This document shows, piece by piece, positions 1-64,000 of a stretch of 64,000 bases of DNA. The stretch lies in contig NC_086351.1 of NCBI RefSeq assembly GCF_036324505.1, positions 998,501 to 1,062,500 on the forward strand, given 5' to 3'. Origin of the DNA: Eleginops maclovinus. Taxonomy: Eukaryota > Chordata > Actinopteri > Perciformes > Eleginopidae. The notes under the pieces are model-generated. The model ran no database searches, was not told the origin of the DNA, and saw nothing but the letters and a program-made list of their open reading frames with translations. The position numbers and the translations under genes were made by a program. The stretch's first letter is position 1. Each line of letters opens with the position of its first letter.

Positions 1-1166
1 CCCTTCCTCCCCGCAGCACCCTGCAGAGGAAGAACAGAGGAGGAAGTTGGGAATATTTCTCAACACAAAACAGCATGTGATTGACGACTCGAGTTAGAAG
101 AACACAAACTGCTTTGTAGTAAACAATTGTGAAAGAGGAGAGACGAGGCACAAACCAACGAGGGAAACTCCCGTCAGCTCAAACCCGTCCGCTCACAGTC
201 CTGTCATCTGAGTCCTTGTTTTCATCTCTATTTTTAGGTTTCTGAATAATCAGAATCAGATCAAAGCTTTAATCTAAGAAGAAGGGACTTTATGGTCTAA
301 GGTTTATCTAAGATCTCCTATTCTACTCTTTATAGTGCTCAACAGCAGACTGTACTGCTGTCATATTGACCGCTGAAAGGTCCAAATTGACCAATCAGAA
401 TCGAGTATTCAACTTCGTATTTTGAATTGTAAAGAGATTATTGTTTTACATTCTGGGAGTTTGATAGCATAATGTACACTGCCTTGAATTCTGTATATTT
501 ATATTGCAGGGTTTTTTCTAGAAGAATACAGCATGAGGTGCTAATGTCACTTCCTGTCTAAATTAAGCCCCGCCCACTTTCAGGTGAAACTCCTGCATTA
601 AAATAATAGTGTCTTCACGTCTTAAAGCTGCTGAGTCGTATATCGCACCTCAAACAACAAATAGATCCAGAGTTCCTTTACTTCCTCTCCAGAAAGAAGG
701 AGAGTAAAAGAAAGGATCAGAAATCTCAGTCTCAGTGTCAGCCTGCTGCCTGCCACTCGTCCCCCGCAGACCCACCGGACATCCATCCCCTATTTATTCT
801 CCGTAAGCTGTCTCTGCCGTCTGACCAGACATCTGACCCCATCTCCATATCTCTGGACTCATTAAACCCTTTCTGACCAACAGAGAGATTGTTTCCTGAC
901 AGCACTTTAACTTTTCAGGGGTAAATCTGTATTTCGGTTTGAGGGAAGCGGGAGCAGAGACCCTGTTAATGGTTAGGACTAAACCCTGGATTGTGTATTA
1001 AATATGTTTACTTCTCATTCACGTGCATTGTCTTATCTAAGCTGCTGTGGCAGGAAACATTTCAAAAATTGGGATCAATAAACGTGTGTTTTTCAGCAGT
1101 GTGATATTTGAGTTGTTTATGTATCGCTCTGCTGAACAGAGAAAGTTGTATAGAATAAAGTCTCAC
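1..1166 (-). other. intron of the collagen-like gene
   Basis: No Gly-X-Y exon, RNA gene or clear repeat was recognised here. Presumably intronic sequence leading to further collagen exons left of the window. Confidence 0.5.
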
Positions 1167-16501
<15,335 letters not shown>

Positions 16502-16796
16502 GGTGCAGCAGATTAAGCAGGTCCTCCGCACGCTTTCAGGATTCAGACGAGGACAGACAAAAAAAAAGACCTGATTTAGCTTTTTCCTGAGCAGCTCTCC
16601 TCACAGCATGCTGTGGTCGCTCTGTCTCAGGAGCCCTCAGGTTCCCAGGCTCTGATCCTCCTCGTCCTCCATCTCTGCGTCTCAACCGGGTGAGAAATAC
16701 CTGAGGCCAGGGAAGAGCAGGGACAGAGCCACACTTCACTTTCACTGGGAGCTGTGCAGCAGTCCCACTGTATCACCAGCACACAAGAGAAGTGTG

Positions 16797-19340
16797 TACA
16801 AGTACAAGACCCGAGTACTTCTACTTTTACTCAAGTACAAGACCCGAGTACTTCTACTTTACTCAAGTACAAGATCTGAGTACTTCTACTTTACTCAAGT
16901 ACAAGATCTGAGTACTTCTACTTTACCCAAGTACAAGATCTGAGTACTTCTACTTTACCCAAGTACAAGATCTGAGTACTTCTACTTTACCCAAGTACAA
17001 GATCTGAGTACTTCTACTTTACCCAAGTACAAGATGTGAGTACTTCTACTTTTACTCAAGTACAATATCTGAGTACTTCTACTTTACTCAAGTACAAGAT
17101 CTGAGTACTTCTACTTTACCCAAGTACAAGATCTGAGTACTTCTACTTTACCCAAGTACAAGATCTGAGTACTTCTACTTTACCCAAGTACAAGATCTGA
17201 GTACTTCTACTTTACTCAAGTACAAGATCTGAGTACTTCTACTTTTATTCAAGTACAAGATCTGAGTACTTCTACTTTACTCAAGTACAAGATCTGAGTA
17301 CTTCTACTTTACTCAAGTACAAGATCTGAGTACTTCTACTTTACTCAAGTACAAGATCTGAGTACTTCTACTTTACTCAAGTACAAGATCTGAGTACTTC
17401 TACTTTACTCAAGTACAAGATCTGAGTACTTCTACTTTACTCAAGTACAAGATCTGAGTACTTCTACTTTACTCAAGTACAAGATCTGAGTACTTCTACT
17501 TTACTCAAGTACAAGATCTGAGTACTTCTACTTTACTCAAGTACAAGATCTGAGTACTTCTACTTTACCCAAGTACAAGATCTGAGTACTTCTACTTTAC
17601 TCAAGTACAAGATCTGAGTACTTCTACTTTTATTCAAGTACAAGATCTGAGTACTTCTACTTTACCCAAGTACAAGACCTGAGTACTTCTACTTTTATTC
17701 AAGTACAAGATCTGAGTATTTCTACTTTTACTCAAGTACAAGATCTGAGTACTTCTACTTTTACTCAAGTACAAGATCTGAGTACTTCTACATTTACTCA
17801 AGTACAAGACCTGAGTACTTCTACTTTACCCAAGTACAAGATCTGAGTACTTCTACTTTACTCAAGAACAATATCTGAGTACTTCTACTTTTATTCAAGT
17901 ACAAGATCTGAGTACTTCTACTTTACTCAAGTACAAGATCTGAGTACTTCTACTTTACTCAAGTACAAGACCTGAGTACTTCTACTTTACCCAAGTACAA
18001 GATCTGAGTACTTCTACTTTACTCAAGTACAAGATCTGAGTACTTCTACTTTTATTCAAGTACAAGATCTGAGTACTTCTACTTTACTCAAGTACAAGAT
18101 CTGAGTACTTCTACTTTACTCAAGTACAAGATCTGAGTACTTCTTTTACTCAAGTACAAGACCTGAGTACTTCTACTTTTGTTCAAGTACAAGATCTGAG
18201 TACTTCTACTTTTACTCAAGTGCAAGATCTGAGTACTTCTACTTTACTCAAGTACAAGATCTGAGTACTTCTTTTACTCAAGTACAAGACCTGAGTACTT
18301 CTACTTTTGTTCAAGTACAAGACCTGAGTACTTCTACTTTTGTTCAAGTACAAGATCTGAGTACTTCTACTTTTACTCAAGTACAAGATCTGAGTACTTC
18401 TACTTTACTCAAGTACAAGATCTGAGTACTTCTACTTTACTCAAGTACAAGATCTGAGTACTTCTACTTTACCCAAGTACAAGATCTGAGTACTTCTACT
18501 TTACTCAAGTACAAGATCTGAGTACTTCTACTTTTATTCAAGTACAAGATCTGAGTACTTCTACATTTACTCAAGTACAAGACCTGAGTACTTCTACTTT
18601 ACTCAAGTACAAGATCTGAGTACTTCTACTTTACCCAAGTACAAGATCTGAGTACTTCTACTTTACTCAAGTACAAGATCTGAGTACTTCTACTTTTATT
18701 CAAGTACAAGATCTGAGTACTTCTACATTTACTCAAGTACAAGATCTGAGTACTTCTACTTTACCCAAGTACAAGATCTGAGTACTTCTACTTTACTCAA
18801 GAACAATATCTGAGTACTTCTACTTTTATTCAAGTACAAGATCTGAGTTTTTCTACTTTTACTCAAGTACAAGATCTGAGTACTTCTACTTTTATTCAAG
18901 TACAAGATCTGAGTACTTCTCTTTTACTCAAGTACAAGATCTGAGTACTTCTACTTTACTCAAGTACAAGATCTGAGTACTTCTACTTTACTCAAGTACA
19001 AGATCTGAGTACTTCTACTTTACTCAAGTACAAGATCTGAGTACTTCTTTTACTCAAGTACAAGACCTGAGTACTTCTACTTTTGTTCAAGTACAAGATC
19101 TGAGTACTTCTACTTTTACTCAAGTGCAAGATCTGAGTACTTCTACTTTACTCAAGTACAAGATCTGAGTACTTCTTTTACTCAAGTACAAGACCTGAGT
19201 ACTTCTACTTTTGTTCAAGTACAAGATCTGAGTACTTCTTTTACTCAAGTACAAGATCTGAGTACTTCTACTTTTGTTCAAGTACAAGATCTGAGTACTT
19301 CTACTTTTACTCAAGTACAAGATCTGAGTACTTCTACTTT
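16797..19340. repeat. 31-32 bp minisatellite array A (about 80 units)
   Basis: Tandem units built from 'ctcaagtacaagatctgagt' and 'acttctacttta', with length variants (tttac, ttttac, ttttatt, missing 'cta'). It fills the interval between the collagen promoter side and the 3' end of snrnp48. Variants appear in blocks, suggesting higher-order duplication. Confidence 0.97.
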
Positions 19341-19569
19341 TTTTCGAAGACATACAGTACAACAAAAGAAGAGTGACCTTTGACCCCGGGAAAGAAGTCT
19401 GTCAGCTTTAGCACTCATGTCCCACATTCCTCTAGTCTGCAGTTGAATCCACTCTTAGCCAATCAAAGAGAGGGGGGCGGAGCCTGTGCATGCAAACATG
19501 TAATAACTCTCTAATTTAGGAACATTAGAATCGGGGAAAAAAAGCTCAAAATGTTGATGTTCCAAAAAC

Positions 19570-19575
19570 TTTATT
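19570..19575 (-). terminator. candidate poly(A) signal of snrnp48
   Basis: AATAAA on the minus strand, about 360 nt downstream of the snrnp48 stop codon. The interval 19341-19935 is therefore mostly 3' UTR and flank. It includes a fragment (about 19700-19860) related to the MITE at 5121-5485. Confidence 0.5.
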
Positions 19576-19935
19576 CCCATCAATTTCTTTCCAGAATCTT
19601 CTTATTGACTTTTCTCTTTCCTGTAGTGTGGTATATACATTTATATGTTCTGCAAAGGTGCATATCCCCGGGTGTTTGGACTTGTTTCTGCACCACTCTA
19701 TTAAGACTCTTAAATGAGGGGCGGGACCAATCACAACAGAGCCGGACAGCAGACTGGAATCTGGTTTCAGACAGAGGGTGAACAGAGATGCTGCAGCACA
19801 GGCAGTATCAGAAACATGAAAAGCTTTCTGAACATTAAAGCACGGAGACATGCTGATATGATGTGCTCCCACGCCACACTGATGGACCTGTAGGCTACGA
19901 TGCCCTTGACTCCTGTTGTTGCTGACCCCGCTGTC

Positions 19936-22785
19936 TCACTTCTCCTTCTCCTCTTTCTTCCTCTTTTTCTTCTTCTTTCGGTCGTGGTGATGGTGGCCGT
20001 CAGGGGAGCGGGAATCCCTTTTGAAACAAAGAAGAATAAGAAATTGAGGGAAGGGGAAATAGCAACTACAAACAAAATGCTGAATTCATATCGGTCCTTC
20101 CCCACCTCTCCCTCTTCTTCCTCTTCTTCTTGCTCTCTCTGTCTTGGCTTCGTTCCCGGCTGCGATGGCGTCTGCTGTGCGAGTGGCGAGACTCCAATGA
20201 AGCCGACCGTCTTTCATCCAGCCGACGCCTGAGAGACACAGAGGTAACGGGATATGAGGTGGCTGCACATCATCCCGCTGATTACACAAACACACACTAA
20301 ACACGCTGACGACAGGACTCCCAATATTAAAGCTGCTCATGGAGTCCTACGCGAAGCTGCACATGATCCACCGTATATACAACACATTCAACTTAAATCA
20401 GGAGTTTAGCAGCATGATGGCCTCAAATTGCAGACTTTCAGACTTGTTTGCTTGCCTTTTTTATTTGTAAAACATGCTTATTAACAGCAATTAAAATAAT
20501 GAAAAGATACTCCTAAAATATTTTCCTAAAATACGCACATTATCCCTTACTTTATAACGAAACGACCAATCACAATCGAGTATTCACATTAGCCCTGTGA
20601 TAATATCAGTTAGGTCTTCGACTGCTCTGATATCTTTTCCCTTTTATTATTTAGCATCCTAACAGGAGACTGATCATAGTGCTTGTTGTACCTGTGGGAG
20701 GAGGGTTCAGATCTGGCCGACTCCCCCTCGCCCTCCTCTTCTCTCCACTGTCTGGTGAGCTCCTCTGAGTGGACGCTGATCACCTCTCTGATCACCTGCA
20801 GGGGAATCACAGCCATTATCAAACAGTTTCTGGACCTTCCTCTAGACAGAAAAGAGACGTACTGAACATGCTGTGTGGCCGTCGGTTTCCCTCCCCTCAC
20901 AATAAGGCTTTTATTTTATGTATTTCAACCATGGCAGCCATTATTGTGTAACATCTTTTTACTAGACAAAACACATAGTACAAAACTCCCTACCTGTGGA
21001 AAACACACAGTGACTACCGTCTCAACTTCCTCAGAAGGTCTAGTCATTTGTTGCTTTCAAGCTTTCAAATTAATGTGACTCAAAGGCGGATTTGAAAACC
21101 CTTTTAGCCAAATTAGCAGAGCATAAATGAGGCCAAATTAAACGATTGTTGCTTTTGAAGCTGTTCAAATGTGTGCCTAAATTGAGGACGCAATCAGTCC
21201 TTGGTGCTGATGTTTTAATCATTAATTCCCTCTAAGAACAAAGTCATTTGAACATCGAAAACAGTAAATAGAAGGCACCTGGAGATGTGTGACGACATAC
21301 AGGAGGGATTATGGGTAAGCTTTGCTCGTACCTCAGTGTAGGATTTCTTGGTGATGTGTACGTTCTTGGCTCGGTAAGACTGGCGCCGCCTCTTGTAGTC
21401 TCTCATCTCTGCCATCAGCTCCAGGTGAGTCTTTGGTTCGTTTTGATCGTCATCTACTCACAAACACAAATTCTACCGTATGAAAACGCTACGAGAGAAC
21501 ACAAAATAAAAGCGGTGATTTTTTAAGTTATAATACATCTTCTTACTCTTCTGGAGTTTGGAAACCAAGTCTACGTAAAGGTCCTCGTTGTTGGAGGAGG
21601 CCGCCTCCCTCTGCTGGTTGAGGACGCTGATGACGTGATCGTAGAGAGCCAATCGGTCGGCCACCGTGAGGTCACACACCGCACGCTTGTGATTCTGAGG
21701 AACGTCCACAGGCTGCCCGGAGTACTGACCTAAGGGGGAGCAGCGGAGGGGGAAGAAGTACTCAGATCTCGTACTTGAGTAAAAGTAGAAGTACCAGAGT
21801 GTAGGAATACTCTGTAAGTACATCTTTTGTACGTAAATCTTTGAAACTTTTTTTAAAAGAGTAGATCCTTATTTACAATAATGCCTTCTGACAAATCTAA
21901 ATGTAGAGAGACTTCCCCCAACACATAAATGTATGTTTACATTTAAATGAAGCTCTCACCTTGCCAGAAGACTCCTTCCATCTTCATGAGTGGTGCAGCA
22001 GACCTGGCCTGCAGGATCACCTGTTGCTGGGCGGATTTGTCTGCATGAATGAAAATAATGATAACTGTAAAAAACATCCGGAAAAGTGTGGTATTTTTGG
22101 CTGGTTGTTATTAACAGCAATCAAAATAATGGAAAAAAGAAATCCTACAGTATTTCAAAAATAAAATCTTAAAATATCTCAAAAATAAAATCTAATCAAA
22201 ATAAAATCTTAAAATACCTCAAAAATAAAATCTTAAAACAATTCAAAAATAAAATCTTAAAACAATTCAAAAATAAAATCCTAAAATACTTCAAAAATAA
22301 AATCTTCACGAAAAACAACTTTACAAATGACTTCTTATTCAACAACCCACTGAAAGCAGTTCTCGCCTTTTTTTGTAAAACATGCTTCATCAACAACAAA
22401 CAAAATAAAATAAAGGTTGTTATTTTCCAAAGCATCTTGAATTTGGTTTACTTATCTTATGTTGGGCAACTACATTTATTACGGTGACTTTGTAGGTTGT
22501 TATCACCGGGAACAAAGCATCGTAATACTTCTATTGTCTTTGACGGTCTCTTCAAATCTCTACCGGGAAACAAAGGACCTTTTGATGGAACCCTTTATCT
22601 TTATTTTCTTTCTGCGATTAAAGATAATGACTCACCCATCGTAAAGCTTCTGACCGTTGAGTTCTCATAACACACAGAAGGATCCAACATCCCCGCCTGC
22701 ATAAGAGTGAGAGAAGTTTTTGTTTTTATTGCTCTCTTTCAAGTTAATAGCATTCAAGTGGCAGGGAATCTTACACTGTTGTAAA

Positions 22786-22849
<64 letters not shown>

Positions 22850-23021
22850 AGCCCAGCAGATGAAAGGATATGATGTTAAAGGATACTGCAGGTAATCAGG
22901 CAACAGAACTTTCTAGGGCCCAGCTCGTCTCTAATACTCACCCCTGTCACTGCAGACAGAACACACAATACACTGATTACACACACTTCATTGCTATGTG
23001 AGTTTCCATCTGACTGGAGCC

Positions 23022-23090
<69 letters not shown>

Positions 23091-23713
23091 CTCTTCTTCA
23101 ACGGTGTAGCCCATCTTCCGGAGGCTGCAGGAGGCTTTGTGTTTCTCCATGCTCCTCGCTGGGACTCGGTGGTGGGAATCGTAGGGGCACTGCTCCATTG
23201 GTTCCTGAGAAAAAAGGAATAAAGAAACTAAATCCAAAGCTGGTAAAGGTGCAGCTAGTTTTAATGGCTTTGTATACTGCAGGGTAGCTTGTGAATTTAC
23301 TCCAGGTGAACTAAAGTCTGATTTAAGGGCTAATTATATTTACCATCATTAATCCTAATCTGCCTAGCAACTGAAGGTATTAAATAAATGCACTGGAGTA
23401 GAAGTACACCATTTACCTCTGAACTGTAGTGGAGCAGAAGTACAAGGCAGCATAAATGGAAATACTCAAGTAAAGTATAAGTACTTCAGAATAGTATTTA
23501 AGTACAGTACTTGAGTACATGTACTTAGTTACTTTACACATCTTCGTTACACTAGCTAGCGTTAGCATATTTTACCTGTTTGTAGTCCAGCGTCCATCCC
23601 AGCCTCTCAAATATAAGGTTCAGCTTCTCTTTACAGTCCTCTGTGAACTCTTTCAGCTCCCGCAGACGCTCCTGTCGCTCCTCCACACTTTTAGTTTCTA
23701 AAGACTCCGACAT
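19936..23713 (-). CDS. snrnp48: U11/U12 small nuclear ribonucleoprotein 48 kDa protein
   Basis: Nine exons: 23713-23576, 23204-23091, 22696-22636, 22040-21960, 21729-21547, 21453-21332, 20795-20692, 20228-20106, 20017-19936. They join in frame to 335 residues, close to the size I recall for the human protein. The family is part of the minor-spliceosome U11/U12 di-snRNP and contacts U12-type 5' splice sites through a CHHC zinc finger. That finger is visible in exon 2 (CPYDSHHRVPARSMEKHKASC region; C, H, H and C in the expected order). The middle (VADRLALYDHVISVLNQQRE) fits the conserved central region. The C-terminus is basic and RS/K-rich (RHRSRERSQDRESKKKRKK; ends EEKEK). The start is MSESLETK, just after a G+C-rich upstream stretch. 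No defects seen. Confidence 0.93.
22140..22310. repeat. tandem 'caaaaataaaatcttaaaa' repeat
   Basis: Short imperfect direct repeat of roughly 23-27 bp, seven or so copies, in snrnp48 intron 3. AT-rich, no coding potential. Confidence 0.7.
22790..22848. repeat. (GT)n microsatellite in snrnp48 intron 2
   Basis: About 30 GT units. A second interrupted tract at 23023-23088 touches the donor site of snrnp48 exon 2. Confidence 0.9.
23230..23545. repeat. dispersed 'tacttgtacttta' repeat, second copy
   Basis: Opposite orientation to 14560-15110, sharing 'ggtaaaggtgcagctagttt', 'gctttgtatactgcagggt' and 'aatctgcctagcaactgaag'. Lies in snrnp48 intron 1. Confidence 0.6.
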
Positions 23714-24271
23714 GTTGAGGTTTTAGTCCAAATTAAATGAGAATTAGCCTCAATATCATCGCTGTTTTATTTTTGCCTCTCTCGCGGAAGCCATGTTTGG
23801 CGTGACGTAATGACGTATTCCGGGGCGTTGGCGGGAGAACAGAAGTGATGCATGCTGGTAGTTGAAGTCCTTTTCTTGTTAGTTCTAAGATTTTATGATG
23901 TGTTTATCACTTGTCACAGCTTCCTTAAAAATGCAATATAAATATTTACAAAACATAAGAAATAAAAAAAATGTAAAACATAAAAATAGTGCAATCCCAT
24001 GAGTTTAGCAGTAGTATGACCTGTGGGATAAATATAATAATATTATATTAAATTGAGTACAGTAAAATAAAATAAAAAGTCAAATACTTAGTACTATATT
24101 AAAAGTGTATTTTGTATATTATACATACATATATTAAAATATATTACTACAGTATATTATGTTATTTTCAACCAACAAATGGTGATTTCATTTGTTTTGG
24201 TTTTCTGTTTTAAGTGAATAAATGAACGCAAACTCCGTTTTATTATTGTATTGCATAATATTATATTACAT

Positions 24272-24277
24272 TTTATT
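24272..24277 (-). terminator. candidate poly(A) signal of the 148-residue gene
   Basis: AATAAA on the minus strand about 115 nt beyond the stop codon at 24391, with another at about 24239. The interval 23714-24270 is very AT-rich and otherwise featureless, apart from the snrnp48 5' flank. Confidence 0.45.
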
Positions 24278-24390
24278 ATATATTTCCATATTAACAACAC
24301 AATTATACATAAGATAACCTTATACTGACTGTGGCTTCAAAAATGCACAAAAGCTCATCAAATCAGGACACACTGACAGTCATTTGGGGT

Positions 24391-27132
24391 TCATGTGGGG
24401 TAGAGCTGGGCGTCCTGCAGCAGCTCGGGGTCCAGCAGATCATCCGTGTATATGTCCTCTGTTCTGAGGGGAGAAAAGTCTGCAGTAAAAATCTTTTTTA
24501 ACCAAACATGCGTCATGCATCACACTGCAACTCTCCATCTTACAGAAAGAGCTCTGGGATTCATCAGCTACCGAGCTTGATTTGGTTGATGTGTGGTCTA
24601 ATGAGCAACACTTCAAACTAATATTTATAATACTTACATTACTTCGATTGTGTCTTCGACAGCGACCTCCTCCACCACCTGCACTCCAATCATCAGGTTC
24701 CTCCTCACTGCAGGAAGCACACCACAGTATTGCTGTAAATTACTGGTACAATTGAACCAAGTAAATGTATTTAATGGTTCTTAAGTACAGTTTTGGTTTA
24801 CTTGTGCATGGCTATTTCATTCTACTTTATAAGATAAGATAAGATGTACCTTTATGAATCCCCGTGGGGAAATTCAGTGGTTTAATAAAACCATGAAAAT
24901 TAAGGACTCAATGAACATATATACATTTGGTATCCGGATTGTTAAATATATTCATATTGATTGATCGGGTAAAAGTTATTGTGCAGGCTTGATAGACAGA
25001 AATTAGATAGATAGATAGAAAGTCATCTTTTGTTGAGATGCTAAAGAGAAGAGTAGTACTAATTTCTGTGTAATTTATTGTTTAAAATATTTGGTCTAAC
25101 ATTTTAGAATACTACACTATTTTGTTCACAATTTCTTTTAATGACATAATTCAGAGAGGATTACATATGAACTTTTCGTAATACTTCAGCAGTCGAGCTA
25201 ACCCTCCATGTGATCAACACAGATGTTCATGATGGTATGATGGTATGTGGGTTTTAGTGAAGCAGAGGTTCTCAAAGGAAGGGCTCGTCCGGGATTTGAA
25301 CCCGGGACCTCTCGCACCCGAAGCGAGAATCATACCCCTAGACCAACGAGCCACTTGGGACAAATAATCAAAGGGGCAGATGATCGAAATATACTCAAGT
25401 AAAGTACAAGTACCTTGAAATTAACCTGAAGTGGAGTATTGTGTGACCTTCAACCACAGTTCATTAGCAGGTGTTAAACATGAAACATAGAATAAAATAC
25501 ACATAGAATAAAGTCAAAAATAAACAAACAGTAAACATGTCAAAGAATAAAAAACAATCAACAGATTATCCATAGAAAACACAATGTAGAATATGCAGAA
25601 TAAGTATATAGACCTACTGCAGAACACATGATAACAAAGCGTGAAAGCAGCCGCCCTTTCTTTCAGTAAAATGTGAAGGTCTCCGTCAGGTAAACACTCA
25701 CCTCCGTAGTAGACGTGTGGAGATCCAGGCCAGTGTAGACTCTCTGGTTCCCTCTGCCCATAAACACACAAACACCTCTGGGTCTCCATCCCTGGCCCCC
25801 CGCTGTGCTGACCACCAGGGAAAAGCTGCTGGTCCCCACAACCACCAGGGAGGCCCCCCGGCTGCAGGGAGGAAGGAAGAGCTGTGGGGGAGGAGTGCTG
25901 AGCAGGAGGACGGAGGACGCCATCACATCCTGCAGACACAGGGGACGGGTTGAGGTGTCAGCTAGGTTCAAAAGGCTTTAACGTCATATGGTGCTGTGTA
26001 CATATGCAATGAGAAACTTCAGTCACAGGCTCCTCCAACAATACAACATAAATAAAACAAGTGAAAAACTATTAAAACATGCAATAAGAAACTAGGGCAA
26101 GACTAAAGTGCAAGTAAGGCAGAGGAAGTTACCTTTTAAGTACAAGAGAATAAGATGAGCTTAAAATAGAATGAATGAAATGCTGCACGGTGAAATCAAA
26201 TACTGGATATTCTAATATAACGAAGTACATTTACTCCAGTTCTTTACTCAAGAGCAACTTTGAGGAACTTTGCATTTTCTTATTATGCAAACCTTCCACT
26301 TCAACTTCGTGGGGAATACGGCACTTTTCATTTTACTAGAATTGTCTCACAGGTTTAGTTAGTATTTATTCATTAAGACTGATTAAGTGAACATGTGTAA
26401 GTCGTGAAGTGAGAGAGTCATTTTTAGGCTGGACTCACTGAGTATCAACACGCATTATACATTCAGAATTTACAAAGACGTGATTTACTATAAAATCATT
26501 TTTACTTCACACGGCAAACATGCATGGGTGGTTAAAGCGGGGACCAGGGGTCATGGTGGACTCAGATGTCTGACCGTCTGTTTCCTGTCCCTGCTGGTGA
26601 GACCTGCTGGGTCTGGACCAGAAACCCTGTCCTCTGAATATACTGGCACACATAGCGGGGAGGTTATCATGCACACACATTTACTCAGCAGCAGGATCGA
26701 CAAACTGGTTTTAATAACCTCTCAAATACGTAAGTATGACTGATGCACAGCTTTCAGTTGACAGAAGATCAGGCCTGATTGGAAAATCATTTGATAATTG
26801 AAGTCATTTTTCATTCATCAAACCCATCCGACCTCTACAGCCAAGTTCTCCCCACGTTCTCCCACACCCCACCTCTCCTCTGCTCCCTTCACTGGCTGCC
26901 AGTTGCTATCCTGGCTCCTAAATGGTGGAAGGAGCTTCCCATTGACATCAGGACAGCAGAAACTCTGCAGCTCTTCCGTCACAAACTGAAAATGCATCTG
27001 TTTTCTGTCGTTGCAAACATCTAATATTTTAAAGTCTATGTTTTTTTTTAACCTACCTGTGCAGCAGCAAACAGCAGGATGCTCTCCTCCATCTTCCTCA
27101 TCCTCCTCCTCCTCCTGTTCGTGGTGGCTCAT
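24391..27132 (-). CDS. uncharacterised 148-residue acidic protein, four exons
   Basis: Exons 27132-27057, 25929-25702, 24707-24638 and 24463-24391 have correct AG/GT borders and join in one frame to 148 residues. The N-terminus is very acidic (MSHHEQEEEEDEEDGGEHPA) and followed by a CCCTGC cysteine cluster. The middle is Pro/Gly-rich. The C-terminus is hydrophobic then acidic (LMIGVQVVEEVAVEDTIEVI; DDLLDPELLQDAQLYPT). No signal peptide or membrane segment. I do not recognise the family. Exon 2 is also open in a second frame, reachable from an internal ATG in exon 1 (MEESILLFAAAQ), but that frame meets a stop at the start of exon 3. The frame given is the only one that reads through all four exons. 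The gene is divergent from sorcin, with about 1.1 kb between the start codons. Confidence 0.62.
25281..25352 (-). tRNA. tRNA-Pro (anticodon CGG)
   Basis: Minus-strand 72-nt gene, identical to the copy at 13305-13376 except for the anticodon (CGG). The acceptor, D, anticodon and T arms all pair. It lies in the same orientation inside the second intron of the 148-residue gene. Confidence 0.96.
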
Positions 27133-28261
27133 TATGGCTGAATGTGGAGGAAGGAGAAAGGGAGGAGGTCGAGGCAACAGAACCCAGACGTCAGGATTCA
27201 GCCCGTTCATCTTCAAGAGGAGGTCAAATGTGGCTTCAGTAGATTTTCCTCTGCAACAAAACTCAGAGCCACAGATGGTGTTTACTCTCCGGACGCAGCA
27301 GGAGTTTCTGTATGAGTCACATGAAGGAAAAAAACAATCTGATTGGACAGATTTCCTCCATGTAATGTGTGTGTGTGTGTTTTTATTTAAACATCAGCAG
27401 GTTTACAATGCATGGTACTATTGACAGATGGAAAAGATTATGACAATGTGCAACAGGAAACACAATGCACTGACAACTACATTACAGTTATAGTGAAGGA
27501 AGAATCATCAGCATCAGTTAGCGGGGCCCTTATTGCTTTTTGGGGTGTTCCCTTTCCTGTAGGGTGTGAAATGAACATTAAAGCATGGAAACATGTCACA
27601 GTAGAGGAGCAAAATACATATATGCACCGCAAAAAAGTTCAAAATGAGCTTGCAACCATGCAGATTTCAACAATAAAGTCCTACTTTTACATTATTACAT
27701 GCGACTGGATTCATCTAATGCAATAGTAACTGTATCAGTCACAGCCTGGGACATTGCTGTAGTTTTGATAATTGTATAACATTTGACATACTTTACATGC
27801 ACTTTACTTCACATTTTCTTGAAACAAAGTCCATTTTACACTGTGGTAATAGTCCTTGTATTGAAGTTAAGTATCTGAATGCTTCCTGCAGAGCACTTGG
27901 TCTGTGCATGGCTGATCACTGTTTATTACATCGTTGTAAACAGCGTTTGTAGCCAGCGCTGTGATCCGATTGGTCGTTCAGAGATCACATGGTCCCCCAC
28001 AGCCAACCGGCTTCCAGTGGTGAGGAAACAGGACATTTAATCACAACTCAACCAAACATTTTCACATTTTTGGTCCAACCGGGTCTGGTCGGTTTACTTC
28101 GGGATATATTTGCCTAAACCCCCCCTCTGGTGCTTCAGGCTCTTCCAAAATACTCTCAGTTTTCGGTGTGTGTGTTTCTGCAGACACACCCTCTGAAGTG
28201 AAGGAGCGGAAACCGTTTGACAGTTTATTCCTTTTATCTGTTTTTTATCACATATTTAATT
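27133..28261. other. divergent intergenic region between the 148-residue gene and sorcin
   Basis: Contains the presumed promoters of both genes, not resolved further. About 27535-27610 repeats the words 'tttttggggtgttccct' and 'aacattaaagcatggaaaca' of the MITE family seen at 5121 and 19830. A (GT)7 tract is at 27366. Confidence 0.5.
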
Positions 28262-28758
28262 ATGGCCTTTCCAGGATACGGTGCAGCCCCCGGTGGAGCC
28301 GCGGTAAGAGAGCCTTAAAGTGTGATGTTTTATCGGGATTAAAGCAGAACATGTAAACCCTGTCCCGGGACAGTCCGGAAGTGGGGACGAGTTGACTGAA
28401 AATACGCGTTTTATTTCACGAAAAGCTGCGGATGTTTCACCTGCTTAAATACCTGGCATCAGTTAACGCTGGGAGGAATATGTGTGTATACATATAAATG
28501 ATAGAGAATGAGCTGTTTGTTAAACATTAGTACAAGTGGTTGTTTAATTGCTTCCACATTTGAGCAGTGGTGGGAGAAGTATTTAACAAAGGTAACAATT
28601 ACAGAGTAGGAATACCACCAAAAGTATTATTATTGTTATTATTATTATTACTATTATTATTGTTATTATTATTGTTATTATTATTATTGTTGTTACTATT
28701 ATTATTGTTGTTATTATTATTATTGTTGTTATTATTATTATTGTTGTTATTATTATTA

Positions 28759-28816
<58 letters not shown>

Positions 28817-31800
28817 TCATGCAATCATTTAAAAGTTGTATTTTATTGTTGAGGATGATCTTTTCGAACTGTAATTATTTTGGATTATTCTCCTAATAGG
28901 TTGATTGTTAGTTGTAAACTGAATGTAAATGTCGTCAAAATGACCAAAGTGAAAACGTTCATTGTTAATTCTCCGGATTAGTCAACAGGAAGGATTTAAA
29001 AACAGGGTTACAAAAGGACTGGAACTTCCTGCTCGTTGTTTCATCATTTAAAGTTGCTTTATTTAACAGACAGTTCCTATTTCTGAGGATCTGTCAACCA
29101 GCAACAGAAAGCCAGACCTTAATGCAGGGGTGTCCAAACTACGGCCTGGGGGCCAAATGCGGCCCGCAGGCCATTTTGAGTCGTCCCTCTGCAAATTCTA
29201 AAAGTATAATGAATACGGCCCACAAATTAAACTTCTGCTTGTCTTATATTGTACTTCTTAAATATATATGTTCAGATATATTAATGAGCCCAATTTAAAA
29301 TAAATTCAGTCCAAAAACTTATTTCTATAACCAGCTTGAGATGTGACCTTCATGTTCCCTCTGATTATCAGCACTCTGAGGCTTCTGTTTTAAGGGATGA
29401 GCTGCAACAGAACAAATGAACCCTGAAGACAGACGGGATGTAGGCTGTTCTTTCTGAAAGCTTTTCAAGTATCGCGCATTATTCACCTACATCTGATTTG
29501 TTTTGCTAACTTATAACTTCACTTATGAGGCAGTATTCTCCTCTATCAGGGGCCCAGCTCTCCGTATGTTTTTCTGTATGTGGCCCTCGGTGAAAAAAGT
29601 TTGGACACCCCTGCCTTAAATACAAAGACTGATCACAAGGACAATACACTGCTGAGGAGGGAAGGGGAAACACAAAGGTGAACCCAATCAGGTAACAAGA
29701 CAGGAGGGGAACACAGAGATAGGAAGTAACAATAGACGGGGGGGGGGGGGGGGGGATTGTGACATTAAGAACAGAAGTGTGAGGTGTCCATTTATCAGCA
29801 ACTGAGCAAGTGTGTCCACTTCAGAGCCTAGTCAGATAGGCAGGAACCAATGATCTAATAACTAATCTCCCACACTGTTCCTTCTTCTCTCTGTGTCTTC
29901 GTCTCTGCAGCAGGATCCAATCTACGGATATTTTTCAGCTGTAGCTGGACAGGTAACCCCCCCCCCCCCCACAGTACTGCTGAATATCATTGGTATTATA
30001 GTGTCATTGAAGTTTCTCTTATCTCTGTCGATTGTTAGAGATAGATAGATAGATAGATAGATAGATAGGTACTTTATTGATCCCAATTTGGGATTGTTTT
30101 ACATTGCAGCAGCTCAATAAAAAATGTATCAAATATACATACAGAATGAACACAGATCTCAGCACTACTATAAAGTAGGATATTGTACCTTAGGTGTTGG
30201 AGGAATGGAATATTAAATAGGATCTGAATGGAAATGAACAGCGTTCAATAGAAGCTGTGGGTGAGAGAGTTGTCTGCAGCCAGAGAGGAATTGTTATAGA
30301 GAGTTATGGCAGTGGGCATGTTCTCCTGTACCTGTCCTTGTGACAGTGCAGCTGGAGTAGTCTGTTGGAGAAGGAGCTCCGCTGTCCTTCCAGCTGCAGG
30401 TGGAGAGGGTTATTCATTGTGTATTTCTTTTCCTTATTAAACTGAGACAGGATGGACAGATCTCAGCAGACGAGCTGCAGCTCTGCCTCACACAGTCCGG
30501 CATCTCTGGCTCGTACAAACGTAAGAACATCCTTTACTCATATTAATGATATCCATGCATGTCAGAGGGACATTTAATCATAACGCTATTGTATACAGTG
30601 GTGCACTCGTGGCATTGAAGGCATCAAATGGTGCATGAATCCACTTTAGGTCATTTCTCCGTGACTGATATATGGACCGTGTTTTCCCTCCGCAGCATTC
30701 AGCCTGGAGACCTGCAGACTGATGATCACCATGCTGGATGTATCCTTCCCCAGCCTTTTCACACCACTCATTGAAACTTCTCTCAGTAGGAAAAAGCACA
30801 AGTGTTAAAGTTCAATGAACGACGTCTTGATTCCATTTAGCTGCTTTGATTTGATCTGGTGTTGTGCATACTGTAACATCCTCTCTGGAAAACATTACAA
30901 AGTTATCCAGTAGTCCAAACCAGCTCTTCAATTAGTTTACGATAGATTTGGAGGTTTTAAATGGGCTTGATTTTGTTCATAAGGGCCATGTTGAGGTCGC
31001 TTAACAGTGGCTTAAACATGCCTGCAGCTTTCAGGGCCTGTGGGAAATAAACAGCAAGTAGAGAAATGTTGATTATTTACAGAAGGTCTTCCACACTGAA
31101 CACGGAAGCTGGCTTTCCTGCACACCATATATTACACATTATAAGCATAGTCCTGAAAAGGTGTCCATCCAATAATTTGATTTGGCCTTAGTGAAATCAT
31201 TTCTTATTAAATTTAGAGACTTCTGGAGCCACTGCGGCTACTTTCATTGAAAAGCTGCATCATTTAAAGAAACCTAGCTCACTATTGATGGCTTCTCCGA
31301 TGTTCCATATGCAAGCTTTAATCCCTCTATTGTGTAAATGTGCATTCATTTTGAGCCAATGGACATCATATCCCACCACCCAGTATATTTTCCCACCTGT
31401 AAAAACAGTGAAACACTAAGACCTGTAATAGTATACTAGGGATTTGAGTTCATACGTATATTGTGCATTATATTAGAATGCTATTAAGCCGTACCGTAGC
31501 TACACCGTGTCTTATCTGGTGGTTATTCCCCTTTCCATCTGCTATGAGGAGTTTCAGACAGTTGTCTCGATGATAAAACTATCTACTCGACTCAGGTGAA
31601 TGGTAAAAACCAGTTTGTGAAGTGTCCTTGACGGGCTGTTTCCTCAGAGGGACATGTCCAACAGTATGGGTTTTACTGAGTTCAAGGAGCTGTGGCAGTC
31701 GGTGAACGGCTGGAAGAACACCTTCGCCTCCTACGACCGCGACCGCAGCGGGACGGTGGAGGGCCACGAGCTGCAGCAGGCCTTCGCCGCCATGGGTAAA

Positions 31801-34621
31801 CTCACAAAACCACTTCACACACTGGAAAAAATGCTGCTCCAAAAAACATTTAAGGTGTTTTCACTGGTAATAAGTTAAAAAACCTGCCAATAGAACGAGT
31901 GAAAATGTGTTTTGCCAGGTAGGCTGAGTTTTCACACTTTCCCCAAAGAACCCCTGATACAAGTAACTTCACATTTGGCACTACGCTGCCCTTTGACCTG
32001 AGCAACACCCACACCAAACAGGAAGTAGATCGGTCCAAGGGTTGGCGAGATAATCAAGATTCAGAAGCCCACACATACAGAGACGTCTGTGCTTGGAGTC
32101 TTTCAGATCAGAATCAGAATTATTCCCAATTAGGTTCAAAGAATCTGCTTTGATATATAATGGTGTGACATAAACTCAGTATCTAGTTGTAACATATCAA
32201 ACTAATCAAAAATCTATTTTAAAAAAAAGCCCAAACATGAAGCTATGTTGTTATTAAAGAGTGTGTGTTCCCCGGCAGGTTACAATCTGAGCCCTCAGGC
32301 GATGAGCATCATCATGAACCGCTACAGCGTGCACGGCCGAATCGGGTTCGACGACTTCATGAGCTGCTGCATTAAACTCCGCGCGCTGACTGGTGAGGCC
32401 GAGAGCATTTAAAAAACACACCTCACTACTGACCCTCAGCAGGCAGTGTGAGCCTCCACCAATCAGAGAGCTCTCATACCTGAATCTGTAGGATTTTGTG
32501 CATATGTGAAACGCTGTGTAACAATTAAAAGCACCATGTTCAGGTGTATATCAGTATGTAGTGTCTCTACTTTAAAGAGTCCTCTCCTGCTGATGTTCAG
32601 GTGTATATCAGTATGTAGAGTCTCTACTTTAAAGAGTCCTCTCCTGCTGATGTTCAGGTGTATATCAGTATGTAGTGTCTCTACTTTAAAGAGTCCTCTC
32701 CTGCTGATGTTCAGGTGTATATCAGTATGTAGAGTCTCTACTTTAAAGAGTCCTCTCCTGCTGATGTTCAGGTGTATATCAGTATGTAGTGTCTCTACTT
32801 TAAAGAGTCCTCTCCTGCTGATGTTCAGGTGTATATCAGTATGTAGAGTCTCTACTTTAAAGAGTCCTCTCCTGCTGATGTTCAGGTGTATATCAGTCTG
32901 TAGAGTCTCTACTTTAAAGAGTCCTCTCCTGCTGATGTTCAGGTGTATATCAGTATGTAGTGTCTCTACTTTAAAGAGTCCTCTCCTGCTGATGTTCAGG
33001 TGTATATCAGTATGTAGAGTCTCTACTTTAAAGAGTCCTCTCCTGCTGATGTTCAGGTGTATATCAGTATGTAGTGTCTCTACTTTAAAGAGTCCTCTCC
33101 TGCTGATGTTCAGGTGTATATCAGTATGTAGTGTCTCTACTTTAAAGAGTCCTCTCCTGCTGATGTTCAGGTGTATATCAGTATGTAGTGTCTCTACTTT
33201 AAAGAGTCCTCTCCTGCTGATGTTCAGGTGTATATCAGTATGTAGTGTCTCTACTTTAAAGAGTCCTCTCCTGCTGATGTTCAGGTGTATATCAGTATGT
33301 AGTGTCTCTACTTTAAAGAGTCCTCTCCTGCTGATGTTCAGGTGTATATCAGTCTGTAGAGTCTCTACTTTAAAGAGTCCTCTCCTGCTGATGTTCAGGT
33401 GTATATCAGTCTGTAGAGTCTCTACTTTAAAGAGTCCTCTCCTGCTGATGTTCAGGTGTATATCAGTATGTAGTGTCTCTACTTTAAAGAGTCCTCTCCT
33501 GCTGATGTTCAGGTGTATATCAGTATGTAGTGTCTCTACTTTAAAGAGTCCTCTCCTGCTGATGTTCAGGTGTATATCAGTATGTAGAGTCTCTACTTTA
33601 AAGAGTCCTCTCCTGCTGATGTTCAGGTGTATATCAGTATGTAGAGTCTCTACTTTAAAGAGTCCTCTCCTGCTGATGTTCAGGTGTGAAGCTCCCTATA
33701 GAGGGAACACCTGGATTTTAATCTTTGCAGACCACTTACATGCACAAAAACTGGGAAGGGAAACCCCTAAAAAACTTCATTGGGCCCCCTTAATTATTTT
33801 GGGATGGTTGAATATGAATCATAAAAACTCACTTGTAATTCCGCTGGTATTTCCAGATGTTGTCCTCAGCAGTAAATAAAGAGGTCTGTGGAATTAGAAA
33901 AACAACATTTCAGTAAAAACATGGTTTATTAATCACCATTTTTGATTACTTTACAATCTTGGGTGTTGTGAAAATAAAAACACATTCATCAACAATCGGA
34001 GAAATGATGAAGTTCATTAAATGTGTTTTTCAGATCAGTTCCGGAGGAGAGACACGACGCAAACCGGCAGAGCCACATTTCATTTTGATGAGGTACGTTC
34101 ACAGTCTATCCTTTTCTAAAGCTGCTTTCATTTCATTTGTATTATTTATGTATCTATTTAAAACTTTTCTTCGTCTTTTTTACTTTAACCTTTATATTTT
34201 TATATATATTATTTTCATTGTATTCTAAAAAAGCAGCTGTTTTAATTTATTTATTTTTATTAATGTACTTTTTAAGTTTTCTATGGTTGTTAACATTATT
34301 TTTAGCAACTGTTTTTTAAAATATATATATATATTTTTTTCTTTGTCTTCAAAATGTTTAACTTTTCTATGTTTGTATTCATTATTTTATTTCTATTTGG
34401 TTTTTAATTATGTATTTGTAATTCTATTTAATTCAGATTGATTCTATTCTATTCTAAAATGGAACAACTCTTACAAAATCTAATTTCCCCGGGGGCTAAA
34501 TAAAGTATTTCTTATTCTGTTTCCTGTAAATGTTGTATTAGATATTAAAGATGTGACGGGAGCACTGATGATGTTTCTCTGTTTCTCTCCGTAGTTTATC
34601 CAGGTCACCATGAACATATGA
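28262..34621 (+). CDS. sri: sorcin, penta-EF-hand calcium-binding protein
   Basis: Eight exons: 28262-28303, 29911-29952, 30451-30520, 30696-30739, 31648-31795, 32279-32392, 34034-34092, 34595-34621. They join to 181 residues. Sorcin is a cytosolic PEF protein that dimerises and moves to membranes with Ca2+, modulating ryanodine receptors among other targets. The short Gly/Pro-rich N-terminus ([14 protein letters not shown]) precedes EF1 ([13 protein letters not shown]). EF2 is [12 protein letters not shown] and EF3 is [12 protein letters not shown] with all ligand positions. Degenerate EF4/EF5 end in FIQVTMNI. The pattern [17 protein letters not shown] favours sorcin over grancalcin. Intron 4 has U12-type signals (separate entry). 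Intron 6 holds a 57-bp array. Confidence 0.95.
28626..28816. repeat. (ATT)n / (TTG) microsatellite
   Basis: Trinucleotide tract of about 190 bp in sorcin intron 1. Its poly-Leu and poly-Asn ORFs on the two strands are not genes. Confidence 0.95.
29125..29613. mobile_element. hAT (Charlie-type) MITE
   Basis: Ends caggggtgtccaaactacgg and, inverted, 'aaaagtttggacacccctg', matching the well-known Charlie/hAT terminal motif. Flanks are ccttaatg on the left and ccttaaat on the right, a degraded 8-bp target duplication. About 489 bp, no ORF. In sorcin intron 1. Confidence 0.8.
30036..30120. repeat. (ATAG)n plus 'tttattgatccc' interspersed repeat tail
   Basis: An (atag) microsatellite followed by 'gtactttattgatcccaatt', a common fish repeat tail. 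Related text occurs at 24833-24890 and 60649-60680. Confidence 0.55.
30740..31647 (+). other. U12-type intron of sorcin (intron 4)
   Basis: 5' splice site GTATCCTTCC. Branch-site-like TCCTTGAC at 31625-31632, with its A 17 nt before the exon. 3' end CAG. These match the U12-class consensus (RTATCCTTT and TTCCTTRAC) except for the last two or three bases of the donor, and there is no strong polypyrimidine tract between branch site and acceptor. Phase 0, immediately after the codon for Asp of EF2. The intron body has no other recognised feature. Confidence 0.85.
32535..33687 (+). repeat. 57-bp minisatellite array 3 (about 20 units), inverted relative to arrays 1, 2 and 4
   Basis: Reverse complement of the collagen-intron unit on the plus strand (gatgttcaggtgtatatcag, then 'tatgtag', 'tctctactttaaagagtcct'). 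It lies in sorcin intron 6. Because sorcin is on the plus strand, it has the same orientation relative to transcription as the arrays in the minus-strand genes. Confidence 0.97.
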
Positions 34622-34830
34622 AGGAGGGAAACGTCACATTAACAGCATGAACTCTCTCTATTTTAAATAGTTTTACTCATTGTAAACAACGGTTAAGATG
34701 CCACTTTTTCACGTTCCTAACTAATGCATATTTTTATTTTAACATAACTACTAATAACTATAAAGGAACCTCAAGCTGGACCAATGATGATAACCCCTGT
34801 GTGCCTATGTGTGTGAACATGTAAGAAAGA

Positions 34831-34836
34831 AATAAA
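34831..34836 (+). terminator. poly(A) signal of sorcin
   Basis: AATAAA 210 nt after the sorcin stop codon, so the 3' UTR is about 230 nt. The remaining sequence to 35096 has no recognised feature. Confidence 0.75.
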
Positions 34837-35096
34837 ACTGTCATATAAATCTGATTTCTGGCTCTTATTGAATCCTCAAATTACATTTCAGAAACTCAGC
34901 TGATGCTTTTATCCAAAGCGGCATTCAATAAGTGCATTTGATTTATTTCTTTGAACACTGACAAAACACAAGTATACCGTGGACAAAATAATAGATGAAC
35001 AAACAAAGGTTTTACAAAACAACCTGATTTACTAATCTTAGAAAATATATACATTTTTAATTATTAATCACCACTTTGGATACCAAGGGAATCATA

Positions 35097-36328
35097 GAAG
35101 TACTCAGATCTTGTTCTTGAGTAAAGTAGAAGTACTCAGATCTTGTACTTGAGTGAAAGTAGAAGTACTCAGGTCTTGTACTTGAGTAAAGTAGAAGTAC
35201 TCAGATCTTGTACTTGAGTGAAAGTAGAAGTACTCAGGTCTTGTACTTGAGTAAAGTAGAAGTACTCAGATCTTGTACTTGAGTAAAGTAGAAGTACTCA
35301 GATCTTGTACTTGAGTGAAAGTAGAAGTACTCAGGTCTTGTACTTGAATAAAGTAGAAGTACTCAGGTCTTGTACTTGAGTAAAGTAGAAGTACTCAGAT
35401 CTTGTACTTGAGTGAAAGTAGAAGTACTCAGATCTTGTACTTGAGTAAAGTAGAAGTACTCAGATCTTGTACTTGAGTAAAGTAGAAGTACTCAGGTCTT
35501 GTACTTGAGTAAAGTAGAAGTACTCAGGTCTTGTACTCGAGTAAAGTAGAAGTACTCAGATGTTGTTCTTGAGTGAAAGTAGAAGTACTCAGGTCTTGTA
35601 CTTGAGTAAAGTAGAAGTACTCAGATCTTGTACTTGAGTAAAGTAGAAGTACTCAGATCTTGTACTTGAGTGAAAGTAGAAGTACTCAGGTCTTGTACTT
35701 GAGTAAAGTAGAAGTACTCAGATCTTGTACTTGAGTAAAGTAGAAGTACTCAGATCTTGTACTTGAGTGAAAGTAGAAGTACTCAGGTCTTGTACTTGAG
35801 TAAAGTAGAAGTACTCAGATCTTGTACTTGAGTAAAGTAGAAGTACTCAGATCTTGTACTTGAGTGAAAGTAGAAGTACTCAGGTCTTGTACTTGAGTAA
35901 AGTAGAAGTACTCAGATCTTGTACTTGAGTAAAGTAGAAGTACTCAGATCTTGTACTTGAGTGAAAGTAGAAGTACTCAGGTCTTGTACTTGAATAAAGT
36001 AGAAGTACTCAGGTCTTGTACTTGAGTAAAGTAGAAGTACTCAGATCTTGTACTTGAGTGAAAGTAGAAGTACTCAGATCTTGTACTTGAGTAAAGTAGA
36101 AGTACTCAGATCTTGTACTTGAGTAAAGTAGAAGTACTCAGGTCTTGTACTTGAGTAAAGTAGAAGTACTCAGGTCTTGTACTCGAGTAAAGTAGAAGTA
36201 CTCAGATGTTGTACTTGAGTAAAGTAGAAGTACTCAGATCTTGTACTTGAGTAAAGTAGAGTACTCAGGTCTTGTACTTGAGTAAAGTAGAAGTACTCAG
36301 ATCTTGTACTTGAGTAAAGTAGAAGTAA
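35097..36328. repeat. 31-32 bp minisatellite array B (about 40 units)
   Basis: Reverse complement of the unit at 16797-19340 (actcagatcttgtacttgag then taaagtagaagt). Several hundred-bp blocks recur with the same variant order, indicating higher-order duplication. Lies between sorcin and the NLR gene. Confidence 0.97.
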
Positions 36329-36464
36329 CAGAGTGTAGGAATAATCTGTCATTATGTAACTCAAGTAAAAGTACAAAAGTATAAGCATCAAATTATATTA
36401 CAAAGTGAAAAGTAGTCATTGTGCAGGTTGGTCCATTCAGAATAATAATAATATATATATAGAA

Positions 36465-36690
36465 TGAATAAAGCCGTACTGGTCCCACAGAGGGGAAATG
36501 TACTGGCTGCATTTGAGCCATCCCAGTGTTGGGAGCAGTGGGCTGCCATATGTACGGCCCCGGGGAGCAGTGTAGGGAACGGTGCTTTGCTCAGGGGCAC
36601 CACGGTAGCACTTGGTCTTTCGGGACTTGAATCGGAGACCTTCCAGTTCCGAAGCCATGTCCCTACAGACTTTGCCACCTATGCCCAATG
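36465..36690 (-). repeat. interspersed repeat fragment
   Basis: Text such as 'cccacagaggggaaatgtac', 'gggagcagtgggctgccat' and 'cggtgctttgctcaggggca' resembles a common fish repeat. No function. The interval to 37344 has nothing else recognised except the probable NLR promoter. Confidence 0.45.
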
Positions 36691-37344
36691 TTTTGTTTAT
36701 AATTATTGATGCATTAAAGTGTTATCTGTTAAATACATAATGAAGATCCAGTAAGTTACTTCTGAGTGGTACTTTTCCACCCCTGTTCTTTCACACACCT
36801 GTTACACAATATAGCAACACGGAGTGGTTTCAAAGTCCTTGAATGTGCACAGTTATAAAGCATTAACTCAAAACAGCACGCAATACTGAACTTATCCCAT
36901 GTTAAACTGCCCTTTCGACTCACAGACCGTAGTCAAGGAAAACAGGGGTGACTCTCTGCAGTCTTCCAGGGCTAATGAACAGACTTCGGGTTCAATAATC
37001 CACTTTGTCCACAAAATGTAGACAGGCAAGCTCTTCTTTTGGAGGCCGTTGTTTTTATTAAGAACCTGTTACACATAGGCTATCCTTGTGGGACTACGCG
37101 GGAGAGTATTTGGCTCTCCGGTTTCAAATAACCCCTCTGTTTGTTACTTTAAACCCGCCTGAAAATCAATTATATGCCCCTGAATGGTCCATACAAAGAT
37201 TAGTATTCTTACAGGGAGGTTTTAATTTCACAAAGATTTCAGCAACGTATTTTATTAATGTCTGACTCTCTGTTATCCCTGTTTTTCTACGCGACCAACC
37301 TCCCACTGACGTCTCATTCCCTTGTTATGTTTTGACTGCGGTTA

Positions 37345-37358
37345 AGTTTCACTTTCGC
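37345..37358 (+). promoter_or_regulatory. ISRE-like element upstream of the NLR gene
   Basis: AGTTTCACTTTCGC fits the interferon-stimulated response element consensus (AGTTTCNNTTTCNY). It lies 28 bp upstream of a 5' splice site (AAG|gtaagc at 37385/37386) that probably ends a non-coding first exon. The next exon begins at 38691 with the start codon at 38705. Binding is inferred, not shown. Confidence 0.65.
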
Positions 37359-37385
37359 TCTCTCTAAGGAGTGTCGGACAGGAAG

Positions 37386-38690
37386 GTAAGCTGAACTACG
37401 GATTCAACCGTCGACATTTAAACGTATATTATTGAATACTTTGATTCAGTCTCACTAGATAATAAGTAGGTATTATTATTATATATTTAATACTACCTGG
37501 TGCTGTAACGTTATCAAGTTTATGAATGTCTTTAACCGTGTATGCTAACTTGGCCTCGGTTAGCTTAGCATAAATGTCCTCATTGTTCGAGAAGAATTAA
37601 CGTTTTTTTTAACGGCTTTATAAACCGTTGATGTGACGGTGGCTCGTGATGTGGTTGTGTTGTTGTACATTATTACCACGTCTAAAGCTGAATTACAGTT
37701 ACTGATACGTTATGTAAGAGTTGTTTATCTTCAAACATTTAGTTATATAAGCAGATCTTACGTCATTTGTTTTGAGCAGTTATTCCTGGTTACAGGAAGC
37801 TCTTGACATTTAGCTGATATATTGTACTATTTCCATTGTATTTATCAACGACAAATCAAGCTTTCAACAACAAACTACAGTATGATAAAAACAAATCTAC
37901 TATACATACATTTGCTGAAATTAAATATTTACAGGCTGAAACATACATGATTGATTATTTACTCCAAGTTGGGGAATCGTTTTCGTTGCAGCAGCATGCA
38001 CATCAACAGCATTTGTTCAGAAATCGAAACAAAACAGAACTCAAGAGTATGGTTGATCTTATTGTCATGTCAACACAGCTACAACGCTTTACAGTCAGCT
38101 CTTCCCCAACCAGCACATATATGAATATGTGACTGATCCTTTTCTATGGACTTATTATAAATACCACATAATAAAAGCAGTAGTAACAGATATGCAAGTG
38201 AAGGCCAACCACCCTCAAAGGCGTATTGAGGTCCTCAGAAAGCAACCTGAACACTTTTGTAAATAACGATTGATTTTGAAAGCAAGGTTTTTTCTTTTGT
38301 CATTTAAATCTGTTGTTTTTCTATTGAATAACAATCACGTTTATTGCCAAGTACATTTACACAATCTAAGAAAATAAGTTGCTATAGTAGGTAAAAAATA
38401 TAAAGATGATTAAAGGAAGTATTTCTAACAAACATTTTAGCATTACAAAGTATTAACATATTTACATTTAAATACACACAGTAACTTAAAAGCTAAAAAA
38501 ACAAAAACACTCAGGACAGGGAATAAATGAAGAAACCGATCTGAGTACTTCTTCGCATTTACACTATTATTAAAGTAATGTCACACGTCTTTATTTTCTC
38601 AAGGGAATTTAAGTCATAAGTGATCCCAACTTAAATCATGACTTTGTAATGACTCAGTCCCGCTCACACAACGTGTTTGATGTGTTTTAG
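37386..38690 (+). other. 5' intron of the NLR gene
   Basis: Bounded by gtaagc on the left and ttttag on the right. AT-rich, with no coding exon, RNA gene or clear transposon recognised. Confidence 0.5.
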
Positions 38691-38704
38691 GTCATCTTTG
38701 CACC

Positions 38705-41700
38705 ATGAGTAACTCTAAGGATGAAGAGGGGGGAGTCCCTCCCTTCAGCAGCACTGTGTCTGAGGAAGATGAGAGGTGAGATGAAGCTCTCAGAGATGTG
38801 TGTTTCTGATTCAGAAAAGTCTGGTGTGACTGTTGAATACCTTTTCCAGAATGTTGTCCGTTTCTCTGCACGCCACATGATTACAATAATCAGATCACTT
38901 TAGTGGAATGGTGTTTTTCTTCTTTACTTTTGAAACATAAGGAGAGCAGATAAGCGTACCAAAGTTTACCTTTAACGGCTGTTCTATTGTTTTACCACTT
39001 CAACAAAACATATATTTTGCAGCCTTGACATCATTTTAAAGACAAATACAAAGTGTTATGCGCAACTACCTCTTTTGTTAAGGTTTTTAAGATCTTTTAT
39101 TTATATAAAAAAACCTATAATTAGTGTAGAGAATTATTTAGTATTCTTCTTATCTAAGAAGCACCTAACTAGAGAAGGGTTTACAGACCAGGATTGTGTG
39201 CACGTGTGTCTGCATTCACCAAAAAAAACAGCCGTAATTGTGAATGTGATAGTGTTTGAAACTGATATTTTTTCAGTCATTGAGCTTCCTATTCTTCCCC
39301 CTGTCTGTGAATGCTCCATTTCTTTCAGGGCTGAGCAGGAAAGAACAGATTCTCCTGAACCATCATGTGTGTCCCTGAGGAGTAACCGCTCCATGGATTA
39401 CCCTACTGCTTTCAAACGGCAAAATTCAAGTCCTCAGTAAGTTAACTACACATTTTAAGCCTCATTCTCTCAAACTGATAAATATGTATATCACCATACT
39501 ACAGTATATGTATATGCTTGCTTACAATCTTGCACCTGATCGCTAAGATGAGTTCATGTTGTAACTTATATTACAACACTTACAATGTTCAGTGTTTGAT
39601 TGACTTAGTCCAACACCTTTGATTGCACATGCATTTCTTTCAGGACTGAGGAGAAAAGAGCAGATTCTCCTACACAGAGCAGTGTGTCCATAAGTGACCG
39701 CTCCATGGATTACCCTACAGCTTTCAAGTAAGTAAACTGAACCTTTGGAGTTTAAAAAGTCTTAGAGAAGATACAACTATACTATATGAGCTTGCCTACA
39801 GTCTGATACCTGGTGTCTTCAATCAGTTAATGTTGTAACACCATCTTTCCTCAGGCAATAAGCTTCTAACACTTTCACCTTTTCTTTCAGGACTGAGGAG
39901 AAAAGAGCAGATTCTCCTACACAGAGCAGTGTGTCCATAAGTGACCGCTCCATGGATTACCCTATAGTTTTCAAGTAAGTAAACTGCACCTTTGGAGTTT
40001 AAAAAGTCTTAGAAAAGATACAACTATACTATATGAGCTTGCCTACAGTCTGATACCTGGTGTCTTCAATCAGTTAATGTTGTAACACCATCTTTCCTCA
40101 GGCAATAAGCTTCTAACACTTTCACCTTTTCTTTCAGGACTGAGGAGACAAGAGCAGATTCTCCTACACCGAGCAGTGTGTCCATAAGTGACCGCTCCAT
40201 GGATTACCCTACAGCTTTCCAACGGCAAAATTCAAATCCTCAGGAAGTTAACCAGACGATGTGAGCTCATATTGTCTTAGAAATGAAACAACTATACGAT
40301 ATGTGTTTGTCTATGGTTTGAAACCTGGTGGCTTCAATTCGTTAATACTATTGTTTTCCAGGACTAAGGAGAAAAGAGCAGATTCTGCTGCATTAAGCAG
40401 TGTGTCCCTGAGGAGTAACCGCTCCATGGATTACCCTACTGCTTTCAAACGGCAAAATTCAAGTCCTCAGTAAGTTAACTACACATTTTAAGCCTCATTC
40501 TCTCAAACTGATAAATATGTATATCACCATACTACAGTATATGTATATGCTTGCTTACAATCTTGCACCTGATCACTAAGATGAGTTCATGTTGTAACTT
40601 ATATTACAACACTTACAATGTTCAGTGTTTGATTGACTTAGTCCAACACCTTTGATTGCACATGCATTTCTTTCAGGACTGAGGAGAAAAGAGCAGATTC
40701 TCCTACACCGAGCAGTGTGTCCATAAGTGACCGCTCCATGGATTACCCTACAGCTTTCAAGTAAGTAAACTGCACCTTTGGAGTTTAAAAAGTCTTAGAG
40801 AAGATACAACTATACTATATGAGCTTGCCTACAGTCTGATACCTGGTGTCTTCAATCAGTTAATGTTGTAACACCATCTTTCCTCAGGCAATAAGCTTCT
40901 AACACTTTCACCTTTTCTTTCAGGACTGAGGAGAAAAGAGCAGATTCTCCTACACAGAGCAGTGTGTCCATAAGTGACCGCTCCATGGATTACCCTACAG
41001 CTTTCCAACTGCAAAATTCAAATCCTCAGGAAGTTAACCAGACGATGTGAGCTCATATTGACTTAGGAAAGCTACAACAATACTATACGTGCTTGCAATG
41101 GTCTGACACCTGGTGGCTACGATTAGTTAATGTTCTAGCTTGTAACACCTGCTTCCTGAGTCCTCACTAAGGAACATGTTTTTCCCCAGGAATAAACAGG
41201 AGACTTCAGAGGTTGGACGTCTTACAGATCTGGATTCCATATTCACGGTGTGTACTGAACTTGCTTACCTTTAATGAGATATAGATGGGAGTTTGGAGAA
41301 ACTATAGGAGTTACAGCACAAAAGCAATGCAGTGTACTTCGGTGGCAGCATCAAAACGTTTTACTATTATAATATTTATAATTTTACCTTCAAATAACAG
41401 CTTCAAAGTTATTTAGATGCTACACTGATTCGTGTGCCTCTCAGTCCCATTCTGTCCCCAAAAGGCATGTTCTTGCACGTTGCATGTAATCTATAGGTTT
41501 GAGTTGTAACGTCTCCTGTGAAAGGTTATCGGCATTGAGTTCATTTTGGTAAAGTTGCATCATATTTAATGAATTAAATGTTTCCTGGGGTTTCCTCTGA
41601 TGTCCTTTAGAAACTCTGTCTCCACTATCGGTTATTTACTGGTAATGCTAACTGCTGCCAACGCTAGTTAGCAATGATCTAAGCTCAGACCACAGGGGAT

Positions 41701-44700
41701 AGCCAATTCTGACCGCTGGGAGGAGAATGTTTTCTGGGTGTGGGGGTAGGGTGGGATAGGGATCGGCGGGCGTTGTCGTGTCGTGCAAGACTCTGAGCGA
41801 CACTGAAGGAGTGCTCAGCAGCCTCTACGTAAGTCTTGTTGACCTCGCTTGTTTTTTTTGTTGTTTTAGGAAAGTTGTTGACTAGCTAATGTTAGTTTTT
41901 GATCACAGTTCAAGTTATCCTAACACATGCATGTGCACAGCTGTCCATATTAAGGAAGCTGTGTATACATGAATTGCAAACAGAAGTGACACAAAAACTG
42001 CAAAATTAAAGATCACTGGCCCATATCATGTTGATTTAGGTGTAAGCTATTTTTAGAATATTTACAGCTTTGCATTGCTGTCTGATGAACCTTTCAGTTG
42101 GGGAACTGAACTGAAGCGGCTATCCCCAGACTCCTTTGACAAAAACAGTAATTTGCCTTGCATAACACGGAGGGAGCTGGTCTACCCATGCCTTGATTGG
42201 TTTAGATGGTTTGTGTGAATGTTTGATTATATTTTATTGCAGCTTCTTGAGGAGACCATGTTTGCCTATCTGAAGAACGAGCTTAAGACGTTCTGTAAGG
42301 TTCTGAGTACTAATAACCTAGAATGCTTTGAGAGCCAAGGTAAGTATGAAGAAGTGGTTGATGGGGAAGAAGAAGAGCAGAGAAGGAGCAGAAGAGAGGC
42401 AATTATGAAGCTCACACTGGACTTCCTGAGAGGAATGAAGCAGGAGGAACTGGCAGACTCACTGAGAAACAGTAAGAAACTTAAAATAGATGCTCATATC
42501 ATAGATTCACACATCTACAGTTTACTGTCAATATGCTGTGCAACACCTGCATAAGATCTATACAGTATACTGACTTTACACATCAGCTGAAGCTCTTTGT
42601 CTAGCATATAGTACCTACTGTTGTGTCTGCTCTGGGTGTGTGTGGGTATGTGCATGACAGTGGAAATTACTCATGTTCAGGTCACATTTTATTAGTGGTT
42701 CTTTATAAAATGAATGAAGGCGAAACTCTGGATAGATCTTAAAGTCTTTGTATTGTCACTAAAAGAAACAATGTCTGCATATTTGCTGCATGCTAATGTT
42801 TAAGGAACTGAAGGTATCTCTCGGCTGTGATTGGATGTTCCTCTTCACATTACAAGTGGTGCAAAATGCTGCTTTTGAAAAGTGTCACTTCACCTCTGGG
42901 CTCTCTCGTTTCCAGCCGGGTCTTCGTTGAAAACAATGGAAATGTGCGTGCCTAAACACGGCCAGTGTCCAGCACCTAATAATCATTTGTTATTTTTCTT
43001 GTAGAATCTCTTGCTGCAGTGGGCCAACATAAACTCAAATCTAATCTGAAGAAGAAGTCTGAATATGTGTTTGAGGGGATTGCTAAAGCAGGAAATCCAT
43101 CCGTTCTGAATAAGATCTACACAGAGCTGTACATCACAGAGGGAGGGACTGCAGAGGTCAATCTTGACCATGAGGTCATACAGAATGAGAAAGCATCCTG
43201 GAAACCAGACACACCAGAAAGAACAATCGGATGTATAGACATCTTTAAGGCCTCACCTGGAAGAGATAAACCAATCAGAACAGCGATAACAAAGGGAATG
43301 GCTGGCATTGGGAAAACAGTCTTAACACAGAAGTTCACTCTGGACTGGGCTGAAGGCAAAGCCAACCAGGACATCCAGTTCATATTTACTTTCTCTTTCA
43401 GAGAGCTGAATGTGCTGAAAGAAAGAAAGTACAGTTTGGTGGGACTTATTCATTGGTTCTTTCCTGAATTGGAAAAAGCAGGAGTCCAGTGGTTTGAAGA
43501 GTCCCAAGTCCTGCTCATCTTTGACGGTCTGGATGAGTGTCGACTCCCTCTGGACTTCCACAACACTGAGGTCCTGACTGATGTCACAGAGTCCACCTCA
43601 GTGGATGTGCTGCTGACAAACATAATCAGGGGGAAGCTGCTTCCCTCTGCTCGCCTCTGGATAACCACACGACCTGCAGCGGTCAATCAGATCCCTCCTG
43701 AGTGTGTGGACATGGTGACAGAGGTCCGAGGGTTCACTGACCCCCAGAAGGAGGAGTACTTCAGGAAGAGGTTCAGAGATGAGAAGCAGGCCAGCACCAT
43801 CATCTCCCACATCAAGACCTCACGAAGCCTCCACATCATGTGCCACATCCCAGTCTTCTGCTGGATCTCTGCTACAGTTCTGGAGGAAATGCTGAAGACC
43901 AGAGAGGGAGGAGAGCTACCCAAGAGCATGACTGAGCTGTACATCCACTTCCTGGTGGTTCAGTCCAAAGTGAAGAACGTGAAGTATGATGGAGGAGCTG
44001 GGACAGATCCACACTGGAGTCCAGAGAGCAGGGAGATGATGGAGTCTCTGGGGAAACTGGCTTTTCAGGAATTGAAGAAGGGCAACATCATCTTCTATGA
44101 GTCTGACTTGACAGAGTGTGGCATCGATATCAGAGCAGCCTCAGTGTATTCAGGAGTGTTCACACAGGTCTTTAGAGAGGAGAGAGGACTGTACCAGGAC
44201 CAGGTGTTCAGCTTCGTCCATCTGAGCGTTCAGGAGTTCCTGGCTGCTCTTTATGTCCATCTGATCTTCTTCAACTCTGGAGTCAACCTGCTGTCAGAAG
44301 AACCAACATCCTCACTGTGGTCTAAATGGATCGGAGTCACACCTGGAAACCTCTATGAGACTGCTGTGGACAAGGCCTTACAGAGTCCAAACGGACACCT
44401 GGACTTGTTCCTCCGCTTCCTCCTGGGTCTCTCAGTACCAACCAATCAAATGCTCCTACACGGCCTGGTGACACAGACAGGAAGCAGCCCGCTGACCAAT
44501 CAGGAAACAGTCAAATACATCAAGAAGAAGATTGAAGATAATCTCTCTGCAGAGAGAAGCATCAATCTCTTCCACTGTCTGAATGAGCTGAACGACAGTT
44601 CGCTAATTCAGGAGATCCAGAAATGCCTGAATTCAAATTGCCTGTCCACTGATAAGTGGTCTCCTGCTCAGTGGTCAGCTTTGGTCTACATCTTACTGTC

Positions 44701-47700
44701 TTCAAAAGATATCCTGGAGGTGTTTGACCTGAAGAAATACTCAGATTCAGAGGAGGATCTTCTGAGGCTGATGCCAGTAGTGAAAGCCTCCACCAAAGCT
44801 CTGTAGGTTGAAAATGAGGGGGCTCCAAGGGTGATTTTATGGGATGTGTCACTGATTGCTGGAACACTATTTTAAGTTTTCTAATTATTGTGAAAAAAAT
44901 TTTTTTCTAAACAATGAGTAATAAATATTGAAGAAACATGTTACTTTACGTGTTTGTTGCCAATCCTTCTTCAGGCTGAGTTGCTGCAATCTGTCAGAGA
45001 AAAGCTGCAAAGCTCTGTCTTCAGTGCTGAGCTCTGGGTCCTCCAGTCTGAGAGAGCTGGACCTGAGCAACAACAACTTGCAGGATTCAGGAGTGGAGCT
45101 GCTCTGTGAAGGACTGAAGGAACCACGTTGTAAACTGGAAACTCTCAGGTCAGGATTCATCAATTTGTTTAACAGATATTGTACAACAACATACGGTGGA
45201 AATATTTCTCACGTATATCCAGAGGATGACTTATTATTCCAGTTCTTTGGAACTCTCTGGACTTTGATATTCAATTATTCAACCTTACCAAAGTGTCCAG
45301 TCTCCTACAAGTAGCGTTGGAGGTATTGGGGGGAACAGGGAGAAGCAGGCCATATGCACCAGTGTTGTAGTCAAGTCACCAAGTCTGATTCAATGAGTTC
45401 CCACTCTTCGAGTCCGAGTCCAAGTCCGAGTCATCATGTAGTAATCTGAGGAGATATATTTGAATTAAATTTAGCTGTTGGTTTGTGTGGTTCTCCACTT
45501 CTACTTAACTGCTGTTAAGCATTTTGTCTGCAATTTTTGTATGAAAGGTACTATAAAAATCTAAGGATTATTGTCATTATTATAATTATTGACATTGCGT
45601 CAAGTTCCAAGACAGCCTTCCAAGAGCAGCTTCACAAATAAAAAGGATCTACATTAAACAAAATGACCCACTGTCAGCATTTCCGGTTTACTTGTAAGAG
45701 AAGAGAGACAAAGGGGAGAGACAAAGTTGTTAGAAAGAGAAGTGTCCAGTTTAGTTTGATGTATTACAGTGTCTGTTTATTGTTAGAACCAGCAATAAAC
45801 GGATGTTTCAAATTCATCTTTTCTCCGTGATAAATAATAGCCCAGACAGTTGGTTACCGGCTGACAACGAGCCACGTCAGGACTTGCCGCCGAGCATCCA
45901 AACTACGGTTTAGGATACCGATAGTAAAGAATGTAACAGAACTTTAGCTCATGATATTTGACGTGGTCCAAGTCTTTTCCTCAATCGTCCTTTCACAGAA
46001 AGAGCTTTGACTGAGCTCTCTCAGTCAAAGCATGGACTGAGAATAGTGGGGGCGCGCGGTACGAGTACTCGCCTCGCAGCTGCACACGCCTGGGGCTGTG
46101 TACATCCGGACTTAAGACAAAACTAGTTTGAGTCCAAGTCCGATCGTCATTGCGCGTCCAGGACTGGAGTACTCCAATTCTGAATTATGCACAACAATAT
46201 CAAATCTGTGTAAAATAATGCACCACAGTTAGTTGGAAAGCGGTCATTGGCATGGCCTTGAACCTATGGCCTTGTTTTCCCTAAATCTCCTGTTTACAAA
46301 AGGTATTTCCAAAAACAGCAACAAGTTATATATTATTGTAATAAAACCCTTAATTGTATCTGCAGGGTATCAGGATGTCTGATCACAAAGAAAGGCTGTT
46401 CTTCTCTGGCCTCCGCTCTGAGATCCAACTCCGTCCTGAGAGTGCTGGACGTCAGCTACAATAATCCAGGAGACAGAGCAGTGGCTCGCCTTTCTGCTGT
46501 AAGACTTCGATCCCTCAGGTATGAACAGGATGAGTTTGTTTTATTCAGTAGGTCGACATAAGTGGTTTTTAGTCATTAAGTGTTGATCTGACTTTGTTTT
46601 CACTCCAGGGTGGACCATGGTGGACAGCAGTTAATGACACCGGGTCTAAGGAAATGTAAGTGTGTTTTTATTGAATAAAGAGAACAGGTTGAAGATGACA
46701 AACTTAGAAAACGTTGTTGTAAATGTACAACACCATGGGGATGCATCCCTTTCTAAATAAGGATCTAGCCCAAATGCTTAAAGATGCAAATGTCCTGTCT
46801 TACCTGGACTGCTGCAACCCCCATGTATTCTTGACATTATTGAAAATCTTCGATGGCCCCCAGAGCCTACCGTTCACTACTGACATATTCCTTAGAGCAG
46901 GGGTCTTCAACGTTTTTCAGGCCAGGGACCCCCAAACTGATGGAGAGTTGGAGCAGGGACCCCCTACTATTAATATGGCATACAATTGTGTTTTATATTA
47001 AACGGGGCCTAGTGCAGTGTGTAAACATAGATACTGTTATTGTACATTCAATACTAAGCTATTCAAATAATACACAGGTTAATATATTCATGTTTTTATT
47101 TTAAACAAGTGCAAGGTACAGTGTGGCCGTACCACTGCCATTTATGAACATATATCTTGCACACAACACAGGGCTATTAAAATAAATCACAATAAAAGTT
47201 TGAACTTTAAACAAGTGCAAGGTGCAGAGTGGCTGTGCCACTGTCATTTATAAACAAACACTGAGCTATGAGATTTTAACACTAAACATGCATGTAGATG
47301 GGACAATGAATCCTCAAACCATCTGTGGATGGCACACGTACTCTCACATCAGTGAGATGTCTGACCCTGATGAGCAGCACACAGCTGATCCAGCCTTGGA
47401 CGGATGGAGGTTGTCAGGCAGAGGGTCATATCAGCCTCAGGCTGCAGCCTTGACCTGTATTTGTTTTTCAAGTAAGTCAGTGAGGAAAATCCACTTTCGC
47501 AAAGATAGGTTGTGGCAAAGGGCAAAAGGCTCATCATGGCTTTTCCTGCCAATTGCGGAAAGTCTTTCAGGCAAGAGATCCAGAACTGGGTGAGTGGTTT
47601 TGTGTCATATATGTGTCTGAACGTACTGTCAGTGGATAGTTCGATTAGCTGATCCTCCTCCGTCACTGTCAGGTGTGTGCCGTCTGCTGCGTTGTCTGTG

Positions 47701-50700
47701 AATGGAAACAGTATCCATGTCTTGTCCCTGCGCCAGGAGTCAGCCTCAGAAAAGTAGTGCCCAAATTGTCCCTCGAGCGCCTCCAAATGCGCAAGAATTG
47801 CGCGTGTAATGGGGGGCGAGAGCACAGCAGAATCTCCCAGCTCATCCACTGATGGAAACATGGAAAATATTTCCTCCCCGATGCGCTCCCTCCACCTTTT
47901 GATTTTTTTTAGAAAGCCTTCCATTTTGTCATACAGTTGAATGGCATGGGTATTGCGGCCTTGCATTGAACTGTTCAGTTTGTTCAGCTCAGCGAAAACA
48001 TCAGCAAGATAGGCAAGTTTGGTGACCCAAACATTGTCACTGAAAAGTGCAGCCAGCTCTGTGCGCTTTTGGAGAAGTAAAAACTCCCGAATAGACTTGC
48101 GCAATTCCAGCACACGTGACAACACTGTTCCACGTGAAAGCCACCGAACCTCGGAATGGTAGAGTAGCGCAGTGTGTTCTTCTCCCTCAGCAGCACAGAG
48201 ATTCGAGAAGAGACGTGTTTGCAATGCGCTCTTCTTGACTAGGTTGACTACTTTCACTACCGAGTCCATGACATCTGCCAATTCAGCGCTCATATCTTTG
48301 GCAACAAGTGACTCCCTGTGTAGCATGCAGTGCGTCCAAATCACTTGCGGAGACACATCCCTTACAAGCGCGATTAGTCCACTTTTTAAACCAGCCATGG
48401 CTCTTGCACCGTCAGTGCACAGCGCAATATTTTGTCCACGGAATGTCATTCTCTCTGAAAAAAACATCGATCACTTTGAAGATTTCAGAACTAGTTGTGC
48501 GTTGAGGGAGGCACTTACAAAACAAAAATTCCTCCTGCATTTCCTTATCATCGACAAAGCGCACAAACGCCAGAAGCTGGGCGTCCTTCGACACATCTGT
48601 TGACTCGTCTAATTGTAACGCAAATGCATCTGCCAACCTCAGCTTCTCTATCAGTTGCATCCTCACATCAGATGCCATCTCGTCTATACGGCGAGCTATG
48701 GTTGTGTCCGACACTGGAATGGTTTTCAGTTTATTAATGTCAATATCATTTCCATACATGGTTTTACACATATCGGTTGCTGAAGGCAATATTAAATCCT
48801 CTGCAAGTGTGTATGGCTGTTTCTTCTGGGCAATCCGAAGAGCAATTTGATAAGAGCATTTCAAAGCTAGCTCCCCAACTTTGGCTGATTTTCTGATCAA
48901 TGTCTGTTGACCTTGGAGGGATTTGAGGCTAGCTTGGAAGTATTCAACAGGTTTGTCTTTTAAGTGGCTGTGTGCTGTCTCCAAGTGACGCTGCAGCTTT
49001 GATGGCTTCATAGATTCATTTGAAAGAACAGTAGAGCAAATGACACACATTGGAAACTCAATGCCATCTGTCTCCTTAAAGGTAAACCCGAACTTCAGAT
49101 AATGATCTGAATATTTTCGTGTCTTCTCCCTTTTGCGCTTACCCTTATTAGCTGCAACATCTGCAGGCGCAGCAGGTTCTGCCTCGTCACTTGCATGTTC
49201 ACTGGTGGATGGTATCTCGCTTGTGCTTGTTGATTTTTCCGCTCGAGTTACAAAACGATCCATTTTATATGTATGGTCTTCTCAATAATGTCGCTGCGTG
49301 CATCCCTGTGTCTGGGTCTTCAGTAAACTGGGGCCTGAATAGGCTCTCGTCCAATGACGGGGAACCTGACAGAGCCAGCGCATAGACATAATATTATGTC
49401 TATGAGCCAGCGTGTGTCACACGGCCTCGTGATTGGCACATCTGCCTCCATTTTTCCGTTCGCTATAATATTTTGGATTTGTGTTGTGCATTTAAAGACA
49501 TTGCAATTTGTGGGAAAAAACGGTTTGTAAAAAAAAAATATATATATAAAAAATTGTCTAATCAACCAAAGATTTCGCGACCCCCCTGCAGTACCTCCGC
49601 GGACCCCCTGGGGGTCGCGACCCCCCTGTTGAAGACCTCTGCCTTAGAGTGTGACCACAACCAATAACCAATCACTGAAGTCATTTATATTTGGGTTCCT
49701 GGATCTATTTCAGCCTCTCCTCTCTCCCCCCTCTCCCCCCCCCCTGTGAAGCAGCAGTAAATACTTATAACGCGTTTCTTATCTTAAATGACCTAGTTAG
49801 CATTTTTAAATAGTATTTACCTTTCTAATCACTCCCCTTTCAGACTGTACTTTAGTTTTACTGTCCCATACTTTGGAATGATTTCATAACTGCTTTTATT
49901 TATTCTGATCTTTTTCTAAACTATAATAATATTATAAAGGTGTGCCTTGGGAATATTGTTGACATAAATGAGGACCAAACTGTTTGAGAGCCCCTAAGAA
50001 AACTGAGAGTAACAGTAACTATCCAAAGTTTAGAACTAGAGTTTCTGAACCCTCAGAGTCCTTCACCTCACTGAGCTCCAGTTATCTGAGGCAGAGCTTC
50101 AGGAGAGGACTCTGCCTCCACCTGTTCTAGAAACAGCGTCCAATCCCTGATAGCAAAGCTAGCTAACAGGATGCTAACAACAACAGTCCTCCTCTCTCTC
50201 CCTCGCTCGCTTGCACAAAATGCGCTTGTGTCAAAGCACAGAGCCGACCTGAATGACAGACAGAGGACCCCAAAGTACTTGTACTACTGTATGGTATTAC
50301 TTTGGATGGCATGATTGTATGATCAGTATGACAGATTAAAAGATCCTGATTTTTCTTTGTTATATTCTTCATGTTGTGAGAAATGTTTGTCCTGAAATCC
50401 GGGGCTATTTCTAAAACCAGGGCAGACGACAGCACTGGTGCTGCCCATCTAGGCTGAAGTGCTCCTATTGGTCACCGCCGCTCCAAACTGTCCCGGAACG
50501 CTGCGCTCAAAGTTCCTATTATTTCCACTTGGACTAAAAGTCTTATCCTTCCCCAAAATACATTTCGTGCCTAGCTGTGATCCAAGCTAGATGTTAACAT
50601 TAAGATGCTGACATCACATTAACAATGCTTATATTCTCTCCACCAGACGCCCGTGAACTCACACTGGACCCAAACACAGCGAACAAAAAGCTCATTCTGT

Positions 50701-51176
50701 CCGACAACAACAGGAAGTTGACAGCGAGCAAAGAGACGCAGCCATATCCTGATGATCCAGAGAGATTTGACTACTGGAAGCAGGTGCTGTGTACAGATGG
50801 TCTGGACGGTCGCAGTTACTTCGAGGTGGATTGGGCAGGACATGTTTATATAGCAGTGACTTACAGAGGAATCAAAAGGAGAGGAGAAAGTGAAGACAGC
50901 TGCCTTGGAAGGAATGATCATTCCTGGAGTCTGAGCTGCTCTGAAAATGAGGGTTACTCTATCCTTCACCGTAACAAAAGAGAAAAGATCCCTATCCCCA
51001 CCTCGAATAAATTGGGGGTGTATCTTGACTTGCCTGCCGGCACTCTGTGCTTCTTCAAGATCTCTGCAAACAAAGTCACCCACATCCACACCTTCCACAC
51101 CACATTCACAGAGCCGCTCTTCCCTGCCTTCAGGGTAAGGATGGACCTGCAGAACTCGTCTGTGTCTTTGTGTTAG
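38705..51176 (+). CDS. NLRC3-like NOD-like receptor (repeat exons, FISNA, NACHT, LRR, B30.2)
   Basis: Fifteen coding exons: 38705-38775, 39329-39436, 39644-39727, 39891-39974, 40138-40260, 40362-40469, 40677-40760, 40924-41046, 41190-41247, 42243-42471, 43005-44802, 44975-45148, 46366-46518, 46609-46655, 50647-51176. All phases agree, giving 1257 residues without a stop. The start [13 protein letters not shown] is typical of the fish-specific NLR-C expansion. Order: seven short repeat exons ([20 protein letters not shown] type), a linker exon with an acidic stretch, FISNA, NACHT, two LRR-type exons, and a PRY-SPRY domain. These are cytosolic innate-immune sensors with largely unknown ligands. 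No PYD or CARD is seen. The last intron carries an antisense hAT element. Confidence 0.92.
39329..41046 (+). repeat. tandemly duplicated N-terminal repeat exons of the NLR gene
   Basis: Exon starts 39329/40362, 39644/40677 and 39891/40924 are each 1033 bp apart, with near-identical introns. Inside the first copy, 39644, 39891 and 40138 are each 247 bp apart. All seven exons are multiples of 3 in phase 2, so copy number can change without breaking the frame. They encode the consensus [20 protein letters not shown]. Confidence 0.9.
43005..44802 (+). CDS. FISNA-NACHT exon of the NLR gene
   Basis: Single 1798-bp exon (phase 1 in, phase 2 out). FISNA occupies roughly the first 75 residues ([20 protein letters not shown], ending near VNLDHEVIQ). 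Walker A GMAGIGKT is at 43295-43318 (about residue 455 of the full protein). Walker [10 protein letters not shown] is at 43511-43537, followed by the sensor region [10 protein letters not shown] winged-helix/NAD2-like part ends with [14 protein letters not shown]. All ATP-binding motifs are intact. Confidence 0.95.
44975..46655 (+). CDS. LRR exons of the NLR gene
   Basis: The exon at 44975-45148 is 174 bp, the standard size for an NLR LRR exon, with [20 protein letters not shown]. The exon at 46366-46518 is 153 bp with [20 protein letters not shown], and a 47-bp linker exon at 46609-46655 leads to B30.2. Only about three LRRs are present, few for this family. Confidence 0.85.
45360..46182. 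mobile_element. probable hAT-like MITE
   Basis: The left end cagtgttgtagtcaagtcac and the inverted right end (cagaattggagtactccagt) share the CAG..TTG.AGT pattern. The interior is rich in 'gagtccgagtccaagtc'. 'tatgcac' occurs on both flanks. In NLR intron 12. Boundaries approximate. Confidence 0.45.
46898..49641 (-). mobile_element. full-length hAT transposon, ZBED-type, with 8-bp target duplication
   Basis: Terminal inverted repeats caggggtcttcaac and, at the other end, gttgaagacctctg (13 of 14 match), flanked by perfect CCTTAGAG duplications at 46890-46897 and 49642-49649. Length 2744 bp. It sits antisense in the last intron of the NLR gene, and the flanking exons still join in frame. The near-end sequence ('gggaccccc') is GC-rich and palindromic. 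Confidence 0.93.
47349..49263 (-). pseudogene. hAT transposase (BED zinc finger) broken by one frameshift
   Basis: Two overlapping reading frames, 49263-48412 (283 residues) and 48467-47349 (372 residues), read as one transposase interrupted near 48428-48440. The first part starts [11 protein letters not shown] and carries a BED finger (CVICSTVL, then HLETAHSH) and [11 protein letters not shown]. The second continues with [12 protein letters not shown] and [15 protein letters not shown] and ends in the hAT C-terminal dimerisation region ([20 protein letters not shown]). No other stop is seen, so the loss of function is recent. A sequencing error in the short A-run at the break cannot be excluded. 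Confidence 0.85.
50647..51176 (+). CDS. PRY-SPRY (B30.2) terminal exon of the NLR gene
   Basis: Encodes 176 codons including the stop. [23 protein letters not shown] and [53 protein letters not shown] and [10 protein letters not shown]. It is a ligand-recognition domain common in fish NLRs and TRIMs. Phase matches the exon at 46609-46655 across the transposon-bearing intron. Confidence 0.93.
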
Positions 51177-53568
51177 ATCGGGGAACAAAGCCCCAACTCA
51201 TTAAAACCCGCAGACTTTGAGGCGTATTATCCTGTGAGGGCTAAGGACGGTGCCACTTCTAAATCACCTAGTGCTTGGGGGGGGGGGGGGGGGGTCATGA
51301 AGGATGGGTCATGACTGAAGGAACGAGATTGCGGATGAAAGCGACCGAAATGGGATTTCTCTGCAGGGTGGCTGGCATCTCCCTTAGGGATAAGGTGAGA
51401 AGTTCAGTCTTCCGGGAGGGACTCGGAGTAGAACCGCTGCTCCTTCGCGTTGAAAGGAGCCAGTTGAGGTGGTTCGGGCACCTAGTGAGGATGCCACCTG
51501 GGGGAGGTATTCCAGGCACGTCCAGCTGGGTGGAGATCGAGGGGCAGACCTAGGACCAGGTGGAGGGATTACATCTACACGCTGCCTGGAAGTGCCTTTG
51601 AATCCCCCGGTCAGAGCTGGTTGATGTGGTCAGTGGCAAGGGACATTTGGGGCTCTCTGCTGGAGCTGTGACCACCGCAATAAGTGGGAGCAGATGGATG
51701 AATGTCATATATTTTTATATGTAAGCACATCATTCCATTGAGTTTCTCTTTTTTAAATCTTAAAAAGGAATCAGCCAAAAAGAATCCAAGAAGCTTCTCG
51801 TCTAGATAATTACGTTTATTGATACAATGATATGATAAGTCTACAAAGGAAAATCAGCTGTGGTCTTTCCCCATGTCACTGACCACAGTCCGCATCGAAG
51901 TAGTTATCTGTCACCAGCTCCATAGGAAAGGCCCCGATCTGTTTACCACTGGTTTTTCACTGTCCCGCTTGGAGGTATGCTTCTCCCATTGGTTGTCGAG
52001 GGTATCGGCCCCTTCTTATAGGCAAGTCCATGCCCCGTAGCGCTTGCTGCTCCATTCAGATCTTCTGTCGCCCTCTAGTGGTGTACTCAAATAACATCCC
52101 TTTAATCACATACTATAATGACATAATAGAACACATAGTAACAGTTGATGTCGTAGCGTCGGTGAGTGGGAGTTGGAGGCGGTGTGTTTAGTATGGAATT
52201 CCACGCGTCATTCTCCATATACTGTCATTAGCTACATGCTACTGTGAAGCTAAAAACAATAACAACCGGAAACCGGAAATCCAAGGTGTCGCCTACCAAC
52301 ACGACTATTGTGAATGATGTTCCAGCACAATATATTGATTTATTTTCACACTCTGTTTTGAGTTTGCGGGTGAGTAATATAGATTATATTATTTTGTGTC
52401 TCAATGCACTATTGTCATATCAGCTCTTTGTTATATTGGCTGCAAAGTTAAGAAGCACTTTCTTTTGGATGATATTCGTTGGGGCCCTGGTCCCACACTG
52501 GACCTCCATTTCTTTACAACGTTCCAAATGTCGAACATTAATTATGATTTAAAAGACGATATTGATAATGCAACTCAACTGTTAATACGTAGGTTGGTTT
52601 GGTGAGCAAATCTGATTGGTTATCCAGTTTTTGGAAACATTACATTGAAGCTCCTACAATTCATTATGTTAATACACATCTGTATTCATTTATGGGATTG
52701 TTGTATCACCAACACTAGTCCTCAGTGTCCCATAATCCACTGAGCTCCTAAAAGGTCATACAGTGTGTATACATCACCTAAATATCCGGGAGTGTCAGGT
52801 TACCACCTCATTTAGCACTCTCCAGTTATTGATCCTTCAAGATGACATCTTGTCTTCAGCTGGTAAAGGACTAGCTCACTTTAATCACTTATAATGTGAA
52901 GTAACAAAGACAGTATGAAGTAGCATAACATTTAAATACTCAAGTGAAGTAAAAGTACGTCCAGTAGTAACTTTCCATCACTGGTCCTTTTTGTAAGTTA
53001 TGAATGAGGGATTGGATGATAAATGATGTAAGCCAGGTAAGAAGTCTGAAAATAACGTGCTGAATATATATGACGTACCAGTTTCTGAAAGATTATCAGT
53101 TACCTACCAACATATGTTTGTTGATTTCTCTGTGCTCTGTTTCATTTATACTTTAAGTTGTAATTGAAACACAATAGACCAGGATCTGAGATCGTGACAA
53201 ACCCTTATATCGGAACACAGAATCAGATGCATCGATAAAGGTGTTTTTTTGTAATCGTTTTAATCCTGTATGTAAGCTCACCGGATTCCTCTTTGCCAAA
53301 TAAAAATAAAGACTATGTCCAACTATTCCTTTGTATTGTAAGAGGGAAGTCATTGTACAGAGTTCCTATATTTATCCAAAAACCACACACTGAAAGAAAT
53401 ACTTCAGACGTTGATAAGAGAAATGTTCAACAACTAATTCTCAGTGTTTAATGTTTCTGTCTCTGAGGGAGGAAGGTTTGTGAATGCAGGAAACAAAAGG
53501 ACAGCTCTTAACGTTCGTGCTACTTAAAAAAACATTCCTCTTGAATCCATTCAGCCTCCGTTTGAGCC
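51177..53568. other. convergent intergenic region between the NLR and Frizzled-PEF genes
   Basis: Holds NLR 3' flank, a G-run at 51275, a retrotransposon tail (separate entry) and otherwise AT-rich sequence. TTTAAT at 53447-53452 is ATTAAA on the minus strand, a weak candidate poly(A) signal for the Frizzled-PEF gene. Confidence 0.45.
51285..51705 (+). mobile_element. 3' end of a non-LTR retrotransposon (LINE), degenerate
   Basis: A reading frame contains RLRMKATEMGFLCRVAGISL, LGVEPLLLRVERSQLRWFGH and LVRMPP, the usual C-terminal tail of a fish LINE reverse-transcriptase ORF. The match continues out of frame ('gaccaggtggagggattac') and ends in 'gtgggagcagatggatgaatg'. Truncated and frameshifted; not functional. 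Confidence 0.75.
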
Positions 53569-56500
53569 TCAGATTATGGCAGATTTCATGAACTGAAAGG
53601 AGAAAAGAACATTATGAATTAAAATAATAACCTTGTGTTTTCCACACCAGGTAAAGGCTATCGACAGAGAAGCAAAGTAAACAGAATGTCTGAGTAGTAA
53701 ATAAGGAAGTTGTGATGTACATTTGTGAATAAATGTAAAGCTGCAAAGATAAAAAGTGTTTGATCAAAAAACAGGGTGGCTCAGAGAGCAGCGATGTTCA
53801 GGGAGGGGGGGGGGGCTGTTATGTGTACAAAATAAACATAAATATAAAAGTGTTATGTGTTGAGTGTAGTTACGCAGAACAGGTGCAGGTGTTGCAGGTA
53901 GGTAGGTAGGTAGGAAGGTATTTAGGAAGGTAGGAAGGAAGGTATTTAGGAAGGTAGGTAGGTAGGTAGGTAGGTAGGTAGGTAGGAAGGTAGGTAGGTA
54001 GGTAGGTAGGTAGGAAGGTATTTAGGAAGGTAGGTAGGTAGGTAGGTAGGTAGGTAGGAAGGTATTTAGGAAGGTAGGTAGGTAGGTAGGTAGGTAGGTA
54101 GGTAGGTAGGTAGGTATTTAGGAAGGTAGGTAGGTAGGTAGGTAGGTAGGTAGGTAGGAAGGTAGGTAGGTAGGTAGGTAGGTAGGAAGGTATTTAGGAA
54201 GGTAGGTAGGTAGGTAGGTAGGTAGGTAGGAAGGTATTTAGGAAGGTAGGTAGGTAGGTAGGTAGGTAGGAAGGTATTTAGGAAGGTAGGTAGGTAGGTA
54301 GGTAGGTAGGTAGGTAGGAAGGTATTTAGGAAGGTAGGTAGGTAGGTAGGTAGGTAGGAAGGTATTTAGGAAGGTAGGAAGGAAGGTATTTAGGAAGGTA
54401 GGTAGGTAGGTAGGTAGGTAGGAAGGTATTTAGGAAGGTAGGAAGGAAGGTATTTAGGTAGGTAGGTAGGGAGGTAGGTATTTAGGAAGGTAGGTAGGGA
54501 GGTAAGTATTTAGGAAGGTAGGTAGGTAGGTAGGTAGGTAGGAAGGAAGGAAGGAAGGAAGGAAGGAAGGAAGGAAGGAAGGAAGGAAGGTAGGTAAGTA
54601 TTTAGGTAGGGAGGTAGGAAGGTAGTAGGTAGGTAGGTAGGAGGTAGGTAGGTAGGTAGGAAGGAAGGAAGGAAGGTATTTAGGAAGGTAGGTAGGAAGG
54701 TAGTAGGTAGGTAGGTAGGTAGGAAGGAAGGAAGGAAGGTATTTAGGAAGGTAGGTAGGTAGGAAGGTAGGAAGGTAGGTTGGAAGGTAGTAGGTAGGTA
54801 GGTAGGAAGGAAGGTAGTAGGTAGGTAGGAGGTAGGTAGGTAGGAAGGAAGGTATTTAGGAAGGTAGGTAGGTAGGTAAGTATTTAGGTAGGTAGGTAGG
54901 TAGGAAGGAAGGAAGGAAGGAAGGAAGGAAGGAAGGAAGGAAGGAAGGAAGGAAGGAAGGAAGGAAGGAAGGTAGGTAGGTAGGTAGGTAGGTAGGTAGG
55001 TAGGTAGGAAGGAAGGAAGGAAGGAAGGAAGGAAGGAAGGAAGGAAGGTAGGTAAGTATTTAGGTAGGGAGGTAGGAAGGTAGTAGGTAGGTAGGTAGGA
55101 GGTAGGTAGGTAGGTAGGAAGGAAGGAAGGAAGGTATTTAGGAAGGTAGGTAGGAAGGTAGTAGGTAGGTAGGTAGGTAGGAAGGAAGGAAGGAAGGTAT
55201 TTAGGAAGGTAGGTAGGTAGGAAGGTAGGAAGGTAGGTTGGAAGGTAGTAGGTAGGTAGGTAGGAAGGAAGGTAGTAGGTAGGTAGGAGGTAGGTAGGTA
55301 GGAAGGAAGGTATTTAGGAAGGTAGGTAGGTAGGTAAGTATTTAGGTAGGTAGGTAGGTAGGAAGGAAGGAAGGAAGGAAGGAAGGAAGGAAGGAAGGAA
55401 GGAAGGAAGGAAGGAAGGAAGGAAGGAAGGAAGGAAGGAAGGAAGGAAGGAAGGAAGGAAGGAAGGAAGGAAGGTAGGTAGGTAGGTAGGTAGGTAGGTA
55501 GGTAGGTAGGTAGGTAGGTAGGTAGGTAGGTAGGTATTTTGGAAGGTGGGAAGGTGGGCTGTGTTGTCCGAGTGAAACATATTTGGAACATACAAATATA
55601 AATGAGCATTAGCAGCAGGTTTGTACAGATATCTCACAGTATGGTATAGTATAGTAGTATCACAACATTCCTCTGTGCTTATTTGCTCACTCACCTGCTG
55701 GTATGAGAAGCTGGCCACCTGGCAGTCACACGGTAACCTCAGCAGGTGAGTATTGAACCGCTCTGAGAAGGGAAGACAATATTAGAATCGCTGTCGTCAC
55801 GTAAAGACCATGAAGCTTTAGAAGGGTGCACCTTGTTGCTCTCCACCTCTGATAGTGTGGCGCAGACTCATTAGGTTTCCATTACCTCTGAGGATCAGGA
55901 GTTTGGTAATGACGGCCACATACTCGTCGTAGTCGATCCCGTGTCTGGAGCGGATCCCGTTCCACAGAACTCCGAAGGTTTCATCGTCCAAGTCGAACTC
56001 TGCATAACGAAGGCAAAACCCAGATTAAAGGAAATGAAACCAGAGTGCTTCTGCTTCCTACATGTACTGCAACGAGACGACAGCGCACCAAAGAGAGCTG
56101 CAGGAAGGAGTCCTAAAACCCGGGAGTTATTTAGCACTAGCACTTCCTGTTCCCGTGTATCAGAGTTAGTGCTTTATGGCATCGCACATAATTAGAAAAC
56201 TGAAAATGGTAGAAAGTGCCAAACCTAAAGACGTTAGAATATACAATATAAAAAGAACAGTACCCCCCCACCCCCCCCCACCCCCCGGTTGATTAACACC
56301 AACACGCTGGAGAAAATGCTTCTCCAAAAGTAAAAGACTAATAAAAATGAGGTGTTTTCTCTGGGTATAAATTAAAAATCTGCCAAAAGAGCAAGTGAAC
56401 ATTTGCTTGGTAAGATGTCTTGAATCAAAACGGGATATTTAGATAATCAGATCTTGTAATTGTTAGGGAATATTTTAGTTTAACCTTTGACCTAGTTCAT

Positions 56501-59500
56501 CATGTTCTCCTTCCTCTGTCTGTATTGCCATGGCATAGATTTTCGGCCTTGCAGGTGCTGTTATATTCATTAAGGAGCGGCAGCTGGGCTACCTGAGCCT
56601 TGTGGTTCCCACAGTGGGTAAAAGCTCCTGCTTGACCAAAGATTGGCTTTATTGTTTAGGGACAGCTAGCTCCAGTTTATCTGGCCCCAGCTGCTCCGGT
56701 AAACACCTTATCTGTGACCGAGATGACAGTTTAAGTTAGTCTTGTTTAGTCTGGTGTTTGAAGAATGTTGATTACCCATTCAGAACTAGTTAAAACCTCT
56801 TCCTATTTTCGAGATCTTCAGAATTGGTTCGGCAACCGCTGTGGCAACTCGTGAAGGTAGGTAGGTGGGTGGGTAGGAAGGTAGGTAGGTAGGTAGGTCG
56901 TTAGGTCAGTAGGTGGGTAGGTGGGTAGTTGGGTAGGTGGGTAGGTGGGTGGGTAGGTAGGTAGGTAGGTGGGTGGGTAGGTAGGAAAGTGAAGACTGAA
57001 CATGTCACCATGGACGGACAAAGCCTTTTTCATTTGGGTTCGAGTGACGGAGGGCGGGTTCCTGCTCTCGCAGCTCTCCACATATTCCCGCCTGACAACA
57101 GCCACATAGTGCTCCATCTTGAAGACCTCCACCACGTCCAGGTCTCCACTCCGGTCTGCCTGGAAGCCCTTGGTTAAAGAACTTAAATGAAAAGTTGAAA
57201 GGCATGCACCTCGACACCTTATAGCATATATATTGATATACAGTGGGGCAAAAAAGTATTTAGTCAGCCACCAATTGTGCAAGTTCTCCCATTTAAAAAG
57301 ATGAGAGAGGCCTGTAATTTTTATCATAGGTATACCTCAACTATGAGAGACAGAATGAGAAAAAACAATCCAGGAAATCACATTGTAGGATTTTTAATGA
57401 ATTAATTGGTAATTCCTCGGTAAAATAAGTATTTGGTCACCTACAAACAAGCAAGAGTTCTGGCTCTCACAGACCTGTAACTTCTTCTTTAAGAGGCTCC
57501 TCTGTCCTCCACTCGTTACCTGTATTAATGGCACCTTTTTGAACTCGTTATCAGTATAAAAGACACCTGTCCACAACCTCAAACAGTCATACTCCAAACT
57601 CCACTATGGCCAAGACCAAAGAGCTGTCAAAGGAGACCAGAGACAAAATTGTAGACCTGCACCAGGCTGGGAAAACTGAATCTGCAATGGGTAAGCAGCT
57701 TGGTGTGAAGAAATCAACTGTGGGAGCAATTATTAGAAAATGGAAGACATACAAGACCACTGCTAATCTCCCTCGATCTGGGGCTCCACGCAAGATCTCA
57801 CCCTGTGGGGTCAAAATGATCACAAGAACGGTGAGCAAAATTCCCAGAACCACACGGGGGGACCTAGTGAATGACCTGCAGAGAGCTGGGACCAAAGTAA
57901 CAGAGGCTACCATCAGTAACACACTACGCCGCCAGGGACTTCAATCCTGCAGTTCCAGACGTGTCCCCCTGCTTAAGCCAGTACATGTCCAGGCCCGTCT
58001 GAAGTTTGCTAGAGGGCATTTGGATGATCCAGAAGAGGATTGGGAGAATGTCATATGGTCAGATGAAACCAAAATAGAACTTTTTGGTAAAAACTCAACT
58101 CGTCGTATTTGGAGGAGAAAGAATGCAGAGTTGCATCCAAAGAACACCATACCTACTGTGAAGCATGGGGGTGGAGACATCATGCTTTGGGGCTGTTTTT
58201 CTGCAAAGGGACCAGGACGACTGATCCGTGTAAAGGAAAGAATGAATGGGGCCATGTATCGTGAGATTTTGAGTGAAAACCTCCTTCCATCAGCAAGGGC
58301 ACTGAAGATGAAGCGTGGCTGGGTCTTTCAGCATGACAATGATCCCAAACACACCGCCAGGGCAACGAAGGAGTGGCTTCGTAAGAAGCATTTCAAGGTT
58401 CTGGAGTGGCCTAGCCAGTCTCCAGATCTCAACCCCATAGAAAATCTTTGGAGGGAGTTGAAAGTCTGTGTTGCCCAGCGACAGCCCCAAAACATCAGTG
58501 CTTTAGAGGAGATCTGCATGGAGGAATGGGCCAAAATACCAGCAACAGTGTGTGGAAACCTTGTGAAGACTTACAGAAAACGTTTGACCTCTGTCATTGC
58601 CAACAAAGGGTATATAACAAAGTATTGAGATGAACTTTTGTTATTGACCAAATACTTATTTTCCACAAGAATTTGAAATTAATTCTTTAAAAATCCTACA
58701 ATGTGATTTTCTGGATTTATTTTTCTCATTCTGTCTCTCATAGTTGAGGTATACCTATGATGAAAATGACAGGCCTCTCTCATCTTTTTAAATGGGAGAA
58801 CTTGCACAATTGGTGGCTGACTAAATACTTTTTTGCCCCACTGTATACACACATATATAGTGGGGAATCAACTTGAAGAGCATGAGGCGAGCCGGGACTG
58901 CTCTGATTCAACATTTACAGAGTTTCGTTAAATCGTGACAGTCTTATTGCCAGCTCATAGAGTTTGAACCGGGAAATGTTGTGAACCCCAAAGCTTTATG
59001 TTAGAAATGTCTAGTAGAAGTCCCCAGGAAGCTAACTTTGACAATTTCCGAGTGGTTTTGGGGGTTATTGGGGATGCTGGATGTGTTTCTGACATTTTCA
59101 GGATCAACAATGGCAGTCTTAACCAGAAAGTGGCCCTATTTGTTCTCCAGGTGGGCGGATTAGGGTGCATTTTTATTAGATTTTGAAGATTTCGGGGACT
59201 CATTTGGATTGGACAGAATGCTTATTTCTAAGAAAATTGTCCACAGTAGAGGCAATCACTTTCATTTTGTGCTCTCTTTATCCAATGGTCGAAACACTAA
59301 AACTGCCAATAACCCCCCCAAAAACTCAATTCTTGTACTATTGTCCAATTATTATAATGTAATTTAATGCAACTTGTGCTAACTGTGCAAACTGCCCTAC
59401 TATACATTTCTATCATAAAACTTTGTGTTACTCAACATTTCCGGGTTCACCGTGCTGGAAACTAGACTCTGGTCATAGTCGGGGGTAAACATTGCATCAG

Positions 59501-59734
59501 ACGGTGTTGGTCTGCAGCAGAAACGTTTTGCAAAGGATACGTCCATGAGCCTCAACAGCAGATGGGCTGTCTTGAGAGTCAGGGCTAAATAAGCGACAAT
59601 AAAGATGTGTAAACACGTTTCATTCAGATATTTAAATTGCATTGTTGAAATGAATGGAAAATAAACTGACTATTGCCATGAACGGTGTAGCCCCCGGCGT
59701 TCAGCTTAGCCAGAACTCCTTCAGCGCTCAGCGT
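53569..59734 (-). CDS. penta-EF-hand domain exons of the Frizzled-PEF gene
   Basis: Exons 59734-59671 (64 nt), 59584-59541 (44), 57159-57009 (151), 55999-55886 (114), 55762-55695 (68), 53592-53569 (24). The last five correspond to sorcin exons of 44, 148, 114, 59 and 27 nt with identical phases. Conserved text: [14 protein letters not shown] against [14 protein letters not shown] of sorcin, and [19 protein letters not shown] against the sorcin EF4 helix. EF1 and EF3 have lost their acidic ligands, and EF5 carries a CDC motif. The C-terminus is [11 protein letters not shown]. Confidence 0.88.
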
Positions 59735-62700
59735 CTGTCGGAAACAAGAGGGAATAAAGTTAGAGGAGACCTGAAAACACTACCTGTAATATATATACCA
59801 CAGTTAGTGCTGTCGTTTTGAGGACTTCTTACCCCCAAATAAATCCTCAGACTTTCCTCTGTTTTTTGATTCTCTTTTCACTGTGAAGCTTTTTTTAAGG
59901 TAACACAGGTGAGCGGCTGATTTCAATGCTATTGTTTTCCCTCCCATTTGGACTGGACACATGCTGGTCCTCTCAAATCAACACAGTGAGGTCACTGGTG
60001 CAGCAATGAGGACGGAATCCCCCAACATCTTCCCAACATGACCACCTTTAGCTTCCTGTAAACCCTTAAGTTAAGTCCTCTACTGTAAGGTAATATATAC
60101 TCACATCTGGCTTGCTCTCTTCCTGTGAAACAAGAGGAAAGGATGTCATGTAAAAACGGAACAGCAAAGGGAATCCAATGATTGGTCATTTCATCTGTCT
60201 CAATATTTCTTACCGACACACACATTTGCTCTGGGAAACGGCTGCACTGCAGATCATTTGGCCAGGAAACCCCGAAGCTGCTCATGGTCCCCTCGCAGCC
60301 CTGTTTGGCCCTCTCGCAGAAGGACCTGCAGGGCCGCTGCGCTTCCCCGGCCAAACACTTGGGGGCGTACACCATGCACACGAACAGGCGGAGGTCCACG
60401 GGGCACATGGTTTGCACCATGGCGTTGAAGAAGGACATCTTCGCCACCGCTTCTCTCTGACTGGTGTGTCCCAGCAGGTTGGGGCTGATGGTCTGGTTGT
60501 AGGAGAGGCCTTGGCACATGGGGATGGTGATCGCCTCACAGACCCCCCCGCTGCTGCCCACTCCGTACTGCAACAAGACGACAGGAATGAGTCCTAAAAC
60601 CCGGGAGTTATTTAGCCTTTTAGCACTTCCTGTTCCCTTGTATCAGAGTTAGTACTTTATTGATCCCAAACTGGTATTTCTTTTCGTCACAGCAGCATGT
60701 TCAAACAAGGCATTGCATAGAATTTAGAAGAGTAGAAAGGGACAAACCTAAAAAGAACAATATCACTCCTGCTGGTTGAATAACACCAACACGCTGGAGA
60801 AAAAGCTGCTCCAAAATCAAGTAAAGACTAATAAAAACAAGGTGTTTTCTCTCGCTATGAGTGAAACAATCTGCCAAAAGAACAAGGGAACATTTGCTTG
60901 GTAAGATTTCTTGAATTAAAATGGGATATTTAGATAATCAGATCTTGAAATTACCTTGGAAATCTTATTTTGAACTACCAGGATCAGGAAATGTGTTTCG
61001 AAATAAGCCAGAATTGCTGAAAAGTGTTCTGAGGTTCGTTGGTGATTTCCAATCAATATGTGTTTTATAAAATCAAGTTAGTTTTATTTCTGGAAAAAAG
61101 ATGAAATCCCTCTTTGACAAAAAGACCCCATATCTCACTGCATCGTTCCATCTTAAGTAATTAGCTAAAGACATATTCTTACTATAAATCAGACAAATAT
61201 ATTTTCAAGTGTTTCCTAAACATCTGTGCATCGATGCTAAGCAAAGAGCAGACTCACGTGTTCACAGGACTCCGTGGTAAAGGCATCACACCTGAGGAGT
61301 CGCGGCCACTGGAAGCCAAACCTCGTCATCAGTGTTTCGCAGCCGGAGCGTGCATGCTCGCACAGCGTCCTGCAGGGGGGCCGGGGCATTCCCGACACAC
61401 ACTCAGGGGTGTAGACGGAGCACAGGAAAGGCTGTAAATGAGGGGAGCAGTCCACTTTAAGCAGAGGAAGGAAGTTGTTCACTTCCAGGCCGACATCCTC
61501 CTGATTGGTGTGGCCCATCATGTTCGGCAGCACAGTCCGAGTGTAAGGCAGGTTTTTGCAGAAAGGGACGGTGATCTCCTGACAGGACGCAGGCGATGTT
61601 TGATCGAGGCCTAGAGTCTGAAAGAACAGAGACAGAAATCTGAACACCTGAACATCAGCAGGAGAGGACTCTTTAAAGTAGAGACTACATACTGATATAC
61701 ACCTGAACCTCAGCAGGAGAGGACTCTTTAAAGTAGAGACACTACATACTGATATACACCTGAACATCAGCAGGAGAGGACTCTTTAATGTAGAGACACT
61801 ACATACTGATATACACCTGAACATCAGCAGGAGAGGACTCTTTAAAGTAGAGACTACATACTGATATACACCTGAACATCAGCAGGAGAGGACTCTTTAA
61901 AGTAGAGACTACATACTGATATACACCTGAACATCAGCAGGAGAGGACTCTTTAAAGTAGAGACTCTACATACTGATATACACCTGAACATCAGCAGGAG
62001 AGGACTCTTTAAAGTAGAGACACTACATACTGATATACACCTGAACATCAGCAGGAGAGGACTCTTTAAAGTAGAGACGCTACATACTGATATACACCTG
62101 AACCTCAGCAGGAGAGGACTCTTTAAAGTAGAGACTCTACATACTGATATACACCTGAACATCAGCAGGAGAGGACTCTTTAAAGTAGAGACACTACATA
62201 CTGATATACACCTGAACATCAGCAGGGGAGGACTCTTTAAAGTAGAGACTCTACATACTGATATACACCTGAACATCAGCAGGAGAGGACTCTTTAAAGT
62301 AGAGACTCTACATACTGATATACACCTGAACATCAGCGGGAGAGGACTCTTTAAAGTAGAGACTCTACATACTGATATACACCTGAACATCAGCAGGAGA
62401 GGACTCTTTAAAGTAGAGACTCTACATACTGATATACACCTGAACATCAGCAGGAGAGGACTCTTTAAAGTAGAGACAGTACATACTGATATACACCTGA
62501 ACATCAGCAGGAGAGGACTCTTTAAAGTAGAGACTACATACTGATATACACCTGAACATCAGCTGGAGAGGACTCTTTAAAGTAGAGACTCTACATACTG
62601 ATATACACCTGAACATCAGCAGGAGAGGACTCTTTAAAGTAGAGACTACATACTGATATACACCTGAACATCAGCTGGAGAGGACTCTTTAAAGTAGAGA

Positions 62701-63803
62701 CTCTACATACTGATATACACCTGAACATCAGCAGGAGAGGACTCTTTAAAGTAGAGACTACATACTGATATACACCTGAACATCAGCAGGAGAGGACTCT
62801 TTAAAGTAGAGACTACATACTGATATACACCTGAACATCAGCTGGAGAGGACTCTTTAAAGTAGAGACTCTACATACTGATATACACCTGAACGTCAGCA
62901 GGAGAGGACTCTTTAAAGTAGAGACTACATACTGATATACACCTGAACATCAGCAGGAGAGGACTTTTTAAAGTAGAGACAGTACATACTGATATACACC
63001 TGAACATCAGCAGGAGAGGACTCTTTAAAGTAGAGACACTACATACTGATATACACCTGAACATCAGCAGGAGAGGACTCTTTAAAGTAGAGACACTACA
63101 GACTGATATACACCTGAACATCAGCAGGAGAGGACTCTTTAAAGTAGAGACACTACATACTGATATACACCTGAACATCAGCAGGAGAGGACTCTTTAAA
63201 GTAGAGACTCTACATACTGATATACACCTGAACATCAGCAGGAGAGAACTCTTTAAAGTAGAGACTCTACATACTGATATACACCTGAACATCAGCAGGA
63301 GAGGACTCTTTAAAGTAGAGACACTACAGACTGATATACACCTGAACATCAGCAGGAGAGGACTCTTTAAAGTAGAGACACTACATACTGATATACACCT
63401 GAAAGTAGAAGGGGGGGGGGGGACTTACGTTTTCACAGGTCTCGGTGGTAAAGGCTTCACACCGCAGGGCTTCTGGCCACAGGATGCCATACCTCTTCAT
63501 CAGAGATTCACAGCCCGTCCTCGCCTTCTCGCACAGCGTCCTGCAGGGTGGCTGACGTGTGCCGGACACACACTTCGGAGAGTAGACGGAGCACAGGAAC
63601 GGCTTCAGATGAGAGGAGCAGTCCACTTGGATGAAAGGGGAATACTTGGACATATCCAGGTCTGCTACCGCCTGAGATGTGTGGCCCAGGATGTTGGGCA
63701 TCACGGTCTCGGAGTACGTCTGGTCTAGGCACAGATGGACCCTAATCTCCTCACATGTACCAGACGATGTTTGAGTAGGGTTAGGGTGACTGAAGACCTG
63801 ACC
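53569..63803 (-). CDS. multi-Frizzled-domain / penta-EF-hand protein, 3' part (starts beyond right edge)
   Basis: Ten exons in transcript order: 63803-63429, 61617-61258, 60567-60214, 60122-60105, 59734-59671, 59584-59541, 57159-57009, 55999-55886, 55762-55695, 53592-53569. They join in frame to 523 residues plus stop. The first three are complete Frizzled CRDs with ten cysteines each. A 6-residue microexon (EESKPD) links to a PEF domain. Frizzled CRDs bind Wnt/lipid ligands outside cells; PEF domains sense Ca2+ and dimerise. I know of no described protein combining them. Only one EF-hand keeps a canonical loop ([12 protein letters not shown]). Signal peptide, further CRDs or membrane segments may lie upstream of the window. 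Large repeat arrays sit in its introns. Confidence 0.87.
53897..55536. repeat. (GGTA)n/(GGAA)n tetranucleotide array
   Basis: About 1.6 kb of ggta and ggaa with periodic 'gtatttaggaa' interruptions, in the last intron of the Frizzled-PEF gene. A segment near 54591 ('taggtaagtatttaggtagg' onward) is repeated 458 bp later near 55049. A smaller related tract is at 56857-56990. The Leu-Pro-Thr-Tyr-rich ORFs are by-products. Confidence 0.97.
56060..56460 (-). repeat. copy of the intron segment found at 60565-60960
   Basis: Shares 'tactgcaac.agacgacag', 'gagtcctaaaacccgggagt', 'taacaccaacacgctggaga', 'aacatttgcttggtaagat' and 'atttagataatcagatcttg' in the same order. Part of it (the 'ctggagaaaatgct' block) also occurs in sorcin intron 5 near 31820, so an interspersed repeat is included. 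Confidence 0.7.
57241..58844 (+). mobile_element. complete Tc1/mariner transposon with intact ends
   Basis: Flanked by TA dinucleotides (57239-57240, 58845-58846). Inverted repeats start cagtggggcaaaaaagtatt and stay nearly identical for roughly 170-180 bp on both sides, indicating a young insertion. It lies antisense inside the U12-type intron of the Frizzled-PEF gene. Confidence 0.95.
57606..58628 (+). CDS. Tc1-like transposase, apparently intact
   Basis: 340 residues, the usual Tc1 length, starting [20 protein letters not shown]. It has two helix-turn-helix modules in the first ~115 residues with a GRPR-like linker (SGAPRKIS), then a catalytic domain. DDE residues are visible: D in [14 protein letters not shown] in [11 protein letters not shown] and E in [11 protein letters not shown]. 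The glycine-rich box ([16 protein letters not shown]) is present. No stop or frameshift. Confidence 0.96.
58964..59450. mobile_element. MITE, second copy of the 13662-14380 family
   Basis: Left end 'tgaaccgggaaatgttgtga' with 'accccaaagctttatgttag'. The right end is its inverted complement ('cataaaactttgtgttactc', 'aacatttccgggttca'). Internal words shared with the first copy include 'attttgaagattt' and 'tgtccacagtag'. In the U12-type intron, next to the Tc1 element. Confidence 0.6.
60105..60122 (-). CDS. 18-nt microexon of the Frizzled-PEF gene
   Basis: Flanked by 'tgtttcacag' upstream and 'gtgagtatat' downstream on the minus strand. Encodes EESKPD, phase 0 on both sides, so it can be included or skipped without a frameshift. 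Sits at the junction of the Frizzled and PEF parts. Confidence 0.65.
60214..60567 (-). CDS. Frizzled CRD exon 3
   Basis: 118 codons, phase 0/0. Ten Cys ([45 protein letters not shown]). It is more diverged from the other two and closer to classical secreted CRDs in the [10 protein letters not shown] region. Its 5' intron edge recurs at about 56065 (see findings). Confidence 0.92.
61258..61617 (-). CDS. Frizzled CRD exon 2
   Basis: 120 codons, phase 0/0. Ten Cys ([46 protein letters not shown]). The Frizzled signature [13 protein letters not shown] is intact. Confidence 0.92.
61644..63404 (-). repeat. 57-bp minisatellite array 4 (about 31 units)
   Basis: Same unit and orientation as arrays 1 and 2, in the intron between the first two Frizzled exons seen. 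55-bp variants (gagactacat) are common here, and a G-run at 63411-63422 separates it from the exon at 63429. Confidence 0.97.
63429..63803 (-). CDS. Frizzled CRD exon 1 in window
   Basis: 125 codons, phase 0 on both sides; reads [20 protein letters not shown] at the start. Ten Cys in CRD order ([46 protein letters not shown]). Most similar to the next CRD, so the two are probably a recent tandem duplication. The acceptor could alternatively be 13 nt further into the exon (ttcag), but that would change the phase. Confidence 0.9.
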
Positions 63804-64000
63804 CTACAGGATCCGAAACATAAATCAGTCAAAACCACTTCAGATGCCTCCATGGTGTGCCCCTTCAACAGCATGACCCCATACCAGACGTGGAAAAGTA
63901 TTCATCTGATTCTACATTACAAGTAATCAAAATTGTACTTGTGTAGTTCAATTCAAAACACTTTTATTGGTTATTAAAGCTCTTAATGGTGTCCGTTCTG

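Follow-up and report, generated by a model that had tools for sequence, protein, structure and literature searches.

A fish gene joining Frizzled-like CRDs to a sorcin-like penta-EF-hand domain encodes a predicted secreted protein and candidate Wnt trap

We describe one intact fish gene that encodes a leader, Frizzled-1/2/7-like CRDs and a sorcin-like penta-EF-hand (PEF) domain, found in a 64,000-nucleotide stretch of DNA (the window) from Eleginops maclovinus, a notothenioid perciform. Its product is predicted to be secreted, and we give a probability of about one half to the reading that it works in soluble, paired form to trap acylated Wnts or lipids like them. This reading was proposed because the protein has the build of a secreted Frizzled-related protein (sFRP) with another second domain. 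The leader, called from hydropathy, would export the protein from the cell, and the middle CRD or CRDs, which carry a groove of the Frizzled-7 type, would bind either the acyl chain of a Wnt or an unsaturated fatty acid in free form. Sorcin dimerises via EF5, and the PEF part may pair two chains through its own EF5 region in a similar manner. Such pairing could be braced by one Ca2+ in the canonical loop, and perhaps also by the cysteines of a CxC pair. The outcome would be a bivalent sFRP-like binder in which a PEF tail replaces the netrin domain. We prefer this decoy reading as a plausible one.

The gene lies on the minus strand, where 10 exons between 63803 and 53569 are spliced into 1572 nt, which make 523 codons plus the stop. 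AG acceptors and GT donors were present throughout, the stop closes the final exon, and the alternative two frames of the joined exons are stop-rich. Each of the first three exons codes for a single Frizzled CRD and has phase 0 at both ends. They are CRD 2 of the full protein, the first in the window (63803-63429, middle class, groove YPFVLMYI, 4/8 as in Frizzled-7), CRD 3 (61617-61258, middle class, groove FPLVLMFF, 8/8 Frizzled-7 lipid-groove residues) and the PEF-proximal CRD 4 (60567-60214, groove 3/8, Frizzled NxT glycosylation site present). An 18-nt microexon at 60122-60105 encodes the linker EESKPD between the CRD and PEF parts. Six PEF exons follow: 64 nt (59734-59671, a remnant of the second half of EF1), 44 nt (59584-59541, the EF2 entering helix and the first residue of its Ca2+ loop), 151 nt (57159-57009, the remaining EF2 loop DADRSGDLDVVE and an EF3 without ligands), 114 nt (55999-55886, a degenerate EF4), 68 nt (55762-55695, the conserved CxC pair and the start of EF5) and 24 nt including the stop (53592-53569, the EF5 C-terminal helix FMKSAII).

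The initial annotation of this DNA had claimed a single 523-residue frame of CRD and PEF exons with three ten-cysteine Frizzled CRDs. Its coordinates 63803, 60567, 60214, 59734, 59671 and 53569 proved to be exact exon ends, the spliced frame is open to the stop with matching phases, and a Pfam scan of the 523-aa product found three Fz stretches (E 1.3e-88). Ten cysteines were present in all four CRDs of the Eleginops protein. The domain check it had suggested was borne out for Fz but not for the EF-hand family, of which the same scan placed none above the cut-off; the PEF part was recognised through sorcin matches and gene structure.

A database protein from Eleginops maclovinus, P0001 (650 aa, 'hypothetical protein PBY51_017146'), was 100% identical across the whole query, which corresponds to its residues 128-650, and it contains the microexon too. 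The CRD-PEF frame is therefore not a product of chance. Protein searches, from which the best 120 of 327 and the best 120 of 180 matches were taken, yielded 142 proteins, isoforms and partial models included. Among these matches listed, 120/142 proteins had CRD and PEF together by family-built profiles, the PEF profile being seeded from the CRD-PEF family itself, and the remaining 22 were CRD-only; the 120 include P0118, a sorcin read-through model. An ortholog search had been proposed, and these searches returned CRD-PEF proteins in many bony fish.

These homologues bear on whether a CRD gene and a neighbouring PEF gene were falsely merged, with one ending and the other starting between 60214 and 59734. 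A separate sorcin gene does share the window, and one char gene model (P0118) runs from sorcin into the CRD gene. Against this, the exon phases match, no stop interrupts the frame, and 120 of the 142 collected proteins among the matches listed hold both parts in a single protein, some of them on contigs too short to leave room for introns. A misjoin is thus extremely improbable, and phases, stop-free frame and shared homologue architecture led us to reject it in favour of one gene, as first annotated. The open frame and the conserved relatives rule out a pseudogene as well. Nine CRD-PEF proteins (P0009, P0047, P0058, P0082, P0088, P0095, P0098, P0101 and P0113) come from 'lgn' contigs, the longest of 1640-2754 bases. 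As the in-window exons alone span 10.2 kb, contigs of at most 2.8 kb are most simply spliced transcripts, which is what these nine suggest. Another 'lgn' entry, P0126, appears genomic.

CRD number varies widely across the family. The proteins of Synaphobranchus (eel) and Electrophorus (electric eel) have 307 aa and consist of a leader, one CRD and PEF; three CRDs (529-537 aa) were found in salmon, opah, Polymixia, Centroberyx and Myripristis; 71/120 CRD-PEF proteins among the matches listed have four CRD stretches; and killifish, e.g. Nothobranchius and Austrofundulus, have six. Because the CRD exons are phase 0-0, doubling keeps the frame, which fits growth in CRD number. Every CRD-PEF entry among the matches listed that names an organism names a fish, and many entries name none. 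One of them, P0078 (Oreochromis), is additionally filed under ferret in one source, which we took for contamination. Electrophorus was the only otophysan among the matches listed; zebrafish gave none, and loss of the gene there is possible. The salmon PEF region alone as query returned 4 proteins and added little on range. Tandem Frizzled CRDs in 3 to 7 stretches, with PEF absent, were also seen in the ENA contigs P0100, P0119 and P0123 and in P0127 (Penaeus indicus).

Residues 1-127 of P0001, encoded upstream of the window, comprise a hydrophobic leader, MEHLFLVFLGLLLVPQRAHG (predicted signal peptide), and an additional CRD, so that the full Eleginops protein reads as a leader, four CRDs and PEF. 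A signal peptide upstream of the window and a secreted or surface product had been anticipated. P0001 gives such a leader, and most homologues do likewise: among the matches listed, 103/115 Met-starting PEF-bearing proteins have a 12-mer with mean hydropathy of at least 2 near the start. The signal-peptide call uses hydropathy alone. In Kyte-Doolittle windows of 19 residues, the P0001 leader reached 1.08 versus 1.29 for the CRD cores, and no window exceeded 1.29. Past residue 50, at least eight homologues had windows at 1.64-1.76, the maximum of the set being 1.76. A membrane segment is unlikely judging from these values. Since the P0001 leader is not distinct from the CRD cores and homologue windows reach 1.64-1.76, anchor-free secretion is a prediction.

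An AlphaFold2 model of the Eleginops protein, for which 76 collected proteins were used, had a mean pLDDT of 88.6 and a pTM of 0.47, so the domains are sure but their mutual placement is unsure. The best 50 Foldseek matches of this model were all Frizzled-type CRDs, with none to the PEF part, and for this reason a second model was made from the Electrophorus homologue.

The fold search with the Eleginops model aligned 107 columns with Frizzled-7 at 57% identity and with Frizzled-2 at 55%. In sequence searches with two of its four CRDs, Frizzled-2, -7 and -1 came out on top (E 1e-35 to 3e-34). By sequence, the Eleginops CRDs are Frizzled-1/2/7-like. Eight residues partly form the acyl cavity of Frizzled-7, according to the review PMC6333880, and Eleginops CRDs 1-4 keep 0, 4, 8 and 3 of 8, respectively. 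Across PEF-bearing proteins among the matches listed (CRDs of at least 97 residues, P0118 excluded), with CRD classes set by order in the protein and therefore blurred by truncated proteins, N-terminal CRDs had 0/8 groove residues in 94/111 cases, middle CRDs a mean of 6.35/8 with a complete groove in 72/192, PEF-proximal CRDs a mean of 3.67/8 (n=111) and lone CRDs a mean of 5.0/8 (n=5). All ten cysteines were kept in 413/419 CRDs of this set, again among the matches listed. Middle CRDs with 7 or 8 groove residues occurred in salmon, polar cod, opah, Polymixia and percomorphs. That middle CRDs keep the groove suggests selection for binding lipids in the manner of Frizzled.

The Frizzled NxT glycosylation site is kept in PEF-proximal CRDs, N-terminal CRDs mostly have neither the groove nor this site, and the single eel CRD combines the full groove with the NxT site. 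Since groove and site are split across the CRD classes and occur together in the eel, the copies seem, as far as their residues tell, to have divided the features of one Frizzled-like CRD among them. A 30-row tree, built from 29 fish CRDs of 11/142 proteins together with human Frizzled-2, resolved three classes, with support of 100/100 for N-terminal, 97/97 for middle and 100/99 for PEF-proximal CRDs. Also grouped with the middle class were the additional Eleginops CRD and the lone CRDs found in Electrophorus and Engraulis. Polar cod departs from the simple pattern in that its last CRD fell in the middle class, and the eel CRD was placed next to human Frizzled-2 with its position unresolved.

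These groove counts also bear on how far the trap reading can be taken. In Eleginops, most groove residues are gone from two of the four CRDs (0 and 3 of 8 left), which counts against it. It is possible, if on the unlikely side, that the protein is secreted and oligomeric with no part in Wnt regulation, its CRDs carrying other lipids or building an extracellular layer such as mucus, egg coat or matrix. The empty grooves of N-terminal CRDs and the low mean of PEF-proximal CRDs given above, both among the matches listed, would fit this, as would a CRD number of one to six, which recalls structural or fast-evolving secreted proteins. The 7 or 8 groove residues held by middle CRDs from salmon to percomorphs speak against it. 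The protein could also be a positive Wnt factor that covers the acyl group, transports Wnt through tissue and hands it over with no trapping. We consider this doubtful. Its anatomy would be identical to that of a trap, and a secreted CRD-only Frizzled-4 variant is reported to act either way (PMC4669655), but the sequence has no feature that separates a carrier from a trap.

Against solved structures, the C-terminal part as a single sequence matched sorcin (E 3.8e-6). A profile of eight homologues matched a mu-like calpain chain (two matched stretches, 4e-26), sorcin (1.5e-25), the multi-EF-hand CFAP115 (6.4e-24), grancalcin (1.2e-21), calpain-3 (1.5e-15) and PDCD6 (5e-9), with sorcin the top score among single-PEF-domain chains. 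The model of the Electrophorus homologue matched the PEF fold, in which sorcin, grancalcin and calpain-3 were about tied. By sequence, gene structure and the homologue's model, the C-terminal part resembles a worn-down PEF domain of the sorcin type.

Its EF1 is halved, EF3 and EF4 have no ligands, and one canonical Ca2+ loop, that of EF2, is left. Several Ca2+-binding EF-hands were thus not found in the Eleginops PEF part, either by residues or at the Pfam cut-off. The EF2-like loop has ligand-type residues at positions 1, 3, 5 and 12 in 109/125 aligned PEF stretches, a set to which the genuine sorcin segment of P0118 also belongs. The 16 exceptions are the full-length eel and electric eel proteins and, for the others, largely broken or partial stretches. 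The CxC pair ahead of EF5 was found in 110/125 stretches and is absent in polar cod, the EF5 helix residues are conserved among the aligned stretches, and 14 diverse fish share invariant residues along the length of the PEF part. It is quite unlikely that the PEF tail is a worn-out passenger with no role, the CRDs alone being of consequence: ligands are missing in 4/5 EF-hands and the canonical EF2 loop is absent in eel and electric eel, but the retained EF2 ligands and CxC pair and the invariant residues argue against it.

As the full-length eel and electric eel proteins have no canonical EF2 loop, the ability to bind Ca2+ may have come later or be dispensable. Outside the cell, Ca2+ stays at a roughly constant millimolar level, so in this protein it would be structural rather than a signal. 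With one canonical loop left, the 'Ca2+-responsive' role of the initial annotation is unlikely as worded. Three points of that interpretation stand, namely one CRD-PEF gene, a product predicted to be secreted and no description found in the full-text literature searched; its Wnt-binding and dimeric roles are proposals.

In the same window there is a complete 8-exon sorcin gene (28262-34621, plus strand; sorcin E 2.9e-80 vs grancalcin 1.4e-69). From the third on, its exons have 70, 44, 148, 114, 59 and 27 nt with phases 0, 1, 0, 1, 1 and 0, and the PEF exons of the CRD-PEF gene, with 64, 44, 151, 114, 68 and 24 nt, have identical phases. All introns inside the PEF part (5/5) match those of sorcin in position on aligned residues and in phase. 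Introns were scored against a U12 consensus. The CRD-PEF intron at 57160-59540 (minus strand) is of U12 type, with a 5' site GTATCCTTT matching 9/9 and a branch-like site TTCTTTAAC matching 8/9, 13 nt from the 3' end. A U12-type intron of sorcin at 30740-31647 (plus strand) has a 5' site GTATCCTTC at 8/9 and a branch-like GTCCTTGAC at 8/9, 15 nt from the end. Both sit after the 44-nt exon, the matching position in the two genes, and the remaining 14/16 introns examined scored at most 5/9 at the 5' site. Sorcin intron 2 likewise has a branch-like site at 8/9, so the U12 argument rests on the 5' site. RTATCCTT occurs six times in the window against a chance mean of 4.9, no excess, and the weight therefore lies on the coincidence at the same exon border. 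Compared in sorcin and the CRD-PEF gene, the shared U12-type intron is better evidence for a PEF ancestry than for an origin from sorcin specifically.

The neighbouring sorcin is likely the relative that gave the PEF part. In Eleginops, the two genes are on opposite strands, facing each other 19 kb apart with NLR pieces between them. The model P0118 of Salvelinus namaycush, labelled 'sorcin isoform X2', runs from sorcin directly into the CRD-PEF leader, which would place sorcin directly upstream of the CRD-PEF gene on the same strand in that species. In human, Frizzled-1 is located close to sorcin. Given the opposite strands in Eleginops, an origin as a tandem copy needs a later rearrangement. 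A sorcin copy, probably local, may have acquired the CRD exons and leader before the split of eel and other teleosts; the phase-0 CRD exons would have multiplied later, from one to three and up to six.

Several other elements were recorded in the window. The pieces between sorcin and the CRD-PEF gene (42983-51173, plus strand) are of fish-type NLR and include FISNA, NACHT, NOD2-type winged helix, HD2, LRR and PRY-SPRY. Two overlapping transposase frames lie at 47352-49281 (minus strand), one with a weak DUF4371 match and the other with none, and are presumably of hAT type. A Tc1/Sleeping-Beauty-type transposase frame of 361 uninterrupted codons (57543-58625, plus strand) is located within the CRD-PEF U12-type intron. 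Short frames with collagen-like G-X-Y repeats at about 1400-12500 (minus strand) are probably exons of a collagen gene, and two RTATCCTT motifs 15 bases apart (22864-22886, minus strand) possibly mark another U12-type splice site, or chance. A 57-bp minisatellite occurs at four places (3108-4766, 9995-11646, 32536-33687 and 61644-63403) in 20-31 copies with 96-98% matches; the third is in the sixth intron of sorcin, and 31 copies lie between the first two in-window CRD exons. A tie to CRD doubling is only a thought, given the repeat's three other places.

Database entries of CRD-PEF proteins are labelled 'uncharacterized', 'atrial natriuretic peptide-converting enzyme-like', 'Frizzled-1', 'Frizzled-7', 'frizzled-like 1', 'secreted frizzled-related protein 2-like' or 'sorcin isoform X2'. 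The corin, Frizzled-1 and sFRP2 labels were ruled out by the absence of protease, 7TM and netrin parts. That no such family had been described agrees with a search of full-text literature, a scope outside which most subscription papers fall, where no published description of a Frizzled-PEF protein was found. PMC5484354, PMC8049264 and PMC13030388 are unrelated to this protein. An 'atrial natriuretic peptide-converting enzyme-like' gene is among the candidate genes of a midshipman neural transcriptome (PMC4446069), and may or may not be the CRD-PEF gene.

Corin, the atrial natriuretic peptide-converting enzyme, resembles the CRD-PEF protein in combining Frizzled CRDs in one chain. It has more than one such CRD together with serine protease, LDL-receptor and scavenger domains, and a Pfam scan of the window protein found no trypsin-like/serine protease, LDL-receptor or scavenger domain; the corin name looks like a mis-annotation. 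Frizzled-1/2/7 share with the new protein the CRD sequence and fold, the lipid groove of its middle CRDs and the NxT site of its last CRD. They differ in that the CRD-PEF protein has several CRDs and a PEF tail; Pfam found no 7TM family in the 523-aa product, and the 19-residue windows of P0001 stay at or below 1.29. Sorcin shares the PEF-type sequence, five intron places and phases, the U12-type intron and the neighbourhood, and its PEF fold is matched in the homologue's model. Unlike sorcin, the CRD-PEF protein lacks both the Gly/Pro-rich tail and the first half of EF1, keeps one canonical Ca2+ loop and has the CxC pair; sorcin is cytosolic, whereas the CRD-PEF protein is predicted to be extracellular, with a leader and CRDs ahead of PEF.

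The closest parallel is with sFRP1/2/5 and sFRP3/4, which likewise combine a leader, a ten-cysteine Frizzled-type CRD and a second C-terminal domain; secretion of the CRD-PEF protein is a prediction. An sFRP has one CRD and a netrin (NTR) domain, whereas the CRD-PEF protein has one to six CRDs and PEF: the Pfam scan of the 523-aa product found no netrin (NTR) domain, and the C-terminal part matches sorcin. The two Eleginops CRDs searched are also nearer to Frizzled-1/2/7 than to sFRP3 (1e-21, 4e-25) or sizzled (4e-17, 9e-21). The CRD-netrin fusion of sFRPs arose twice, according to PMC4669655. Where Wnt antagonists of the sFRP type join a CRD to netrin, the CRD-PEF gene seems to have recruited a domain akin to a cytosolic Ca2+ sensor and brought it to the extracellular space. 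The likely donor gene is still nearby, and the splice pattern documents this apparent recruitment. If Wnt is bound, many fish hold an undescribed Wnt regulator filed as 'corin-like', 'Frizzled-1' or 'sorcin isoform'. The family would offer a natural test of how duplicated CRDs share out their tasks, and of the part an EF-hand domain plays where Ca2+ is constantly millimolar.
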